From contig NZ_JAHESC010000025.1 of NCBI RefSeq assembly GCF_018598185.1, positions 1 through 64,000 on the forward strand: 64,000 bases of DNA, in the 5' to 3' direction. Below the pieces are notes generated by a model. That model was not told the DNA's origin and did not search any database. It saw only the letters and a list, made by a program, of their open reading frames with translations. Source of the DNA: Dawidia soli (lineage in GTDB: Bacteria > Bacteroidota > Bacteroidia > Cytophagales > Cyclobacteriaceae). Below, piece after piece: positions 1 through 64,000 of the stretch (positions are counted from its first letter, which is position 1; each line of letters starts with the position of its first letter). A program made the position numbers and the translations under genes.

Positions 1-344
1 AGGACCGTCTGGTCGGCGGGGTTGCGGAGCAGGGCGGGGATGGACACGTTCTCCAGGGCTGAAAACTCGGGCAACAGGTTATGGAACTGAAACACAAAGC
101 CGATCGACTTGTTGCGGAAGGCGGCCAGCGAGCGTGACGACATGGAAAAGATATTCTGGTCGTGGATCGTCAATTGCCCTTTGTCAGGTGTGTCGAGCGT
201 GCCCAGGATGTGCAGCAGGGTACTTTTGCCGGCGCCGGAGGCCCCGACAATGGCCACCACCTCTCCGCGGCTAACCTCCAGATCGACACCTTTCAATACT
301 TTTAACCGCCCATACGATTTTTCGAGTTGTGTGGCTCTCAGCAT
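1..344 (-). CDS. lolD: LolD-like ABC transporter ATP-binding protein (3' end beyond window)
   Basis: Only the first 114 codons are present; the gene runs off the left edge. It starts with ATG at 344. The Walker A motif GASGAGKST is at residues 34-42 and the Q-loop glutamine is near residue 86 in [17 protein letters not shown], a sequence typical of the LolD/MacB subfamily. In that family the ATPase powers a MacB/LolCE-type permease that extracts lipoproteins or moves substrates out of the inner membrane. It is divergent from sucC, with 68 bases between the two starts. LolD is the best guess. A MacB or FtsE ATPase is possible because the signature and Walker B region are outside the window. 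Confidence 0.88.
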
Positions 345-363
345 GTGTGATTTCCTCTGTTTC

Positions 364-395
364 CTTGAAATAAAGCGGTAAATAAACTAGTTTCG
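364..395 (+). promoter_or_regulatory. Candidate Bacteroidota housekeeping promoter for sucC
   Basis: CTTG at 364-367 and TAGTTTCG at 388-395 are separated by 20 bases. Each differs by one base from the Bacteroidota consensus (TTTG, about 19-21 bases, TAnnTTTG). A transcript would start near 401-403, about 10 bases before the sucC ATG. This is a motif match only. Confidence 0.35.
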
Positions 396-412
396 CCCAA
401 AACAAAAAATTC

Positions 413-1624
413 ATGAACATACACGAGTACCAGGGCAAAGAGATTCTCAAGAAATATGGTGTAGCCGTTCAACGAGGCATTGTTGCCGACACGCCGGATG
501 GTGCCACTCAAGCTGCCAAAGAGCTGCAGGCAGAAACGGGCACAAAATGGTTTGTGGTAAAGTCTCAGATCCATGCCGGCGGCCGGGGTAAAGGTACCGT
601 GAAAGAGACTGGCTCGAGAGGCGTTGTACTGGCCAAAGGCCTGGGCGAAGTAGCCGATAAAGTAAAAGCCATTCTGGGCGGTACACTGGTGACGATCCAG
701 ACCGGTCCCGAAGGAAAGAAAGTAAACAAAGTGCTCATCGCCGAAGATGTATACTATCCCGGTGAGACCGAGCCGAAAGAATATTATATGAGCATCCTGC
801 TCGACCGCTCGAAGGGATGTCCGGTGATCATGGCGTCCACCGAAGGTGGTATGAACATCGAAGAGGTGGCGGAGACCCATCCCGAAAAGATCATTAAGGA
901 GTGGATCGATCCCCTGCTGGGCCTCCAGCCCTTCCAGGCACGGAAAGTAGCGTTCGCGCTCGGCTGGGAAGGCAATGCCTTCAAAGAGGGTGTAAAATTC
1001 ATTCACGCACTTTACAATGCATACCTTGGCCTCGATGCTGCCATGTTCGAGATCAACCCGCTGCTGAGAACTTCCGACGGCAAGATCCTGGCGGTTGACG
1101 CCAAAGTAAACCTGGACGACAACGCCCTGTATCGCCACAAAGACCTGGCCGAGCTGCGCGACATCACCGAAGAAGATCCACTGGAAGTAGAAGCCGGCAA
1201 AGCTGGCCTCAACTATGTGAAGCTCGACGGCAACGTGGGCTGTATGGTAAACGGTGCCGGTCTGGCCATGGCCACGATGGACATCATCAAGCTGTCAGGC
1301 GGCGAGCCTGCAAACTTCCTCGACGTAGGGGGTGGAGCAAACGCTGAAACCGTAGAGGCTGGCTTCCGCATTATCCTGAAAGATCCGAACGTTAAAGCTA
1401 TTCTGATCAATATCTTCGGCGGCATCGTACGTTGCGACCGCGTCGCAAACGGTGTGGTGGAAGCTTACAAAAAGATCGGCGATATCAAAGTACCGATCAT
1501 CGTCCGTCTGCAGGGAACGAATGCGGAAGAAGGCGCGAAGATCATCGAACAGTCAGGATTAAAGGTATTTTCTGCGATTGTGCTCAAAGATGCCGCACAG
1601 CGCGTAAAAGAAGTTCTGGCCTAA
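413..1624 (+). CDS. sucC: Succinyl-CoA synthetase (ADP-forming) beta subunit
   Basis: This 403-residue protein has the full length of SucC. It is the ATP-grasp subunit that, with SucD, converts succinyl-CoA to succinate with formation of ATP (or GTP) in the TCA cycle. The N-terminus MNIHEYQGKEILKKYGV is the family signature. The nucleotide loop HAGGRGKG is at residues 54-61, the ligase region includes NPLLRTSDGK, and the C-terminal CoA-ligase domain has NIFGGIVRCD. The first ATG in frame is used. No sucD lies next to it, so the alpha subunit must be encoded elsewhere, as is common in Bacteroidota. Confidence 0.98.
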   Translation: MNIHEYQGKEILKKYGVAVQRGIVADTPDGATQAAKELQAETGTKWFVVKSQIHAGGRGKGTVKETGSRGVVLAKGLGEVADKVKAILGGTLVTIQTGPEGKKVNKVLIAEDVYYPGETEPKEYYMSILLDRSKGCPVIMASTEGGMNIEEVAETHPEKIIKEWIDPLLGLQPFQARKVAFALGWEGNAFKEGVKFIHALYNAYLGLDAAMFEINPLLRTSDGKILAVDAKVNLDDNALYRHKDLAELRDITEEDPLEVEAGKAGLNYVKLDGNVGCMVNGAGLAMATMDIIKLSGGEPANFLDVGGGANAETVEAGFRIILKDPNVKAILINIFGGIVRCDRVANGVVEAYKKIGDIKVPIIVRLQGTNAEEGAKIIEQSGLKVFSAIVLKDAAQRVKEVLA

Positions 1625-1695
1625 CCGATTAATTTACTCCGGCAAAAGTATTTGATATTTGTTTATATTGAAGAAAATTTGACTGGCCTCTGTTG

Positions 1696-2562
1696 ATGAA
1701 AAGGTTTTTTACCATCTCGTTTATTGCAATCCTTCTGCCGGCTGTTGCAGAGGCTCAGAGTTTTTATGCCATCCGAAAGAACCGGAACCTGCTCGTTGGA
1801 TTAGGTTCCGGTACTGCCAACTACTATGGCGAATTGGTGAACCCCGGTGAAATGGGCAAATTAAAACCAAACGTGGCCGTTAGTGGTGAATATTACCTGA
1901 CGCCTCGCATCAGCACACGCGCCACCCTGACCTGGTTCCAAACGTCCGGGTCTGACGCCAAAGCCAATGACGACCGCCAGGAGCGTAACCTGTCATTCAC
2001 GTCCAGCAACTTTGAGCTGTCGGCCGTGGGTATTATCAACCTGATGCCGATCGGCACCCGGTTCTACCAGCGCCCGAAGCTGAACCCCTACGGATTCATC
2101 GGTATCGGCTTGCTTTATTTTAATCCCAAGGCAGAATATCAGGGCAAGAAATATGCCCTGGCGCCACTGGAAACCGAAGGCTCCAGCTATAGCCGGCTGG
2201 CTCCGGTCATACCGATGGGCTTCGGCGTACGTGTGAAGCTGGACCCGTTCTTTAACCTCCTCGTGGAAGGCGGCTATCGTGTCACCTTCACCGACCACCT
2301 GGACGACATCAGCATCCGCCGTTATCCCGACCCCGCTACCCTGAAGAGCGACATTGCCCGCGCCCTCTCCGACCGCCGCGTCGAAATTGGCACGCAGCCC
2401 AGCCGCCCTACAGAAATCGGCGTTCGTGGTAATCCTGAAAAGAATGACAGCTATTTTATTGGCTCCATTACGCTGCAGTACTACTTGCCTCAGGAAGTGT
2501 TCAATGGCAGCAACCGCAAGCTTTATAACCGAAAACGGAAAGCTTATTATAAGCGTCGCTAA
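1696..2562 (+). CDS. Outer-membrane beta-barrel protein of unknown role (DUF6089/PorG-like look)
   Basis: The product is 288 residues from ATG 1696; a TTG one codon earlier is less likely. A signal peptide (MKRFFTISFIAILLPAVAEA, cut before QSF) is followed by alternating strands typical of a small barrel: NLLVGLGSGTANYYGELV, then SGEYYLTPRISTRATLTWF and GFIGIGLLYFNPK. The end is very basic (KLYNRKRKAYYKRR). The opening resembles the DUF6089 family, which includes the T9SS protein PorG, but I would not name it PorG. It lies 71 bases after sucC and is followed by a clear terminator. Confidence 0.8.
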   Translation: MKRFFTISFIAILLPAVAEAQSFYAIRKNRNLLVGLGSGTANYYGELVNPGEMGKLKPNVAVSGEYYLTPRISTRATLTWFQTSGSDAKANDDRQERNLSFTSSNFELSAVGIINLMPIGTRFYQRPKLNPYGFIGIGLLYFNPKAEYQGKKYALAPLETEGSSYSRLAPVIPMGFGVRVKLDPFFNLLVEGGYRVTFTDHLDDISIRRYPDPATLKSDIARALSDRRVEIGTQPSRPTEIGVRGNPEKNDSYFIGSITLQYYLPQEVFNGSNRKLYNRKRKAYYKRR

Positions 2563-2597
2563 GAGCTTACGCTCTAAAGTATAGAAATGCATTTTTG

Positions 2598-2627
2598 ACA
2601 CCGGGTTTATCGCCCGGTGTTTTTGTT
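2598..2627 (+). terminator. Rho-independent terminator after the barrel-protein gene
   Basis: ACACCGGG (2598-2605) and CCCGGTGT (2613-2620) form a perfect 8-bp stem with a 7-base loop, followed by TTTTGTTT on the + strand. It ends the sucC-side transcription unit just before the convergent polysaccharide operon. The minus strand lacks a T-run, so it should work mainly for the + strand. Confidence 0.85.
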
Positions 2628-2653
2628 TGGCGGGAGTGGGCCGGTTTTATGTT

Positions 2654-2738
2654 GCGCCCTTTCAGGGCTTGAATGTCGTTTGTATTGGTTACCCAGGCCT
2701 TACAGCCTGGGCTGATGTGTTACGCCCTTTCAGGGCTG
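2654..2738. repeat. Triple-palindrome intergenic repeat (REP-like)
   Basis: Three short hairpins lie in a row: GCCCT-TTC-AGGGC at 2656-2668, CCCAGGC-CTTACA-GCCTGGG at 2692-2711, and GCCCT-TTC-AGGGC again at 2724-2736. The outer two share the 14-base core CGCCCTTTCAGGGC. It sits between two convergent genes. The design (a palindrome flanked by two copies of another) resembles REP/REPIN elements moved by RAYT transposases. No such transposase is in the window, so mobility is inferred. Confidence 0.7.
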
Positions 2739-2746
2739 CTTCTGTC

Positions 2747-4648
2747 TTAGGACGTCACATCCAGGACCTGGAACCGGGAGTAGTTACTTTTATATTCTGG
2801 TACGATCTCCTTCATCAGCGTCACCATCTTGTGTTCATTCCGGTCGTGGATGAAGTCCTCGAGCAGGTCGAGGTTACGGCAGATCTCGTCATACTGATAT
2901 TCCGATACCTTCGCCTTCATGATCTTCTCATGGTGCGTGGGGATGGTGTTCTCTTTGTCGTTCAGCAGCTCTTCGTAGAGCTTCTCGCCGTCGCGTAAGC
3001 CCGTAAAGACAATCTCGACATCTTTGTTGAGCTCTTTGCCGGACAGCATCACCATCTTTTTGGCCAGGTCGTAGATCTTCATGGGTTTGCCCATGTCGAA
3101 GATAAAGATCTCTCCCCCCTGCCCCATCACGCCTGCTTCGATCACCAGCTCGCAGGCTTCGGGGATGGTCATGAAATACCGTGTGATCTCGGGGTGCGTT
3201 ACCGTGATCGGTCCTCCCTTCTGGAGCTGTTCTTTAAAGATCGGGATCACCGAACCATTCGAGCCGAGCACGTTGCCAAAGCGCGTGGTGACAAACGAGG
3301 TCTTGCTGCTTTTGCCCATCAGCTCCAGGTAGCGATCGAGTGACTGCACGTAGATCTCGGCAATACGTTTTGTACAGCCCATCACGTTGGTCGGGTTCAC
3401 CGCCTTGTCGGTCGAGATCATTACAAATTTCTTCAGCTTGAACTCCACGGCCAGGTCGGCCAGCTGGCGGGTGCCAAAGATATTGACTGTCACGGCTTCT
3501 GACGGGTTGCTTTCCATCAGGGGCACGTGCTTGTAGGCTGCTGCGTGGAACAGGATCTGCGGGCGATACTCGCTAAAGATGCGGCGCATGCGCTCTTTGT
3601 TGCAAACATCGGCAACAAACACCACCAGGGATGTCTGCAGGTTTTTGCCGGACAGCTCGCGCTCGATCTCGTAGAGCGGCGACTCTGCCTGATCGATCAG
3701 GATCAGTTTCTGCGGCTTGAAGGTCAGCGCCTGCCGCGCCAGTTCCGAACCGATCGAACCCGCCGCACCGGTAATACAAATGACTTTGCCGGTCAGGTCG
3801 GCTTCGATGGCGCTGTTGTTTAACCGGATCACCTCACGGCCCAACAGGTCCTCGATGTTCACATCGCGGATCTCTTTTACATCGAAGTTGTTGCGGATCC
3901 ACTTCTCGAATGACGTTACATAGCTCACCCGTAGCTGATGACTAAGTGCTTCGTCGACAATTTCATTCTTACGGTCGATCGACAACCGCTTGATGGCAAT
4001 GATCAATTTTTTGGCCTTGAACTTCTTTGCCAGCTCGCCGAGCTTGTCGACACTGTAAATTTTGATGCCGTTAATGTCCTTGCCGTTCTTCTTCGGGTCG
4101 TCGTCGATAAAAGCAATGAGCTTATATTGCGAGGTCATGTCCGACTCGAGCGCCTGCTTGGTCAGAAAGCCGGCCACCCCGGCGCCAAATACGATGACAG
4201 GCACCTTCGATCGGTGACCGCCCTTGTAGAACGTAAACACGTTTTTCACCAGCAGCCGGTATTGGTACAGCAGCAGGGATGATATAAAAAACGATATAAA
4301 GACGACCGAAAAGGGAATAATGTTCCTGCCAACATTATAATGATAGAGCAGGTTGACCGCGACGATCAGAACCATGCTCAGAAGCTCGGTACGCACAATG
4401 CGCAGCCCGTCCTGGATGCCTGTATAACGGACAATGCCAGCGTAGCTCTTGGTGATAAACGTGGAGAACAGCGAAGCCAGCAAAAAAGCGACAACTCCCG
4501 GAAAAGGATTATATTCCAATACGATGTCCGTATTGAAATTGAACCGCAACAGAAAGGCTAGCGAGACCGAAAAAAAGATCAGAAACTGATCGATCAGGAC
4601 AACGATATAGCGCGGTAAAACCGTAAGCCTGTTAATGATTCTAATCAA
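2747..4648 (-). CDS. Membrane nucleotide-sugar 4,6-dehydratase (PglF/CapD/FlaA1-type)
   Basis: A 633-residue protein with the standard layout of the family: four membrane segments within residues 13-130, a first nucleotide-binding fold around VIVFGAGVAG (151-160), then the catalytic SDR domain with TGAAGSIGS (293-301). The catalytic stretch STDKA is at 412-416, followed by M423-x-x-x-K427, where the usual SDR tyrosine is methionine, as in PglF/FlaA1. It should convert UDP-GlcNAc to the 4-keto-6-deoxy sugar, the substrate of the PLP aminotransferase encoded at 9044-10192. It is the last gene of the glycan operon. Which C5 epimer it makes cannot be read from the sequence. Confidence 0.92.
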   Translation of the reverse strand: MIRIINRLTVLPRYIVVLIDQFLIFFSVSLAFLLRFNFNTDIVLEYNPFPGVVAFLLASLFSTFITKSYAGIVRYTGIQDGLRIVRTELLSMVLIVAVNLLYHYNVGRNIIPFSVVFISFFISSLLLYQYRLLVKNVFTFYKGGHRSKVPVIVFGAGVAGFLTKQALESDMTSQYKLIAFIDDDPKKNGKDINGIKIYSVDKLGELAKKFKAKKLIIAIKRLSIDRKNEIVDEALSHQLRVSYVTSFEKWIRNNFDVKEIRDVNIEDLLGREVIRLNNSAIEADLTGKVICITGAAGSIGSELARQALTFKPQKLILIDQAESPLYEIERELSGKNLQTSLVVFVADVCNKERMRRIFSEYRPQILFHAAAYKHVPLMESNPSEAVTVNIFGTRQLADLAVEFKLKKFVMISTDKAVNPTNVMGCTKRIAEIYVQSLDRYLELMGKSSKTSFVTTRFGNVLGSNGSVIPIFKEQLQKGGPITVTHPEITRYFMTIPEACELVIEAGVMGQGGEIFIFDMGKPMKIYDLAKKMVMLSGKELNKDVEIVFTGLRDGEKLYEELLNDKENTIPTHHEKIMKAKVSEYQYDEICRNLDLLEDFIHDRNEHKMVTLMKEIVPEYKSNYSRFQVLDVTS

Positions 4649-4669
4649 GAATTCTTGTTATTAAGGTGA

Positions 4670-4864
4670 CTACTCTTTCCTGGACCGCTTTTTTAAAAGT
4701 TTATACCCGCCCAGTATTCCGCCCGACACCAGCAAATATTCAAGCCCGGTAATAGGAACTTTGTCCGGGTCTTCGCCAGGGTTTGTTGGCTGGCTGAGTA
4801 CGGCGGGGCTAAAGCCAACGAGCACAAAAACTATTACTGAGAGGATCTTTTTCACAAAATTCAT
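4670..4864 (-). CDS. 64-residue exosortase-type substrate (PID-CTERM-like sorting signal)
   Basis: A signal peptide (residues 1-24, cut after VLS) is followed by only about 12 residues (QPTNPGEDPDKV). Then comes a tripartite tail: the motif PITG, a hydrophobic stretch (LEYLLVSGGILGG) and a basic end (KLLKKRSRKE). This is the arrangement recognised by exosortases: short motif, membrane segment, positive cluster. The Bacteroidota version is usually 'PID', here 'PIT'. An XrtF-like exosortase lies in the same operon at 10698-11237, which supports the call. It starts 3 bases after the large T9SS gene and precedes the dehydratase. If the tail is removed, the released piece would be a peptide of about 12-15 residues. 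Confidence 0.72.
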   Translation of the reverse strand: MNFVKKILSVIVFVLVGFSPAVLSQPTNPGEDPDKVPITGLEYLLVSGGILGGYKLLKKRSRKE

Positions 4865-4867
4865 GAA

Positions 4868-7800
4868 TTATTTTTTAATCAAGCGGTAACTCTTCCTACC
4901 TGTCATTTTATTCACCATCATTAAATACACGCCGCTGCGAAGGCTGCTGACATCGACCGTATACGTGCCAAGGCCCGGTGCGACCGGCAGCTCTGAGACT
5001 ACCTGGCCCACGGCTGTCGTAATCTGAATGTTTTGTACATCCGCATCTACGACTTCCAATGTGAGCTGATCTCCCACCGGATTGGGGTAAGCCTTTACCA
5101 GTACGCCACCGTTTTCGTCGATTACCGATCCCGACAAAGTCTTTTCAACGGCAAACGAGGTGGTTAGCGCCAACGGCGAACAGCTACCCAATGCGCTAAT
5201 CGTCAACTCATTTGTACCATCCTGCAGCGCGCCTGCCTGGACGTCGAAAGCAATTTCGTGGCCGTTGCCCTGTATGGGACCTGCAATAAGTGTACCCGCA
5301 GCATTAAACAGAGTATAGGATACATCGGCCGACGTACCGGTTACATTTACTGTGTAGGTCGTTGCCGCGTCGTCAATAATTGCCGGGGCCGTCACATCTA
5401 TTCCGGCGAGGGCGTCGTCTATCACGGATATGCTAAAACGGTGCATGTCCCTGGATCCCTCCTTGCCATCGACGATGAATTGGTAGGCATTGCCTCGGAG
5501 CGCCGTCGTCTTTCCGAGATAGTGGTCGGTCAACAGAAACTGGTAACCGCTGATCACTTTGGTATTCAGGGTTATGGTGTAGCTGCCCTCGGCGACGTCC
5601 TTCATCTCCAGGGGGAACGAGTCGTTGCAGTGGAGACCGCTCACCGCATTGATCGCCATTGCGCGGTTACCGGGAGCCAGCGTGGAAAAGCTGAACGTCG
5701 GGTTATAAAGCTTAGGCGCATCGAGGCTGTCGAGACCGGGCAGTGCCTCTGCCACCAGCTTGACGTACGCGGCATCATACTGTGTCCCGTCCGACAAGGT
5801 CAGCGCGAATGAGGGGATTTCAACCGGCGGACGTTCGCGGAAAAATTCGGCTCCGGTTGTCACCTTTACCGCCTCTTGCAGACGCAGCACGGGATTAGCG
5901 CCAGTCGCTCGCACAAAAAAAGCCTGGCCCGGAGCAATCTGCCCATTGGCGATGTCATTGGTCACGCCGGGCTCGTAATAGCGCATCATACCCGTGGCGT
6001 TGTCGATGATCGAAATGACGATGGACATACGCGTACGTGTCCAGCCGCTGATATCCCAGTCGATTGTGGCGGGGTAAGGGTTGCCTACCAGGTTCCAGCC
6101 ATTAGCATCGGCATTGGCGGTAGCGGTGTAGGTTACCGGAAAGGTAATGACGCCCTGATTGATTGGGCCGGTAACATCCACGATTGTGGGATTAGTGCAC
6201 TCGCGTATGTATGCAGAATATCCGAGGCCCACCTGTATGGGGCTATTGGTCGTGTAAGTACCGGGGAGCGGATAACCCACGTACCCCGAGTTTACATCGC
6301 CCGTGGTGGCTTCATTGTAATAGAACAAGGATGTGGAACCTGTGCGGACCACTTCTCCGCAGATTGTCTGCTGAGGGCTGGGGTCCCTGAATCTGCCCGT
6401 GATGGGGAAATCGTCCTGCCACTGCGCGACCATGGCATTGCTCACCGGGCTGGAAAGATAGCGGTACATCCGTCCCTCCGGACTGATGTGACGCTCGACG
6501 GTCACATCGCCGGAAATTGTGTTGCCGTTCAGGAGCCGATAGATCGTGCCTTGTCCAGGGGCGCCGGCCGCGTCGGAGGTCGAACGCACTACCAAATGGC
6601 CATTGGAAGCCACGTTCTGGTTGATGGACGGGCTTACAAATTGCAGCAAGCCGACGAGGTTCAAGGTAGAAGTAAGCTGCACGCCGCCACCTGTTTTGGC
6701 AATGTTGATATTGCCGATTGGTACGCCACCTGCAGAGATCGTCTGCTCATCACCGCCACCCAGTATCACCGTGGTCGTGCCCTGCTCAAAGGTAGCGTCG
6801 GGCTGAAAAGTGACATTCCCGGTAAACGTTGTGTTGCGGGTGAACGTGAGAGTCTTACCCGCATTCAATTGGACATTGCTAAACGTAGGAAGGCTAGTAC
6901 CCTCCACCGTGGTGATTCCGTCGAAGATCACCGTGCCTGTGCCTGGCACAAACTGACCGCCATTCAGCTGCCAGCTGGGGCCTCTCATGGTGATCGTAAA
7001 CGCGCCGGGTTGCAGCGTGCCCCGTGTAACGGAGAACGTACCGTTGATGGTGACCGCCTTGTCCAGTTGAATAGTATTCTGGCTTTGCGCTGGTCTGATC
7101 GTCAAATCGCGCAAGGCGGTTTCGTCACCGGGAAGCTCAAGGCCGGTCTCGAACGGCACAAAAGGACCAGATGCGGGCGTCGATGTGTGATATTGTACAT
7201 TGTACGCTCCGCTCACAGCCGGTGCTACACCGGCCAGCGTCGCCGTATTTTCGCGGACGATGGCTGCGTCGTCGCGCATGGTCAGACCCGATGTGTTTGT
7301 AAAGACGCCATTGGTCAGGTTGAATATCGAATCTACCTGGAGTGTGCTGTTTAATGTCACGCCGGCATCGGCCCCGGTACGGTCAAGGGTAAGGATACCC
7401 ACTTGCGCAGCAGAAGGTGTGAATGGCAAAGTACCTGCCGAGCCACCTGTCGTACCGCCGATCGTCAGTCTTGACGCGGAAGTGCCCGCCAATCCGCCGT
7501 CCGTGCTGGCAACGGTACCATTCAGGGTCAGCAGGAAGTCGCTGATGTTCAGGCTTCCGCTGGTCAACGTGAGCGCTCCATTGATCGTAGTGTTTGACGC
7601 AAGTGTCACGCCATTTGAGTTGTCGATTACGGTTGTGACGTCACTGCTGGTGGGCTGCCCATTACCCATGTATTGCGGGCCTGCACCGCTATACACTATG
7701 CGAGAACCTGGCAGGTATATGCGGTACGCATTGTTGGTACGGATATTCCCGGCCGTGCTAACGTTCTGAACCGCTCCTTTCGGATCCAGAGAGCCGACGA

Positions 7801-8977
7801 TAATCGTACCTGCCAGACGGAAGAGGCCCGGCGACGAACCGATCACGGGTGATGTGCCAACGTTCAGCACCGTGGTGGGGCTGATGTAATAGTTCATGTA
7901 CCCCGTGATCGTACCGGTATTGGCAAACGTACGGAGACCGCTTCCCACGAACCGGAGATTCGCCTGCGTGGGATTGGAGCCTATCTCATCGATGCGGCCG
8001 CTGATCAGATTGAAATTTCCGGAGAAGTTCACTGTAGATACACCCGTCGTGCCAGCGTTGGCCAGGTGAAGAATGCCCTTGCTGGTCGCATTCATCGTGA
8101 AATCCCCGTGAACGTTCAGCGTGGTGTTTCCTGTATAAGTCAGATATGAACCAGCCGTATGGGCCGAGTTGAACGCAAAGTCGCCTTGCACCGTCACAAT
8201 GGCTGCGTTGCCAGTCGTGGCAAGAATGAAGCGACCGACCAGCGCCGTAAAATTGCCCTGGATCGTGATGGCCTGGTTCTGGTTCGTACTCAGCTGAAGT
8301 ACGCCTGTGCCGGTATGTTGCATGGTGAAATTACCGCGGATGGTCCGCAGGTTGTTGGCATAATTGACGGTGCTCCTGGAGTTGGAGCAGTTATAGGTAA
8401 AGTTACCCAGCGATTGATTCCAGCTGGCGTCTGCTGTTAGCGGCGTCGTACTGGTATAGCCCTGAACCATTACCGTCGAGGTGGCCGCCCAGGTCGCATA
8501 CGGCAATGTACCGAAGGTGGTCGTATAGCCATGCCGGTACTCGGAGTCTGCCAGGAACGAAAAGCGCGTAGCATCGTCCTCGCTGTCGATCGTCGATAAG
8601 TTGTTTCGCTGGAAAACACCAGACACTTGCACTTGTGCGCCCGAACCGACGGTTAGGTCTGTACCGACGGTGCCATGGGCTAGTGTCAACTGACCGCCCG
8701 CCTCGATGACCAACGTACCACTGACAATCAGTTGATCAGCAGCAACGGTAACCCCGGTGGGAACCGTTACCGTGTGTCCTGCTTGCAGGGTAATCGTGCC
8801 AACAGCGTTGGTTGGAGTTGACGCCGGCAACCAGCTGGTGCCATTGTAGCGCTGCCAGGTCCCTGCATTATTCCAGTTTCCGGAACCTGTCGTGCGGTAG
8901 TCACCTGCCGACTGTCCCATGGCGGCTTGTTGAAGGATAATGATCAACAAACCTGTACATACAGGCCAAAGTCTCAT
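4868..8977 (-). CDS. Large secreted protein with T9SS type A C-terminal sorting domain
   Basis: I choose ATG 8977 (1369 residues) because it puts a signal peptide (MRLWPVCTGLLIIILQQAAMG) at the N-terminus; the longer frame to 9037 adds 20 residues that do not fit. The body starts with GDYRTTGSGNWNNAGTWQRY and continues as many short Thr/Gly/Asn-rich strands (for example TINGALTLTSGSLNI, VNFSGNFNLISG) that suggest a beta-helix. The end has AYPNPVGDQLTLEV and SLRSGVYLMMV, then SYRLIKK, the T9SS sorting domain. It is therefore exported across the outer membrane and attached or released. It lies inside the glycan operon, beside the mini exosortase substrate. The ligand or enzymatic role is unknown. 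Confidence 0.88.
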   Translation of the reverse strand: MRLWPVCTGLLIIILQQAAMGQSAGDYRTTGSGNWNNAGTWQRYNGTSWLPASTPTNAVGTITLQAGHTVTVPTGVTVAADQLIVSGTLVIEAGGQLTLAHGTVGTDLTVGSGAQVQVSGVFQRNNLSTIDSEDDATRFSFLADSEYRHGYTTTFGTLPYATWAATSTVMVQGYTSTTPLTADASWNQSLGNFTYNCSNSRSTVNYANNLRTIRGNFTMQHTGTGVLQLSTNQNQAITIQGNFTALVGRFILATTGNAAIVTVQGDFAFNSAHTAGSYLTYTGNTTLNVHGDFTMNATSKGILHLANAGTTGVSTVNFSGNFNLISGRIDEIGSNPTQANLRFVGSGLRTFANTGTITGYMNYYISPTTVLNVGTSPVIGSSPGLFRLAGTIIVGSLDPKGAVQNVSTAGNIRTNNAYRIYLPGSRIVYSGAGPQYMGNGQPTSSDVTTVIDNSNGVTLASNTTINGALTLTSGSLNISDFLLTLNGTVASTDGGLAGTSASRLTIGGTTGGSAGTLPFTPSAAQVGILTLDRTGADAGVTLNSTLQVDSIFNLTNGVFTNTSGLTMRDDAAIVRENTATLAGVAPAVSGAYNVQYHTSTPASGPFVPFETGLELPGDETALRDLTIRPAQSQNTIQLDKAVTINGTFSVTRGTLQPGAFTITMRGPSWQLNGGQFVPGTGTVIFDGITTVEGTSLPTFSNVQLNAGKTLTFTRNTTFTGNVTFQPDATFEQGTTTVILGGGDEQTISAGGVPIGNINIAKTGGGVQLTSTLNLVGLLQFVSPSINQNVASNGHLVVRSTSDAAGAPGQGTIYRLLNGNTISGDVTVERHISPEGRMYRYLSSPVSNAMVAQWQDDFPITGRFRDPSPQQTICGEVVRTGSTSLFYYNEATTGDVNSGYVGYPLPGTYTTNSPIQVGLGYSAYIRECTNPTIVDVTGPINQGVITFPVTYTATANADANGWNLVGNPYPATIDWDISGWTRTRMSIVISIIDNATGMMRYYEPGVTNDIANGQIAPGQAFFVRATGANPVLRLQEAVKVTTGAEFFRERPPVEIPSFALTLSDGTQYDAAYVKLVAEALPGLDSLDAPKLYNPTFSFSTLAPGNRAMAINAVSGLHCNDSFPLEMKDVAEGSYTITLNTKVISGYQFLLTDHYLGKTTALRGNAYQFIVDGKEGSRDMHRFSISVIDDALAGIDVTAPAIIDDAATTYTVNVTGTSADVSYTLFNAAGTLIAGPIQGNGHEIAFDVQAGALQDGTNELTISALGSCSPLALTTSFAVEKTLSGSVIDENGGVLVKAYPNPVGDQLTLEVVDADVQNIQITTAVGQVVSELPVAPGLGTYTVDVSSLRSGVYLMMVNKMTGRKSYRLIKK

Positions 8978-9003
8978 ACGTGTAATGTTTAAAGCCACTA
9001 ATG

Positions 9004-9011
9004 CAAAATTA
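9004..9011 (-). promoter_or_regulatory. Candidate -7 element upstream of the large T9SS gene
   Basis: On the minus strand TAATTTTG (9011 to 9004) matches TAnnTTTG exactly. A start near 8997 would leave a leader of about 20 bases before the chosen ATG at 8977. No good TTTG is found at the -33 distance. The site would allow separate expression within the long operon. Confidence 0.3.
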
Positions 9012-9043
9012 TTTAAAATTCCTAATTGTACACTCATTCTGGA

Positions 9044-10192
9044 TCAGCGGAGTGCAGGATTTGTAACCTGCAACCTCAGAATGGTTTCCACAATCTGCAA
9101 ATATTGGTCCTTTGTGGTATTTGTTCCCGATGGGAGACAAAGTCCGGTGCGGAAAAGTTCTTCCGATACGCCAGCGCTGTACGAAGGAGCGTTCTTAAAC
9201 ACCGGCTGCAGGTGCATGGGCTTCCAAAGAGGCCTACTTTCGATATTTTTGGCTTCGAGGGCCAGGCGAATATCCTCCGTCGAAAACCCGGACCGCTGTT
9301 GGTCGACGAGGATGGTCGTCAGCCAGCGGTTGGAAAAATGACCATCCGGTTCTGGTAAAAATCCTATTCCGGGAATATTTTCCAGGGCCTCTCTGTACGT
9401 TTCGTAAATCTTTCGCTTTTGCTCAATACGCGTTTGCAGGATCTCCATTTGGCCGCGACCGATACCCGCGCAAACGTTGCTGAGACGGTAGTTGAAGCCA
9501 ATATGACTGTGCTCATAATGCACGGCGGGATCACGGGCCTGGGTAGACAGGAATTTGGCATGCTGAATCCATGTGGCATTGCGGGCCACGAGCGCACCGC
9601 CACCAGAGGTTGTGATGATCTTATTACCGTTAAAGGAATATATACCCATATCGCCAAAAGTCCCCAGTTTCTTACCCCGGTATGTCGAGCCGAGGGCCTC
9701 GGCCGCATCTTCGATGACAGGTATCGCGTGCCGGTGGGCAATGTCCATGATGGTCTCAATCTGTGCAGGCATGCCGTACAGGTGGACGACGATGATGGCC
9801 CTGGGCTTGCGGCCGGTCTTCTTATGACGATCGACGATCGCCTCTTCCAGCAGGACCGGATCCATGTTCCAGGTCAGCCGTTCAGAGTCTACAAAAACCG
9901 GCACCGCGCCCTGGTACGCGATGGGATTACACGACCCGGAGAAGGTAAAGGACGAGCAAATCACTTCGTCTCCAGCCTTTACGCCCAAAATGATCAGCGC
10001 CAGATGAATAGCTGCCGTACCGGAGCTCAGAGCAGCACAGTAGGGAATATCATTATAGGTTGCCAGTGCTTCTTCGAAGGCTGCAATGTGCGGACCTACC
10101 GGCGAGATCCAATTGGTATCGAATGCTTCCTGTACATATCTGGCTTCTGCTCCGCCCATGTGTGGAGACGACAACCATATTTTTTCGCTCAT
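9044..10192 (-). CDS. DegT/DnrJ/EryC1/StrS aminotransferase (PglE/LegC-like)
   Basis: A 382-residue PLP-dependent sugar aminotransferase of usual length. It has the cofactor region SSGTAAIHLAL (56-66), the aspartate motif EDAAEALGS (161-169) and the Schiff-base lysine K191 in SFNGNKIITTSGGGA. The family aminates a 4-keto sugar nucleotide using glutamate or glutamine. Given the dehydratase at the end of the operon and the PglD-like acetyltransferases upstream, the likely step is UDP-4-keto-6-deoxy-GlcNAc to the 4-amino sugar. A 105-base gap upstream, the largest inside the operon, carries a possible internal promoter. Confidence 0.93.
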   Translation of the reverse strand: MSEKIWLSSPHMGGAEARYVQEAFDTNWISPVGPHIAAFEEALATYNDIPYCAALSSGTAAIHLALIILGVKAGDEVICSSFTFSGSCNPIAYQGAVPVFVDSERLTWNMDPVLLEEAIVDRHKKTGRKPRAIIVVHLYGMPAQIETIMDIAHRHAIPVIEDAAEALGSTYRGKKLGTFGDMGIYSFNGNKIITTSGGGALVARNATWIQHAKFLSTQARDPAVHYEHSHIGFNYRLSNVCAGIGRGQMEILQTRIEQKRKIYETYREALENIPGIGFLPEPDGHFSNRWLTTILVDQQRSGFSTEDIRLALEAKNIESRPLWKPMHLQPVFKNAPSYSAGVSEELFRTGLCLPSGTNTTKDQYLQIVETILRLQVTNPALR

Positions 10193-10247
10193 TTTCGTTA
10201 GGTCAATAATAAAATCGGTTTCTGCGCCTTTTCAGGCTGCAGACCTG

Positions 10248-10273
10248 CAAATATAGGCGATTTAGAAACCAAA
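10248..10273 (-). promoter_or_regulatory. Candidate internal promoter before the aminotransferase gene
   Basis: On the minus strand TATATTTG (10255 to 10248) matches TAnnTTTG exactly, and a TTTG lies at 10273 to 10270. The spacer is 14 bases, shorter than the usual 19 or so. It lies in the largest intergenic gap of the operon (10193-10297), where an internal start would be most plausible. Confidence 0.33.
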
Positions 10274-10297
10274 CGTGGCTATACGGAGATAAAAGCA

Positions 10298-10705
10298 TTA
10301 CATTGATCGACTGCGCTGGTAATAAAAAGCGGGGATCAGCAACAAAAGCAAGGTAGGATTCAGAATGAGCCGGTGCAGGTAGGAAATCAACGGGCCATTG
10401 TAGGACGGGAAATACAGTTTCAGGATAAAATATGGCATTAAAAACAAAGCCGTGCCGACCAGCTGTGTCCAGAGCGCAAAGATTACGTACTTGCGTTCGT
10501 AAAATAATGCATACAACAGCCCGATTGCCAGCAGGTCATTTAACAGGAAGCGCACCGTTCTGTTGATCAGGAATTTATAGACGGGTGCTGTCACCAAGTG
10601 CAAGGAGCCTGCCAGGTCCAGGCGCTGAAACAAAAACACCAGCACCAGGCCGGTCGCGCAGACGCCACCTACTAACCATCGACGGGTCAGGTCCTGCTCA
10701 GGCAT
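10298..10705 (-). CDS. Exosortase F system-associated membrane protein
   Basis: A 135-residue, very hydrophobic protein with about four membrane segments. Conserved-looking stretches include FLINRTVRFLLNDLLAIGLLYALFYERKY (start of that run near residue 45) and the end ISYLHRLILNPTLLLLLIPAFYYQ. Size, topology and position directly after the exosortase gene, with an 8-base overlap (10698-10705), match the small protein that accompanies XrtF in Bacteroidota. Its role is not known; it may assist substrate handling by the exosortase. Identification rests on memory of the family and on context. Confidence 0.75.
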   Translation of the reverse strand: MPEQDLTRRWLVGGVCATGLVLVFLFQRLDLAGSLHLVTAPVYKFLINRTVRFLLNDLLAIGLLYALFYERKYVIFALWTQLVGTALFLMPYFILKLYFPSYNGPLISYLHRLILNPTLLLLLIPAFYYQRSRSM

Positions 10706-11237
10706 GGGCGGTCTGCCGGGTAAATTTCCGGATCCATATCAACCACAGCCCGAAGATCACCGCATACAGAAATGCGGTAAAGAGATACTTGTGTACAAAG
10801 TACATGGCGTCGGGCAGAAAGCGCGACACAACAAAAAGCAGGCTGATGCGCAACAGGTTCATCACGTGAACTACCACGATTCCTATGGGTATGAACCATA
10901 GCATCGGTTTACGCCAGGGGCCGAACGCCAGGATAAAGGCCAGGTACATCAACATCGCATTGACACCATTGCAGCCCTCGTATACCGCCAGGACCGATCG
11001 CTCTTCGAACACCAGATTGGTGACCGGCTGGCTACCATGATCTTTTGCCCTGACCGCCCAGACTGCCCGCAGCACGGCGGCGGTCTGCACGGTGACGGTG
11101 TGTGTGATAGGATCCGGCTTCGGATGATACGCGGTAATATAAAAGCCGTATAGCATGTTCGTCAGCACATACAAGCCGACAAAGCGCAGCAGAAAGAAGA
11201 TGGTAGGACGGAATTCTGTAAACGAGAAGCTTTTCAT
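10698..11237 (-). CDS. xrtF: Exosortase, XrtF type
   Basis: A 179-residue polytopic membrane protein with the three invariant exosortase/archaeosortase residues in order. These are Cys89 in YEGCNGVNAMLMYL, Arg130 in VMNLLRISLLF, and His149 in MYFVHKYLF. Exosortases are membrane cysteine transpeptidase-like enzymes that recognise a C-terminal motif-TM-basic tail and cleave or transfer the protein; they are usually linked to extracellular polysaccharide loci. It overlaps the acetyltransferase gene by 4 bases (ATGA) and the associated-protein gene by 8. A candidate substrate is the 64-residue protein at 4670-4864 in the same operon. Confidence 0.88.
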   Translation of the reverse strand: MKSFSFTEFRPTIFFLLRFVGLYVLTNMLYGFYITAYHPKPDPITHTVTVQTAAVLRAVWAVRAKDHGSQPVTNLVFEERSVLAVYEGCNGVNAMLMYLAFILAFGPWRKPMLWFIPIGIVVVHVMNLLRISLLFVVSRFLPDAMYFVHKYLFTAFLYAVIFGLWLIWIRKFTRQTAHA

Positions 11238-11869
11238 CGCACCAGGGGTTTAGCAGGTACACCGGCCACTGTTATGCCGGCCGGCACATCGCGCACGACT
11301 ACAGCGCCCATGCCCACGATACTGCCCGCCCCAACGACAACACCATTGCGCAGGTTGGCGCCGGAGCCGACAAAAGTCGATGCTTCGATCTTTACTCTTC
11401 CGGAGATATTCACCCCCGGCATGACAGAGGTATAATTGCCGAGCACGGCATCATGCCCGACCGTAACGTTCAGGTTCAGCAATACATGGTCGCCCAGGAT
11501 GATGTGGGTAGTCAGGACGCAGCCAGCGGTAATGATACAGCCCGGTCCGCAATGAATCGCTGCCCGGTTCTGTAAAACAGCGGCCGGGTGAATGATGACC
11601 GGGAATCGCACGTGCGGATTGACAATACTCCGCACGAGCGTCGCCTTGTCGTGCGGATCGGCAATGCCGATCACGACATCGATCGGTTTCGGATAGGCAT
11701 TCAGAAATTCCAACCCGCCTTGCACGGCCAGCCCCGGCATCACGACCTGCCCAGCAGGCACACCGTCGTCGACAAATCCTTGCGGCGACCACTCTGGCAA
11801 CGCCAGCAGCAGCGACAAGACCTCGCGGCCCAGTCCACCTGCCCCGTATATTAGCAGTGGCCTTTTCAT
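11234..11869 (-). CDS. PglD-like sugar O/N-acetyltransferase, copy 2
   Basis: The product is 211 residues from ATG 11869 ([21 protein letters not shown]); the longer open frame upstream is overlap with the neighbouring gene. The N-terminal Rossmann-like sugar-nucleotide domain carries YGAGGLGRE. A left-handed beta-helix of hexapeptide repeats follows (IIHPAAVLQNRAAIHCGPG, VGHDAVLGNYTSVMPGVNI, GVVVGAGSIVGMGAVV). The catalytic His is expected in NVTVGHD. PglD/NeuD enzymes acetylate the 4-amino group of UDP-4-amino sugars. It overlaps both neighbours by 4 bases. Two PglD-type genes in tandem suggest two acceptor sugars, or acetylation at two different steps. Confidence 0.88.
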   Translation of the reverse strand: MKRPLLIYGAGGLGREVLSLLLALPEWSPQGFVDDGVPAGQVVMPGLAVQGGLEFLNAYPKPIDVVIGIADPHDKATLVRSIVNPHVRFPVIIHPAAVLQNRAAIHCGPGCIITAGCVLTTHIILGDHVLLNLNVTVGHDAVLGNYTSVMPGVNISGRVKIEASTFVGSGANLRNGVVVGAGSIVGMGAVVVRDVPAGITVAGVPAKPLVR

Positions 11870-12477
11870 GATATATTGGTGTACTTGATGATGCGTGCGG
11901 GATTCCCAACAGCCACGGCATAGTCCGGTATATCGCGGGTTACGACAGCACCCGCGCCGACCGTCGCCCACGCGCCTACTTTCCGTCCGGGAATGACGAC
12001 GGCGCCAGCACCGATAAAGGTTCCTTCGCCAACCGTCACCGTGCCACACAGGACGGTGCCCGGCGCAATGTGTACATAGTCGCTGATGATGCAGTCGTGG
12101 TCTACACGCACACCGGTATTCAGGATACAGTGATTCCCCATGTGGGCTTGCGCCTGAATGATGACGCCGTGCAGAATCATGTTACCGGTCCCCCACGATG
12201 ATCGCGACGAAATGATCGCCGATGGGTGTACGGCGTTGGTATATTCATGCTGCGTGATCGAGACCACCCGTTTTCGCACGGCATTGTTACCGATGGCCAC
12301 GATGGCCCTGGCCTCCGGCATGAACGCAGGGTCATATGCACCCCGTTGCGGCACACCCCACAGGTCTCCTGTATATTTTGGATCGAACAATGCCACGACC
12401 TGCAAACCCTGCGCCTGCAGACAATCCAGCACGACACGCGCATGCTCACCACCGCCCTGTATGATCACTTTATTCAT
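11866..12477 (-). CDS. PglD-like sugar acetyltransferase, copy 1
   Basis: The product is 203 residues from ATG 12477 ([20 protein letters not shown]). The N-terminal domain has [10 protein letters not shown], and the hexapeptide beta-helix has [36 protein letters not shown] and [17 protein letters not shown]. The catalytic His is expected in VRVDHDC. This is the canonical PglD design (UDP-4-amino-bacillosamine N-acetyltransferase). Its start overlaps the 3' end of the PglC-like gene by 8 bases, and pglC-pglD adjacency is typical. The last 4 bases overlap copy 2. Confidence 0.9.
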
Positions 12478-13075
12478 CACCCATAAATTTTTCCATGGTA
12501 ACCGACGTGTCACTGGTAATGCCATCGGCTTTTAACACCTTCATGATCGTCAAAAACAGGATTTTGATATCCAATGCCGCTGAGAGGTTATCGACATACC
12601 ATACGTCGTAGGTGAATTTCTGTTTCCAGGATATGGCGTTACGGCCATTCACCTGTGCCCATCCGGTAATTCCGGGTCGCACGTCGTGACGACGCGCCTG
12701 CTCGGCGCTATAGCGCGGCAAGTATTCTACCAACAATGGCCGCGGTCCCACCAGCGACATATCACCCTTCACTACGTTGATGAGTTGCGGCAGCTCGTCG
12801 AGGGACGTTTTTCGTATAAACCGTCCGGCAGCTGTAAGCCGGTCGGAATCGGGCAACAATACGCCCTGCGCATCACGGGCGTCCGTCATTGTCTTAAACT
12901 TGATGACCGTAAAAATCTTACCATCCTTGCCGGGACGAGGCTGCAGAAACCAGATATGACCACGGTTTACAATTGCCAGGGCCAGCATGGCCCCCAGGAT
13001 GAGCGGTGACGTCAGGAGCAGGGCCACAAACGCAACACAAAAATCAAACAAAGGCTTAAAGACAGATCGATACAC
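12470..13075 (-). CDS. PglC-like initiating sugar-phosphate transferase
   Basis: At 201 residues this is the short, monotopic form of the bacterial sugar transferase family (PglC), without the extra membrane domains of WbaP. An N-terminal reentrant helix ([21 protein letters not shown]) precedes the conserved region [11 protein letters not shown] and the catalytic region [20 protein letters not shown], with [17 protein letters not shown] after it. It transfers phospho-sugar from UDP-diNAc-bacillosamine or a similar donor to undecaprenyl phosphate at the inner face of the membrane and so starts the repeat unit. Confidence 0.93.
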
Positions 13076-13099
13076 GTAACACGAATTTACAAGGCGAAG

Positions 13100-14290
13100 T
13101 TAAGTGGACATGTCCAACCGCGGAACCTTTCGGTCGACAACCTGGCGATAATATTCCTCTCGCAACGATGTCCAGACATACTGTTGGTCGAAATTGGCCA
13201 CCACATAACGCCGGGCGGCCGTCGAAAAGGCCTGCCGCCTGGGAGTATCCTGCAGCAGGGTGTTCATGGCCTCGTACAGGGCATCGGCATCTTTGGGTCT
13301 TACGATCAGCCCTGTTACGTCCTGTTGGATGATCTCGTTACAGCCATTGATATCCGAAACCACACACGGCACCTCCAGGCAACACGCCTGCATTACGACA
13401 TTGGGAAATCCTTCACGGTAGCTTGGGAACACGAATATGTCGGACGCCATGATCCAGGGCCTTACATCCCGCTGAAATCCGGCCAGGATAACGCGTGGAT
13501 CTTGCTGAAGAAAGGCATAATCGTCAGGAGGCAGCGGATCGAGATCCTGCTCAAACGCGCCGATCAGCAACAGGAACAGCTTTTGCGAAGACGCTTCCGA
13601 CAAACGCCGGAAGGCTCGGATCAATTCTCCGATTCCTTTATCCTTTACGATACGCCCTACAAAGGAAAATACCACATCGCCTGGTTGAATTCCGTACCGA
13701 GCCCGGATGTCTGCGGCCTGGTGTTCCAACGCCGGCGTGCGTTTGAAGAAGGATGTATCGATACCATTCGTACTACCCCGGCCAATGATTGTGAGTTTCC
13801 GTGAAGGCACGTGCAGCGTTTGCTCGATAAATTTTTCCAGCCCTTTGGCGTTCGGATATACCCGATGCGCACATCGGTACGTGATCTTCTCCACAACCTC
13901 CAGGAGCCGGCGTTTTGCACCTCGTGTCTCCATCAGGGGCAACCCCGCCACGGTATGCATGCGCACGGGCACACGGCAAATCCAGGCAGCCAGCATCCCC
14001 AGCAAACCCGCCTTGGGAGTATGCGTGTGGACTATATGCGGACGCACCTGTCGCATGATCCGTATGATCTGCCAGAGGCAAAACAAATCCTGCAGCGGTG
14101 TGATCTTGCGTGTCATGGGTACTATATGATGCTGTGCACCCTCCTCTAAAACGTCCTGCGTCTCTTTGCCCGGGGCGCTCATCGTATGCACCACAAAACC
14201 CTGCGCCAGCATATACCGGAACTGTCCCCGTAGCAAAACATGTAATGAAATCGGAACGGTGGTGATCCTAAGCAGTCTGATCTTTTCCAT
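13100..14290 (-). CDS. Glycosyltransferase family 4
   Basis: A 396-residue GT-B enzyme. The N-terminal half has VRPHIVHTHTPKAGLLGMLA, a stretch common in PglA/CapM-type transferases that act directly after the initiating transferase. The C-terminal half has FSFVGRIVKDKGIGEL and the donor-site EX7E region SYREGFPNVVMQACCLEVPCV. It lies immediately upstream of the pglC-like gene and overlaps the deacetylase gene by 23 bases. It is a good candidate for adding the second sugar; donor and linkage cannot be read from sequence. Confidence 0.9.
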   Translation of the reverse strand: MEKIRLLRITTVPISLHVLLRGQFRYMLAQGFVVHTMSAPGKETQDVLEEGAQHHIVPMTRKITPLQDLFCLWQIIRIMRQVRPHIVHTHTPKAGLLGMLAAWICRVPVRMHTVAGLPLMETRGAKRRLLEVVEKITYRCAHRVYPNAKGLEKFIEQTLHVPSRKLTIIGRGSTNGIDTSFFKRTPALEHQAADIRARYGIQPGDVVFSFVGRIVKDKGIGELIRAFRRLSEASSQKLFLLLIGAFEQDLDPLPPDDYAFLQQDPRVILAGFQRDVRPWIMASDIFVFPSYREGFPNVVMQACCLEVPCVVSDINGCNEIIQQDVTGLIVRPKDADALYEAMNTLLQDTPRRQAFSTAARRYVVANFDQQYVWTSLREEYYRQVVDRKVPRLDMST

Positions 14291-15278
14291 GCATCTGGTA
14301 AATAAGGTCTGCCGTCTCCCCCATCGTCGCGCTGCTCATGTGGTACAGTTTACGGCAATAGTCGAAATGTTGCAGAATCTTCTCGAGGGCCTTCATGCTC
14401 TGCTCAGGGTAGTTGCCGAAGTTATGCGGATGCCACCAGAGGTGATAGACCTCGCTGTTGCGTGCTGCGCGCTCCATCTCGTGGCAAATGCGGCTGATCT
14501 TCATGTCATTGAGAAAATACTCCGCCGGATCGTACGGGCGCAACAGGCGACTGGCCGGCAAACAAAGTGGCAGGCCCGGCTGCACCGCGACGCTGGCCAG
14601 ATCGTAGGTATTTTTTTTTCCAAGCGGTATATAGGCGTCTGCGCCGCGGTTGAGTCGTTTCCAGCGCGACTCGTTCTGGGTGCTGCGAATGTTCCAGAAC
14701 CAGTCACGCGGGTTATCACGTACGGCTGTAAAGCCTTCTTCATAACACACCCGCAGGTAGTCTTCATTAAACTGGTTACGCGGAAACACGAGCGAGGTCA
14801 GGCGTGTGTTACACAGTGCCGCGGCACGTTGGGCTGCTTGCAGATCGGCACGGAACTGCCCGACGGTCTGCCCCGCTTCGTTGCAGTAATAATGCGAAAA
14901 GGTGTGAGATCCCAGCTCTTGGTGCGGAGTGCGCAGGATCTCTTTGACCAGCGACGCGGCAAAGTGAAACGGGTCGGTAGACTCGTCCTCGCCAATGCCC
15001 GATTGCCGGATGTAGTGATACGCCGACAACGTTGGCTGTTGATAGGCCGGCTTCGCGGCGGGGTACAGAAGTTCGGCATCCCGGCGGGAGGCCGGCATCA
15101 GCATTCCAACCGTTGCCCAGGTGACGTGCACCTCGTAGCGTTGAAACGCCCGCAGCATCGACGGAATCGTCTTGCGGGTATTCATAAAGTATTGACGATA
15201 TTGCTGCAACGGCCATTTTTCAAAGCCGCCCCAGTGGAGTTCGAAATCCAGTGAAATTGTGAATAATCCGTTTTTCAT
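14268..15278 (-). CDS. Polysaccharide deacetylase family protein
   Basis: A 336-residue cytosolic-looking protein (no signal peptide) of the NodB-like fold. The first motif is SLDFELHWGG near residue 9, with the catalytic/metal acidic residues, and the second is ELGSHTFSH with the two metal histidines. LWWHPHNFGN is a later histidine motif. NodB-type enzymes remove acetyl groups from N-acetyl sugars. Absence of an export signal suggests that it acts on cytosolic or lipid-linked intermediates. It overlaps the Wzy-like gene by 4 bases and the GT4 gene by 23. Confidence 0.85.
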   Translation of the reverse strand: MKNGLFTISLDFELHWGGFEKWPLQQYRQYFMNTRKTIPSMLRAFQRYEVHVTWATVGMLMPASRRDAELLYPAAKPAYQQPTLSAYHYIRQSGIGEDESTDPFHFAASLVKEILRTPHQELGSHTFSHYYCNEAGQTVGQFRADLQAAQRAAALCNTRLTSLVFPRNQFNEDYLRVCYEEGFTAVRDNPRDWFWNIRSTQNESRWKRLNRGADAYIPLGKKNTYDLASVAVQPGLPLCLPASRLLRPYDPAEYFLNDMKISRICHEMERAARNSEVYHLWWHPHNFGNYPEQSMKALEKILQHFDYCRKLYHMSSATMGETADLIYQMHGKDQTA

Positions 15279-16492
15279 GTAGAAGAGGGAACACTACCTT
15301 TTTTTAAGCGCTCGGCGCGCAACCGCTGCAACTGCTGCGCGCGCCATAGCTGTTGCCGCTGGGTATCCAGAAAGGCAAGTACAACAAACATCAACAATAT
15401 CATGACCTGGCTTTTTTGCCGCATGGCCAGGCCCAGATTACCCGCAATCTGTGCCAGCGCTAGGGAGATTGTCATCAGGCTTAAGAAGGCCGACTTAACC
15501 AGAAAATTTCCCGTCAGCAAAAACCGTAATCCGCGCAGATTGCCGACCACTTTCCAGGACATGATTACATAAAAGACGTTTTCAAAAGAGACAATAAGCC
15601 CCAGCACGCCCGGTGCATCGACAAACAATGGCCGGTACATAAAGGTAAACAACTGCATCGGCAGACTATATTGAGTAATATCGACACCTGAAGCCGCCTT
15701 TGTCAGTTTGCTTGCACGGCCGCTCATGTCCAACCCTTGCGTCAGAAATTGCTCCTCGTCGATTCCTACCAGGCTCAGTACATCGCGGTAAATAAAGAAG
15801 AACGCCACAGCGGCGCCTAACAAAAAGGTCACCCGCACGGCCACACTTACGCCCCTGGAGGAAAAGATAAAACCCATGGCTGCCGATACCAGTATTACCA
15901 ACATCACGTGCGGTCGCACATGATAGGTTATCACGGCACCGATGATCAGCGACACGTAGCGCCGTCGCACATCGCTGATTCCGAAGAAGACCATGCCGAT
16001 GCCCATAAAGATGATAGAACCTTTTCCGAGGGACGACGACCAGAAGTGCAGGTTTGGAAGGAAAAACGTAAGGGTAAACAGATTATACCCCATGAAATAA
16101 TGATTAAACCGAATGTTCTCCCGAAAAAAAAGGTAGAAGTATAAAAATCCGATATATCCGAATATTGAAAACAGCGCCATCGCTGCGTAAAAGGAGAAAC
16201 CGAGATAGTGTATAAACGGATAAGCCACCCACTCGATAAACGTGGTACTCGTTCCGTAAAAATCCATCCAGGTATCACCACGAAAATGCGAGTTTACCTT
16301 TTCGTAGTATGCTTTCGAATCAGAGGGGTTATACGCGATATAGGCGAAATAGACGAGGGATAACAACACATGGTACCCGTACATTTTTTTTAGCAGCCCC
16401 GTATCCACGAAGGCATACCGCTTCTTCAACGCGCCAATCCATGCGAAGCAAACGCCGGCACCCAGTGCAAATATCAGAAGTCCTCCCAACAT
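15275..16492 (-). CDS. Polytopic membrane protein, probable Wzy-like repeat-unit polymerase
   Basis: A 405-residue membrane protein with about ten hydrophobic segments, including YGYHVLLSLVYFAYIAY and FSFYAAMALFSIFGYIGFLY. A larger loop after the second segment contains NPSDSKAYYEKVNSHF. The charged, soluble C-terminal tail is Arg/Gln-rich (RQQLWRAQQLQRLRAERLKK). Wzy proteins have little sequence conservation, so the call comes from topology, the motif WSSSLGKGS (resembling EpsG/Wzy proteins) and being the only polytopic non-MBOAT, non-exosortase, non-ABC protein in the locus. A flippase or ligase is possible. Confidence 0.65.
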   Translation of the reverse strand: MLGGLLIFALGAGVCFAWIGALKKRYAFVDTGLLKKMYGYHVLLSLVYFAYIAYNPSDSKAYYEKVNSHFRGDTWMDFYGTSTTFIEWVAYPFIHYLGFSFYAAMALFSIFGYIGFLYFYLFFRENIRFNHYFMGYNLFTLTFFLPNLHFWSSSLGKGSIIFMGIGMVFFGISDVRRRYVSLIIGAVITYHVRPHVMLVILVSAAMGFIFSSRGVSVAVRVTFLLGAAVAFFFIYRDVLSLVGIDEEQFLTQGLDMSGRASKLTKAASGVDITQYSLPMQLFTFMYRPLFVDAPGVLGLIVSFENVFYVIMSWKVVGNLRGLRFLLTGNFLVKSAFLSLMTISLALAQIAGNLGLAMRQKSQVMILLMFVVLAFLDTQRQQLWRAQQLQRLRAERLKKGSVPSST

Positions 16493-16494
16493 CG

Positions 16495-17484
16495 TTAAAA
16501 CAGTTCAAGATCTCCTACCGACGGAGCCCATGCATGGAAGTGACGCAAGGGAGCCGTCCTGTCATCGCCCAGCTCGCGTACCACGACCATGGGGCCAATC
16601 TTCATTCCACGCCGCGCCCACAGTCCCCGTACCATATCCTGAGCGTGAACGCCTGAGATCGTTACATAATCGGCACGGTGCTGCGCTACTTTTTCAGCGA
16701 TCACCCCACGCACCTGCTTCCTGTCCGCCCGATCGCTCAGAAATACGTCTGTGATCCGGAATTCATTCCCCGCCTTCGACGGCTTTATCCGGTAGAACAC
16801 CAGTGCGTCCAGCACAATGCCCTGCCCCACACCGCACGCGAAGTAACGCGCTACCGGCACATCGCGGTATCTCCAGGCTAGCGAGCGCGTTGTGTGTGCC
16901 GTAATAATCTGCGCGGTATGGAGCCTGTCCTGCTGTTTCAGCAGCGACTCCAGTCCCGGATGCTCCAGGTATGTGGTGAGCGAGTCGTCATTCGCCGTGA
17001 CAGGCGCCGCCTTCCGGAGGCGCAATGCATGGCCCGCCATCGAAACCGGGCGCACGGCATAGAGATCGATGGGCAACTTGCCCGCTTCGGTCCATCCCAT
17101 TTTCAAATATCCCGGTTTACTGTTGTTATTGGGCGTGTTATAGACAAATTGATAACCCAGTTGCTGGCTTTGCTCGAGTGCTGCCCGGGTAAGCTTGCTG
17201 AAGATACCCCGTCGCTGGTATTGGGGATGTGTGGCCGTATCGACGGGGCGCACGGCATCCAGCAACCGACCATCGACTTTCCACTGCCAGCGCATAAAAG
17301 CGCGCAGTCCCACCAGCGTATCATCTTCCCAGCAGAGCATCACCAGGGAAGCACCAAAGGGATTATCGCGGTGCTTCCAACGCCAATATCCTTCTGATTT
17401 TGGCATGAGGCTTTCGCCCAGGCTCATCTTCGTTAACGCCACCATCGAGGGAATATCACCCTCTGTGGCCTCCCGGATCATCAT
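16495..17484 (-). CDS. GNAT family N-acetyltransferase
   Basis: A 329-residue protein with an N-terminal GNAT domain: MIREATEGDIPSMVALTKMS, then the acetyl-CoA loop VDTATHPQYQRRGIFSKLT (roughly 95-115) and QLGYQFVYNTPNNNSKPGYLKMGW. The second half (about residues 165-329) resembles a second, degenerate acyltransferase domain. Similar genes occur in many Bacteroidota polysaccharide loci and may acetylate an amino sugar or amino-acid substituent. It lies 2 bases before the Wzy-like gene. Confidence 0.85.
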   Translation of the reverse strand: MMIREATEGDIPSMVALTKMSLGESLMPKSEGYWRWKHRDNPFGASLVMLCWEDDTLVGLRAFMRWQWKVDGRLLDAVRPVDTATHPQYQRRGIFSKLTRAALEQSQQLGYQFVYNTPNNNSKPGYLKMGWTEAGKLPIDLYAVRPVSMAGHALRLRKAAPVTANDDSLTTYLEHPGLESLLKQQDRLHTAQIITAHTTRSLAWRYRDVPVARYFACGVGQGIVLDALVFYRIKPSKAGNEFRITDVFLSDRADRKQVRGVIAEKVAQHRADYVTISGVHAQDMVRGLWARRGMKIGPMVVVRELGDDRTAPLRHFHAWAPSVGDLELF

Positions 17485-17497
17485 AGTTTGCTATTCT

Positions 17498-18622
17498 TTA
17501 TCGCTTCACAAATTCGTGATAAACACGCTCCAACCCAGCCACCATGGTTTCCAGGCTGAACGATTCTTCAATGCGTTTGCGCCCTTGTTCGGCCAGGCGT
17601 TTCCGCTGCTGTCCGTCCTTCAAAAGCGTCTGTGCAAAACTAACCAATTTCATAGGTTCGTCTACACCACAGAGCAGCCCGTCCTTCTCATGCCGGATCA
17701 CTTCTTTGATCCCGCCGGCATCGGTGGATACAATGGCACATCCCGACGCCATGGCTTCCAGGAGTGCAATCGGCAAGCCTTCAAAAATTGAGCTCATCAT
17801 GTACAGGTCGAACGCCGCCAGGTAAGGACGGACTTCTGTCTGTACCCCCACAAAGTGTGCATTCTTCTCAAGTCCCAGCTGCCGCCACTTTTCCTCCAGT
17901 TGCGGTCGCAGCGGCCCGTCGCCCACCAGTATAAAGTGCGCACGCGGCTCCTCTTTCAATACCCTGGCGGCTACCTCGAGCCACACATCCAGGCGCTTTT
18001 GAAACCGGAACACGGCAATTGTACCAATGACCGGTGCATCTGCCGGTATGCCAAACTGCGCACGCACTTCTGTACCACCCGCTGCATGGGGCGTAAAGCG
18101 TTCGGTATTGACGCCGTTTAAAATAGTTTCCAGCGGTGCCTTCAGGTTCGGCTTGTGCTTGCGAATCGATTCCTCTACATCCGCTGAAACGGCAATGACC
18201 CGTCCCAGCAGATTCATGGTGGCCAGGTTCATGACGCGTGTCGCCAAGTGGTATCGCTCCTGCTTGTTGTGCTCGGTGTACATGACGGGTATCCCAGTCA
18301 TTTTACCGGCCAGCCGCGCCACGACACCCGCCCACGGAAGGTGTGCGTGTACCAATTCGATCTTATGCTGTCGGATGTAGCGGGCCAGTGCACGGGCCTT
18401 CAGCAAGAGCTGTATGTTGTTTTTAGCAGGCAGGCACGTTACCTTACCGCCGTTCTCTTCGATAGCGCCGACCATGGCCGTCTTCCAGGGAAGAAAGAAG
18501 ATATAGTGAAAATCAAATGCCTCGCGGTCATGCAGGCGCAGCGTCTCCGGCAGGAGCATTTCGGCTCCTCCCCGGCCCAGCGATTTGATCACATGCAGAA
18601 CCCGTATCTTTTCCTTTTTCAT
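17498..18622 (-). CDS. Glycosyltransferase family 4
   Basis: The product is 374 residues from ATG 18622 (MKKEKIRVLHVIKSLGRGGAE); a longer frame to 18679 would overlap the upstream gene. The Gly-rich loop LGRGGAEMLL opens the acceptor domain. VHAHLPWAGVVARL and VMYTEHN follow, then the donor domain with IAVFRFQKRLDVWLEVA and the EX7E region SSIFEGLPIALLEAMASG. It is the last of three consecutive GT4 genes separated by 4 bases or overlapping, which fits stepwise chain assembly. Confidence 0.92.
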   Translation of the reverse strand: MKKEKIRVLHVIKSLGRGGAEMLLPETLRLHDREAFDFHYIFFLPWKTAMVGAIEENGGKVTCLPAKNNIQLLLKARALARYIRQHKIELVHAHLPWAGVVARLAGKMTGIPVMYTEHNKQERYHLATRVMNLATMNLLGRVIAVSADVEESIRKHKPNLKAPLETILNGVNTERFTPHAAGGTEVRAQFGIPADAPVIGTIAVFRFQKRLDVWLEVAARVLKEEPRAHFILVGDGPLRPQLEEKWRQLGLEKNAHFVGVQTEVRPYLAAFDLYMMSSIFEGLPIALLEAMASGCAIVSTDAGGIKEVIRHEKDGLLCGVDEPMKLVSFAQTLLKDGQQRKRLAEQGRKRIEESFSLETMVAGLERVYHEFVKR

Positions 18623-18626
18623 ATGC

Positions 18627-19733
18627 TCAGGATATTCGTTGACATACGGCCGTATATACCTGGACGAACCGTTCGGCAATGTGTTCGTTCATGAAATCAC
18701 GCGTTACCCGTTGGTACGCTTCCTCCCGGATGGCCGCGGTATGGCGCGCATCGCGCAGGGCCTGTTTTACTGCGGCAATAAAACCAGCTTCGTCGTTTTT
18801 CCCGATGAGCCAGCCGGTATGCCCCGTCTGAACAACCTCGCCGATTCCGCCGACATTATAGGCAATGACCGGTACACGGTTATAAAACGCTTCCAGGATC
18901 GTACCCGGCAGCCCCTCGATCAGACTGGGCATTACAAACGCGTCTGCATGCGCAAGAATGGCCGGTACATCACTTCTGTATCCAAGCAATAGTACATGTC
19001 CCGCCAGGTCCATCTGGCGGATGCATTCCTCCAACCTGGGCCTCAGCTTGCCGTCGCCGAGGACGACCACCCGCACGTTCTCTCCCTGCTTGCGTAACAC
19101 CTGGGCAATGCGCAGTAAACCTTCGTGGTTTTTTTCCGGGACCAGGCTGGCAATGTTTACCAGCACGCGTGCCTCACCGTTGAATATGTGCATCAGATTC
19201 GCGGGCGGGGCCGACGGTATATCCACACGTTCAATACCGATGGGAATCATGGTCGTTTTCCGTTCCGGAATACCGTATAGCTTCATAAAATCCTGACGGC
19301 AGATTTCACTGACGGAAATAATGTGCGTCGCCCGGCGCGCCAGGAATCGGTTGAAAACAAGTTTGGGATAGCTATTGATAAAATCGCTCGCTTTGTTTGC
19401 ATTGCGATAGACCAGTGGCGCCTTCCACCCCGTGAGCAGTTTGCTCAACACCGCAAACTTCAGCGTGTCCGAAGCATTTGCCTGGACCACGTCGGGCTTT
19501 ACTTCCTTAATATAGGCCGCGAGCTTACGCCAGCCTGCGACGTCGACAAATCGTTTGGTCAGCGATCCGTTCAGGCAATATACCTCGCCTTCGAACGGCA
19601 GCGTCGCCGTGCCCGGCACGAGGCTTACCACAAAAACCGTGTGCCCTGCCCGCTGCAAATGGTTTCCCAGTTGACTGGCAAACATTTCGGCTCCGCGCAA
19701 CTGCGCTTTCTGTATCAATAACAAAATCCTCAT
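18627..19733 (-). CDS. Glycosyltransferase family 4
   Basis: The product is 368 residues. The opening MRILLLIQKAQLRGAEMFASQ carries the GT4 acceptor-side loop. PDVVQANASDTLKFAVL and HIISVSEICRQDFMKLYGI follow, and the donor site has VNIASLVPEKNHEGLLRIA and MPSLIEGLPGTILEAFYN (EX7E). It overlaps the next upstream gene by 4 bases (19730-19733). Specificity is unknown. Confidence 0.92.
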   Translation of the reverse strand: MRILLLIQKAQLRGAEMFASQLGNHLQRAGHTVFVVSLVPGTATLPFEGEVYCLNGSLTKRFVDVAGWRKLAAYIKEVKPDVVQANASDTLKFAVLSKLLTGWKAPLVYRNANKASDFINSYPKLVFNRFLARRATHIISVSEICRQDFMKLYGIPERKTTMIPIGIERVDIPSAPPANLMHIFNGEARVLVNIASLVPEKNHEGLLRIAQVLRKQGENVRVVVLGDGKLRPRLEECIRQMDLAGHVLLLGYRSDVPAILAHADAFVMPSLIEGLPGTILEAFYNRVPVIAYNVGGIGEVVQTGHTGWLIGKNDEAGFIAAVKQALRDARHTAAIREEAYQRVTRDFMNEHIAERFVQVYTAVCQRIS

Positions 19734-20839
19734 ACGGCTTTCAGGATTTCCTCCGCGCGTTTATCCCAGGTGAAATGTTCTTCAAAATCGTGTAACGCCC
19801 GCGCGGCCAGCGTAGTGCGCAAGACGCTATTGCCGGCAAGTTCACCTACCGCGGTCACCCAGTCCTCCAAGACCTCCGGGGGGCACATGCGTGCGTTGAC
19901 ACCGTCCTGCAAAATTTCCCGAATGACGGGCAGGTCGGACGTAATAATCGGTTTCCCCGCCGACATATATTCGAATATCTTCAGGGGCGACATCCAAAGG
20001 GCCAGGTTGTTGGCGCCTTTCTTTCCGCTCACGATCACGGTACGGGTGTAGGGCGCGATTAATATATCAAATGATGCGATATACGCCGGCAGCTCCTGCT
20101 GGGACTTGAATCCATGAAAGATCACATTTGACGAACTCCTCGCTGAGAGCTGTTGGATCTGTGCCGTACTACCGCCCACCACGTGAAATTGCACTTCCGG
20201 GCAAGCCTTGGCCAGGGGCACGAGCGTCTCCATGCCCTTTCCGGGATACAGGCTTCCCACATAGCCGACCTTTACCGAACTACCGCTCAGCGCGGGTGTG
20301 GCCGCAGCAGGAAACGGATCTGCCCCATCATGGGCCACGACAATATCTTCTTCTTTATGACCAAACTCTTTTTTGTAATACTGCCGCAAGGCATCCGATA
20401 TCACCACCAGCTTCTGCAACTTGGGGTGGAAGATGATATAGCGGAACATACGTTTTAATCGCCCACCCTTTCCCTCGAACGGTTCGTGGACTTCGAAGAC
20501 CACCCGTTTGTTGTACAGCAGCAACAGGAACGCCGCCGTGATCGAACGGGTGTACAGCAAATCGGCTGACATTGTCATTCCTTTAAACGCCAGCGACAGG
20601 TTATAAAACATCCCTGAACCGCGAAACGCCTTGCGCGGATAGATCTTGATATCGAAATTATTCTCCACCGCGTAAAAGGCGTGTATGTCGCGCACGTCAT
20701 GCCGGCAGGCCGTCGTGTTTTTCGCTAGCAGTGTAACCTGGTGCCCCTGGCGGGCAAAGGCCTGACACATCTTCATCACGTGTACGCTGTTAGGGCTAGA
20801 CGACGGTATGGCGGAATCGGATATATAAATAATCTTCAT
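19730..20839 (-). CDS. Glycosyltransferase family 4
   Basis: The product is 369 residues. The start MKIIYISDSAIPSSSPNSVHVM with DSAIPSSSPNSVH is seen in GT4 enzymes of the WsaF/FemA-like polysaccharide loci. The donor domain has VGYVGSLYPGKGMETLVPLA and the region YMSAGKPIITSDLPVIREIL. The EX7E motif is atypical (FEYMSAGKP), as in many GT4 members. It lies 6 bases after the GT29-like gene, so the two probably act on the same chain. Confidence 0.9.
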   Translation of the reverse strand: MKIIYISDSAIPSSSPNSVHVMKMCQAFARQGHQVTLLAKNTTACRHDVRDIHAFYAVENNFDIKIYPRKAFRGSGMFYNLSLAFKGMTMSADLLYTRSITAAFLLLLYNKRVVFEVHEPFEGKGGRLKRMFRYIIFHPKLQKLVVISDALRQYYKKEFGHKEEDIVVAHDGADPFPAAATPALSGSSVKVGYVGSLYPGKGMETLVPLAKACPEVQFHVVGGSTAQIQQLSARSSSNVIFHGFKSQQELPAYIASFDILIAPYTRTVIVSGKKGANNLALWMSPLKIFEYMSAGKPIITSDLPVIREILQDGVNARMCPPEVLEDWVTAVGELAGNSVLRTTLAARALHDFEEHFTWDKRAEEILKAV

Positions 20840-20845
20840 AACGGC

Positions 20846-21577
20846 TTATTGGGTAGACATTATCGCGCGCAACTCGGCATCCATCCTCACATCTTTGCCG
20901 GCATGCCGCGCGAGGCGTTTCTTAAATTCCTCATACTCCTTGTCGGGGTTGTGCAACCCCACGCTTATCATAAAATCGCGTGCTTGTTGCGCCTGCTGCA
21001 TGTCGTCGCGATAGCCGTCGCCATAAGCAGTCTTAAAGAACGTAAAGCCCGTGATGTACAATTCTGAAAAGTCCGACTCCAATAACGCGCACAGCGCCGA
21101 GTAACCGGTCGTGGGCCGGTATTGCCCCAGGGAACGGCCGATATCCTTGTAGAGCTTGCGCGACAGCACGTAGGTACGTTGTGGCATTAGGTATTTTTTA
21201 TAGAAGTTAAAGCTGTTGCGCAGCCCCGTCCATTCATAACGCGGATTGATCACGGCCTGAATACCCTGGCGGCTGTACATATCAAAATCCAGCTTGCCTC
21301 CGCCGCTGTGCATGTTTTCCAGAAAACAATGAAAAAGCACATCGGTGCGTTCGCCGATGTCGGCTGCATGTTTGCCGGCATCTACCGTCAGCGCCGACTT
21401 GTTTACGCGCACCACGATGTCGAACCCGTCGATGTAGGCGCCGTTGCCAGTCTTAAAAGCCGAGCTGGCCGGTCCGACGATGGCGATGCGCTTTCCGCGA
21501 AATCGATCCTGGGGGAATACCTTGATATGGGTAATCGCCAGCATCAGGCCCCTGACCACATTCAGTAGTTTTTTCAT
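20846..21577 (-). CDS. GT29-like sialyltransferase homologue
   Basis: A 243-residue protein that shows the animal/plant-type sialyl motifs. A motif L-like stretch is at residues 31-60: IAIVGPASSAF, then YIDGFDIVVRVNKS. A motif S-like stretch is at about 155-165 (PTTGYSALCALL) followed by YITGFTFF. A perfect HX4E (motif VS) is at His209-Glu214 in HNPDKE. GT29 enzymes move sialic acid or a related nonulosonate from the CMP-sugar to an acceptor. The operon encodes CMP-sugar synthesis (33 and 24.5 kb), which fits. There is no membrane anchor apart from a mildly hydrophobic start, so it should act in the cytosol. Most known bacterial sialyltransferases belong to other families. Confidence 0.8.
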   Translation of the reverse strand: MKKLLNVVRGLMLAITHIKVFPQDRFRGKRIAIVGPASSAFKTGNGAYIDGFDIVVRVNKSALTVDAGKHAADIGERTDVLFHCFLENMHSGGGKLDFDMYSRQGIQAVINPRYEWTGLRNSFNFYKKYLMPQRTYVLSRKLYKDIGRSLGQYRPTTGYSALCALLESDFSELYITGFTFFKTAYGDGYRDDMQQAQQARDFMISVGLHNPDKEYEEFKKRLARHAGKDVRMDAELRAIMSTQ

Positions 21578-21598
21578 GGCAATGGCTTTGCGTGCAGG

Positions 21599-22450
21599 TT
21601 AATATGGGTATTGTTTAGCAAAATGATCCAGAAAAACCGCCGACCCTTTTTTATTCAGATGGTCCTGGTCTACATACCACTGGGGGTTTGCCAACGGCGC
21701 TGTGAAGTCCTGCACGTGCAGGTTGTTTGCCGCCGCCAGCGAATCGATCACCTTTGTCAGGTATATGCTGGCCGGACGCAGCTGTATGAGCGAATCGTAG
21801 TACGGATGTACCGGGTACCGTACGGGAATGATCGTATATCCGTTGTTCCGCGCCAGATCGATCAGCTCCTGGTATTCGCGCAGCAATGTACGGCTCACGG
21901 CGGCGTCGGGGAACTGCGCTGCGGCACGCGAGCGGGCATGGGGTCGGGTAAATTTGTCGCGCTCGGGATCGTCCGCTTTCTTCCCGAACATCAGGAAGAA
22001 GCGTTTGGTGTCAAAGGCTGTATTCTGATCGAAGAACAACGGCAGCCAGTACACCAGGTGCTTGTTCAGGTACGGATTGTTAATGATGCGGTTGGCAGCA
22101 TTGTTCTGCTTTGTTTCGCGGTATGCCGACAACAGGTGAGGCTCGAAAGGAAGGACCACGGCCTTTTCGCCCTTCCATTGATTTCGTGCCGCCGCGTACT
22201 CGAACTTCATCCGCATGTCGCTTACATTATCCGATCCGGTGGCAAAATTATATCGCTTGGGATCTGTATTGGCGGCCCATGACCGGTTGGAATGAGAGTC
22301 ACCCAGGATCAGGAGCCGAAACTCTTCGGGACATTCCAGGTACTTTTCTTCATATGACCGTAAATTACCGCCGATCACAAAAATATATACCAGGTTGACC
22401 AGTAGCAGGATACCCAGGCAAAGCAAGAGGTGACGCAGAAATTTGTTCAT
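21599..22450 (-). CDS. Membrane-anchored SGNH-like protein, partner of MBOAT (module 1)
   Basis: A 283-residue protein with an N-terminal membrane anchor (LLLCLGILLLVNLVYIFVI, about residues 8-27) and a periplasmic domain. The SGNH nucleophile motif is GDSHS at 50-54 (Ser52), and the C-terminal DxxH motif is Asp261-Gln-Asp-His264 in YVDQDHLNKKG. Such proteins work with an MBOAT acyltransferase, as AlgJ/AlgX or DltD do, to place acetyl groups on exported sugar chains. It follows the MBOAT gene by 3 bases. Confidence 0.82.
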   Translation of the reverse strand: MNKFLRHLLLCLGILLLVNLVYIFVIGGNLRSYEEKYLECPEEFRLLILGDSHSNRSWAANTDPKRYNFATGSDNVSDMRMKFEYAAARNQWKGEKAVVLPFEPHLLSAYRETKQNNAANRIINNPYLNKHLVYWLPLFFDQNTAFDTKRFFLMFGKKADDPERDKFTRPHARSRAAAQFPDAAVSRTLLREYQELIDLARNNGYTIIPVRYPVHPYYDSLIQLRPASIYLTKVIDSLAAANNLHVQDFTAPLANPQWYVDQDHLNKKGSAVFLDHFAKQYPY

Positions 22451-22453
22451 GTC

Positions 22454-23875
22454 CTAAAACTGAAAATAAATGAATTCGATATTGTTTTCGCTGCCTTTAC
22501 CAAAGAGTAGCAGCACGATCGTCATCACCAGCACATACGGTATGGCCGGAACGAGCGCATGTGGTTTCCGTTCGTCGTGCCGCGACAGCCAGTCGAGGAC
22601 CAGTAACAGGGCAACCAGCAGCAATGAATCGGCATACTTCGGCATGGTCAGCAAATGGTGCCCAATGCCCTGTATATAGTGGAACGCATCGTGTACGGTA
22701 TCGGCCCGGAAGAAGATCCAGCCTATTGTTACCAGCACGAAGGTGAGCAACATCTGGAATGTCTCGCGCACGGAAGGCAGCCAGCGGCTGGCAGCAACGA
22801 TCTCGCCCGTGTGCTTGCGGTTGGTGTTGACCATAAACAAGGGCACGTACAACAACGCGTGGTAACCGCCCCAAAGGATATAGGTCCACTTGGCACCGTG
22901 CCAGAACCCGCTTAGCAAAAAGATTATAAAGATGTTGCGCAATGCCCGGCCCTTGCCTCCTGCCGAGCCGCCGAGCGGGATGTATACATAGTCACGGAAC
23001 CACGACGATAGCGAGATGTGCCAACGGCGCCAGAACTCGGCAATATCCCGCGAGAAATACGGAAACTTAAAGTTTGTGAGCAATTCAAAGCCGAGCAGCT
23101 TGGCCGTGCCCAGGGCAATGTCGGTATAGCCGCTGAAGTCGCCATAGATCTGGAAGGCAAAAAACACGGCGCCCAGCACCAGCGTAGACCCCGACTCATC
23201 GGCGTAGCTGCTGAAGATGGAATTAACCACCACGGCCAAATTATCAGCGATCACCACCTTCTTAAAAAGGCCCCATACGATCAGGCGCAAGCCGTCCATG
23301 CCCTGCTCATAACGAAATACCCGGGGCTGTGCCACCTGCGGCAACAAGTGATTGGCCCGCTCGATCGGCCCCGCTACCAGTAACGGGAAAAAGCAAACAA
23401 AAACCGCATAGTCAATGAAATTCTTAATTGGCGTAACCTTGCCGTTGTAGATGTCCAGCACGTATGACATGCCGTGGAAGGTATAAAACGAGATGCCTAC
23501 AGGCAACAGGATGTTGAGCACATAGGGATGCGTTTCCAGACCGAACCCTGCCATGAAATCCTGGAAGGCTTCCGCAAAAAAGTTATAGTATTTAAAAAAG
23601 GCCAGAATGCCCAGGTTGTTGACAATGCTCAGCCACAGGTAGATCTTCTTGCGCGCCTGCGTGGCCGATTGGTGAATGATCAGACCGAAGAAATAGTCGA
23701 TCAGTGTAGACAGCATCAGCAAAAAGACAAATCGCCAATCCCACCAGCCGTAGAACAGATAGCTGGCCAGGAGAATGAGCACGTTTTGCGCACGCATGCT
23801 GCGGCCCACGACGAACCAATACAAAAAGAAGAAGATGACAAAGAAAAGCAGGAAGACGACAGAATTGAAAAGCAT
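22454..23875 (-). CDS. MBOAT family O-acyltransferase (AlgI-like), module 1
   Basis: A 473-residue polytopic protein of the PatA/AlgI/DltB type. Conserved stretches are MLFNSVVFLLFF, FYGWWDWRFVFLLMLSTLIDY (44 on), FFKYYNFF, LPVGISFYTFHGMSY, AGPIERANHLLPQ, IYGDFSGYTDIALG and FWRRWHISLSSWFRDYVYIP. The catalytic histidine is His326 in LSGFWHGAKW. The family passes an acyl group from acyl-CoA across the membrane to a periplasmic acceptor. A second MBOAT gene of the same length (38628-40049) is clearly paralogous. Confidence 0.94.
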   Translation of the reverse strand: MLFNSVVFLLFFVIFFFLYWFVVGRSMRAQNVLILLASYLFYGWWDWRFVFLLMLSTLIDYFFGLIIHQSATQARKKIYLWLSIVNNLGILAFFKYYNFFAEAFQDFMAGFGLETHPYVLNILLPVGISFYTFHGMSYVLDIYNGKVTPIKNFIDYAVFVCFFPLLVAGPIERANHLLPQVAQPRVFRYEQGMDGLRLIVWGLFKKVVIADNLAVVVNSIFSSYADESGSTLVLGAVFFAFQIYGDFSGYTDIALGTAKLLGFELLTNFKFPYFSRDIAEFWRRWHISLSSWFRDYVYIPLGGSAGGKGRALRNIFIIFLLSGFWHGAKWTYILWGGYHALLYVPLFMVNTNRKHTGEIVAASRWLPSVRETFQMLLTFVLVTIGWIFFRADTVHDAFHYIQGIGHHLLTMPKYADSLLLVALLLVLDWLSRHDERKPHALVPAIPYVLVMTIVLLLFGKGSENNIEFIYFQF

Positions 23876-23890
23876 CAGCGCGGCGGTAGG

Positions 23891-24523
23891 TTAAGGGATG
23901 GTTGAAAATGACCGGATATAGTTATACCCGTTATGATCAAACTCAGCGTTGTTGTAACCGATAAAGTCAATACCATTGGCCGTGGCCGCCTGGTAGTCGT
24001 TGATCGAGTCGCCGATCAGCACGGTTCGTTTCGGATCATACCCGTTGGCGGCCAATACCTCTCTCACCAGTTGTGTCTTGGGGGTCGGCGACCCGTGGAT
24101 CGAGACAAAGTACTGCGCGAGATCCAGGCTGAGGCAGATCATATTCAGCTCCACACCGTCAGATCCCGACACGATGTGCATCGGAACGTCGCGGTAGCGG
24201 CGGCGTACAAAATCCAGCGAGTCGTTGATCAGCAGTGTCTTGTTGATCAGCAGACGTTTCATGACCACCGAGAAGTCTGTCGCCATGCCTTGTACCTGTT
24301 CTTCTGTTACGGGTTCTTTTCGAATCTCCTCAAAGAAGTACCGGAACTTGACATATCGCGACAATCCGCCGTTGACGCGGTGGTATGCCATCAGTTCCGC
24401 TACTTGCTCCTGCGGGTAGGACGCCAGCACATGGCGGAAGCCTTCGTCGCGCACAGGCATAGAATCCATCAGCACGCCGTCGAAGTCCCACAGCAGGCAA
24501 CTATAGTTTGATAAGTTTATCAT
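23891..24523 (-). CDS. HAD family hydrolase, probable sugar-phosphate phosphatase
   Basis: A 210-residue HAD phosphatase. Motif I is WDFDGVLMDS (nucleophile Asp13, acid Asp15), motif II is HIVSGSDG, the motif III lysine is in SPTPKTQLV, and motif IV is LIGDSINDYQAA. The helical cap lies between about residues 25 and 95, as in phosphoglycolate/beta-phosphoglucomutase-like enzymes. Its start overlaps the end of the cytidylyltransferase gene by 23 bases. It could remove the phosphate of an ulosonic acid phosphate before CMP activation, as KdsC does in Kdo synthesis. That role is inferred from position. Confidence 0.85.
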   Translation of the reverse strand: MINLSNYSCLLWDFDGVLMDSMPVRDEGFRHVLASYPQEQVAELMAYHRVNGGLSRYVKFRYFFEEIRKEPVTEEQVQGMATDFSVVMKRLLINKTLLINDSLDFVRRRYRDVPMHIVSGSDGVELNMICLSLDLAQYFVSIHGSPTPKTQLVREVLAANGYDPKRTVLIGDSINDYQAATANGIDFIGYNNAEFDHNGYNYIRSFSTIP

Positions 24524-25199
24524 AGATTGCTTCGGCTATCAGAAAATCGTCTTCCCAATCAATGTCAAAGGACTTGATCTTGTCCTGCTCGTACAGGAAG
24601 GGCCTTCCTCCGACCCGGTTACGGTCGTTGCGGTATGTCTCCCGCGACGCGATGAACATGGCGTGGTTCACTTCGTATAGCACAGGCAGGTCTTGCGTCC
24701 GGGGCCAGCGGTTTGCGCCGGCATCGTAATTGAAGACATTGGCCTGTGCGTCGAGTAGAAAGTTTTGCAGGGGCATGACGCTGATCAGCGAATCATAGCC
24801 CTGCCCGAGCTTGTCGAAATAGGCGCCGATGCCTTTGTCATACTCCGCGGCCGTCACAAAGGGCGTCGTGGTGTGCCCCCAGATAATATGCGATTCGGAA
24901 ATGATCTCCGGCACGTAGGCGATCAGGTCGGTTAGTACCGTGGTGTCGAGACACAGATGATCGGGTCTGATAATAACCTGCACCTTTTCACCCGTGGGGT
25001 CTATCCGACGGGCCACGTCCATCGATTCTTCATCGTTTGTCGACAGCACGATGCGCTGCAGGGTCCTGCACTCCATTAGCTGCTGCAGCTTCACCGCCAG
25101 AATGCCTCCCTCCACACCCGCAAACGGGCGCGTATTTTTCGATTTGACGCGCTGGCTGCCTTTGCGCGTGGGCAGGAAAAAGCAAATATCTTTCTTCAT
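24501..25199 (-). CDS. Acylneuraminate/CMP-sugar cytidylyltransferase-like protein (second copy)
   Basis: The product is 232 residues from ATG 25199 (a TTG two codons earlier opens the frame). The nucleotide loop PTRKGSQRVKSKNTRPF corresponds to the ARxGSKGIPxKN motif of CMP-sialate synthetases, and RIVLSTNDEESMDVA and HTTTPFV match later conserved regions. It is only distantly similar to the other cytidylyltransferase in the operon (32834-33526), so it probably activates a different acidic sugar. It sits between the aldolase and HAD genes and overlaps the latter by 23 bases. A KdsB-like activity is possible. Confidence 0.82.
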   Translation of the reverse strand: MKKDICFFLPTRKGSQRVKSKNTRPFAGVEGGILAVKLQQLMECRTLQRIVLSTNDEESMDVARRIDPTGEKVQVIIRPDHLCLDTTVLTDLIAYVPEIISESHIIWGHTTTPFVTAAEYDKGIGAYFDKLGQGYDSLISVMPLQNFLLDAQANVFNYDAGANRWPRTQDLPVLYEVNHAMFIASRETYRNDRNRVGGRPFLYEQDKIKSFDIDWEDDFLIAEAIYDKLIKL

Positions 25200-25208
25200 C
25201 GGCAATGA

Positions 25209-26753
25209 TTAAACTAAATAAGCGTACACCGAAACCACCGGCAGGTTGGCGTAGTTGGTTGGCGTCAGCGAACGCAGGGTACACTTGCCGTATGCCGTGA
25301 ACGTGTTAAACAGAAACTCGTTTTCGTCCGAAAGCCCTTTCTCCAATTGCGTAATCGTTTTCTCCTGGTAGCCGTCGTAGCCTACAAGCAGCACTTCCTG
25401 AACGCCCAGGGCGAGCGCTGTTTGCAGTGCCAGCGCCGTATGCGAGTCGCGTAGCCTGTCGGTAAAATCCACACTGGCCAGTTCGAAGCTCTTTCCCTGA
25501 ATAGCCTCCGGAATATAGGTCCCCATCTTTCGCGGGAATGGAGGCAGTACACACTGACCGTTGAAATGGCTCAACTCTCCCCGGAAAATACTTTCCAGGC
25601 GGTGGCCTTCGTTACCCACCAGGCAGAAGTATTGATCGGCCCGGATACTCTTGTAGCTGCCCGCATTTTTCGAGCTTGCATGGATCAGACAAATCTCGTC
25701 ACTGTTCCGTTGCATGTACTCCATCACTGCTGCCTGGTGTTGGAGAGCATTCGGGCCGCCGCCAATGATGACGGCCTTGGCATAGCGCTTCACAGGCTGA
25801 AAAATCGGCAGCTTCTGGTTGTCTTCAATTTTCTCCTTTTGGTTGTGCAGGGCCCGGATGATGCTGTTGAATGAGTAGAAGCGCTTGGTCACCCATTCCA
25901 TAACATCTTTCTGCGGCAACGAGTTAGCACCCGATACCATATAGGGCAAGTTCGTGCCCCAGCCATAGTGCTCTTGCAACTTCTCGAACGCATCAACCAC
26001 ATTGCTGAGCGCATTGAAGTCTACCTTCACGTCTGCACGGGAATTAAGCGCCGTAAGCAACAGCTCGGTCTTCAGGTTACCGGCACCGCGCCCCATCCCC
26101 GTCACTGTGGCATCGATCATCGCCGCTCCGTGCTCCACCGCCGTCAGTGAATTGATCAGCGCCAGCTCCAGGTTGTTGTGTCCGTGAAAACCGATTTTGC
26201 AGGCGGTGCGTTGCTTCACCAGGTCTATCGTCTCGACAACGTCTTTCGGGTACACACCACCGTATGAATCGACCATATAGAAATAGTCTGCCACGGCGTC
26301 TACATATTTCAGCTCGTCCAGGAAAGCGCTGTATTGCTTCCATTTGGACATATACATAACGTTGAAGCCTACTTCAAATCCCATTTTTTTAATGGCCTCG
26401 GCCAGCACCAATGCCCGCGACAACTGCTCGGGATCAAGTGCAATACGCACCATTGAGATTATTCCCACGCACGGCGTCAACAGCGCAGGCACATGCTCCG
26501 GTCGTACATCCTTTTCATTCAGGATCACCACCAGCTTCTTGTTCGAAAGGGTGTGCGCCTGCTCCAGCACATATTGCGGACAGTAAAAATATTCGCCCAG
26601 ATATTCACGCATGGGGTTGCTGCGGTAACCGATCTCCAGGTAGTCTACCGGCAGATCATTAAAGGATTTGAAATACTTTTCTACAACTTCCTTGCTGAAA
26701 TCCCATTCGGTATAATATCCGCCATCCCGGAGTGTGCAATCTAGTATCTTCAT
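25209..26753 (-). CDS. HMGL-like (DRE-TIM) aldolase fused to a C-terminal domain of unknown function
   Basis: A 514-residue protein. Residues 1 to about 280 form a pyruvate-carboxyltransferase/HMG-CoA-lyase-type TIM barrel. It has LDCTLRDGGYY (4-14, with the metal/catalytic Asp5, Arg9 and Asp10), the metal histidines His190 and His192 in GFHGHNNLEL, and TGMGRGAGNL (218-227). These metal enzymes make or break C-C bonds next to pyruvate-like enolates. From about residue 325 a separate domain starts (KAVIIGGGPNALQHQAAVM) that looks like a Rossmann-type fold with a second motif VLLVGYDGYQEK; I cannot name it. Its neighbours (cytidylyltransferase, HAD phosphatase) suggest synthesis of a CMP-activated ulosonic-type acid. 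Confidence 0.85.
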   Translation of the reverse strand: MKILDCTLRDGGYYTEWDFSKEVVEKYFKSFNDLPVDYLEIGYRSNPMREYLGEYFYCPQYVLEQAHTLSNKKLVVILNEKDVRPEHVPALLTPCVGIISMVRIALDPEQLSRALVLAEAIKKMGFEVGFNVMYMSKWKQYSAFLDELKYVDAVADYFYMVDSYGGVYPKDVVETIDLVKQRTACKIGFHGHNNLELALINSLTAVEHGAAMIDATVTGMGRGAGNLKTELLLTALNSRADVKVDFNALSNVVDAFEKLQEHYGWGTNLPYMVSGANSLPQKDVMEWVTKRFYSFNSIIRALHNQKEKIEDNQKLPIFQPVKRYAKAVIIGGGPNALQHQAAVMEYMQRNSDEICLIHASSKNAGSYKSIRADQYFCLVGNEGHRLESIFRGELSHFNGQCVLPPFPRKMGTYIPEAIQGKSFELASVDFTDRLRDSHTALALQTALALGVQEVLLVGYDGYQEKTITQLEKGLSDENEFLFNTFTAYGKCTLRSLTPTNYANLPVVSVYAYLV

Positions 26754-26760
26754 AATCTTC

Positions 26761-27834
26761 TTAATTTATTGCTAAAACTTCCATCCATTGACTCAGTATC
26801 AGATCCTGGTCAAACTTTGCGACCGAGCCCTTCGCTTGCCGCCGCAGTGTTTGATAGCGCGCTTCGTCGGTCACCAGCAGGTCGATGTGTTTCCTAAGCG
26901 CGGCAACGTCGCCCACAGGAAAAAGATACCCGTTCACGCCGTCCACAATAATTTCGCTCGGACCGGTCAGGCAGTCGGCGGCCAGTACCGGCACATCCAG
27001 GAACAAGGATTCCACCAGCACATTCGGAAATCCCTCTTTGCTGGAAGCCGAAAGCAAGGCCCGCGCATGACGCATGATCGGATACGGATCGGCGAGGAAG
27101 CCTTTAAAAATCACCTTATCCTGAATGCCCAGGTCTGCTGCGCGCTTGCGCAAACGAGCCTCGTCATAGCCCTCACCCAAAATCATCAGGTCATACGAGT
27201 CGCGCGCAACAGAACCGGCAAAAGCCTCGAAGATCACTTCGATACGCTTCTGCGGATGAAGCCTTCCCACGACAACAAAGTAAGGCCGTGGCGTCACGAC
27301 CGGCGTATCCAGGGCGCTACTGGTAATGTCGGGAACCGGATTGTATAACAGGTGCAGCTTCGACTTTCGCATATAATACTTCCGCACATGACGCCGCAAT
27401 TCCGACGATGGACAGATCACCTTGCGCACATTCGGTAAGTTAAACATTATCATGGACGTTATCCATTTCCGTTTTTTGAAGAAGAACGGATAGGCATCGT
27501 ACCGGGTCATAACCCGCGGGTATAATGTGCTGGCCAGAAACTGGCCCCCCAGGCGGGTAAAAGATATCGCATACCGTGGCCGGATACGCCATACGGTTGC
27601 CGTCACCCGCCAGTAAATCATGAGCAGCTTTACCAGCTTGTTTTTATACTGTTCAATAGCAAGGTCGACGATCTGAACCCCCGTGTCGAGCGGATACTCT
27701 ATCTTCTTCTCGAACAGGATCAGGTACACCGAATGTCCCCTGACGGAAAGCGACGAAGCCACCCGTGACAAGTTGCGCTCAGCCCCGCCTTTCTTCAGCG
27801 ACCCTATCAAAAATACAAAGCGTTGTTTCTCCAT
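26761..27834 (-). CDS. Glycosyltransferase family 4
   Basis: The product is 357 residues. It opens with FVFLIGSLKKGGAERNLSR (GT4 loop KGGAER). The donor domain has FVVVGRLHPQKRIEVIFEA and the EX7E region LLSASSKEGFPNVLVESLFL, followed by CLTGPSEIIVDGVNGYLFP. The GPSEII stretch is typical of GT4 enzymes using UDP-HexNAc or UDP-Gal donors. It lies 7 bases before the aldolase gene. Confidence 0.92.
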   Translation of the reverse strand: MEKQRFVFLIGSLKKGGAERNLSRVASSLSVRGHSVYLILFEKKIEYPLDTGVQIVDLAIEQYKNKLVKLLMIYWRVTATVWRIRPRYAISFTRLGGQFLASTLYPRVMTRYDAYPFFFKKRKWITSMIMFNLPNVRKVICPSSELRRHVRKYYMRKSKLHLLYNPVPDITSSALDTPVVTPRPYFVVVGRLHPQKRIEVIFEAFAGSVARDSYDLMILGEGYDEARLRKRAADLGIQDKVIFKGFLADPYPIMRHARALLSASSKEGFPNVLVESLFLDVPVLAADCLTGPSEIIVDGVNGYLFPVGDVAALRKHIDLLVTDEARYQTLRRQAKGSVAKFDQDLILSQWMEVLAIN

Positions 27835-27854
27835 AATCCTGATTCACCGGTTAA

Positions 27855-29324
27855 TCAGAAGGTTCTGATCACCACCTTTTTCTTCGTAAGCCGGGTGTAT
27901 ACCTTGATGGCCCGGTTAATCAACTTTTGTTTCAGCGTAAATTTTTTCATGGGCTGCCCTTTGAAATAATTCTGGTTCAGCCCCTTTGAGAAGAAATAAC
28001 GGGTCTTCGTGCCTCCGTTCAGATAATAATAACCAAACTTGACCGCGTTAGTCTTGTCCTTCGGCATGAGGTCGTCTGTTAGCAAAGCATCCACGCCGGA
28101 ACGGTCTGCCGGCACATACGCTACATCGGCGTAGAAGTAACGGGCCTTGGCCAGCAGTACTACCGGCTTACCCCAGAAGCTTGCCTCTAGGCCCATTGAC
28201 GTACCAAACGATATGACCTTCCAGGCTGTATCGAGCAACGCATAAGTATCCACGTCACTTTCAGGCGCGATGACATATATATTGGGATATTTCTGGTGCA
28301 GCGACCGGATCACCTCTACGTAGTGATAGGTGAGTCCCTTCAGGTTCGGATGCATGCGGATAATAAGATTGTATTCCGGAAAATTCTTTCCGTAAAAGTC
28401 CACCACGTACTGAGTACCATCCTCCTGCCCTTGGAAGAAGGGATTCTTGTACATGGGGCCTACCGCCGCAATTTCATCGTCCGAACTGTTATACAAGACG
28501 ACATTCTTGCGCGAGAAATCGATACCCGCCGGCAGCCTGTTTTTCTCCTGTGCTACTACAAATGAGCGCGCAATGATCACTTCGCCCTTGCGCTTGCGCT
28601 CATAATAATTGGAGCCGATGCGCATCTTCTCTTCCTGTGGTACGGTCGGATCGCTCCAAGCCTCGTCGATGAGTGCCTGGCGCGCCTCAATGGTATGCGG
28701 CAACACATTGTGAAAACACTCGATGATCCCGCCTGGTCGCACCCGTTCGTACAGGTAACAGTCTACCGACAGCGCCTGGCAGGCACGCAATACCGAACGT
28801 GTGTAGTCAAGGCGCCCATTGAAGAATATAACCTTTTCGATCTGGTGTTCCTGCAGGAATCGCTTTACTCCAAGGTATACGAGCAAAGAATTGTAAGACA
28901 CCCGCCGCAAGAAAGTGTCTTTATTTTCCCGCACCAGGTTCTTATCGCGCGTGCGTGTGATATATGGCGATATGGCGGCCTCGCCCACGTCAAATGTCTC
29001 GAAATAAAGATCGTGACGAATATCGGTAACGTTCCTGAAAAAGTCGTCTGCCGTCACGCGGTCTTCCGGTGTTATGAGCTGCGCCAGGCGCAGCACGTCA
29101 TATTCGCCTTCCACCAGCTTCAATGTATTGACGATGTTTGCTTCGCAGTAATAGCAATTCGAAGACTCAGACGTTTTGTTGAACGCACAGATGTCGAACG
29201 TCTGGAAACAACTGAGAAAATAAAGCTTCTCGGCTCCGCCCGCATGAATTTCTTCTTGCAGTCGGTCAAGCATCACGGCGTTAAACAAAGAAGAAAGATA
29301 TGGCGAAAATACAAGCGTTCTCAT
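27855..29324 (-). CDS. Capsule-synthesis-like GT-B protein (KpsS/KpsC look)
   Basis: A 489-residue soluble protein. I see no catalytic signature in the N-terminal half. The C-terminal half carries LIIRMHPNLKGL and then VISFGTSMGLEASFWGKPVVLL. An HP motif followed by a (S/T)S..G.EA..wGkPV block is the pattern of the capsule polysaccharide GT-B superfamily (KpsC/KpsS beta-Kdo transferases and polysialyltransferase relatives), many of which use CMP-sugars. The cysteine cluster SSNCYYCEANI near residue 55 is unusual. Function is inferred, and it could instead be an exporter-associated protein. Confidence 0.65.
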   Translation of the reverse strand: MRTLVFSPYLSSLFNAVMLDRLQEEIHAGGAEKLYFLSCFQTFDICAFNKTSESSNCYYCEANIVNTLKLVEGEYDVLRLAQLITPEDRVTADDFFRNVTDIRHDLYFETFDVGEAAISPYITRTRDKNLVRENKDTFLRRVSYNSLLVYLGVKRFLQEHQIEKVIFFNGRLDYTRSVLRACQALSVDCYLYERVRPGGIIECFHNVLPHTIEARQALIDEAWSDPTVPQEEKMRIGSNYYERKRKGEVIIARSFVVAQEKNRLPAGIDFSRKNVVLYNSSDDEIAAVGPMYKNPFFQGQEDGTQYVVDFYGKNFPEYNLIIRMHPNLKGLTYHYVEVIRSLHQKYPNIYVIAPESDVDTYALLDTAWKVISFGTSMGLEASFWGKPVVLLAKARYFYADVAYVPADRSGVDALLTDDLMPKDKTNAVKFGYYYLNGGTKTRYFFSKGLNQNYFKGQPMKKFTLKQKLINRAIKVYTRLTKKKVVIRTF

Positions 29325-29349
29325 GCGGATCGATATTCACAATATAAGG

Positions 29350-30294
29350 TCATTTTTTTAAAGCATTTACGAAAAACCGCTGCGCGGCGCGCGGCGCCAG
29401 CGATAAGAGGAACATTCCCGCCACACTCATTCGCCACAGCGTGCGGTCATAGAATAACGCCCCGAAATGACGGGGAGAAAGGGCGTGCTGACGGCCCAGC
29501 GCACGCAGGCTCGGGAACATAAAAGAGTTGGAGTGACGCTTCAACGCACGCCGCATCACCTTGTCGTGCACGGTCGGCAGGAGTTGTTGAACTAATTGCC
29601 GCACGGGGTGGTTTGCCAAATAATGTTTGTTAGCGTTTATCACGCTGTCGACCACCCGATTGTCGTAACGCGCCCCCAGGTAGCAAACCCAGAAGCCGCG
29701 CTTACAGGTGTACATCAGACGCAACCAGGTTTCGCTGTCGCCACCACGTTTGAAACGCCCGGCGGGAAACCCACCCGATGACAACAACAGGTCTCGGCGT
29801 ATCACGACGCTGGAAGTATGAATGGGTTTGTGCAGTAAAAAACGCTGCAGGTCAAATTCATGACTACCCGCGGCCTCGAAACGCCGGTAGTACATATGCG
29901 GGCGGCTTTTCTGCTCGTTGCCTACCAGGAAACCCGAACAAAACAAAGAAATATCTCTATGCGTCGCAATGGCATCGTGAACCTGCTGCAGAAACGCGGG
30001 CATCCACACATCATCGGCATCGAGAAACGCAATCCATTCAGCTTTCGCCTTTTCAACACCCAGGTTACGAGCAGCATACCCGCCTGGTCCGGGCGTATCG
30101 CGGTTGTATACTGTGATGCGCGGGTCGGCCAAGCTCGTTGCCACTTCTTCCGAACCGTCGGTCGACTTGTCTACAATCAGTACCAATTCGAACGAATGGA
30201 ACGTCTGGGCCAGCACGGACGCTACCGTAGTACGCAGGTACGCAGCCTTGTTATAAACGGGTATGACGACTGAAAAAAAAGGTTGCTGGGCCAT
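29350..30294 (-). CDS. Glycosyltransferase family 2
   Basis: A 314-residue GT-A enzyme. It has FFSVVIPVYNKAAYLRTTV, then LVLIVDKSTDGSEEVA, PGGYAARNLGVEKAKAEWIAF (start of that run near residue 70) and the DXD-type metal site FLDADDVWMP at about 93-102. The C-terminus after residue 240 is basic and may lie on the membrane. It is the only clear GT2 member in the locus. The donor is not predictable. Confidence 0.93.
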   Translation of the reverse strand: MAQQPFFSVVIPVYNKAAYLRTTVASVLAQTFHSFELVLIVDKSTDGSEEVATSLADPRITVYNRDTPGPGGYAARNLGVEKAKAEWIAFLDADDVWMPAFLQQVHDAIATHRDISLFCSGFLVGNEQKSRPHMYYRRFEAAGSHEFDLQRFLLHKPIHTSSVVIRRDLLLSSGGFPAGRFKRGGDSETWLRLMYTCKRGFWVCYLGARYDNRVVDSVINANKHYLANHPVRQLVQQLLPTVHDKVMRRALKRHSNSFMFPSLRALGRQHALSPRHFGALFYDRTLWRMSVAGMFLLSLAPRAAQRFFVNALKK

Positions 30295-30308
30295 AGTTTA
30301 AGAACCGA

Positions 30309-31691
30309 TTATTTACGACCGATGCGAATCAGGTATTTATTGTAAAATTGTACATCTATCTTTTTTTGCAAGACCTCCTCCAGCATAGCAATCTTATCCT
30401 GGATGTATACCTTGTCGAACCCCTGGAATTTCTGCTCTGCCAGGCGAAAACTCCCCTCCTTGCGGCCAAGCATCTTGTTATAGAACTTACTGCCCTGCAA
30501 CTTGGCCTCACGCCGGAGAAATACCTTGCGGATGACATTGTTCCCCGGCACTGCAAAATCGTTCTTCGCAGCACGGCCGATACGTTCTTCAATAACCTCG
30601 GTCAGTTTGTCAAACGCGTCAGACCGGAAATTCTCCATCAAACGCTGAGCCTTCTCCGGAAGCACAAAGCCGGCAGAGTAGGCAGTCTTATCGCGGAAAG
30701 CTTCGTCGAGCAAGGTCGCTACCTCATCGATGGTCTGTGCCCGCCGTCCCATCTGGTTGGGCAGATAGTTGCTATTCGACTCAGCATAGATCGGCTTGTA
30801 ATTGATTACCGGAATGCCCGACAGCTGCGCCTCGATGGCGGTTGTACATCCATCGTGCAAAATGGCCGATGAGCCGAGTATCCACGGGCCGACAGAGCCT
30901 TCGTACACGGTATGAATGTTGGGGACCCCCTTAAAAACCGTGTAATAGTAGCTATGATTTTCCACCGGATGCGGCCGGTAAACAAAATTAATGTGTGGGT
31001 AGCGAACCGCCAGATGATGGACCAGTTCGACCATCTTGGAAAGCTGGATGGCCGATCCCACGTAATAATCTATCTTTTGTAGACGTTTGACGGGATCGGA
31101 TACAATGTAGTTCCCTTTGTCAGAAAAGAAATACGAAAGCCCGCCGCCATGATTGGCCCGACCGTAATTGCCGTTCACCAATACATAGTCGCCAAAGCGT
31201 TCTTTGATCTTGCGGACGTCCTCGTCGTAGAGGAATCTATATTTCTTGTAAAGCTCGAAACGCGGGTGCCCCGTGGTGATCACCGGTACTTTTTTGTTCT
31301 TGATACGCCCCCGGTCGTAGTCGGCCTGAAAATCTCCCCATACACATACCCGATCGTTTTCATCGAAAACGTCGATGTTATACTGTGACGACAACTTATC
31401 CTGCCAGTCTTTCTCGGTGCCGCTGAATACCGCGCCCTCTTCGTGCAGGTATACGATGTCGAAGCCTCTCTTCTTCAATCGGTAATACCCCTGATAAGAA
31501 TCCACATCCGAGCGCTTGGCAAAAATATTCTTTCCTACATAGATACCGTTCTTGAAGTGCGGAATAAGGCGCTGCAGAAATTGGTACTGCCCGATAAAGA
31601 TCGACCGGTCCTTTTCCGCCAGCTTGGCGGCCAGCGTGATGCGAAAATCAATTTCCCTGTTCAGGGTCTCTACCGGAAATAGCAAATTCAT
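30309..31691 (-). CDS. Surface carbohydrate biosynthesis protein (GT-B-like)
   Basis: A 460-residue protein that matches the 'surface carbohydrate biosynthesis' family as I recall it. It starts NLLFPVETLNREIDFRITLA, with GFDIVYLHEEGAVFSG and GHPRFELYKK after it. It has VYRPHPVENHSYY (HP motif) and AILHDGCTTAIEAQLSGIPVINY, the donor-site block of GT-B enzymes related to CDP-glycerol and capsule transferases. The biochemical role of the family is not established. It is placed 14 bases before the GT2 gene, and the start shown is the first ATG. Confidence 0.75.
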   Translation of the reverse strand: MNLLFPVETLNREIDFRITLAAKLAEKDRSIFIGQYQFLQRLIPHFKNGIYVGKNIFAKRSDVDSYQGYYRLKKRGFDIVYLHEEGAVFSGTEKDWQDKLSSQYNIDVFDENDRVCVWGDFQADYDRGRIKNKKVPVITTGHPRFELYKKYRFLYDEDVRKIKERFGDYVLVNGNYGRANHGGGLSYFFSDKGNYIVSDPVKRLQKIDYYVGSAIQLSKMVELVHHLAVRYPHINFVYRPHPVENHSYYYTVFKGVPNIHTVYEGSVGPWILGSSAILHDGCTTAIEAQLSGIPVINYKPIYAESNSNYLPNQMGRRAQTIDEVATLLDEAFRDKTAYSAGFVLPEKAQRLMENFRSDAFDKLTEVIEERIGRAAKNDFAVPGNNVIRKVFLRREAKLQGSKFYNKMLGRKEGSFRLAEQKFQGFDKVYIQDKIAMLEEVLQKKIDVQFYNKYLIRIGRK

Positions 31692-31706
31692 CGAAGAATG
31701 AAGTGG

Positions 31707-32834
31707 TTAAAATAATTGAGAGAATATCGATTGATAGAAGGCGCGTGTTTCTCGCTTCCTTTGTCCTAAAACATCATGCCCTGATGGCGCCGGTTCGTGC
31801 AATTTTCGCTGCACGGTCGTCACCAGGTCCTCTGCAAACGGTTGATCGACCCGCACCACCGCCTTGTAATACCCCAGGCTGTCATACATGTTTTGTACAC
31901 GGTCCAATGCCGCCAGGCCTATGCTCTTCACGCCCAGTGCGATACTGCAAACATTGGCATGGAACCGCATGCCTGCCACCATCGCGCTGTTTTTATAGCC
32001 AGAGTAAATCTGGTTACACCCGAAGTCGCCCTGAGCAAAGGGCGCCACAGCCACCCGTGTTCGAATGTGAAAGTCATTTACATACTTCAGGATCGCATCG
32101 ATAGCCTTGTAGTCACTGTAAATATGGGGGGCAAAGGCAATGTCAAGCTCGGTATCGGCAATAAGACGATTCACAGCAGTACCCATCTCGCGCACGTAGG
32201 CACCTTCGTCGATCTTGCCGAGATTTCGGTTTTCCATGTGCACCTGATCGGCAGTTGTGTTGATCAGGATATACGGTTTCTCGGATGCGCGGTAAAGACT
32301 GCCGTCGTTTTCGTAAAAGAAGCCGTGGTCTAATATTTCAGGGATGGCATCGTAATAGTGCGTGCCGATAAATTCCTTCAACGTATCTTTCGAACCATCA
32401 TTACGGACGGCGACATAGGCGTTAGGCTTAGCCAGGAGCTGATCCAGGAAGCGTCTGAATTTGTCGATGTTTCCTTCGGGCACTACCTTATGCGGCATAC
32501 AGCCTACGCTCGTGATAATGAGTGGCACCCGGATCAGATCGAGCACTTCCGGCGAAATGTTCAGCGTAGTGCCTGTTACACTATTCTCCACCCAGAAATC
32601 CAGAAAACCGCCGCCGCCTATAACAAACGCGTCGTAGGTGTTGACGTGGGCGGCAAAGTCCGCATCAAACCGGCACTTGTCGGGCAGCGAGTAGTTGTTG
32701 TAAAACCGGCGTATCTCGAGTCTGTCGATCTGCCAGGCAGCCCCTCCGAGAGAAGCCAGTATATTTCGGAATCCCAAGTGGCTGGCGTTGTCGCCAATAT
32801 TGCCATAATGGGAGGCTAAATGAAGTATTTTCAT
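31707..32834 (-). CDS. Polysaccharide pyruvyl transferase family protein
   Basis: A 375-residue protein with the family signatures. These are HYGNIGDNASHLGF at the N-terminus, VIGGGGFLDFW around residue 75, VPLIITSVGCMPHK, and the C-terminal YKNSAMVAGMRFHANVCSIALGV containing the conserved His. Members transfer pyruvate from PEP to a sugar of the repeat unit as a ketal, or act as related ligases. Its start shares one base with the stop of the upstream cytidylyltransferase, showing tight coupling to the nonulosonate genes. Confidence 0.87.
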   Translation of the reverse strand: MKILHLASHYGNIGDNASHLGFRNILASLGGAAWQIDRLEIRRFYNNYSLPDKCRFDADFAAHVNTYDAFVIGGGGFLDFWVENSVTGTTLNISPEVLDLIRVPLIITSVGCMPHKVVPEGNIDKFRRFLDQLLAKPNAYVAVRNDGSKDTLKEFIGTHYYDAIPEILDHGFFYENDGSLYRASEKPYILINTTADQVHMENRNLGKIDEGAYVREMGTAVNRLIADTELDIAFAPHIYSDYKAIDAILKYVNDFHIRTRVAVAPFAQGDFGCNQIYSGYKNSAMVAGMRFHANVCSIALGVKSIGLAALDRVQNMYDSLGYYKAVVRVDQPFAEDLVTTVQRKLHEPAPSGHDVLGQRKRETRAFYQSIFSQLF

Positions 32835-33526
32835 CAGTACAAATTATTATCCGCCAGGAAGCGGGCATATAGCAAATCGGCCGGCTCGTCGATATCGATA
32901 TCGTTGAAGCCGGTTAGTTCAAACCCGAGCACTTCGGGAGTCTTATACGAGCGTACCTCGCGGATATAGTCCACTGTCGATATATAAATGGCACCATTGT
33001 ATTCGTAAGCAGGTTTGGCATCCTGCCGGCGATGGCTGTTGTCGCCGCTCACCACCGGCACCATCGTATTATCGTCGTTTTTATAAAACAACAACGTGGG
33101 ACTTTTACGCGTTTTCGAAACCGACACCACCATGCGGGCCTGTTGCTCCAGCGTATACTCGATCATGCGGTCGATATGGGCCGCATGGCGAAAGGGCGAC
33201 GTCGGTTGCAACAACACCAGGTAGTCATAATGTTCCTCGAGCTGATCCAGGGCGTGCATGATCACATCCATACTCGAACTACCGTCTTGCGCCAGCACGG
33301 CGGGCCGGACAAACGGCACATCGCAGCCGCGTTGACGCGCTATCGCCATGATGGCCTCGTCGTCACTCGATAAGATCAGCCGGTCAAGGTACCGGCTGCC
33401 AAGTCCCGCTTCAATGGTCCATGCCAGCAAGGGTTTTCCCCCAAGATCGGCAATGTTCTTTCCCGGTATTCCCTTCGATCCCCCGCGCGCGGTAATCAAG
33501 CCCAGAAATTTCTTCTCTCTATACAC
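32834..33526 (-). CDS. neuA: CMP-nonulosonate (acylneuraminate) cytidylyltransferase
   Basis: The product is 230 residues from a GTG start at 33526; no ATG lies near. The CTP-binding loop is ITARGGSKGIPGKN at about residues 11-24, and LQPTSPFRHAAHIDRM and YNGAIYISTVDYI are further family signatures. It activates a sialic, legionaminic or similar nonulosonic acid with CTP. It follows neuB and neuC, and one base is shared with the next gene. Whether it is a NeuA, LegF or PseF cannot be decided from sequence alone. Confidence 0.9.
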   Translation of the reverse strand: MYREKKFLGLITARGGSKGIPGKNIADLGGKPLLAWTIEAGLGSRYLDRLILSSDDEAIMAIARQRGCDVPFVRPAVLAQDGSSSMDVIMHALDQLEEHYDYLVLLQPTSPFRHAAHIDRMIEYTLEQQARMVVSVSKTRKSPTLLFYKNDDNTMVPVVSGDNSHRRQDAKPAYEYNGAIYISTVDYIREVRSYKTPEVLGFELTGFNDIDIDEPADLLYARFLADNNLY

Positions 33527-33537
33527 ACTTGTTACGG

Positions 33538-34665
33538 TTATAGGTCGCGGAATTTCTTTTGCTTCGATGTCTGCCAGAAATCTTCTGACTCGATCACCTT
33601 CCGGAATTTTTCGGCGCTGTTACCATCACCATAGTGCCCACAGGGCGGGAACCGTTTCTTCTCGAACGCCCGGGCAATCGTATCCAGAATCGCGGCCTTG
33701 TCAAAGTCTACGTTAAAAATGGACTCGTATTGCAGACGATTGTTCTGCCGGGTGCCGATATTGACAGTAGGTACTCCGTAAACGGGCGCCTCATGAATAC
33801 CGGCGCTCGAGTTGCCTATGATGAAGTCAGTATGTCGAAGCAACGTCAGGAAATATTCGAATCGCAGCGACGGAAAGATCTTGATGCGCGGCTGATTCTT
33901 GAGACGCTCATACGCACGAAAGATCTCGGCAGATCCCAGGTCGTTATTGGGATAGATCAGAATATAATTCTGCTCGCTCGCCAGCACAGCATCGGCAAAA
34001 ATGGTGGCATTCTCGTACTGCTTGTCGATCTCTGTTGTGACCGGGTGTAACATCGCGATCGCATAACTGTCGAACGATATATCATACCGTTTTTTTGCTT
34101 CCGGCAACGATGGTAACGTGTCTGACAGCATGATATCGACGTCGGGCGAGCCGATGCGAAAGATACTCCCGCCGTTCTCCCCCAGCTGCTGCAGGCGTTT
34201 TTCGGCAACCGTGCTGGCCACGAAATGCATGTGCGAGAGCTTGGACGTGGCGTGGCGAAGCAGATCGTCAATCGTGCCCGAAACCTCTCCACCCTCGACG
34301 TGTGCTACCAGCGTATTGCGAAGGGCGCCGACAATGGCGCCCGCCAGAGCCTCTATGCGGTCGCCATGGATCACGATCAGGTCCATGTGATATTCGTGCA
34401 AAAACCGTGTAAGCCCCGTGATGGTGTTGGCCAGTACGATTTCCATCGACTCGCCTTCCATCTGGTTTACGTACATGAACAGGTTATCGAAACCGGCACG
34501 CTTGATCTCCATGATGGTATTGCCATATTTTGACAGCATATGCATGCCCGTTCCGAAGATCATATAATCGTAATCCGGGTGATCCTGCACGGCCTTGATC
34601 AACGGCTTGAGTTTCCCGAAGTCGGCACGCGTGCCGGTAATAAACAGGATTCTTTTTTTAATCAT
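33538..34665 (-). CDS. neuC: UDP-N-acetyl sugar 2-epimerase, hydrolysing (NeuC/LegG)
   Basis: The product is 375 residues from ATG 34665 (a GTG one codon earlier is in frame). It has the WecB/NeuC fold signatures: ILFITGTRADFGKLKPLI, DLIVIHGDRIEALAGA, LVAHVEGGEVSGTIDDLLRH (start near residue 120) and FIIGNSSAGIHEAPVYGVPT. In this subfamily UDP is released, giving ManNAc or, for LegG, 2,4-diacetamido-6-deoxymannose. Since the operon also carries PglF/E/D-like enzymes, the LegG reaction is plausible. It lies 6 bases after neuB. Confidence 0.93.
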   Translation of the reverse strand: MIKKRILFITGTRADFGKLKPLIKAVQDHPDYDYMIFGTGMHMLSKYGNTIMEIKRAGFDNLFMYVNQMEGESMEIVLANTITGLTRFLHEYHMDLIVIHGDRIEALAGAIVGALRNTLVAHVEGGEVSGTIDDLLRHATSKLSHMHFVASTVAEKRLQQLGENGGSIFRIGSPDVDIMLSDTLPSLPEAKKRYDISFDSYAIAMLHPVTTEIDKQYENATIFADAVLASEQNYILIYPNNDLGSAEIFRAYERLKNQPRIKIFPSLRFEYFLTLLRHTDFIIGNSSAGIHEAPVYGVPTVNIGTRQNNRLQYESIFNVDFDKAAILDTIARAFEKKRFPPCGHYGDGNSAEKFRKVIESEDFWQTSKQKKFRDL

Positions 34666-34671
34666 CACAAT

Positions 34672-35712
34672 TTAATCCAGGTCACTCCACTTCAGGTGCA
34701 CGTCGTTGGCGACGTCGTTCTTGACACGTTTCCCTATCAGGGACTCATAGTGCTCTGCCAGGATTTCACCCGTGCCCGGACGTTTCACCCAAATGTTTTC
34801 TTTCGTCAGAATGTCGCCCTTCTTGAGTTCGCTGATCGACACGACAGAAGCATAGGCAAAGTCAATCGTCGGCTGCTCTTCCTTCACGAAAGATTTTTCG
34901 CCGCCGCGCTCCTGCTTCAGGATCTTCGAACCCTCGATAAGCTCGGCCATAGCCTTCGGGTCCATCGAGCAAACAATGTCCGGGCCTGGACGGTCCATGC
35001 GGTCCGTGAAGTGACGCTCCAGAACGGACGCGCCGAGCGCCACGGCGCCGAGACATGCCAGGTTGTTTACCGTGTGGTCGGAAAGCCCTACCACCGCATC
35101 GGGAAACTCCTTCGCCAGCTGGTCCATCGCCCCCAGACGTACCAGGTGCGGCGGCGTAGGATAAATGTTCGTGCAATGCAATAACGCAAATGGCACCTTG
35201 TGTTTGCGGAAAATTGCAACGGCCTTGCGGATGCTGTCGATGCCGTTCATACCGGTGCTCAGGATGATAGGCTTTCCAAATTGTGCGATATGGTCCAGCA
35301 GCGGGTAGTTGTTGCACTCGCCCGAACCGATTTTATAGGCCGGCACGTCAAATTTCCGCAAGCGTTCGGCCGCCGCGCGCGAAAAAGGCGTGCTGATGAA
35401 GATCATTCCCTTTGACTGCACGTATTCCATTAGCTTGCGCTCGTCTTCTTCGTTCAGCGCGCAGCGTTTCATGATCTCGTAAATGGAGACGTCGGCGTTG
35501 CCCGGGATTACTTTCTTTGCGTCGGCCGACATTTCATCTTCAACGATGTGAGTCTGGTGTTTAATGATCTCGGCGCCCGCGCGATGGGCCGCATCGACCA
35601 TTTCGAACGCGGTCTGCAGCGACCCTTCGTGATTGATACCTATTTCTGCAATAACCACAGGGTCATAATCATACCCGATTTTCCGGCCCCGGATTTCAAA
35701 GAAAGGATGCAT
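34672..35712 (-). CDS. neuB: N-acetylneuraminate/legionaminate synthase
   Basis: A 346-residue NeuB-family enzyme that condenses PEP with a mannosamine-type sugar. The TIM barrel has [20 protein letters not shown] near the N-terminus, [43 protein letters not shown] and the metal/active-site region [11 protein letters not shown]-terminal antifreeze-like SAF domain begins near residue 285 ([20 protein letters not shown]), as in true NeuB. It is the first gene of the neuB-neuC-neuA trio. Confidence 0.95.
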
Positions 35713-35738
35713 ATAGTTTGTTTATATATTTTGCGTAA

Positions 35739-37538
35739 TTAAAATTCTTGTAATTCGACCATGCGCTTGAAGCGCGCCGACCGCTCGAGCATTTCCGAGA
35801 AGCTCCCCGAGGCTGCAACCTTACCTTTCTCCAACAGGTAGATCGCGTCGGCATTCTTGATCGTCGACAAGCGGTGCGCGATGATCACGATAGTATAACG
35901 ACCGTGAAGCATTTCGATGTTGCCCTGGATAATCTTTTCGGTTTCCGAGTCCAGTGCAGAGGTCGCCTCGTCAAGAAGAAGCACCTCGGCCGCCTTATAC
36001 AGTTCGCGTGCAATGGAAATGCGCTGTTTCTGTCCGCCGGATATCAGTATGCCGTTGTCGCCCAGGTTGGTCTTTTCCTTCTCTGGCAGGCTCGACAGAA
36101 ATGTCGTCAGCGAAGCCAACTCGATAATCTGCCAGAAGCGCGAGAGATTGGCCTCCGTCGACTCAGCCCAGAAGGTGACGTTGTTGTAGATGTTATCATT
36201 AAAAATCACCGGCTCTTGCGAGATGTACCCGATCTTGCTGCGGAAGCTGTCCAGGTTGTACTGCTGCAACGACATGTCATCCAGCAGGATCTCTCCCTCG
36301 TCGGGTTTGATCAACCCGGCAATCATATTCGCCAGGGTAGTTTTGCCCGAACCGCTCTCGCCAACCAGCGCGATGGTATGGTTCTTCGGAATATGCAGAT
36401 CGATATGTTGCAACACCGCATTGGCACCGTAGGAAAACGACACGTCGCGGATGGTAATGCCGCGCTGGATCGGCGGCGCAGCCACCGGCATCTGCACTTC
36501 CTGCATGCTTTCCATTTCTGTCAGCAGCGTCGCCACCGAATTCATCGAGCCGGTGTTCTGAATGAAATACTGCCAGTGATTCTGAATAACCATCAGGTAG
36601 GTGAGCGACCGGTAGAACAATAACAAGCTAAGCAAGATGGTGGACAGGTTTGCCCCCATCAGCTTCAGTTGAGCCTGAATGACAAGCACGACGATCACGA
36701 TGATGATCGGTTCTTTGATACTGTTAGTGATTGAGCTATAAGTACCCGTCTTCCGCGATAGCAACTCTGACTCCCGAATCACTCCTTTGAGCTTCTGGGC
36801 GAATACAGCAAAGTAGTTCGTTGACTTCAGGTACTTGAAATTAAAAACCGCCTGCACCAGAAAGCTGTTGAAGCTGTTCCCTTTGCGCGATATTTCAAGA
36901 GAAATGCGCTTGGTCGAGTTGTAAATCTTGCGGTACAGGAAGTTCGACAGGCCGGCTCCAATAGCTACCAGGAACGCGAACTGGTAATTGGCCATGAAGG
37001 CCAGGAATACATACGTGCCCAGCATGACCACCGATTGGGCCGCATTGAAATAATTATTCATGCCCTGATACAGGCGTTGCACTTCGCTGGTAAGCGTATT
37101 GTGTACGCGACCGGCATCGAGGCTCAGAAAGCCCCGATAGCTGAGGTGCTGCAGATCGTCCACCAGACGATAACGAACCGTACGCATAAACGTATGCCGG
37201 ATGTGCACCTGGTATTTCAGTTGTGCGAACTTGACCGCACCCTTGACTACAAATACGATCACCAGCACCGCCAGCACCGTGTCGACGGTAATGTCAAAGC
37301 CCAGACCCGTGATGGCATCGGTCAGGTAATGCAATCCCCCCATCGTCTCCTCCTGCGACGCGCTCACACGCTCACCGTCACCTACGGCTTGCAGCAGCGG
37401 CATGAACATCGCTAGTCCCATACCATCCAGGAAACTGATGAGAATACTTAGCACCAGGTTCAGGATCAACCTGTTACCCAATACGCTGTAGTAAAATGAA
37501 AAATACCCTAAGAAATTATTATTAAACTTAAGCTTCAT
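35739..37538 (-). CDS. ABC transporter, fused permease-ATPase (PglK/MsbA-like lipid-linked glycan flippase)
   Basis: The product is 599 residues: six membrane segments in residues 1-330, then the ATPase domain. Walker A is GESGSGKTTLAN near 394-405, the Q-loop is IGYISQEPVIFNDN, the signature is ISGGQKQRISIARELYK, Walker B is EVLLLDEATSALDSE, and the H-loop is IAHRLSTIKNAD. In a locus with PglC-, PglD- and PglF-like proteins the natural comparison is PglK, which flips undecaprenyl-linked glycan. No MATE-type Wzx is seen, so this is the likely flippase. An MsbA role is unlikely here. Confidence 0.9.
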   Translation of the reverse strand: MKLKFNNNFLGYFSFYYSVLGNRLILNLVLSILISFLDGMGLAMFMPLLQAVGDGERVSASQEETMGGLHYLTDAITGLGFDITVDTVLAVLVIVFVVKGAVKFAQLKYQVHIRHTFMRTVRYRLVDDLQHLSYRGFLSLDAGRVHNTLTSEVQRLYQGMNNYFNAAQSVVMLGTYVFLAFMANYQFAFLVAIGAGLSNFLYRKIYNSTKRISLEISRKGNSFNSFLVQAVFNFKYLKSTNYFAVFAQKLKGVIRESELLSRKTGTYSSITNSIKEPIIIVIVVLVIQAQLKLMGANLSTILLSLLLFYRSLTYLMVIQNHWQYFIQNTGSMNSVATLLTEMESMQEVQMPVAAPPIQRGITIRDVSFSYGANAVLQHIDLHIPKNHTIALVGESGSGKTTLANMIAGLIKPDEGEILLDDMSLQQYNLDSFRSKIGYISQEPVIFNDNIYNNVTFWAESTEANLSRFWQIIELASLTTFLSSLPEKEKTNLGDNGILISGGQKQRISIARELYKAAEVLLLDEATSALDSETEKIIQGNIEMLHGRYTIVIIAHRLSTIKNADAIYLLEKGKVAASGSFSEMLERSARFKRMVELQEF

Positions 37539-37539
37539 G

Positions 37540-38628
37540 TCACTTCTTTCTTATCAATTCCACCGGGCTAGCGGGTGCATCCAGCAACCCAAACCGGCTT
37601 TTATCTACGTATTTCGCGAGTGTATGTTCGCCACGCCCGCACAATGTGCGTATCAGGCGCAGATAAGCCACCTCCGACCCATGAAAACCATCGACCGCCT
37701 CGTGATCCGTGGCGTCTAGTTCCTTGAGAGACGAAAAATTGTGTACCCGCAAACGATGGCGTTGCATGGCGGAATCCAACTTCAGTAAGTAATCATACTT
37801 GCCAGATGTCACCATCCGTTGGTATATCTGATCCGGATATGGTGGAAAAAACATCACCAACGCAATACCATTCTTCTCACAATACATTACAAATCTCTGC
37901 AATACATTGATCGCTTCCGGGTTCACCTGGTAACACCATTCAAATTTGTTAATTCCGCGTTTAATTCGTTTCTCAACATCGACAAACGAAACCGTATCGC
38001 CACGAAATACCTTTTCAACGGTCTTTCCATATCTATAACTTCCGTCATAACGAAACCCGTTGCCGTTCATGATGGCATTCAACCCTATATGCTCGGACGT
38101 ATGCCACAATTTTGCAAGATCTATTTTACCGTCGTATAGATCAGTATAGACCTTTTTCAACGAGTTGGTGAAAAGCTGCGTCGCATGACGCGTGCGATTG
38201 TAACGACACGGATCACGCATATCGTCCCAATTGGCGTTGAAGAAGTTCTGGTCAAGCGATAACAAAATAAACGCCGGACGATAGTTGGCACGCTTGAATT
38301 CCTCACTCAGGCAGTTTAGGTCCCCGATATCGGCAATGACCCCTCCGCCGTTGAAAAATTTTACGTCTTGCTGAAAGAAAAAGTGTCGCACCTGCATGAT
38401 GCGAGATGTACCGAGCGCCAACACCTCGGGCTTCCGGTACAAAATCTGTTGCAGTTTGTAATCGCGCGCCTGGTCACTGTACGCAAGGCCGAGAATTTCG
38501 CCAGAAGCTATGTTCCTTTCTGAAAAATCATCCAGTTCACCTGAAATTTCCAGTACGGCATACGGCACCAGCAAAAACAGCGCGATTGGCAGCGCATACA
38601 GCAACGTCTTGAAAATGAACGATTTCAT
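37540..38628 (-). CDS. Membrane-anchored SGNH-like protein, partner of MBOAT (module 2)
   Basis: A 362-residue protein: N-terminal anchor (FKTLLYALPIALFLLVPYAVL), then a periplasmic domain. The nucleophile motif is LALGTSRIMQVR (Ser75; Thr replaces the Asp of GDS), and the C-terminal DxxH is Asp313-Gly-Phe-His316 in DGFHGSE. It is not obviously similar to the module 1 partner outside these motifs. It shares one base with the MBOAT gene, and part of it is unusually AT-rich (46 G/C in the 120 bases 37861-37980), which hints at separate origin. Confidence 0.75.
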   Translation of the reverse strand: MKSFIFKTLLYALPIALFLLVPYAVLEISGELDDFSERNIASGEILGLAYSDQARDYKLQQILYRKPEVLALGTSRIMQVRHFFFQQDVKFFNGGGVIADIGDLNCLSEEFKRANYRPAFILLSLDQNFFNANWDDMRDPCRYNRTRHATQLFTNSLKKVYTDLYDGKIDLAKLWHTSEHIGLNAIMNGNGFRYDGSYRYGKTVEKVFRGDTVSFVDVEKRIKRGINKFEWCYQVNPEAINVLQRFVMYCEKNGIALVMFFPPYPDQIYQRMVTSGKYDYLLKLDSAMQRHRLRVHNFSSLKELDATDHEAVDGFHGSEVAYLRLIRTLCGRGEHTLAKYVDKSRFGLLDAPASPVELIRKK

Positions 38629-40049
38629 TAAAATTGAAAATAGATAAACTCCTCACTACCAAAAGCCCCAAAGAAAATAATCAGCAGCACCAGGCTATAG
38701 TACAGTGCAAACCGCGTCACCGCGTTGGTTCGTTGCAGGAATTGGGGCAATCCGTTTCGGAAGAGCCATTCCAGCACCACGAAAATGCCCATTATACCAA
38801 CCAACCGCATATCGAGCTTCGTTACATGCTGCCCCCAAAACGAGTGCGTGAAAATTCCCTGGATGTACCCTATGGCCTGCGTCATACTTTCCGATCGGAA
38901 GAATATCCAGGCAAAGCATGTCAGTGCAAACGTCGTCATTACCTGGAACAACTCACGCGGCGACGGCAGCAACCGTCCGGCGGCAATCGTATCGGTATTG
39001 CGGCGATTATTGCCCGTCAGTAACAAGGGCAGAAAATACAAGCCATTGAGCGCTCCCCACACAATAAATGTCCAGTTTGCCCCATGCCAGAAGCCGCTTA
39101 TCAAAAATACGATCATCGTGTTCCTCACCGCTTTCATTCGACTAACCTTACTGCCGCCCAGCGGAATGTAAATGTAGTCGCGAAACCAGGTCGTAAGTGA
39201 AATGTGCCATCTACGCCAGAACTCGGCGATATCGCGGGCGAAGTAGGGAGTCCGGAAATTGACCAGCAATTCGATACCGAACAATTTGGCGGTGCCGATG
39301 GCGATATCCGAATACCCCGAAAAGTCACCGTAGATCTGGAACGCAAAAAAGACCGTTCCTATAATGAGTTCCGAGCCTGTGGCCACTTCATAGTGATTAA
39401 AGACCTGGTTGACCACCAGCGCACAGTTGTCGGCAATCACTACTTTCTTGAAAAGGCCCCACAGGATGAGGCGCAGGCCCTCTACCGATTGTGTATAATT
39501 AAATGACCGGTCGCGTGTGATCTGCGGCAGCAAGTGCGTTGCCCGCTCAATGGGCCCAGCCACGAGCAACGGAAAGAAGCTGACGAACAATGAATAGTCC
39601 ACAAAACTTTTGATCGGCGTAGCCTGTCCACGATAAATATCGATGACGTACGACATGCCGTGAAAAGTATAGAAGGAGATGCCTACCGGCAACAAGACTT
39701 CCAATAGAACGGGGTTCATGTGGAGGCCAAAGGATTCGAGCAGAATGCGTGCAGAGTCGGAAAAGAAATTGAAGTATTTGAAGAAGAACAGAACGGCCAG
39801 GTTGTTAAAAATACTGAGCCACAAAAACAGTTTTTTACGGTTCTTCGAATTATAGATCCACAGCCCAAAACTATAGTCGATCAGCGTGGACAGCATCAGC
39901 AGGAACAGGAAACGCCAGTCCCACCAAGCGTAAAAAACATAACTGACAATCCAAAGCAAGTTATTCTGCAGCCGTCGCTCGCGTAATACCCAATATAGGG
40001 TGTACACCACCATTAGGAAGACCGCAAATTCAAGTGAGTTAAACAGCAT
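38628..40049 (-). CDS. MBOAT family O-acyltransferase (AlgI-like), module 2
   Basis: A 473-residue polytopic protein, paralogous to the one at 22454-23875 and of identical length. It has MLFNSLEFAVFL, FYAWWDWRFLFLLMLSTLIDY, FFKYFNFF, LPVGISFYTFHGMSYVIDIY, AGPIERATHLLPQ, IYGDFSGYSDIAIG and FWRRWHISLTTWFRDYIYIP. The catalytic histidine is His322 in ISGFWHGANW. Together with the SGNH protein it should acylate the glycan in the periplasm. Confidence 0.94.
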   Translation of the reverse strand: MLFNSLEFAVFLMVVYTLYWVLRERRLQNNLLWIVSYVFYAWWDWRFLFLLMLSTLIDYSFGLWIYNSKNRKKLFLWLSIFNNLAVLFFFKYFNFFSDSARILLESFGLHMNPVLLEVLLPVGISFYTFHGMSYVIDIYRGQATPIKSFVDYSLFVSFFPLLVAGPIERATHLLPQITRDRSFNYTQSVEGLRLILWGLFKKVVIADNCALVVNQVFNHYEVATGSELIIGTVFFAFQIYGDFSGYSDIAIGTAKLFGIELLVNFRTPYFARDIAEFWRRWHISLTTWFRDYIYIPLGGSKVSRMKAVRNTMIVFLISGFWHGANWTFIVWGALNGLYFLPLLLTGNNRRNTDTIAAGRLLPSPRELFQVMTTFALTCFAWIFFRSESMTQAIGYIQGIFTHSFWGQHVTKLDMRLVGIMGIFVVLEWLFRNGLPQFLQRTNAVTRFALYYSLVLLIIFFGAFGSEEFIYFQF

Positions 40050-40097
40050 ATACTCTGTAATATGACACTAATCGGTTATGCAACGCGAAGATCATTG

Positions 40098-42527
40098 CTA
40101 TTCGTGGTAATAGCCGTGATCTTTGCCCTTCGTCCTGCTGCGGTAGCCATAGCTCCCATACCCATACCCATAGCCATAGCCATACCCGTAGCCATAACCA
40201 CCGCCGTAACCGTATCCGAGACCGCTTTTCCGCAGGTCATTAAAGAGCACACTGATATTCATCAGCTTCCCTGTCAGGTAAAACTCATTCAGTGCATACA
40301 AGGCCTGCATCGGTGTATAGTTCTGGCGTACAACAAACAGAGTATGGTCAGCATATTTGGACAATACAAAGGCGTCGGTCACATAGCTCAGCGGTGGCGT
40401 ATCGACAATAATGAAGTCATATTCCTGGCGCAGCCTGCCGATCAGATCTTCCATCGACGCACGCAGCAGCAATTCGCTTGGGTTGGGGGGCATAGGTCCG
40501 CCCGCGATCAAGTAGAGATTATCGATGTTGCTCGCCTGAGTAATCTCTTCCAACGTGCTCATACCTGAAAGATATTGACTTAACCCCACGGCATTTAGCA
40601 GACCAAGCTCATCGAACAACTTCGGCTTACGCAAGTCAGCCCCTACCAACACCGTCCGCTTGCCTGCCAGAGCATACACCGAGGCGAGGTTAAGCGCCGT
40701 AAAAGACTTACCTTCCCCCGGAATGGAAGACGTTACCATAAATACCTGGCGCTCTTTGTTACCCGTAAAGTAATTGAGGTTCGATCGAAGCGCCCGAAAA
40801 GACTCGGCCATCGCCGAGCGTGGCTTATTGGCCACCACCAGGCGATCTTCCGCAGGATTATGCCCCACTCCACCGATGACCGGCACATCCGTCGCCCTTT
40901 CAATGTCCTCTTTGGACTGAATCCGGTTGTTGAGCAACTCCAGCAACACAAACACCAGGACGGGCAGCAACAACCCAGCAGCCAGGCCAAAGATATAATT
41001 CTGTGAGGGCTTAGGCGAGATCGCTCCACCGGCCATAGGGGGATTTACGACTACTATGTCAGACGTGGTCGAGGCCATAGACAAGCCCGCCTCCGTACGT
41101 TTCTGCAACAAGTACACGTAGAGGTTTTCCCGGAGAGAGTAATTACGCTGAATTTGCACCAGTTCACGCTCTGTACTGGGCAACTTAGCCAGCTGCTTTT
41201 CGACCAGCGCAATCTGATCATTGATAAACGCAATGTTTATTTGTTGTGTTTTTCGGCTGTTCTCAATTGTCTCCAGAATGCTCGATTTGATCTGGTCGAT
41301 CTCACGTACGGTGCTCTGATATCCCGGTACGTCCTGGTACTTTACTGCACCTCTCTTTTCAGAGCCCTGCGACATATGCAGGCGTGTACGAGCCTCGATC
41401 AGACGTGTGACCAGGCCGGAGATGACCGGGTCGGTAATACCAACGCTAGTCGGGGTAAAAATGCCGTCAAACTGATCCGATTGCAAAAGACGCGTGATGT
41501 AATTATAGTAGTTGTCAATGAGACGATACTGGAATTTCTGATCTTCAAAACCCGTTAGCTTCTCATAGAGGCGGTTAGTCTCGTCCTGTAGCTCGGTAAT
41601 GATATTGCGCCGCTTGAAACCCTCTACCTGATCTTCGAAATAGTCCAGCGAGTCGCCAATCACTAAAAGTTGATGATCCAGGAACTTGATGGCGCGCGAC
41701 GCCATATTGTTTTTCTTCTCAATATCATAGTTTTGGTAACGCTCAATAAAGCGTGTGAGGAAGTCGATCTCCTTTCGCGGCACCGGGCCGTTTACCTCCA
41801 GGTCGACGACGGAGGCGCCCTGCATTGCCCAATTGATCTTTAAACGGGAAGAATACGATTTGGCCAATACTAGCGGATCATTAAATCGTATCACAAACGT
41901 CTGATTTCTGATCTCAGAGATGTCTCCTTTTTTGCGGACAAATAAGCGAAAGCCATTTACCTGCACACTGTCGTCGAAGGATAGCGGAGCGTGGCGCTGT
42001 CGGGCATCATCATTAGACATGATCGGCTCCAGACTGTAGGTATTGTCGCTCGTCACCTTAAAGTAGCATGACAGTCCGTTGGCACTTTTACCAGTGGGCA
42101 ACACCCTCAGATCAACCGGGAAATTGTGGTTGTAATATTCCGTTGTTTTTATGTCGCCCTCCAGGTATAATGAAACATGGAAGCCCAGGCTTTCAACCAC
42201 CTCCTGCAGCAGTGGATACGACTTCATGATATAGATCTCATTGTAAAAATTCCGGTAGGGTGTCAACAGCTCGTTATTGTATAGGAACTTAGCACCGGCA
42301 TTCTCCTCGCTTTCGCGAATGATGATAGAAGCCTTCACGGGATAAATGCTGGTGCTATACCGGTTTACGAGATGCGCGATCGTCATCGCGATGGCCAGCG
42401 AAATGACAATGAGATACCAAAACCGCAGTGCCCGGTCGAGCACTCGCTTGAGATTTATCTGCACGCCGCCCTGGCTACGGCTTTTCTGTTCATCCGGAAA
42501 TTCGGGTATTGATGTAGACGCGCTCAA
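40098..42527 (-). CDS. wzc: Wzc-like polysaccharide co-polymerase and tyrosine autokinase
   Basis: An 809-residue BY-kinase. The N-terminal Wzz domain starts after the membrane helix FWYLIVISLAIAMTIAHLV (about 36-54), followed by a long periplasmic coiled coil and a second helix near residue 507 (YIFGLAAGLLLPVLVFVLL). The cytosolic kinase has Walker A SSIPGEGKS (600-608), Walker A' VLVGADLRKP (the first Asp of the DxD is Gly, common in Bacteroidota) and Walker B IIVDTPP (706-712). The tail (771-809) has 13 tyrosines, mostly as GY repeats, which are autophosphorylation sites in this family. It controls chain length and export with Wza, encoded directly upstream. Confidence 0.95.
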   Translation of the reverse strand: MSASTSIPEFPDEQKSRSQGGVQINLKRVLDRALRFWYLIVISLAIAMTIAHLVNRYSTSIYPVKASIIIRESEENAGAKFLYNNELLTPYRNFYNEIYIMKSYPLLQEVVESLGFHVSLYLEGDIKTTEYYNHNFPVDLRVLPTGKSANGLSCYFKVTSDNTYSLEPIMSNDDARQRHAPLSFDDSVQVNGFRLFVRKKGDISEIRNQTFVIRFNDPLVLAKSYSSRLKINWAMQGASVVDLEVNGPVPRKEIDFLTRFIERYQNYDIEKKNNMASRAIKFLDHQLLVIGDSLDYFEDQVEGFKRRNIITELQDETNRLYEKLTGFEDQKFQYRLIDNYYNYITRLLQSDQFDGIFTPTSVGITDPVISGLVTRLIEARTRLHMSQGSEKRGAVKYQDVPGYQSTVREIDQIKSSILETIENSRKTQQINIAFINDQIALVEKQLAKLPSTERELVQIQRNYSLRENLYVYLLQKRTEAGLSMASTTSDIVVVNPPMAGGAISPKPSQNYIFGLAAGLLLPVLVFVLLELLNNRIQSKEDIERATDVPVIGGVGHNPAEDRLVVANKPRSAMAESFRALRSNLNYFTGNKERQVFMVTSSIPGEGKSFTALNLASVYALAGKRTVLVGADLRKPKLFDELGLLNAVGLSQYLSGMSTLEEITQASNIDNLYLIAGGPMPPNPSELLLRASMEDLIGRLRQEYDFIIVDTPPLSYVTDAFVLSKYADHTLFVVRQNYTPMQALYALNEFYLTGKLMNISVLFNDLRKSGLGYGYGGGYGYGYGYGYGYGYGSYGYRSRTKGKDHGYYHE
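40143..40217 (-). repeat. Gly-Tyr codon repeat in the wzc tail
   Basis: In-frame alternation of Gly (GGC/GGG/GGT) and Tyr (TAT/TAC) codons, seen on the + strand as repeated CCATAC and CCATAG units. It includes seven Tyr-Gly units in a row near 40155-40196. It encodes the phosphorylatable tyrosine cluster. The short tandem unit could expand or shrink by slippage without frameshift, because the unit is 6 bases. Confidence 0.85.
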
Positions 42528-42530
42528 AGT

Positions 42531-43337
42531 TTATCGGGACAAAGTTATGATAAACAGACCAAAGGATATGACTGTGGTAATGACGCCCAGATTGCCTACA
42601 AAATATTTTCGGAACGGACGCTGCTTCAGCGGTGGGACAATGATAACATCGTTTTGCTGAACGTAATAATAAGGAGACTCGACATATTCCTCTTTCAGAA
42701 GATCGACATAAAACACGTCGACCTCGCTCCCCTTCTGTCGTAACACTTTCACGTGGCTGCGGTCCGCGAGTTCCGACAAGCCACCGGCAAGACCGATCGC
42801 CTCCATCATCGTCAATCGGGTATTGCCCGAGACGACGGTATTCTCGGCATTCACCTCACCCAGAACCGTAAAACGGAAATTCATCATACGCACACGCGCC
42901 ACGACGTCCGGCACATATTGGGCAATTACTTTTTCGATCGTATCCTTGGCTTCAAATAGTGTCAGGCCGGCTACCTTGATCTTTCCCATAACGGCATAGT
43001 CGATCTCGCCCTCGGTGTTTACGACAATACCGTTTAACGCGCCTCCTGACGCGCCGCCGCCACCTGAGCCGCCACTATTGCTGCGCGTCGAAAGCTTCTG
43101 CAAGAAGTCGGATTCATCGTCCTGCTTGCTCAGCGTCTCAAAGCTAATACTAAGAATATCAAGAGGTTGAATCCGGTATTCCCGAATGTTAAGCTGGTGG
43201 GAGCGTAAAACTGTGTCTTTAGGAATCTCTTTCCGCCGTTTCAGATCGTCCTTTTGAAGATAAACCAGCTTCTTGTTTGGAACACAGGCGCCAAAAGTCA
43301 ACAGGAGCACGCCTAATAACAGCCATATTCGCATCAT
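42531..43337 (-). CDS. wza: Wza-like polysaccharide export lipoprotein
   Basis: A 268-residue lipoprotein: signal peptide with lipobox LLTFGAC (Cys17 of the frame used), then the Poly_export domain (YRIQPLDILSISFETL). SLBB-type domains follow, with VNTEGEIDYAVMGKIKVAGLT and FTVLGEVNAENTVV. A Gly/Ser-rich linker (SNSGGSGGGGASGGA) interrupts the first domain. A C-terminal hydrophobic helix (NLGVITTVISFGLFIITLS) is typical of the Bacteroidota form. It is the first gene of the 35-gene glycan run and lies 3 bases before wzc. Confidence 0.93.
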   Translation of the reverse strand: MMRIWLLLGVLLLTFGACVPNKKLVYLQKDDLKRRKEIPKDTVLRSHQLNIREYRIQPLDILSISFETLSKQDDESDFLQKLSTRSNSGGSGGGGASGGALNGIVVNTEGEIDYAVMGKIKVAGLTLFEAKDTIEKVIAQYVPDVVARVRMMNFRFTVLGEVNAENTVVSGNTRLTMMEAIGLAGGLSELADRSHVKVLRQKGSEVDVFYVDLLKEEYVESPYYYVQQNDVIIVPPLKQRPFRKYFVGNLGVITTVISFGLFIITLSR

Positions 43338-43365
43338 TTCGTCGAGATCGCTTTTTTAGAAGCGG

Positions 43366-43373
43366 TAAATATA
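43366..43373 (-). promoter_or_regulatory. Weak candidate -7 element ahead of the glycan operon
   Basis: Minus-strand TATATTTA (43373 to 43366) matches TAnnTTTG except for the last base. It would give a leader of about 22 bases before wza. No TTTG is found at the right distance. The 158-base gap 43338-43495 is the only sizeable non-coding space upstream of the operon, so its main promoter should lie there. Confidence 0.22.
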
Positions 43374-43495
43374 CGCGAAATGGACAGATTTCTTAGCTTT
43401 TGAGGTAAAGTGTGCATACCGTGGCGCTTGTTTTTGCAGGTGCGGGCGCATCGTCTCCATGCTAAAAAATCGCGCCAGGGAGCGCCGAATGGTCC

Positions 43496-44740
43496 TTATT
43501 CAAACCGCAGCGACTCGATGGGATCAAGCTTGGAGGCCTTCCGGGCGGGATAGTATCCCGAGCCGAGCCCCACCAGCACACACACCACAAACCCGACGAA
43601 CACCCACAGCCAGGGGATAATGAACGCATCGTTGCCTAACAGCTTCGACGCCAGGTTTCCGAGAACGATCCCCAGGATCACGCCGGCTATACCGCCCAGC
43701 ATACAGACCACGATGGCTTCGATCACGAACTGTTGTTTGATGCGCAACGGCGTCGCACCCAATGCTTTCCGCACACCGATCTCACGCGTGCGTTCGGTGA
43801 CCGATACCAGCATGATGTTCATCAGGGCGATGGAAGCGCCCAACAGCGTGACGGCCCCTACAATGAAGCCGAATACCTGCGCGATCGCCGTCAGATCGCC
43901 GAGCTCGTCCAGCGCTTCACTGCGCTCCAGCTCAAAGGAGTTCTCCTCTCCTACCCGGTCGCCACGGATCTGGCGCATCATGCCCGTAGCCTCGCCCATG
44001 GCGTATTCCATCTGGCTTTTGTCACGCACGGCCACCGTCAGGTTGTAGTTCAGGACCCGGTCGCCGGCCAGTTGGTTTGCTTTGACAATGGAAATAAATA
44101 CCATGTTATCGAAATTCGAAGACGGGTCACTAAAGCCACCTTTCTCCTTCAGCAAGCCGATCACACGAAACTGTGTGCCCTTGAACGTCACATACGTGCC
44201 CGTAACTTGTTCGCCCGTGCCGGCATCGTACAACGCTTTATAGATCTTATAGCCCAGAATGGCGACGGGCGCGCCGGTGCGAACTTCCAGGGATGAAAAA
44301 GCACGCCCCTGTTCAAATTCCAGGTTCTTGACCGCGTAATACTCGTCATTCGTGCCCATGACGGTAACGTTCGGGTTCGTCTTTTTTGACAAGCGCTTGA
44401 CTTCGGCAATACGCGTCGCCCACGCCGACAGGCTGATCGCCGAGGACGACCGGAACTCATCCATGAATTTAAAGGCTTCCGTCATGCGGATCTCCGGGTA
44501 TGCTTTTTCAGCCCGGCCGTCGCTGCTGCCACCGCGGTTTGTCTTCGAGGAAATATCGAACGTATTGGCGCCGAGCGACGACAGGCTCTGCATAATGGAA
44601 TGCTCGATGCCATCGACGGCGGTCAGTACCCCCACCAGGGCGGTGATGCCGAGCATCACGATCATCGCCGTGATCGTGGAGCGCAAAAGGTTCGCCCGTA
44701 CCGACCGTAATCCTTCCCGTATATTTTCGATGAGATTCAT
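43496..44740 (-). CDS. MacB/FtsX-type ABC transporter permease
   Basis: A 414-residue permease with the MacB layout. It starts with an N-terminal cytosolic stretch and first helix (LRSTITAMIVMLGITALVGVL), and a large periplasmic domain spans about residues 45-280. Three C-terminal helices follow within the FtsX domain: TLLGASIALMNIMLVSVTERTREIGVRKALGA is the conserved block, and the end is YYPARKASKLDPIESLRFE. Such permeases pair with a LolD/MacB ATPase, but no ATPase gene is next to this one. It is read in the same direction as the glycan operon but separated from it by 158 bases. Confidence 0.92.
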   Translation of the reverse strand: MNLIENIREGLRSVRANLLRSTITAMIVMLGITALVGVLTAVDGIEHSIMQSLSSLGANTFDISSKTNRGGSSDGRAEKAYPEIRMTEAFKFMDEFRSSSAISLSAWATRIAEVKRLSKKTNPNVTVMGTNDEYYAVKNLEFEQGRAFSSLEVRTGAPVAILGYKIYKALYDAGTGEQVTGTYVTFKGTQFRVIGLLKEKGGFSDPSSNFDNMVFISIVKANQLAGDRVLNYNLTVAVRDKSQMEYAMGEATGMMRQIRGDRVGEENSFELERSEALDELGDLTAIAQVFGFIVGAVTLLGASIALMNIMLVSVTERTREIGVRKALGATPLRIKQQFVIEAIVVCMLGGIAGVILGIVLGNLASKLLGNDAFIIPWLWVFVGFVVCVLVGLGSGYYPARKASKLDPIESLRFE

Positions 44741-44909
44741 GCCTGTTTCAACGTTTGCTGGTATTGATATGTTGACGCCGGGGCCAAAATGTTACACCCT
44801 TCCGCCACAAAATTCATCCGCTCACCCGGCCCGGCATCAAAATGCCACCAAAGGTAGCACGAAAGTCTCTCGGTATTGGTAACTTTAGATCATGATAATG
44901 GCTTCGTGT

Positions 44910-46172
44910 ATGAAGAAATGTGCGACCCTGCTGGCCCTCATCGTGCTGACCATCACCGTGGCAGCGGCGAACTCGATCTTTATTCCCATGGATGGGAAAC
45001 AGGCTAATCACCTGAAGGCTTATGGCATTGCCTATTGGATCCTGAAAAGCGAACGCGAAGTGGACTGGCTGTTGAACTACCGCGGCGGAAGCTTTATGTG
45101 CCAGTATCATCCGGCCATCCAGAACGAGCTGGTCGTACGGGGCGTCTCCTACGAGATCATTTCCGATGCGCAAGCCAACCAGCTCATTACCGAGATTGCC
45201 AGTCCCGCACTCAACTACGACATCATGAAGCTCGAAAAATACCCGCGTATCGCGGTGTATTCGCCCAAGTCCAAGCAACCGTGGGACGATGCCGTCACCC
45301 TCGTGCTCACCTATGCCGAGATTCCCTACGATGTGATCTTCGACGACGAAGTCATGAACGGCGCACTGCCGAAATACGACTGGATCCACCTGCACCACGA
45401 AGACTTTACCGGTCAATACGGCAAGTTCTATGCGCAGTTCAACAACTACCCCTGGTATATCGAGCAGCAAAAGGAAGCCGAGGATCTCGCCCGCAAACAC
45501 GGCTTTCACAAGGTATCGCAGCTCAAGCTCGCCGTGGTCAAGCGCATCAAAGAGTTTGTCACCGGCGGCGGTTTTTTGTTTGCCATGTGCTCGGCCACCG
45601 ATACCTATGACATCGCGCTCTCGGCCGACGGCGTCGACATCTGCGAACGCATGTACGACGGCGACCCTGCCGACCCGCAGGCACAAAGCAAACTGAACTT
45701 TGAAAACACGCTGGCCTTTACCGATTTCAAGCTCGTGCGGGATCCCTATCAATACGAGTTCTCCGACATCGACAACCAGCCTGCCGAGCGCGGCCTCCGG
45801 CAGGACAACGACTACTTTGCATTATTTGAGTTCTCCGCCAAGTGGGACCCCATTCCCACCATGCTCACGCAGAACCATACCCAGGTGATCCAGGGCTTCT
45901 TCGGACAAACGACAGGCTTCAAGCGCGACCTGATCAAACCCGACGTTGTCGTGATGGCCGAAAACAAAGAGATCAAAGAAGCCAAGTACATCCACGGCGT
46001 ATTGGGCAAAGGATTCTGGACGTTTTACGGAGGCCACGACCCCGAAGATTATCAGCACCAGGTCGGCGAAGAACCGACCGATCTGAACCAGCATCCCAAT
46101 TCACCGGGCTACCGGCTGATCCTCAACAACATTCTCTTCCCGGCGGCAAAAAAGAAAAAGCAAAAGACGTGA
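44910..46172 (+). CDS. Conserved Bacteroidota exported protein, often labelled 'asparagine synthetase B'
   Basis: I choose ATG 44910 (420 residues) because it opens a clean signal peptide (MKKCATLLALIVLTITVAAA); ATGs at 44892 and 44898 are also in frame. Conserved-looking runs include IPMDGKQANHLKAYGIAYW, LNYRGGSFM, QPWDDAVTLVLTYAEIPYD, DWIHLHHEDFTGQYGKFYAQ, GGGFLFAMCSATDTYDIALS, QNHTQVIQGFFGQTTGF and FYGGHDPEDYQH. Database entries of this kind are often called asparagine synthetase B, but there is no synthetase domain, and the signal peptide argues against a cytosolic amidotransferase. The GGGFLFAMCSAT stretch recalls glutamine-amidotransferase-like (ThuA/GATase) folds. True function unknown. 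Confidence 0.8.
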   Translation: MKKCATLLALIVLTITVAAANSIFIPMDGKQANHLKAYGIAYWILKSEREVDWLLNYRGGSFMCQYHPAIQNELVVRGVSYEIISDAQANQLITEIASPALNYDIMKLEKYPRIAVYSPKSKQPWDDAVTLVLTYAEIPYDVIFDDEVMNGALPKYDWIHLHHEDFTGQYGKFYAQFNNYPWYIEQQKEAEDLARKHGFHKVSQLKLAVVKRIKEFVTGGGFLFAMCSATDTYDIALSADGVDICERMYDGDPADPQAQSKLNFENTLAFTDFKLVRDPYQYEFSDIDNQPAERGLRQDNDYFALFEFSAKWDPIPTMLTQNHTQVIQGFFGQTTGFKRDLIKPDVVVMAENKEIKEAKYIHGVLGKGFWTFYGGHDPEDYQHQVGEEPTDLNQHPNSPGYRLILNNILFPAAKKKKQKT

Positions 46173-46775
46173 TCAATGCATGCGGTCGTCGCGAACTTCC
46201 ATCTGCAGCATGATGGCCGCTTCTTCCTGTAGCAGCGCGCGCCAGCGTTCCATCACCTCTTCCTCGGGTATATATTCCTTGGCCAGCGCCAGGAAGTTCC
46301 GGTAGTGACCGGCCTCCGACACCATCAGCTCGTAATAGAATTCTGACAGCGCGGGATCCGATATATTCTTCCACAACAGTTTAAAGCGCTCACAGCTGCG
46401 GGCTTCGATCAAGGCATTCATCAACAGTTTTTCCAGCAGCTGTTGCTCGCGATTGCCGCCGCGGCGTAATACCTGGCTGAGCTTCTCTACATAGAGGTCC
46501 TTCCGCGGACGGTCGAGACCGTAACCTCGCTTCCGCAGCTCTTGCATAACCCGCTCGAAGTGGCTCCATTCTTCGGCTACCACCGGCGTGAGCACCTCCA
46601 CCAGTTTATCCTTCTCGGGATAGGCAATGATCAACGAGATACACGACGACGCAGCCTTTTGTTCGCAGTAGGCGTGATCCACCAGAATGGCCCGGATGTT
46701 CATCTCCGCAATGTTCACCCAACGGGGATCCGTGGGTAGCTCGAGGCCCAGGGTAAACTTGTCTTTTGCTTCCAA
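46173..46775 (-). CDS. miaE: tRNA-(ms2io6A37) hydroxylase
   Basis: The product is 200 residues from a TTG start at 46775, the only start that retains the N-terminal LxLPTDPRWV region. It is a ferritin-like di-iron enzyme with ligand motifs DHAYCEQKAASS, PVVAEEWSHFERVM, LIEARSCERFKLL and MVSEAGHYRNFLAL. It hydroxylates the isopentenyl group of modified A37 in tRNA. Its stop codon directly abuts that of the convergent + strand gene (TGA/TCA at 46170-46175, no spacer). Confidence 0.93.
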   Translation of the reverse strand: MEAKDKFTLGLELPTDPRWVNIAEMNIRAILVDHAYCEQKAASSCISLIIAYPEKDKLVEVLTPVVAEEWSHFERVMQELRKRGYGLDRPRKDLYVEKLSQVLRRGGNREQQLLEKLLMNALIEARSCERFKLLWKNISDPALSEFYYELMVSEAGHYRNFLALAKEYIPEEEVMERWRALLQEEAAIMLQMEVRDDRMH

Positions 46776-46822
46776 GGGTACTAAAGTTGAATGACCGACA
46801 AGGTAAATGTTATACGTAAACG

Positions 46823-48793
46823 CTAATCGTAAAAGGACCAGTCAAAACCAAAATCGAGGATACTTCCCTGCCCGCGATAATAGGGTGTGGGCATATACCC
46901 CTGTTTGGTGATCGTCTGTATGAGGTTGTGATACTTCAGGAAGATCCGTCCCCGCTTGATGCGCGTGGCAAAGAAAACCTCCACCAGGGGAAACGAGGGT
47001 ACTATGCCGCTGTTGTTATCACCTATCTTCAGCGAGTTCTGCACATAAAATTGTTGTGTCGCCACGTCATATCCCATCGCGCGGTAGGCCGAATGCCAGT
47101 GTACATTCACCCCCGCCTGCATGTCGAGGTTGCCGTTAAAGAATATGTTCTCATACGACAGCTCGCCGTTGACAAAGAGCTCCGGAACCTGTATCGCGCC
47201 GTAGTTGGCGTCCTCTGTATCATCTTTCAAAATACTGGTATAGATCGCGCGGCCACGCAGGTACACATGGCGCAGCATCGTAAGTTGCAATCGTACCTCC
47301 GGTGCCACCCAGGCTTGCCCTGTTGAGCTTTGGTACGGGGTCACAAGCTGCTCCACGGCCGTGGGGTCGGGCGTCTTTCGAAAATAGGCATAGTTGCCCA
47401 GCCGGGTAAAGGTCAGGCCCGGCGAGAATGAAAACACCCGGCTGTTGTAATGCACGAATCCCGAAAACTCCGTTACGTTCACATCCGAAAACGACCTGTT
47501 GCTCCACTCGTCGTGCGTGCCGCGGTAGCCCTGCAGAATATTGCTGGGCTCATATTGCATCTGTTTCACCGACGCCTCAAACCACCGGCTTTTGAGCTGG
47601 CCCTCGATGCGATAGTTACCCGTCTGCAATACCTCCACCCAGCCCGAAAGCTCGCCGATCGAGTCTAACCGCAGCGCCATACGCCCGCCCAGGTAGTGCT
47701 CCGCCCCCGACCGGTTATAGCTATTGTCGAAGTTGTACGTCTGGGAATAATCGCGGATCGCATAGTAGCCGTTGTAAAAAAGCTTTGCCAGGTTGCCCTT
47801 CAGACCCAGCTCATTTCGAACCGTCTTGAACTTCGAGCGGTCGTCTACCGTGTCGCTCTCACTTAGCTCGTAATCGTAGTACTGCCGTGTAAAAGAATCG
47901 GGCACATCCGAAAATACATTGCCCTGACGAAAGCGGTCAAAGACATGATAGACCTGCAGGGCCTTGCCGATCTCGTACTGATGGAACACGTGCAGATTGA
48001 TCCGCACCTCGGTGCTGGCCGCGTTGGTCAGATAGGTCCGCACGTTGGTCTGGAAGTAGTCCCCATACTCGGTGTTGTCGGCATGTACAATACCGCCGTT
48101 TTCGTCCATCTGGTGGCGATTGCGTTGGAAGTTGGCAAAGAGCCGGTAGGTACTGTCCTTCGACTGATAGGCGGTATAAAGATCGTAATACACACCCCGC
48201 ACCTGGCGGTCGCCCTTCCCCTGTCGCTGGATCTGCTTGTCGATGAACAGACCGCGATAGTCGAAGCCGATGTTCCAGCGTGGATTGATGTTACGGCTGT
48301 ACGATGCCTTTGTCATCGACCGGCCGCCGCCGCCCAGCATTACCCACATATTCGAATAAGGCGACTTGGTGTCGAAATACCGCACTTTCTCCGTGTCCCA
48401 GATCAGATCGAATTGCGTAAAGCCCGAACTCACACCGATATTGGCGGGAGTCTGATAATAGATCGGGTGCATGGACGTGCCGATGTTGCCCAGATCCTGG
48501 TACAGGTTGTCGTTCCGCTGAAGATAGGTGTACCGATAAAATCCGCGGATCGCGGTGTCGATAAAATGATACGTCTGTTTGTTGAGGCGAACGTCCTCTT
48601 CATAGTAATAGCGGGAAGTCTTCGGCCCGTACACCTGCCGGGTGGTGTCGTCAATGATCCGCGAACCACGCCGCGGACGTTCCTCGTCTTGTCCGGACGC
48701 CGCCAGGGCCACGAAAAGAAAACCTAAAAAGAGTGTAAACCGCCAGAATTGCACGCGCAAAAATAGTTTTTTAGTGGTCACGAGCGACAACAT
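46823..48793 (-). CDS. Putative porin (Bacteroidota-specific outer-membrane barrel)
   Basis: A 656-residue exported protein. The hydrophobic leader FWRFTLFLGFLFVALAASGQ ends with an A-x-G site. The ATG at 48793 gives a long n-region, and an in-frame GTG 13 codons on would give a shorter one. The body has IDTAIRGFYRYTYLQRNDNLYQDLGNIG, then PIYYQTPANIGVSSGF and many aromatic strands, ending in the Tyr-Asp barrel end LDFGFDWSFYD. This fits the 'putative porin' family of Bacteroidota. The start overlaps lpxK by 23 bases. Confidence 0.85.
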   Translation of the reverse strand: MLSLVTTKKLFLRVQFWRFTLFLGFLFVALAASGQDEERPRRGSRIIDDTTRQVYGPKTSRYYYEEDVRLNKQTYHFIDTAIRGFYRYTYLQRNDNLYQDLGNIGTSMHPIYYQTPANIGVSSGFTQFDLIWDTEKVRYFDTKSPYSNMWVMLGGGGRSMTKASYSRNINPRWNIGFDYRGLFIDKQIQRQGKGDRQVRGVYYDLYTAYQSKDSTYRLFANFQRNRHQMDENGGIVHADNTEYGDYFQTNVRTYLTNAASTEVRINLHVFHQYEIGKALQVYHVFDRFRQGNVFSDVPDSFTRQYYDYELSESDTVDDRSKFKTVRNELGLKGNLAKLFYNGYYAIRDYSQTYNFDNSYNRSGAEHYLGGRMALRLDSIGELSGWVEVLQTGNYRIEGQLKSRWFEASVKQMQYEPSNILQGYRGTHDEWSNRSFSDVNVTEFSGFVHYNSRVFSFSPGLTFTRLGNYAYFRKTPDPTAVEQLVTPYQSSTGQAWVAPEVRLQLTMLRHVYLRGRAIYTSILKDDTEDANYGAIQVPELFVNGELSYENIFFNGNLDMQAGVNVHWHSAYRAMGYDVATQQFYVQNSLKIGDNNSGIVPSFPLVEVFFATRIKRGRIFLKYHNLIQTITKQGYMPTPYYRGQGSILDFGFDWSFYD

Positions 48794-49811
48794 TTTGAAT
48801 CATCGCATCAAAATCCTCACCATTTTTGACAAACTCCACCTCGATCGGCAAAAAAAAGAACGGCAGGCCCGCCCGGGCACCCGCCAGTTGCTGGTCTACC
48901 AGCTTGACCATGTCCTTCTCGGTCGTCAGGATGCTGGCCTGCGGGTATTGTTGGGTAAGCTTGCGCAGGTTGTCCAGGTCGGCCGTAGTGTAGGCCTGGT
49001 GGTCGCCAAGCTCGAGGTGCGCCACGACGGTGTACGTCGAGGCCACGTATTTCCGGAGCGGCCCGGCCTGGGCAATGCCCGTCAGCAGGATCACCTCCAC
49101 CGCCGGCGTCGGTTGCTGGTGCTCGCCAAAGGGTGTGGGGGCGCCGTAGCGCACCGTCGTAAAAAAAACAGGCTTTTCGGCATACCGGCGCACGCGTTTT
49201 TCAATCTCGATACACTCCTCTTCCTGGATCTCCGGCGGGCACTTGGTAATGACGATCACATCCGCCCGGGCCGCGCCACCACGCGACTCGCGCAGCCGGC
49301 CCGCGGGTAACAGCATGTCGGTGTAAAAGGGACGGTTGTAATCCGACAGCAAAATGGTGAACGCCGGTTTTACCCGTCGGTGCTGGTACGCATCGTCCAG
49401 CAGCACCACCGCGGTGTCTTCCCGCTCCTGCAGGATATTCGGAATGGCAAACGCGCGGTCTTCGCCTACCGCCACCGTCGCCAGTGTACCAAACTTGCGA
49501 TAGAACTGCGCCGGCTCATCGCCCAGGGTGCGGGCCGTGTCGCCCGGGGCCGCCAGCCGAAACCCCTTGGTCTCCCGGCCATAACCGCGGCTGAGGGTAG
49601 CCACCCGGTGATCGGTCTGCAATAACCGGATGAGGTGCTCGATCATGGGCGTCTTGCCCGTACCGCCTACCGTCAGGTTGCCGACGGTGATCACCGGCAC
49701 GTCAAAGGACGCCACCGGGCGCAGGCCCCGGTCGTACGCATAGTTCCGCAAGCCGGTAATGGCTCGGTATAAAAGGGCAAAGGGTAATAACAGGATGCGG
49801 AGCAGGATCAT
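48771..49811 (-). CDS. lpxK: Tetraacyldisaccharide 4'-kinase (lipid A synthesis)
   Basis: A 346-residue LpxK. It has an N-terminal membrane-associated helix (LRILLLPFALLYRAITGLRN), the P-loop TVGNLTVGGTGKTP (42-55), LSRGYGRETKGF, LGDEPAQF and the catalytic region VVLLDDAYQHRRV, plus the C-terminal HLELGDHQAYTTADL. It phosphorylates the 4' position of the lipid A precursor at the inner membrane. It is divergent from the Nif3 gene with only 26 bases between starts, so at least one promoter must lie in the neighbouring coding sequence. Confidence 0.96.
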   Translation of the reverse strand: MILLRILLLPFALLYRAITGLRNYAYDRGLRPVASFDVPVITVGNLTVGGTGKTPMIEHLIRLLQTDHRVATLSRGYGRETKGFRLAAPGDTARTLGDEPAQFYRKFGTLATVAVGEDRAFAIPNILQEREDTAVVLLDDAYQHRRVKPAFTILLSDYNRPFYTDMLLPAGRLRESRGGAARADVIVITKCPPEIQEEECIEIEKRVRRYAEKPVFFTTVRYGAPTPFGEHQQPTPAVEVILLTGIAQAGPLRKYVASTYTVVAHLELGDHQAYTTADLDNLRKLTQQYPQASILTTEKDMVKLVDQQLAGARAGLPFFFLPIEVEFVKNGEDFDAMIQNVVARDH

Positions 49812-49837
49812 GCCTTTTTGTATATATTCGCAGGTAT

Positions 49838-50938
49838 ATGGCCGTAAAGATAAAAGATGTTACCAATTACCTTGAATCCATTGCACCGCGCCCCTACCAG
49901 GAGTCATACGACAACAGCGGCCTGTTGGTGGGCGATCCGCAAGCGGAGGTAACGGGCATCCTCATCACCCTCGACTGCACCGAGGCCGTGGTACACGAGG
50001 CCATTGAAAGCGGCTGCAACCTGGTGGTGGCGCATCATCCCATTGTTTTTAAAGGTCTGAAGAAATTTACCGGGGCCAACTACGTAGAACGCACCGTCAT
50101 GCTGGCCATCCGCCACGACATTGCCCTGTACGCGATCCATACCAACCTCGACAACGTGCACACGGGGGTAAACCGCAAGATCGCCGGCAAGATCGGCCTG
50201 ACCAATCTCCGCATCCTGGCCCCCCGCCCCGACACCCTGCAGAAGCTGGTGACGTTTATTCCCGAGGCCGACACCGAAAAGGTGCTGATCGCCCTGCACG
50301 AAGCCGGTGCCGGCCAGATCGGCGAGTATAAAAATTGCAGCTTCCGCGTAGCCGGTACCGGCACGTTCCAGCCCACCGAAGCCGCCACGCCGCACATAGG
50401 CCAGGCTGGCCGCCAGGAATATGTGCCCGAGACACGCGCCGAGGTGATCTTTCCGGCCCACCGGCGCGGCGACCTGCTGACAGCCCTGCGAAAATCACAT
50501 CCGTACGAAGAAGTAGCCTACTACATTACGCCGTTGCTGAACGAAAACCAGGAGGTTGGCGCCGGCATGATCGGAGAACTTGCAACGCCTGTTGAACCAT
50601 TGGTGTTTCTGCAGGGTTTAAAGAATAGCATGAACCTGAAAATGCTCCGGCATACGGCAATCCTCCCCAAAAACATTCAGAAAGTCGCTGTTTGCGGCGG
50701 GGCCGGCAGTTTTCTGCTGCCCGATGCCATCCGGGCCGGAGCCGACGTTCTGGTTACCGCAGACTTCAAATACCACGAATTTTTCGATGCCGACGGGCGG
50801 ATCATTGTCGCCGACATCGGGCATTATGAAAGTGAAGTCTTCACGAAAGAACTCTTACAAGAGGTTTTAATGAAAAAATTTCATACTTTTGCGAACATTT
50901 TTTCAAAAACTGTCACGAATCCAATAAGCTACCTATAA
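49838..50938 (+). CDS. Nif3-like dinuclear metal centre protein (long form)
   Basis: A 366-residue Nif3/DUF34 protein. It has SYDNSGLLVGDPQ, the metal-binding LVVAHHPIVFKGLKKF (His66, His67), LYAIHTNLDNVHTGVN and the C-terminal metal site VADIGHYESEVFTKELL. The inserted domain (about residues 125-235, VTFIPEADTEKVLIALHEAGAG and SHPYEEVAYYI) marks the YqfO-like long form. The molecular role is debated; it is proposed to be a hydrolase or to have a GTP cyclohydrolase-related activity. Its stop directly abuts the ATG of the next gene, so the two are co-expressed. Confidence 0.93.
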   Translation: MAVKIKDVTNYLESIAPRPYQESYDNSGLLVGDPQAEVTGILITLDCTEAVVHEAIESGCNLVVAHHPIVFKGLKKFTGANYVERTVMLAIRHDIALYAIHTNLDNVHTGVNRKIAGKIGLTNLRILAPRPDTLQKLVTFIPEADTEKVLIALHEAGAGQIGEYKNCSFRVAGTGTFQPTEAATPHIGQAGRQEYVPETRAEVIFPAHRRGDLLTALRKSHPYEEVAYYITPLLNENQEVGAGMIGELATPVEPLVFLQGLKNSMNLKMLRHTAILPKNIQKVAVCGGAGSFLLPDAIRAGADVLVTADFKYHEFFDADGRIIVADIGHYESEVFTKELLQEVLMKKFHTFANIFSKTVTNPISYL

Positions 50939-51742
50939 ATGGAAAATCAATCAGTCGCACAAAAGCTCGAAGCGCTTGTAAAACTCCAATCCATTGACAG
51001 TAAACTAGATGAACTTAAAAAGCTCCGCGGCGACCTGCCCGATGAAGTTCAGGACCTGGAGGACGAGATCGAGGGCTACAAAACCCGCCTGACCCGTTAC
51101 GAAACCGAGCTGAAGGATATCGAAGAAGGCAACAAGAAGTACAAAGAAGGCATCAAAGAAGCCGAAAAGCTCATCAAGAAATACACCGAACAGCAGAAAA
51201 ACGTTAGAAATAACCGCGAATTCGACGCCATCACCAAAGAAATCGAGCTTCAGGAGCTTGAGATTCAGATCTGCGAGAAAAAGATCAAGGAAGGAAAAGA
51301 GAACATCACCGACAAAAAGGACGAGGTAGAAAAGACCAACAGCCTGATCGCCGAACGTGGTGAGCACCTGGACAACAAGAAAAAAGAGCTGAACGACATC
51401 CTTGCCGAAAGCCAGGAAGAAGAGAAGCGCCTGCTGGCCGAACGTGAAAAGGCCTCTAAAAAGATTGAAGATAAGCTCCTGAAGTACTACGAACGTCTCC
51501 GCACCAGCCTGACCAACGGCCTGGCGGTGGTACGGGTCGTGCGTGGTGCGGCCGAAGGCTGTAACATCGTGATCCCGCCCCAGAAGATCGCCGAAATTCG
51601 TGAGAAGAAGAAAATTGTGATCGATGAGCACTCCGGTCGTATCTTAGCAGATGTCGACATGGACTCACTCGATGAAGGAGATAAACCTAAAAGCGCAAAA
51701 ACACCGGTTGTGGTGCCTAACCGCAGAAAGAAAGTTGAATAA
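50939..51742 (+). CDS. Coiled-coil protein with degenerate C4 zinc-ribbon
   Basis: A 267-residue protein. Residues 1 to about 180 are a long charged coiled coil (SIDSKLDELKKLRGDLPDEV, then repeated KKIKEGK/EEEKRLL patterns). It is followed by the zinc-ribbon region of the CdsZ-like family. As I recall it, the family has two CxxC knuckles, roughly GxCxGCFNxIPPQ and KKIIxCEHCGRIL. Here they read GAAEGCNIVIPPQ and KKIVIDEHSGRIL, so three of the four cysteines are replaced. I checked the codons (GCG, GAT, TCC). The fold is kept but zinc binding is probably lost. It is co-transcribed with the Nif3 gene, a common pairing. Confidence 0.88.
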   Translation: MENQSVAQKLEALVKLQSIDSKLDELKKLRGDLPDEVQDLEDEIEGYKTRLTRYETELKDIEEGNKKYKEGIKEAEKLIKKYTEQQKNVRNNREFDAITKEIELQELEIQICEKKIKEGKENITDKKDEVEKTNSLIAERGEHLDNKKKELNDILAESQEEEKRLLAEREKASKKIEDKLLKYYERLRTSLTNGLAVVRVVRGAAEGCNIVIPPQKIAEIREKKKIVIDEHSGRILADVDMDSLDEGDKPKSAKTPVVVPNRRKKVE

Positions 51743-53213
51743 CCCGGTTTACAAGATCCTTGGGAAGGCAGGCCTGCTGGCTTGCCTTTTTTTATTGCCC
51801 GCCGGGGTCGTTGCCCAGGACTTTACCCTGTCGGAACACGAACGCCGCGCCTATGCGCTCGCCCTCAACCTGCAGACTACCGAAGCCCACGCGCTGATCC
51901 CCAGCCCCAAGACGGTGTCAGAGCATTACGTCACCGCCCTGGCCGAGGCCCTGGAGCTGCTGGTGACCGAAGACCCTGAAAAGTACGCCGAGTACGAAAG
52001 CCGCTTTGAAAAACGTCTGGCCCGCAAGACCAAGACCTCGTCGGTAGACGAGCTGTTCCTGCAGGCTGAGATCGGGTTGCAATGGGCCTTTGTATACCTC
52101 AAGTTCGGCCACGAGTTTGACGGCGCCCTGAACCTGCGCCAGGCGTACCAGGCTACCCAGGAGATCAAAAAGCGCTATCCTAAATTTACCGCCATCCACA
52201 AAACCGAGGGACTGCTAGACGTCATCATCGGGTCGGTGCCCGAAAAGTATAATTGGGTGCTGGGCCTGCTCAACATGGAAGGCTCCGTCGGCAAAGGCAT
52301 GGCCACGCTCGAATCGTTTCGCCACAGCAACCATGTGCTGGCTTTTGAAGCCGATGTGCTCTACGCGCTGACCCAGGGCTTTGTGCTGCAGCAGACCGGC
52401 CCCGCAATGCAGGAAGCGCGCGTCCTCCTCGAGAAGAATCCCGGCAACCGGCTGGTGCTTTTTCTCGGCGCCTCGCTCGCCCTGAAGAACGCGCAAAGCG
52501 AAGACGCACTGGCCATGCTTCTCAAGATCAACGAGCCCAAGCTCGGCGTGCCCCTGTCCTATGCAGAGTATTTAAAGGGCGAAGTATACCTGCAAAAGGC
52601 CGAATACCTCAATGCGGTCTCGTCCTACCGTTGGTTCATCAACAACTACAAGGGGCAGAACTACATCAAAGATGCCTGGTATAAGATCGGGTTATGCTAC
52701 TGGCTGAACGGCAACACCAGCGACGCCCAGGCCACCTTCGCCCAGGCGCGCACGGCCGGTAAGGAAGTAGCCGAAGCCGACCGCTATGCCGCCCGCAGCC
52801 TGGCGGAAACCGAGCTGCCGCACGTCAAGCTCACGCGCGTACGGTATTTTACCGACGGCGGCTATTACACCCGCGCGCAGGAAGCGCTCGCCACCATCGC
52901 CACCGACGAGCTCGTTACCCAACGCGACCAGGTGGAGTACGCCTATCGCCAGGCCCGCATCACACACAAAACCAACAACCTGACGGCGGCCCGCGAATTC
53001 TATCAATACACCATCGACCTGGCCGGCGACGCGCCCTGGTACTTCGCCCCCAACGCCAGCTTACAGCTCGGCTACATCGAGTGGGCGGCGGGTGATCTGG
53101 AAAAGGCTAAAGAGTACTTTACACGCGCCCTGACCTACAAACGGCACGAGTATAAAAACAGCATCGATAGTAAGGCGAAGTCGGCGCTGGCTCAGCTCAA
53201 TGCGCGCAGGTGA
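51735..53213 (+). CDS. Exported tetratricopeptide-repeat protein
   Basis: I choose the TTG at 51735 (492 residues), which overlaps the stop of the preceding gene and puts a signal peptide at the start (NPVYKILGKAGLLACLFLLP, cut after VVA). An earlier ATG (51672) would leave a long charged n-region. The rest is helical with TPR-like pairs, for example YAEYLKGEVYLQKAEYLNAV, AWYKIGLCYWLNGNTSDAQA and LQLGYIEWAAGDLEKAKEYF. HKTEGLLDVIIGSVPEKYNW is a conserved feature of this Bacteroidota family. An intrinsic-terminator-like hairpin lies inside the signal-peptide codons. The 3' end overlaps the convergent phosphatase gene by 22 bases. Confidence 0.85.
   Translation: MNNPVYKILGKAGLLACLFLLPAGVVAQDFTLSEHERRAYALALNLQTTEAHALIPSPKTVSEHYVTALAEALELLVTEDPEKYAEYESRFEKRLARKTKTSSVDELFLQAEIGLQWAFVYLKFGHEFDGALNLRQAYQATQEIKKRYPKFTAIHKTEGLLDVIIGSVPEKYNWVLGLLNMEGSVGKGMATLESFRHSNHVLAFEADVLYALTQGFVLQQTGPAMQEARVLLEKNPGNRLVLFLGASLALKNAQSEDALAMLLKINEPKLGVPLSYAEYLKGEVYLQKAEYLNAVSSYRWFINNYKGQNYIKDAWYKIGLCYWLNGNTSDAQATFAQARTAGKEVAEADRYAARSLAETELPHVKLTRVRYFTDGGYYTRAQEALATIATDELVTQRDQVEYAYRQARITHKTNNLTAAREFYQYTIDLAGDAPWYFAPNASLQLGYIEWAAGDLEKAKEYFTRALTYKRHEYKNSIDSKAKSALAQLNARR
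51767..51793 (+). terminator. Intrinsic-terminator-like hairpin within the TPR gene's leader codons
   Basis: GGCAGGCC (51767-51774) pairs with GGCTTGCC (51779-51786) over 8 bp with one G-U wobble around a TGCT loop, followed by seven T (51787-51793). It lies 24 bases after the stop of the zinc-ribbon gene and would end that transcript. The next gene is then read only by read-through or from its own promoter. Confidence 0.6.
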
Positions 53214-53815
53214 TCGCGGTCGTTGTACCGGGCCACGGTAAACATCGACCCGGTGTGGTGCAACAGATACAAGCACAGGTTCTCGTGCTCGAACATATCC
53301 ATGCTTTTCAGCGGATAGCGCAGTAAGTGGCACATCAAAATGCGGATAGCACGTCCGTGCATACAGATCAGGATCGTCTTCTCGTCGGTCTGGCGCATGA
53401 TATGCTCCAGGGCGGGTGCCATGCGGGCCACCACGTCGTTGGGGCTTTCACCACCTTCGATCTTCAGGGACGTGTCGCCGAGCTGCCACTGCTTGAGCAT
53501 ATAGTGATAATACTCGTCCTCATCGGGCGTTACCTTTTGCCCCTCTTTATTGCCCCAGCTGATCTCGTTCAACCCCGGCAACGCCTCGTACGGAATACCC
53601 TTATCCAGGAACGGCTGCACCGACTGATGCGTGCGCCGCAAGCCCGACACATACACTTTGTCGAACGGTACATGCTGATACGCCCGGAAAAACGCCTGGG
53701 CCTGGGCCCGACCGCGGTCGTTCAGGTCCGTGTCTACGCCGCTGCCCTGTACGATGTTCTGCAGGTTGTAGTTGGTCTGCCCGTGGCGGATCAGGTAAAT
53801 GGTCTTTGTACTCAA
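53192..53815 (-). CDS. Histidine phosphatase family protein (phosphoglycerate mutase-like)
   Basis: The product is 207 residues from TTG 53815 (STKTIYLIRHGQTNYNLQ); no ATG lies near, and another TTG at 53848 is further off. The phospho-histidine motif is LIRHGQTNYN near residue 7. SGLRRTHQSVQPFL, the acidic GLNEISWGNKEGQ and the second catalytic histidine in LICMHGRAIRIL complete the active site. Substrate unknown; such enzymes act on sugar phosphates, nucleotides or cofactors. The 3' end overlaps the TPR gene tail to tail. Confidence 0.88.
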   Translation of the reverse strand: MSTKTIYLIRHGQTNYNLQNIVQGSGVDTDLNDRGRAQAQAFFRAYQHVPFDKVYVSGLRRTHQSVQPFLDKGIPYEALPGLNEISWGNKEGQKVTPDEDEYYHYMLKQWQLGDTSLKIEGGESPNDVVARMAPALEHIMRQTDEKTILICMHGRAIRILMCHLLRYPLKSMDMFEHENLCLYLLHHTGSMFTVARYNDRDHLRALS

Positions 53816-53930
53816 CTTTTTGCGGGTTTTCGGCCGCAAGTATAGCAAAAAACAGAGTGAGTGTGAGAGCCCGCGCGAATAACCTTTTGTTTATTAACTT
53901 GGCCCGCGCAAATGCGTTTACAGACAGATT

Positions 53931-54359
53931 ATGGGAATTTTCAGAAATGATATCACCGTCGAGTTCCTCAACAGATATGGCCCGAACACGATGGCGGAAG
54001 TACTCGGCATTCAATTTACGGCCGTAGGCGAAGATTACCTCGAAGCAACAATGCCGGTCGATAAACGAACCCATCAGCCCATGGGATTGTTACACGGGGG
54101 GGCTTCCGTGGCCCTGGCCGAGACCATGGGCAGCGTGGCCGCGATGAGCTGCATTGATATCAGCCGTCAGTACTGTGTCGGGCTCGACATCAACGCCAAC
54201 CACATCCGCGGGGTACGCTCGGGATTCGTAAAGGGAGTAACCCGACCCTTACACATCGGGGGTAAAACCCATGTCTGGGAGATACGGATCACCAACGAAG
54301 CCGGCGACCTGGTGTGCATCAGCCGCATTACCATGGCCGTCCTGGACAAAAAAGATTAA
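53931..54359 (+). CDS. Hotdog-fold thioesterase, probable DHNA-CoA thioesterase (MenI)
   Basis: A 142-residue PaaI/YdiI-type thioesterase. It has HQPMGLLHGGASVALAETMGS with the family His55-Gly-Gly and catalytic Glu64. INANHIRGVRSGFVKG and THVWEIRITNEAGDLVCISR follow. It lies 22 bases before menF, and menD and menB are 7-9 kb downstream, so hydrolysis of 1,4-dihydroxy-2-naphthoyl-CoA in menaquinone synthesis is the likely role. A broad acyl-CoA thioesterase cannot be excluded. Confidence 0.9.
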   Translation: MGIFRNDITVEFLNRYGPNTMAEVLGIQFTAVGEDYLEATMPVDKRTHQPMGLLHGGASVALAETMGSVAAMSCIDISRQYCVGLDINANHIRGVRSGFVKGVTRPLHIGGKTHVWEIRITNEAGDLVCISRITMAVLDKKD

Positions 54360-54381
54360 CTTAGCGCCTACGCACGACCGC

Positions 54382-55596
54382 ATGAATACGATCTCTTCCG
54401 TCACTTCACACACCCCATCACGCACCGGAATTGAATATATCGCCTATCTTTTGCGGCATGCCATAGAAAATCAATACGCCGTGGCGGTATGGCGTCTCCC
54501 CAACGACTCCGTCTGTCACCTCATCCTGTCGCGCAAGCTGCAGCGGCTTTCGCCTGATGCTACCCTCGAAGAGCTGCCCACGGGCTTCCTGTTTGCGCCG
54601 TTCCAAAAGAGCCGCGACCGCATTTTCCTGCCAGCCGATTTTAAGTTCACGTTTGCCGGTGGCAACCTGCAGCCGGCCGCGACTCCGGCCGAAACCCAGT
54701 CGCACACGTGGCTGCAGGAACAGCTGAAACACACGCCCTATACACCGCACAGACCGGCCTGCTATACCGTACCGCCTACCGGCCAGGAAAACGAAACATC
54801 GTATGCCGAGCTCGTGCGTAAGGCTGTGGCGGAGATCGAGCGGGGCTCGTTCGAAAAGGTGGTGCCGTCGCGCCGTAAGATCGTCGACCTGCCCGAAAGC
54901 TTTGACGTGGTGCAGGCGTTCCATACGCTCAGCAACGCCTATCCCCATGCGCTGGTGTCGTTTGTCAGCACCCCCGAAACCGGCAGCTGGCTGGGGGCGA
55001 CACCCGAAACGCTGGTACACGTGCACGACAGGACGCTGTTTAAAACGGTAGCCCTGGCGGGTACGCAGCGGTTTGTGCCCGGCACAGACCTCAAGACGGT
55101 GGCGTGGACGCAAAAGGAGATCGAAGAGCAGGCCCTCGTAGAGCGATACGTCATCAGCTGCTTTAAAAAGATCCGCGTGCGCGAATACGACGAGTACGGC
55201 CCCAAGACCGTGGTTGCCGGTAACCTGTTACACCTACGCTCCGACTTTACCGTCGACATGAAGGAGATCAACTTTCCGCAGCTCGGGTCGGTCATGCTGC
55301 AACTGCTGCACCCCACGTCCGCGGTCTGTGGCATGCCGCTGGAGCCGGCGTCGGCTTTTCTGCAGCGACATGAAGGCTATGACCGCGAGTTTTACGCAGG
55401 CTGTCTGGGCCCGGTGAACGTCGGCAACGACATACACATCTTCGTAAACCTGCGCTGCCTCAAGCTGCACGACGGCAAGGCTACCCTGTATGCCGGCGCG
55501 GGTGTTACCGTCGATTCAACCCCCGAGAACGAGCTGGCGGAGACTGAGATCAAATTCCAAACGCTGCGCAAACCGCTGTTTGACCAGCCGGTCTGA
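54382..55596 (+). CDS. menF: Isochorismate synthase
   Basis: The product is 404 residues from ATG 54382. The chorismate-binding domain has KVVPSRRKIVDLPE, LVSFVSTPETGSWLGATPETLV, VALAGTQRF and VVAGNLLHLRSDF. The metal and substrate region is LHPTSAVCGMPLEPA, followed by HEGYDREFYAGCLGPV. It turns chorismate into isochorismate, the first step of the classical menaquinone route. Lack of the TrpE-like glutamine-binding parts and the men context favour MenF over anthranilate or aminodeoxychorismate synthases. Confidence 0.93.
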   Translation: MNTISSVTSHTPSRTGIEYIAYLLRHAIENQYAVAVWRLPNDSVCHLILSRKLQRLSPDATLEELPTGFLFAPFQKSRDRIFLPADFKFTFAGGNLQPAATPAETQSHTWLQEQLKHTPYTPHRPACYTVPPTGQENETSYAELVRKAVAEIERGSFEKVVPSRRKIVDLPESFDVVQAFHTLSNAYPHALVSFVSTPETGSWLGATPETLVHVHDRTLFKTVALAGTQRFVPGTDLKTVAWTQKEIEEQALVERYVISCFKKIRVREYDEYGPKTVVAGNLLHLRSDFTVDMKEINFPQLGSVMLQLLHPTSAVCGMPLEPASAFLQRHEGYDREFYAGCLGPVNVGNDIHIFVNLRCLKLHDGKATLYAGAGVTVDSTPENELAETEIKFQTLRKPLFDQPV

Positions 55597-55611
55597 ATGC
55601 CCCATAATAGC

Positions 55612-55636
55612 TTGATCATGAATATTTTGATCATGA
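55612..55636 (+). repeat. Direct repeat TTGATCATGA after menF
   Basis: The 10-base word TTGATCATGA occurs at 55612-55621 and 55627-55636, start-to-start distance 15 bases; each copy contains the palindrome TGATCA. It lies in the 144-base gap between menF and the T9SS protein gene. It could be a regulator site or chance in AT-rich DNA. Confidence 0.45.
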
Positions 55637-55714
55637 TCGATTAATCTACAACTCCAATTTCTTACATTGTAGGCTGTTTTCATACACCAAAGGCTGCCAA
55701 ACGTGGTATTTGCC

Positions 55715-55722
55715 TATTTTTG
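55715..55722 (+). promoter_or_regulatory. Candidate -7 element for the CARDB/T9SS gene
   Basis: TATTTTTG matches TAnnTTTG exactly, 18 bases before the ATG at 55741. No TTTG lies at the usual -33 distance. It sits in the AT-rich gap after menF, which also holds the TTGATCATGA direct repeat. Confidence 0.3.
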
Positions 55723-55740
55723 ATTTGGACCAACTGAAAC

Positions 55741-58629
55741 ATGCCTATGAAACGCTCCCTCTGCGTTATTTTTTTGCTGTTGCTACAGGTTTCCACCTAC
55801 GCACAAGACCTCATCACCGAAGGCGTCACCGCGCCCACCACGGTCGACCGGTACCAGGTGTTCAACGTCTCGACTACCGTAAAAAACAACACCGCTACGC
55901 CCACCGGCGCGGCCACAGTGCTGCAGGTGAAATTGTCGTTTGACGCCGTGCTCAGCCCCGACGATCCTACCATCGGCACCAGCAACAGCATCTCCTCCAT
56001 CGGCGCCAACGGTACACGGTCCGTAACCGTGAGCTGCTATACCGGCAGCGTTGCCGCCGGCAACTACTACCTCATCCTGCAGATCGATCCGAACAATACC
56101 ATTACCGAAACCAACGAAACCAACAACGCGGCCGTCTTCAGCGGCTATACCGTAAACCAGCAAAATGTCGACTTCGTCATGACCAGTCTCGTGCCGGCCG
56201 CAACCACCGTGCCCGTCGCCGACCAGCTTTCGGTGGACTACGAGCTGCGCAACAACGGCACCACCGACCTGGGCCAATCGACCCGCACCAGCTTTTACCT
56301 GAGCACGGACAACACGCTCGACGCCGCCGACAGATTTCTGACAATGCATGAAATTCCCCTTGCGGGCCCGGATGTATTCAACAAAACGGTCGTCATCAAT
56401 ATCCCGGCCGTACCGCAGGGCAACTACTTTCTCATCGGCAAAGCCGACGATGACCACGGGGTGGGCAACATCGATGAGCTCGACGAAACCAACAACACAA
56501 CTGCCGCCGCCATTGCCATCGCCGTCAGTGACATCGACCTGGACGTCACGCTCGGCGCGCAACCCGCCGCCACGCTCATCGACAACGGTGGCACGGCCGA
56601 GATCACCGTAGAATACGACCTGGGCAACCTGGGCTCGACCGGCGCCGGCGGCTACGACGTGCATGTCTATATTTCCACCGACCAGACACTGGACGCATCC
56701 GACTATGATCTGACCGCCGATGTAAAGCCTTATCAAATAACGCCGGCCTACATCGCTTCCATGACCATCCTCTCCGCGCAGGTCAAACAATTTGTGCCGA
56801 ACATCAACACCCTGGTCGGCACCCATTATGTGATCTGGAAGATCAATGCCACAAACGCCATCCCGGAAACAGACTATACCAACAATACCCTGGTCAGTAC
56901 CAATACCATTACGGTAACTCCCGTACAGCCCGCTTTCCAGATCAACAGCATTACCTTCACCTCGGCGCCGTACGACAATACAGACGTGACATTCGACTTC
57001 TCGGTGGACATTACCAATACCGGCCCGATCAATTCGTTTACGCAATCCTTTGAGATCCAGATCCGCGATGTGGACGACAACGTCGTTTACACCGCCGCAC
57101 GTCCGAACGAATCGTTCCTCTTTGCCATGACGGGCGACGACGTCACAAAAAATTGGAGTATCACCTTACCTGCGGCCCTGGCCGCGGGCGACTACACCCT
57201 GGTTGTACAATGCGATCCGGACGAGAGCTGTTATAGCACCAATACCCAAACGGCCGCGCTGGAGATCTCGCCGGCGCCCTATATCATCAGTGGCACGATC
57301 ACCGGCAGCGACGGCACGAACATCACGAATGGCACCCTATACCTGTACCGCAAAGCCATGGACGGCACGATAACCCGCGAGCAAACGGTCTCCACGAGCA
57401 GCAACGCCTTTAGCCTGACCGTAACCGATACCGATCCGCGCGCGCTCTATTTCTTCCCCAACGCCGGCACTTTCGGAGCCTTTGCGCCTACCCTTTCGGG
57501 AAATTATACCTATCTGCATGACGAGGCGTTCTTCACACCCGTCGCCAATACCGTCGTCAACCTGACACCCCCCCGCAAGACGGCTCCGCCCGCCGGCAGC
57601 CGGTATATTTCCGGTACGGTGACACTTCCGGGTGGCAACGCCGTCCCGAACACGCCCCTGTTGCTGTACGACGGCGCCACGCTCGTAGAGATCTTGTATA
57701 GCGATGCCGGCGGCAACTATAGTTTTACGAACCTGGCCGCCAAAGCATACAGCCTGGTACCCGCGGTGGCACTGACCCACGACATCGTCGACCAGGCCTA
57801 TCCGGTAGATGTGAGCACCATGCATGCCGAAGCGAACATCGTGATCGAAACCGACAACATCGAAGTCACCATCAGCTTCCTAAAAGTGGCGCAGACCATT
57901 ACTTTCCCTGCGCTCAGCGACAAGGTTTATACCGATGCACCGTTCGATCCGCAAGCAACGGCCAGCTCGGGGCTGACGGTGACCTACGAAAGCGCCGACA
58001 CCGATATTGCCGAAGTTATCGGCAACCAGATCGTCATCCGCGGCGTCGGTACTACGACCATCACTGCGCACCAGGAAGGCGACGCGGCCTACGAGCCGGC
58101 GACGCCCGTAAGCCAATCGCTGACGGTGAACAAAGCCCCTCAAACGATTACGTTTGAAGACCTGGCTCCCAGGCGGCCGGATGATGCCGACTTTACACTA
58201 ACCGCTACGGCAAGCTCGTCATTACCGGTAACGTACACGTCCTCTAACGCAACGGTGGCCGTCGTCACCGGCAACGTGGTCAGCCTGCGCGGCGAAGGCG
58301 AGACCGACATCACCGCGCATCAGGCGGGCGACGTACACTTCCTGGCTGCCACCGCTGTCACGCGCACCCTGCGCGTCAGCGTCGTGACCGGCATCGACAA
58401 CAACCCGCTGGCCGGCGTGCGCATCTACCCCAACCCCACCGCCGGACTGCTGACAGTAGACAGTGCCGTACCCGTACGGCAAGTAACGGTCACCGACCTC
58501 ACCGGCCGGCCACAGACCATCGGCATAGCCGATGCAGTCCTCGATCTCCGTCACCTCCCCACCGGCGTCTACCTCCTCACCCTGCAAGACAAAAACCACA
58601 CAAAGATCATAAAGGTCATTAAGAAGTAA
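55741..58629 (+). CDS. Secreted CARDB/Ig-like repeat protein with T9SS sorting domain
   Basis: A 962-residue surface or secreted protein. The signal peptide is KRSLCVIFLLLLQVSTYAQ. About four CARDB-type repeats (residues about 22-510) share phrases such as NYYLILQIDPNNTITETNETN and NYFLIGKADDDHGVGNIDELDET. Two carboxypeptidase-regulatory-like repeats follow (YIISGTITGSDGTNI, RYISGTVTLPGGNAV), then two near-identical Ig-like units (QTITFPALSDKVY and QTITFEDLAPRRP, each ending TTITAHQ/TDITAHQ-A/EGD). The T9SS domain at the end has GVRIYPNPTAGLL, LPTGVYLLTL and IIKVIKK. It looks like an adhesin or scaffold with no catalytic domain. It interrupts the men gene group. Confidence 0.92.
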   Translation: MPMKRSLCVIFLLLLQVSTYAQDLITEGVTAPTTVDRYQVFNVSTTVKNNTATPTGAATVLQVKLSFDAVLSPDDPTIGTSNSISSIGANGTRSVTVSCYTGSVAAGNYYLILQIDPNNTITETNETNNAAVFSGYTVNQQNVDFVMTSLVPAATTVPVADQLSVDYELRNNGTTDLGQSTRTSFYLSTDNTLDAADRFLTMHEIPLAGPDVFNKTVVINIPAVPQGNYFLIGKADDDHGVGNIDELDETNNTTAAAIAIAVSDIDLDVTLGAQPAATLIDNGGTAEITVEYDLGNLGSTGAGGYDVHVYISTDQTLDASDYDLTADVKPYQITPAYIASMTILSAQVKQFVPNINTLVGTHYVIWKINATNAIPETDYTNNTLVSTNTITVTPVQPAFQINSITFTSAPYDNTDVTFDFSVDITNTGPINSFTQSFEIQIRDVDDNVVYTAARPNESFLFAMTGDDVTKNWSITLPAALAAGDYTLVVQCDPDESCYSTNTQTAALEISPAPYIISGTITGSDGTNITNGTLYLYRKAMDGTITREQTVSTSSNAFSLTVTDTDPRALYFFPNAGTFGAFAPTLSGNYTYLHDEAFFTPVANTVVNLTPPRKTAPPAGSRYISGTVTLPGGNAVPNTPLLLYDGATLVEILYSDAGGNYSFTNLAAKAYSLVPAVALTHDIVDQAYPVDVSTMHAEANIVIETDNIEVTISFLKVAQTITFPALSDKVYTDAPFDPQATASSGLTVTYESADTDIAEVIGNQIVIRGVGTTTITAHQEGDAAYEPATPVSQSLTVNKAPQTITFEDLAPRRPDDADFTLTATASSSLPVTYTSSNATVAVVTGNVVSLRGEGETDITAHQAGDVHFLAATAVTRTLRVSVVTGIDNNPLAGVRIYPNPTAGLLTVDSAVPVRQVTVTDLTGRPQTIGIADAVLDLRHLPTGVYLLTLQDKNHTKIIKVIKK

Positions 58630-58630
58630 A

Positions 58631-61282
58631 TCACTCAACAACTTTCAACAGCCGCTTCAGCACCTGCACGATCACAACCGGCATAATACTGGCCACCGCC
58701 ACAACCACCAGCCCTTGCGGGTGTATCGACACCAGCGCCAACACCGAGCGCAGCGGCGGCACCAGGTAGGTCACCACCGTGACCGCCACGCAGAATGCCA
58801 GCGCATACCATACATACCGGTTGCGCGTCACCGGGTTCTGAAAGAACGACACCTCGCGGGTGGGCATATTGAACACATTCCACAGCTGCGCCAGGATCAG
58901 GGTATAAAACGTGATATTGTTGACCACGCCCTCTTCGTGTCCCATGTAGAACACAGCATACAGCTCCGCGCCGATCACGCCTGCCGTCAGGCTTAACGCA
59001 TAGGTGACAACCGACACCCAGTTGGACTTCGACACCAGCGGGTCGGACGACTTGCGCGGCCGCCGTTTCATAACCCCCTCTTCCCCTTCGCTCATACCGA
59101 TGGCCAGCGCCGGAAAAACATCCGTGATCATATTGAGGAAAAGGATCTGCAAGGGCTGTAACGGCAACGGCAGGTTGGCAAAAGACGCCGTCGCCACGAT
59201 CATGATCTCGCTCATGTTACACGACAAGAGATAGATGATGAACGTACGGATGTTTTCAAAGATCACCCGGCCATACTGTACGGCCGTGACGATCGACGGA
59301 AAGGCATCGTCGCGCAGGATCAGGTCGGCCGCTTCCTTTGCTGCTTCCGTGCCGCGTATCCCCATCGCAATGCCGATATCGGCCTTCTTCAACGCGGGAG
59401 CGTCGTTCACACCGTCGCCGGTCATGCCGACCACGACCTGGCGATCCTGGTATAACGATACCAGCCGCAGCTTTTGCGCAGGGTCTACACGCGAGAAGAC
59501 CACTGCGTCTACGATCTTCTGCTGCAGGTCCGCGGACAGGTCGCCCTCCGGTATATCTTTTCCCTCTACCGTCACCACGTTGTCACCCTCCGCCAGGCCC
59601 ACCTGCCGGGCAATGGCGTTGGCCGTACCCGGGTGGTCGCCCGTTACCATCGCCACCTTGATGCCCGCGGTATGACACGCTGCCAGCGCATCTTTTACGT
59701 CCGCGCGCGGCGGATCGATAAAGCCCGCCAGACCGAGAAACACCAGCCCCTCGGGCACCTCGTCATCGGCGGGTACCCGGTCCGTGCGGCGGTATGCAAA
59801 CCCCAGCATACGCAACCCTTGCCCGGCCAGGTCGTCGGCTTTCTTTTTCCATCCCTCCTTGTCGTTCAATCGGGCCTCGTTCCCCTGTCGTAATTCAGCC
59901 TCGCATTTTTCCAGCACCGCTTCCGGCGCACCCTTCACATACGTATAATGTTCGTTATCGAATGTATGCGTAGACGCCATCATTTTGATATCGGCATCAA
60001 AGGGCAGCTCTGCCACACGCGGTTGCTCCCCGCGCAGCTTGTCCACATTCTCGCCAAGCTCCGTGGCCATGCGCAGCAACGCGACCTCCACGGGGTCGCC
60101 TACGGCCTTCTCGTCGTTCCCTTCCGCCGGCAGCGCGCTGTTGTTGCACAGCACGGCCGCATACAGGAACAGCTTATATGCAGGATCATCTTTCAGACCG
60201 TCACGGTTCTGCTGCTCTCCCTTTACCGTCTCGGTACGATCGCCCAGCGCCACCACCTGCACATGCATCTCGTTCTCCGTCAATGTGCCGGTCTTATCGG
60301 TCAGGATCACTTCTGTTTCTCCCAGGGTCTGGACGGCCTCGAGCGTCTTCACGACCACCTGCTTCTCCGCCAGCCGCAGCATGCCACGGGCCAGCGCCAT
60401 GGTCGAAATGACCGGTAGCCCCTCCGGGATCGACGCGATGGCCAGCGCAATGGCGGTCTCGATCATCACCAGCCAGTCCTCGCCGCGCAGCACGCCGGCG
60501 CCAAAGATCAGTACCGACAGGATGAGCGTAAGCCAGATAAGCCGCTGGCTGAGCGACCGCAGCTTTTTATTCAGCGGCGTGGCCTCCTTGTCGGCCTCTT
60601 CGGTCATCCGGGCGATCTTACCGAGCTCGGTAGCATCGCCGGTGGCCACCACTACGGCCTTGCCGTTGCCGCGCCCCACGACGGTGCCTTTGAAGATCGA
60701 GTTCAGGCGGTCCGCCGTGCGCGTGTCGGCACCCAGCGGCTCCGTATTTTTTTCGACGTCCACCGACTCGCCCGTGAGCGCGGCCTCCTTCACGGCCAGG
60801 CTGTTTTCAGCAATGATGCGCGCGTCGGCCGTCACGACGTCGCCGGCCTCGACAAAGAGAATGTCGCCCGGCACCAGCTCGGAGGAATCGATCTCGATCT
60901 TCCTTCCCTGACGCTGCACCTGGGCCTTCGTACGCGCCATGCTGCTGAGCTTTTCCATGGATCGCACCGCCTGGCGTTCCATAAAAAATCCGATCAGCGT
61001 ATTGATCACCACCACGATCATGACGGCAATGCCCTCCAGCAGGTGGCTGAACGCAAAGGCTATCGCGGCGGCAGCGATCAGGATCCACACGATGGGGTTG
61101 GCAAACTGGCTGATCAGCATGCTCCAGATGCTCGTCTTTTTTTTCTCTTCCAGGGTGTTTTTGCCGTACTGCTCCAGCCGGCGACGGACTTCGTCGGTCG
61201 AAAGTCCTTGTGACGCATCGCTCTTCAGGGCCTGGAGCACCTCCTCGGCAGATCGTGCAAAATACTCGCGCTGTAATTCCAT
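58631..61282 (-). CDS. P2A-type cation-transporting ATPase (probable Ca2+ pump)
   Basis: The product is 883 residues from ATG 61282 (MELQREYFARSAEEVLQAL); a GTG three codons earlier is in frame. It has the N-terminal cation ATPase domain (LSTDEVRRRLEQYGKNTLEEKK), the TGES actuator motif, the M4 motif IASIPEGLP, the phosphorylation site DKTGTLT, the hinge MTGDGVNDAPALKKADIGIAMG, and the M6 motif NMITDVFPALAIG. The N in M5 (SCNMSE) and N/D in M6 fit the Ca2+-binding P2A type. It is convergent with the CARDB gene, one base apart. Confidence 0.93.
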   Translation of the reverse strand: MELQREYFARSAEEVLQALKSDASQGLSTDEVRRRLEQYGKNTLEEKKKTSIWSMLISQFANPIVWILIAAAAIAFAFSHLLEGIAVMIVVVINTLIGFFMERQAVRSMEKLSSMARTKAQVQRQGRKIEIDSSELVPGDILFVEAGDVVTADARIIAENSLAVKEAALTGESVDVEKNTEPLGADTRTADRLNSIFKGTVVGRGNGKAVVVATGDATELGKIARMTEEADKEATPLNKKLRSLSQRLIWLTLILSVLIFGAGVLRGEDWLVMIETAIALAIASIPEGLPVISTMALARGMLRLAEKQVVVKTLEAVQTLGETEVILTDKTGTLTENEMHVQVVALGDRTETVKGEQQNRDGLKDDPAYKLFLYAAVLCNNSALPAEGNDEKAVGDPVEVALLRMATELGENVDKLRGEQPRVAELPFDADIKMMASTHTFDNEHYTYVKGAPEAVLEKCEAELRQGNEARLNDKEGWKKKADDLAGQGLRMLGFAYRRTDRVPADDEVPEGLVFLGLAGFIDPPRADVKDALAACHTAGIKVAMVTGDHPGTANAIARQVGLAEGDNVVTVEGKDIPEGDLSADLQQKIVDAVVFSRVDPAQKLRLVSLYQDRQVVVGMTGDGVNDAPALKKADIGIAMGIRGTEAAKEAADLILRDDAFPSIVTAVQYGRVIFENIRTFIIYLLSCNMSEIMIVATASFANLPLPLQPLQILFLNMITDVFPALAIGMSEGEEGVMKRRPRKSSDPLVSKSNWVSVVTYALSLTAGVIGAELYAVFYMGHEEGVVNNITFYTLILAQLWNVFNMPTREVSFFQNPVTRNRYVWYALAFCVAVTVVTYLVPPLRSVLALVSIHPQGLVVVAVASIMPVVIVQVLKRLLKVVE

Positions 61283-61395
61283 AACCCACACAAGTTATAA
61301 ATAACCAGGCCACTACTGTCCGTAAATTACGCCGGCGTTCTGCCAGGCATTTGAAAATTCCCCTCCCCCTCCCCATATTCGCACACGAATTACGC

Positions 61396-63115
61396 ATGAC
61401 CCGCTTCCAACCGATCTACGACATTGCCGAGCTGTGCGCACGCAAAGGGGTCACCCAGGCTGTGCTCTGCCCAGGCTCCCGTTGCGCCCCCCTCACCCTG
61501 GCCTTTGCCCGCCATCCCGGTATCGCCACCCGCACCTTTGGCGACGAACGCAGCGCGGGCTTTGTCGCCCTGGGCATCGCCCAACAGAAAAAGGCCCCCG
61601 CGATCCTTGTTTGTACTTCAGGATCAGCGGCTTATAACTTTTCCCCGGCTGTGGCCGAAGCCTGGTTCAGCGAAACTCCCTTAGTGATCTTCACCGCCGA
61701 CCGACCAGCCGAATGGATCGGGCAGCAAGACGGCCAGACCATCTACCAGCCGGGTATCTTCGGCCGCCACGTCAAGCAATCGTTCCAGCTCCCGGCCGAT
61801 TACAGCCACCCCGACAGCGTCTGGGCCATCAACCGCATTGTAAACGAGGCCATCAACCTCTCCTTCCAGGAGCCCAAGGGGCCTGTGCACATCAATGCGC
61901 CCTTCCGCGAGCCGCTGTATCCCGCCGCCGGCGAAATCATCGGGTTCAGCCCCGAGGTACGCGTCATGGACGAATTCTCCTCCACGTTCGCGCTCACCGA
62001 AGAGCAGAAGAAAGCGATCGCAGGCGAGTGGAAGCAATATCATAACATCCTCATCGTCGCCGGCCAGCAAGAGCACGACCGCCTGTTGACCGACACCCTG
62101 CGGAATTTCTTCCTGCAGCACAACGTGCCCATCGTGGGCGACATCACCTCCAACCTGCACGGGCTGGAAAAGCTGGTGCGGCACGCCGATACCTTTCTGG
62201 GTCATGCCACCGAAGATGTACGAAAGACGCTGCAGCCCGACCTGCTCATCACCCTGGGTAAGTCGGTATTGTCCAAACAGCTGAAGCTATACCTGCGCAA
62301 GCACGCCCCCAAGGCACACTGGCACCTGCAGCCGTCGGGCACGGCCGCCGATTCCTTCCAGAGCATCACGCGGGTATTTAACACCAACCCTGTCGACTTC
62401 TTTTTATACCTCAGCGCCCTGCCGCAAGGCGAAACCTTCGAGACACAGAAACAAAACAACTATAACAAGTTTTGGGAAGTAGAAGAGCGTCGCGCCCTGC
62501 GCACGCTGGAAGACTTCTTTCCGCAGCCCGAGTTTGGCGAGCTGGAGCTGGTGCGCGAAGTATTGCAAACCTTGCCCGAGGGCAGCAACCTGCACCTGGC
62601 CAATAGCATGAGCGTGCGGTATGCCAACTTCATCGGCCTGACGGCAAAACAAAAAGGCATTCAGGTATATGCCAACCGCGGCACGAGCGGCATCGATGGT
62701 TGCACCAGCACCGCCGTGGGCCACGCGCTTTCCATCGACCGGCCCAACGTGCTGATCACAGGCGACATGGCGTTCTTCTACGACCGCAATGCATTCTGGC
62801 ATAATTACCCGCTGCCCAACCTGCGCGTGGTCCTGCTCAACAACCACGGCGGTGTGATCTTCAAAATGATCGACGGCCCCGGCGACCTGCCCGAAACCGC
62901 CGAGTACTTTGTCACCCGGCAGAAGCTCAATGCCCGCAAGCTGTGCGAAGAGTATGGCATCAGCTACCTCGCCCTCGACAGCAAACGCAAGCTGCGCAAC
63001 CTGCTGAAAGACTTCCTGGAGTTCGACGGGCAAACCAAGATCCTGGAACTGGAAACCGACACCTCGGTCAATAAGAATCTATACGAACATCTGAAACATC
63101 AACTAAAAAAGAGCT

Positions 63116-63126
<11 letters not shown>
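61396..63126 (+). CDS. menD: SEPHCHC synthase (2-succinyl-5-enolpyruvyl-6-hydroxy-3-cyclohexene-1-carboxylate synthase)
   Basis: The product is 576 residues from ATG 61396 ([19 protein letters not shown]); a TTG 45 bases upstream is less likely. It is a ThDP-dependent enzyme: N-terminal [16 protein letters not shown], the glutamate-bearing [13 protein letters not shown], and [19 protein letters not shown]. The C-terminal ThDP/Mg site is [19 protein letters not shown] then [17 protein letters not shown] and LNNHGGVIF. It joins isochorismate and 2-oxoglutarate in menaquinone synthesis. It overlaps menB by 11 bases. Confidence 0.96.
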
Positions 63127-63940
<814 letters not shown>

Positions 63941-63950
63941 CAGTGTTGGG

Positions 63951-63982
63951 TAAGTTGTTCATCTTTAAGGGTGAACAACTTA
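63951..63982 (+). promoter_or_regulatory. Perfect 11-bp inverted repeat between menB and the next gene
   Basis: TAAGTTGTTCA (63951-63961) and TGAACAACTTA (63972-63982) are exact reverse complements around a 10-base loop. No T-run follows, so it is not a standard intrinsic terminator. It ends 4 bases before a possible ATG at 63987. It could be an operator, or an RNA hairpin that affects translation or processing between men genes. Confidence 0.55.
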
Positions 63983-63986
63983 TCCC

Positions 63987-64000
63987 ATGAAACTCGAGAA
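63987..64000 (+). CDS. Possible start of the next men-cluster gene (cut by window edge)
   Basis: ATG AAA CTC GAG AA (Met-Lys-Leu-Glu) begins at 63987, right after the inverted repeat and 46 bases after the menB stop. Only four codons are visible, so no product can be assigned; menA, menC or menE would be expected by context. Confidence 0.3.

Follow-up and report, generated by a model that had tools for sequence, protein, structure and literature searches.

An aldolase–cytidylyltransferase–HAD cassette in Dawidia soli as a candidate PEP-independent route to a CMP-activated sugar acid

The cassette and its operon

The window analysed here is a stretch of 64,000 nucleotides from Dawidia soli (contig NZ_JAHESC010000025.1, positions 1 to 64,000). 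Three genes of the minus strand follow one another in tandem at positions 23891-26753: the first encodes an HMGL/DRE-TIM aldolase (ALD), the second a cytidylyltransferase and the third a HAD phosphatase. The gap between ALD and the cytidylyltransferase gene is 3 nt, and the latter overlaps the HAD gene by 23 nt; its listed start is a TTG, with an ATG two codons further in (start at 25199). The surrounding genes form a surface-polysaccharide operon that also holds a separate NeuBCA set.

20846..21577, minus strand: GT29-like (sialyltransferase family) glycosyltransferase (PF00777, 31.2 bits, cut-off 23)
21599..22450, minus strand: protein encoded between the GT29-like and MBOAT genes, SGNH-like by eye only (no Pfam family)
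22454..23875, minus strand: MBOAT acyltransferase, adjoining the HAD gene (PF03062)
23891..24523, minus strand: HAD-IA phosphatase (PF13419, E 2.8e-13)
24501..25205, minus strand: cytidylyltransferase, a distantly PseF-like CMP-sugar-acid synthetase (CTP_transf_3, PF02348, E 5.6e-11)
25209..26753, minus strand: ALD, HMGL/DRE-TIM aldolase of 514 aa (PF00682)
32834..33526, minus strand: NeuA/PseF-like cytidylyltransferase of the NeuBC set (PF02348, E 5.7e-26; PseF model 142.4 bits, under the cut-off of 205.7)
33538..34668, minus strand: NeuC-type UDP-GlcNAc 2-epimerase (TIGR03568, 395.8 bits, cut-off 235.9)
34672..35712, minus strand: NeuB, PEP-dependent synthase in the separate NeuBCA (nonulosonate) set (PF03102, E 1e-71)

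The original prediction, made from the sequence, had placed an aldolase, a CMP-sugar synthetase and a HAD enzyme here, in an operon already holding a NeuBCA set. Both statements held: all three cassette proteins exceed the curated Pfam cut-offs, and NeuB, NeuC and a PseF-like NeuA share one gene run with the cassette. On the other side of the cassette, the MBOAT acyltransferase possibly acylates the cassette product; its gene order is the same in Parachryseolinea silvisoli (locus L033), where the 21599..22450 protein also has a homologue in the same order. The GT29-like gene is a candidate user of the CMP-sugar acid, and 9 of the 62 ALD loci described below have a homologue no more than six genes downstream from ALD (in 8, directly after the HAD gene). 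This transferase, the second domain of ALD, the KdsB-type variants and the fusions reported in the following sections all go beyond the original prediction.

Domains and conserved residues of the three enzymes

ALD passed the gathering score of the Pfam HMGL-like model (PF00682; 90.7 bits, cut-off 29) and comprises two domains, an HMGL/DRE-TIM pyruvate-aldolase-like barrel (residues ~1-312) and a Maf/MptE-like domain (~317-514). The barrel matched PDB 3dxi, the N-terminal domain of Bacteroides vulgatus BVU_2661, with an E-value of 8.9e-128, and Foldseek aligned a predicted model of ALD (mean pLDDT 93) with this structure at a TM-score of 0.95 on the target and 58% identity. This closest solved relative is an N-terminal domain alone, whereas ALD has a second one, and it is named merely 'putative aldolase'; we found no member of the ALD family with a tested activity.

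The next structural matches after 3dxi were DmpG and BphI, class II pyruvate aldolases that have the fold, the metal-ligand positions and the TLRDG motif in common with ALD. Residues D10, H190 and H192, which we take to be the Asp, His and His metal ligands on the strength of the DmpG literature, and R9 face positions 18, 200, 202 and 17 of PDB 1nvm. All four are kept in 62/62 ALD proteins, so that the metal-ligand residues of the HMGL domain are not missing. ALD differs from DmpG and BphI in its extra Maf/MptE-like domain and in a tyrosine (Y13, Tyr in 62/62) opposite DmpG H21, the catalytic base of that enzyme. The partners differ as well, being a cytidylyltransferase and a HAD enzyme for ALD and an aldehyde dehydrogenase (as named in PDB titles) for DmpG. 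ALD scored below the cut-offs of the 4-hydroxy-2-oxovalerate aldolase models (NCBIfam TIGR03217, 95.4 against 286; PRK08195, 109.6 against 229), and among its NCBIfam and PDB matches of assigned activity, pyruvate aldolases came first, ranking above acyl-CoA condensing synthases.

In the predicted model, the C-terminal domain of ALD resembles the folds of Maf, a CMP-nonulosonate transferase, and of MptE. Its top Foldseek match was the Maf flagellin glycosyltransferase 5mu5 (E 9.7e-7, TM-score 0.60 on the query), its match to PF01973 was under the cut-off (E 0.043), and a single hhalign comparison with stand-alone MptE-like genes found beside the viral fusions gave a probability of 90 (E 1.5e-6). 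Unlike Maf/MptE-like proteins, this candidate transferase domain is fused to an aldolase.

The cassette cytidylyltransferase scored 43.1 bits against CTP_transf_3 (PF02348; cut-off 22.6) and 60.9 bits against the PseF model TIGR03584, under the cut-off of 205.7. We picked 12 motif sites and compared 35 relatives: at 11 sites the residue is shared by 31-35 of them, and T56 is shared by 28. The HAD protein (HAD_2, PF13419; 50.8 bits, cut-off 23.8) has intact motifs I-IV, with D13, D15, S119, K149, D172 and D176 each present in 49-50 of 50 relatives.

Recurrence in bacterial loci and viral contigs

The 62 loci were collected via ALD; most come from one phylum and are not independent, and two (L036 and L048) represent contigs from a single MAG record set. 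Cultured bacteria that carry the cassette include Pedobacter and Ohtaekwangia. A cytidylyltransferase lies within three genes of ALD in 62/62 (61 by script and L087 by annotation, its KdsB having been dropped by the ORF overlap filter), upstream of ALD in one case (L073). By comparison, of 195 control genes drawn from these loci, 7 had a cytidylyltransferase nearby; this count covered three genes downstream only, used no control gene lying four genes or fewer from ALD and disregarded the cytidylyltransferases of the cassettes themselves. The comparison rules out chance adjacency. With a HAD gene in 50 of the 62 loci, the trio, for which the original prediction had proposed a neighbourhood check, co-occurs elsewhere. 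The HAD gene is missing or unlike in 12 loci. A KDG-kinase-like gene takes its place in L069 and L076 (at least 2 of the 62), which fits poorly with a simple phosphatase step and hints at C6 acids.

The cytidylyltransferase is PseF-like in 34 loci, of the KdsB subfamily in 22 (23 with L087) and of the NEUA2 type in 5, and its type changes 13 times by parsimony among these three subfamilies on the best ALD tree (computed without L036). The two KdsB-type partners tested (L040 and L087) scored 284.8 and 259.5 against the subfamily cut-off NF009905 of 255. The clusters of neighbouring genes (computed without L036 and L048) were for the most part glycosyltransferases, NDP-sugar SDRs, export genes, members of the NeuB set or the cassette genes themselves; judged by eye, no conserved family identifies the aldehyde, and the attempt to name the sugar from conserved neighbours thus failed.

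Viral contigs in IMG/VR supplied 69 loci, and in 44 of them a single ORF encodes both aldolase and cytidylyltransferase. In 40 of these fusions the aldolase comes first (39 of KdsB type, one with the CMP type of the window), and in the 4 that begin with the cytidylyltransferase this enzyme is always of the window's own subfamily. The cytidylyltransferase is neither fused nor nearby in 13 viral loci, at least one of which has a thiamine-diphosphate enzyme instead. Searches of cultured phages returned 5 and 9 distant records, none with 80% query coverage, and in PHROGs neither the aldolase nor the cytidylyltransferase nor P0001, the fused protein of L103, had a match.

A proposed pathway and its alternatives

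To our knowledge, CMP-activated ulosonic acids are made by PEP-dependent synthases of the NeuB/KdsA kind. We think it fairly probable that the cassette is instead a PEP-independent route to a CMP-activated 2-keto-3-deoxy (ulosonic) sugar acid destined for surface polysaccharide. ALD, as a metal-dependent enzyme of the DmpG/HMGL type, would join the enolate of pyruvate to an aldose phosphate; the HAD enzyme would strip the phosphate from the resulting ulosonic acid phosphate, the cytidylyltransferase would then form the CMP-sugar acid, and a CMP-sugar-dependent transferase (the GT29-like protein, with the Maf-like C-terminal domain of ALD as a further possibility) would pass the sugar on. The analysis itself establishes the order and families of the genes, the conservation of residues, the co-occurrence, the fusions and the genomes in which no PEP-dependent synthase was matched, and we infer the aldol direction, pyruvate as donor, a phosphorylated acceptor, HAD action before the cytidylyltransferase, and the product. 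The logic is that of the KdsA-KdsC-KdsB (Kdo) and NeuB/NeuA routes, namely a synthase, in some cases a phosphatase, and a CMP-synthetase, with related cytidylyltransferases; in the cassette, by contrast, the C-C bond would be formed by a metal aldolase, presumably from free pyruvate, and not by a PEP-dependent synthase. Points against the pathway include Y13 opposite H21, the loci whose HAD gene is missing or unlike, those with HpcH after ALD, the viral loci without a cytidylyltransferase, the dependence among loci of mostly one phylum, and genome G446 (below).

The presence of NeuB within the window operon, and of a NeuB of at least 100 bits in 29 of 50 further cassette genomes, would also suit an arrangement in which the cytidylyltransferase activates a NeuB-made nonulosonic acid while ALD works not on the backbone but on a side group (forming or removing a hydroxy-oxo acid or an aldehyde). 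We regard this as unlikely: the other 21 genomes have no NeuB that strong (16 of them have exactly two CTP_transf_3 matches), and NeuB gave no match in G123, G112, G198 and G054. Moreover, all 29 NeuB genomes have at least three CTP_transf_3 matches, so that NeuB need not use the cassette's cytidylyltransferase, and the aldolase is fused directly to cytidylyltransferases, those of the window's own subfamily included.

The cassettes with a KdsB-family enzyme, together with G123, in which the sole CTP_transf_3 match is the KdsB-family gene of the cassette and KdsA gave no match, could point to an alternative route to Kdo from arabinose 5-phosphate and pyruvate, that is, a second source of CMP-Kdo. 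Such a route is distinctly unlikely, as KdsA (390.5 bits) and KdsB (225.9 bits) are encoded outside the cassette in the window genome, the window cassette enzyme is PseF-like and not KdsB, KdsA is over the cut-off in 45 of the 50 cassette genomes, and the KdsB proteins encoded in the G123 and G005 cassettes score below the kdsB equivalog cut-off. G112, assembled as one contig, likewise gave no KdsA match, and its two CTP_transf_3 matches both lie within its two cassettes; for G112 and G123, with no NeuB or KdsA match and CTP_transf_3 confined to cassettes, a Kdo or NeuB route as sole supplier is untenable on the sequences analysed. Four genus-mates of G112 lack ALD; CTP_transf_3 gave no match in two, a match under the cut-off in one and a match over it in G446 (89% complete), which makes this presence/absence test just partly supportive. 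A third cassette genome, G054, also gave no KdsA match, and has CTP_transf_3 matches outside the cassette as well.

The proposal that the aldolase stands in the synthase's place thus draws support from cassette genomes with no match to a PEP-dependent ulosonate synthase. By analogy with G112, G123 and G054, a PEP-dependent synthase may not be the acid supplier in the window genome either, which has both NeuB and KdsA. Because this genome has its own KdsA/KdsB and NeuB/NeuA, the cassette product there is probably neither Kdo nor the NeuB product.

The synthase could also be another aldolase, such as HpcH/HpaI, with ALD employed elsewhere, for example in supplying or cleaving the aldehyde. HpcH/HpaI/GarL enzymes are likewise divalent-metal pyruvate aldolases, of a different family (PF03328) from ALD. 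An HpcH gene directly follows ALD in 7 of the 62 loci (the one tested, from L051, is nearest to GarL/HpaI, under their cut-offs), an HpcH-KdsB pair stands alone in L064, and in G054, at a site apart from the cassette, HpcH adjoins a CTP_transf_3 match. We nevertheless consider this reading very unlikely, since HpcH/HpaI, the one further aldolase family searched, is not beside ALD in 55 of the 62 loci and gave no match in the window genome or G123, which rejects it as the general synthase. The same three superfamilies (DRE-TIM synthase, cytidylyltransferase and HAD) come together in some phosphonate tailoring pathways, but a pathway of this type is highly improbable here, given that none of 20 window-operon proteins had a Pfam match to PEP mutase, that the partners include KdsB-subfamily enzymes over the cut-off and that pyruvate aldolases rank above acyl-CoA condensing synthases among the matches of ALD.

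In the open-access portion of the literature we found no description of the cassette or the fusion. Beyond the route proposed for the cassette, we tentatively suggest, at somewhat less than even confidence, a general PEP-independent aldolase branch, in which a metal-dependent pyruvate aldolase, often combined with a CMP-transferase and a Maf-like domain as one protein or one operon, would make short or otherwise unrecorded ulosonic acids (e.g. C5-C7 acids, with the phosphates of glycolaldehyde, glyceraldehyde or a tetrose as acceptors). Different acids would go with different CMP-enzymes, and viruses would carry compact fused versions for glycan decoration. If true, a recurrent aldolase route would constitute a second way to CMP-activated ulosonic acids, would lead one to expect new acidic sugars both on Bacteroidota and in glycan pathways encoded by viruses, and would supply a function for an aldolase family that has a solved structure (3dxi) but no assigned role.

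The cassette and its aldolase

The trio lies at the position given in the original prediction, on the minus strand:

25209–26753, minus strand: HMGL/DRE-TIM aldolase (ALD), 514 residues, of which 1–312 match PF00682 and 3dxi, the N-terminal domain of the Bacteroides vulgatus 'putative aldolase' BVU_2661
24501–25205, minus strand: CTP_transf_3 cytidylyltransferase, nearest to PseF and far under the PseF model cut-off
23891–24523, minus strand: HAD protein, with the HAD motifs present

The gap between the ALD and cytidylyltransferase genes is 3 nt, and the latter overlaps the HAD gene by 23 nt. The surrounding polysaccharide operon encodes chain-length, GT2, GT4, MBOAT, ABC and pyruvyltransferase proteins, a GT29-like transferase (third gene past HAD) and, as had been noticed at the outset, a separate NeuB-NeuC-NeuA/PseF-like set. 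By eye, two MBOAT genes of this operon each have an SGNH-like neighbour (pairs at 21599–23875 and 37540–40049), the first pair separating the cassette from the GT29-like gene, and a membrane protein at 10698–11237 appears exosortase-like.

The full ALD model had a mean pLDDT of 93, and its first domain matched 3dxi (TM 0.95 on target), followed by DmpG-type aldolases. D10, H190, H192 and R9 face positions 18, 200, 202 and 17 of DmpG (1nvm), and Y13 faces His21; we take these 1nvm positions to be those of the DmpG metal ligands and base (His21). Lack of metal ligands had been named as a possible refutation, and D10, H190, H192 and R9 are kept in all 62 loci described below. Beyond residue 312 no Pfam family scored above cut-off in ALD. 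The model of this second domain (pLDDT 95) gave as top structural match the Maf glycosyltransferase 5mu5 (E 9.7e-7, the sole match below 0.001), followed by SteA and Methanocaldococcus HPPK (E 2–3e-3), and in a single profile comparison the domain matched an MptE-like protein encoded beside a viral fusion (probability 90, E 1.5e-6). Transfer of Neu5Ac and Kdo is reported for one Maf enzyme (PMC11339370).

Co-occurrence of the trio and exchange of its cytidylyltransferase

Loci were gathered with the aldolase as sole query. Among the matches listed, a full-length relative was present in 9 of 395 genomes of the phylum, the window genome included, and a scan of genome contigs yielded 52 full-length loci among 55 in all; these 52, nine regions of phylum genomes and one Leisingera plasmid (the full-length match being on one of three plasmids) made up 62 loci. 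A cytidylyltransferase gene lay within three genes of ALD in all 62 (61 by script, L087 by annotation) and a HAD gene was found in 50, with two weak ones besides, so that the proposed gene neighbourhood recurs; as a control, an unrelated cytidylyltransferase was found within three genes downstream for 7 of 195 genes of the same loci. A GT29 homologue occurred in nine loci, and HpcH immediately behind ALD in seven. The 62 loci are not independent, because most are from Bacteroidota. Outside this phylum, Calothrix (a cyanobacterium; 39% identity) has the unit in the order ALD-HAD-cytidylyltransferase, and Leisingera (an alphaproteobacterium; about 27% identity) has it in the order ALD-KdsB-HAD. 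A MAG labelled Streptomyces griseus (L078) also has the cassette, with an aldolase 59% identical to that of the window; its label or bin is probably wrong.

Profiles built in this analysis assigned the ALD-adjacent cytidylyltransferases to a PseF-like type (34 loci), the KdsB family (22, or 23 with L087) and NEUA2 (5). With these three labels, 13 changes of partner are needed on the best ALD tree (63 proteins), a number as low being reached in none of 200 shuffles, and the well supported branches force, group by group, at least 5, 5 and 2 changes. Two genomes of one genus (G112 and G123) together encode three closely related ALDs, each of which has a partner of a different type. What is conserved in the partner slot is a predicted activity, not one gene.

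Fused proteins in viral contigs

In 69 viral-contig loci from IMG/VR, the script detected an aldolase followed by a cytidylyltransferase domain within one ORF in 40 (22 of 45 loci after 90% dereplication), a cytidylyltransferase within 1.5 kb of the aldolase in 12, and neither arrangement in 17. Four of these 17 hold fusions in reverse order, giving 44 fused, 12 near and 13 without.

Aldolase–cytidylyltransferase fusions, frequently accompanied by an MptE-like gene within the sequence fetched:
L103:5965–7659 (protein P0001)
L109:5992–7716
38 more viral-contig loci
Cytidylyltransferase–aldolase fusions, with an MptE-like gene directly behind:
L138:5311–6948
L142:5317–6939
L143:5317–6939
L145:5317–6942

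The cytidylyltransferase domain was KdsB-type in 39 of the 40 aldolase-first fusions and of the window's CMP type in L129 and all four reverse-order fusions (191–198 bits in the latter). Pfam searches covered P0001, P0002, L128 (truncated by the contig end), L129 and the four reverse-order proteins among the 44, and in these four both domains exceeded the cut-offs. No fusion was found over at least 80% of the query in deposited phage records. For 25 of the 40 aldolase-first loci the fetched sequence includes an MptE-like gene, and each of the four reverse-order fusions is directly followed by one. Given this and the Maf/MptE-like second domain of ALD, aldolase, cytidylyltransferase and Maf/MptE-like domains recur in several arrangements.

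At L152:5036–8803, one of the 13 loci without a cytidylyltransferase, a short aldolase relative follows an SDR gene and precedes that of a thiamine-diphosphate enzyme (Pfam on L152 only); L153, L154, L156, L159, L162–L164 and L166 resemble it in SDR and aldolase position. This arrangement is perhaps a branched-sugar pathway, and the thiamine-diphosphate enzyme indicates that the wider aldolase family also serves other pathways.

Genomes without PEP-dependent synthases and the predicted route

In the window genome the searches identified KdsA, KdsB and two strong NeuB genes, and no HpcH/HpaI match. No KdsA or NeuB match was found in G112 (single contig), nor any KdsA, NeuB or HpcH match in G123 (98% complete, about 290 contigs). 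The sole CTP_transf_3 match of G123 is the cassette gene; G112 has two such matches, both inside its pair of ALD cassettes, where HpcH is found as well. At the level of sequence searches, these two genomes support the proposal that the aldolase replaces the PEP-dependent synthase. A third genome, G054, gave no KdsA or NeuB match in the same searches and has CTP_transf_3 matches outside its cassette.

Fifty cassette genomes, those of 50 of the 52 full-length contig-scan loci, were compared; their completeness is not given, which makes absences there weaker. KdsA was over cut-off in 45. NeuB reached at least 100 bits in 29, all with at least three CTP_transf_3 matches, and the other 21 had two (16 genomes), three (3) or one (2). 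In one of the two single-match genomes (G434) no KdsA was over cut-off, and the sole CTP_transf_3 match (contig 318–950) fits the KdsB of cassette L073. Such counts, taken genome by genome, would be expected if KdsA, NeuB and ALD each have their own cytidylyltransferase. Away from the ALD cassettes of their genomes, stand-alone HpcH aldolases adjoin a KdsB-like gene (L064:14908–16418) and a CTP_transf_3 gene (G054 contig 6, about 4227–5588). Short relatives of ALD, about 350 aa long and lacking the second domain, have NeuB genes directly beside them in L013 and near them in L086.

Most likely, a metal-bound pyruvate enolate would add to an aldose phosphate, a phosphorylated acceptor being proposed because HAD is present; HAD would then strip the phosphate from the product, CTP activation would follow, and a GT29-like or Maf-like transferase would use the activated product. 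BphI-type class II pyruvate aldolases carry out pyruvate–aldehyde additions, although BphI favours cleavage (PMC3962088 and PMC8560999). Dephosphorylation and CMP activation would pull the aldol reaction forward. Among the 62 loci, HAD was not seen in Dysgonomonas, several gut-type Bacteroidales loci, L056 and L069, and a KDG-kinase-like PfkB gene lies directly behind ALD-cytidylyltransferase, in HAD's place, at two loci:

L076:10225–11262
L069:10289–11317

Variants of the cassette therefore exist. Searches of an open-access library for the cassette and the fusion, judged by titles and abstract openings, found no description of either. We rate the cassette as CMP-ulosonate biosynthesis, known in kind, with a new carbon–carbon bond-forming step that is predicted from sequence.
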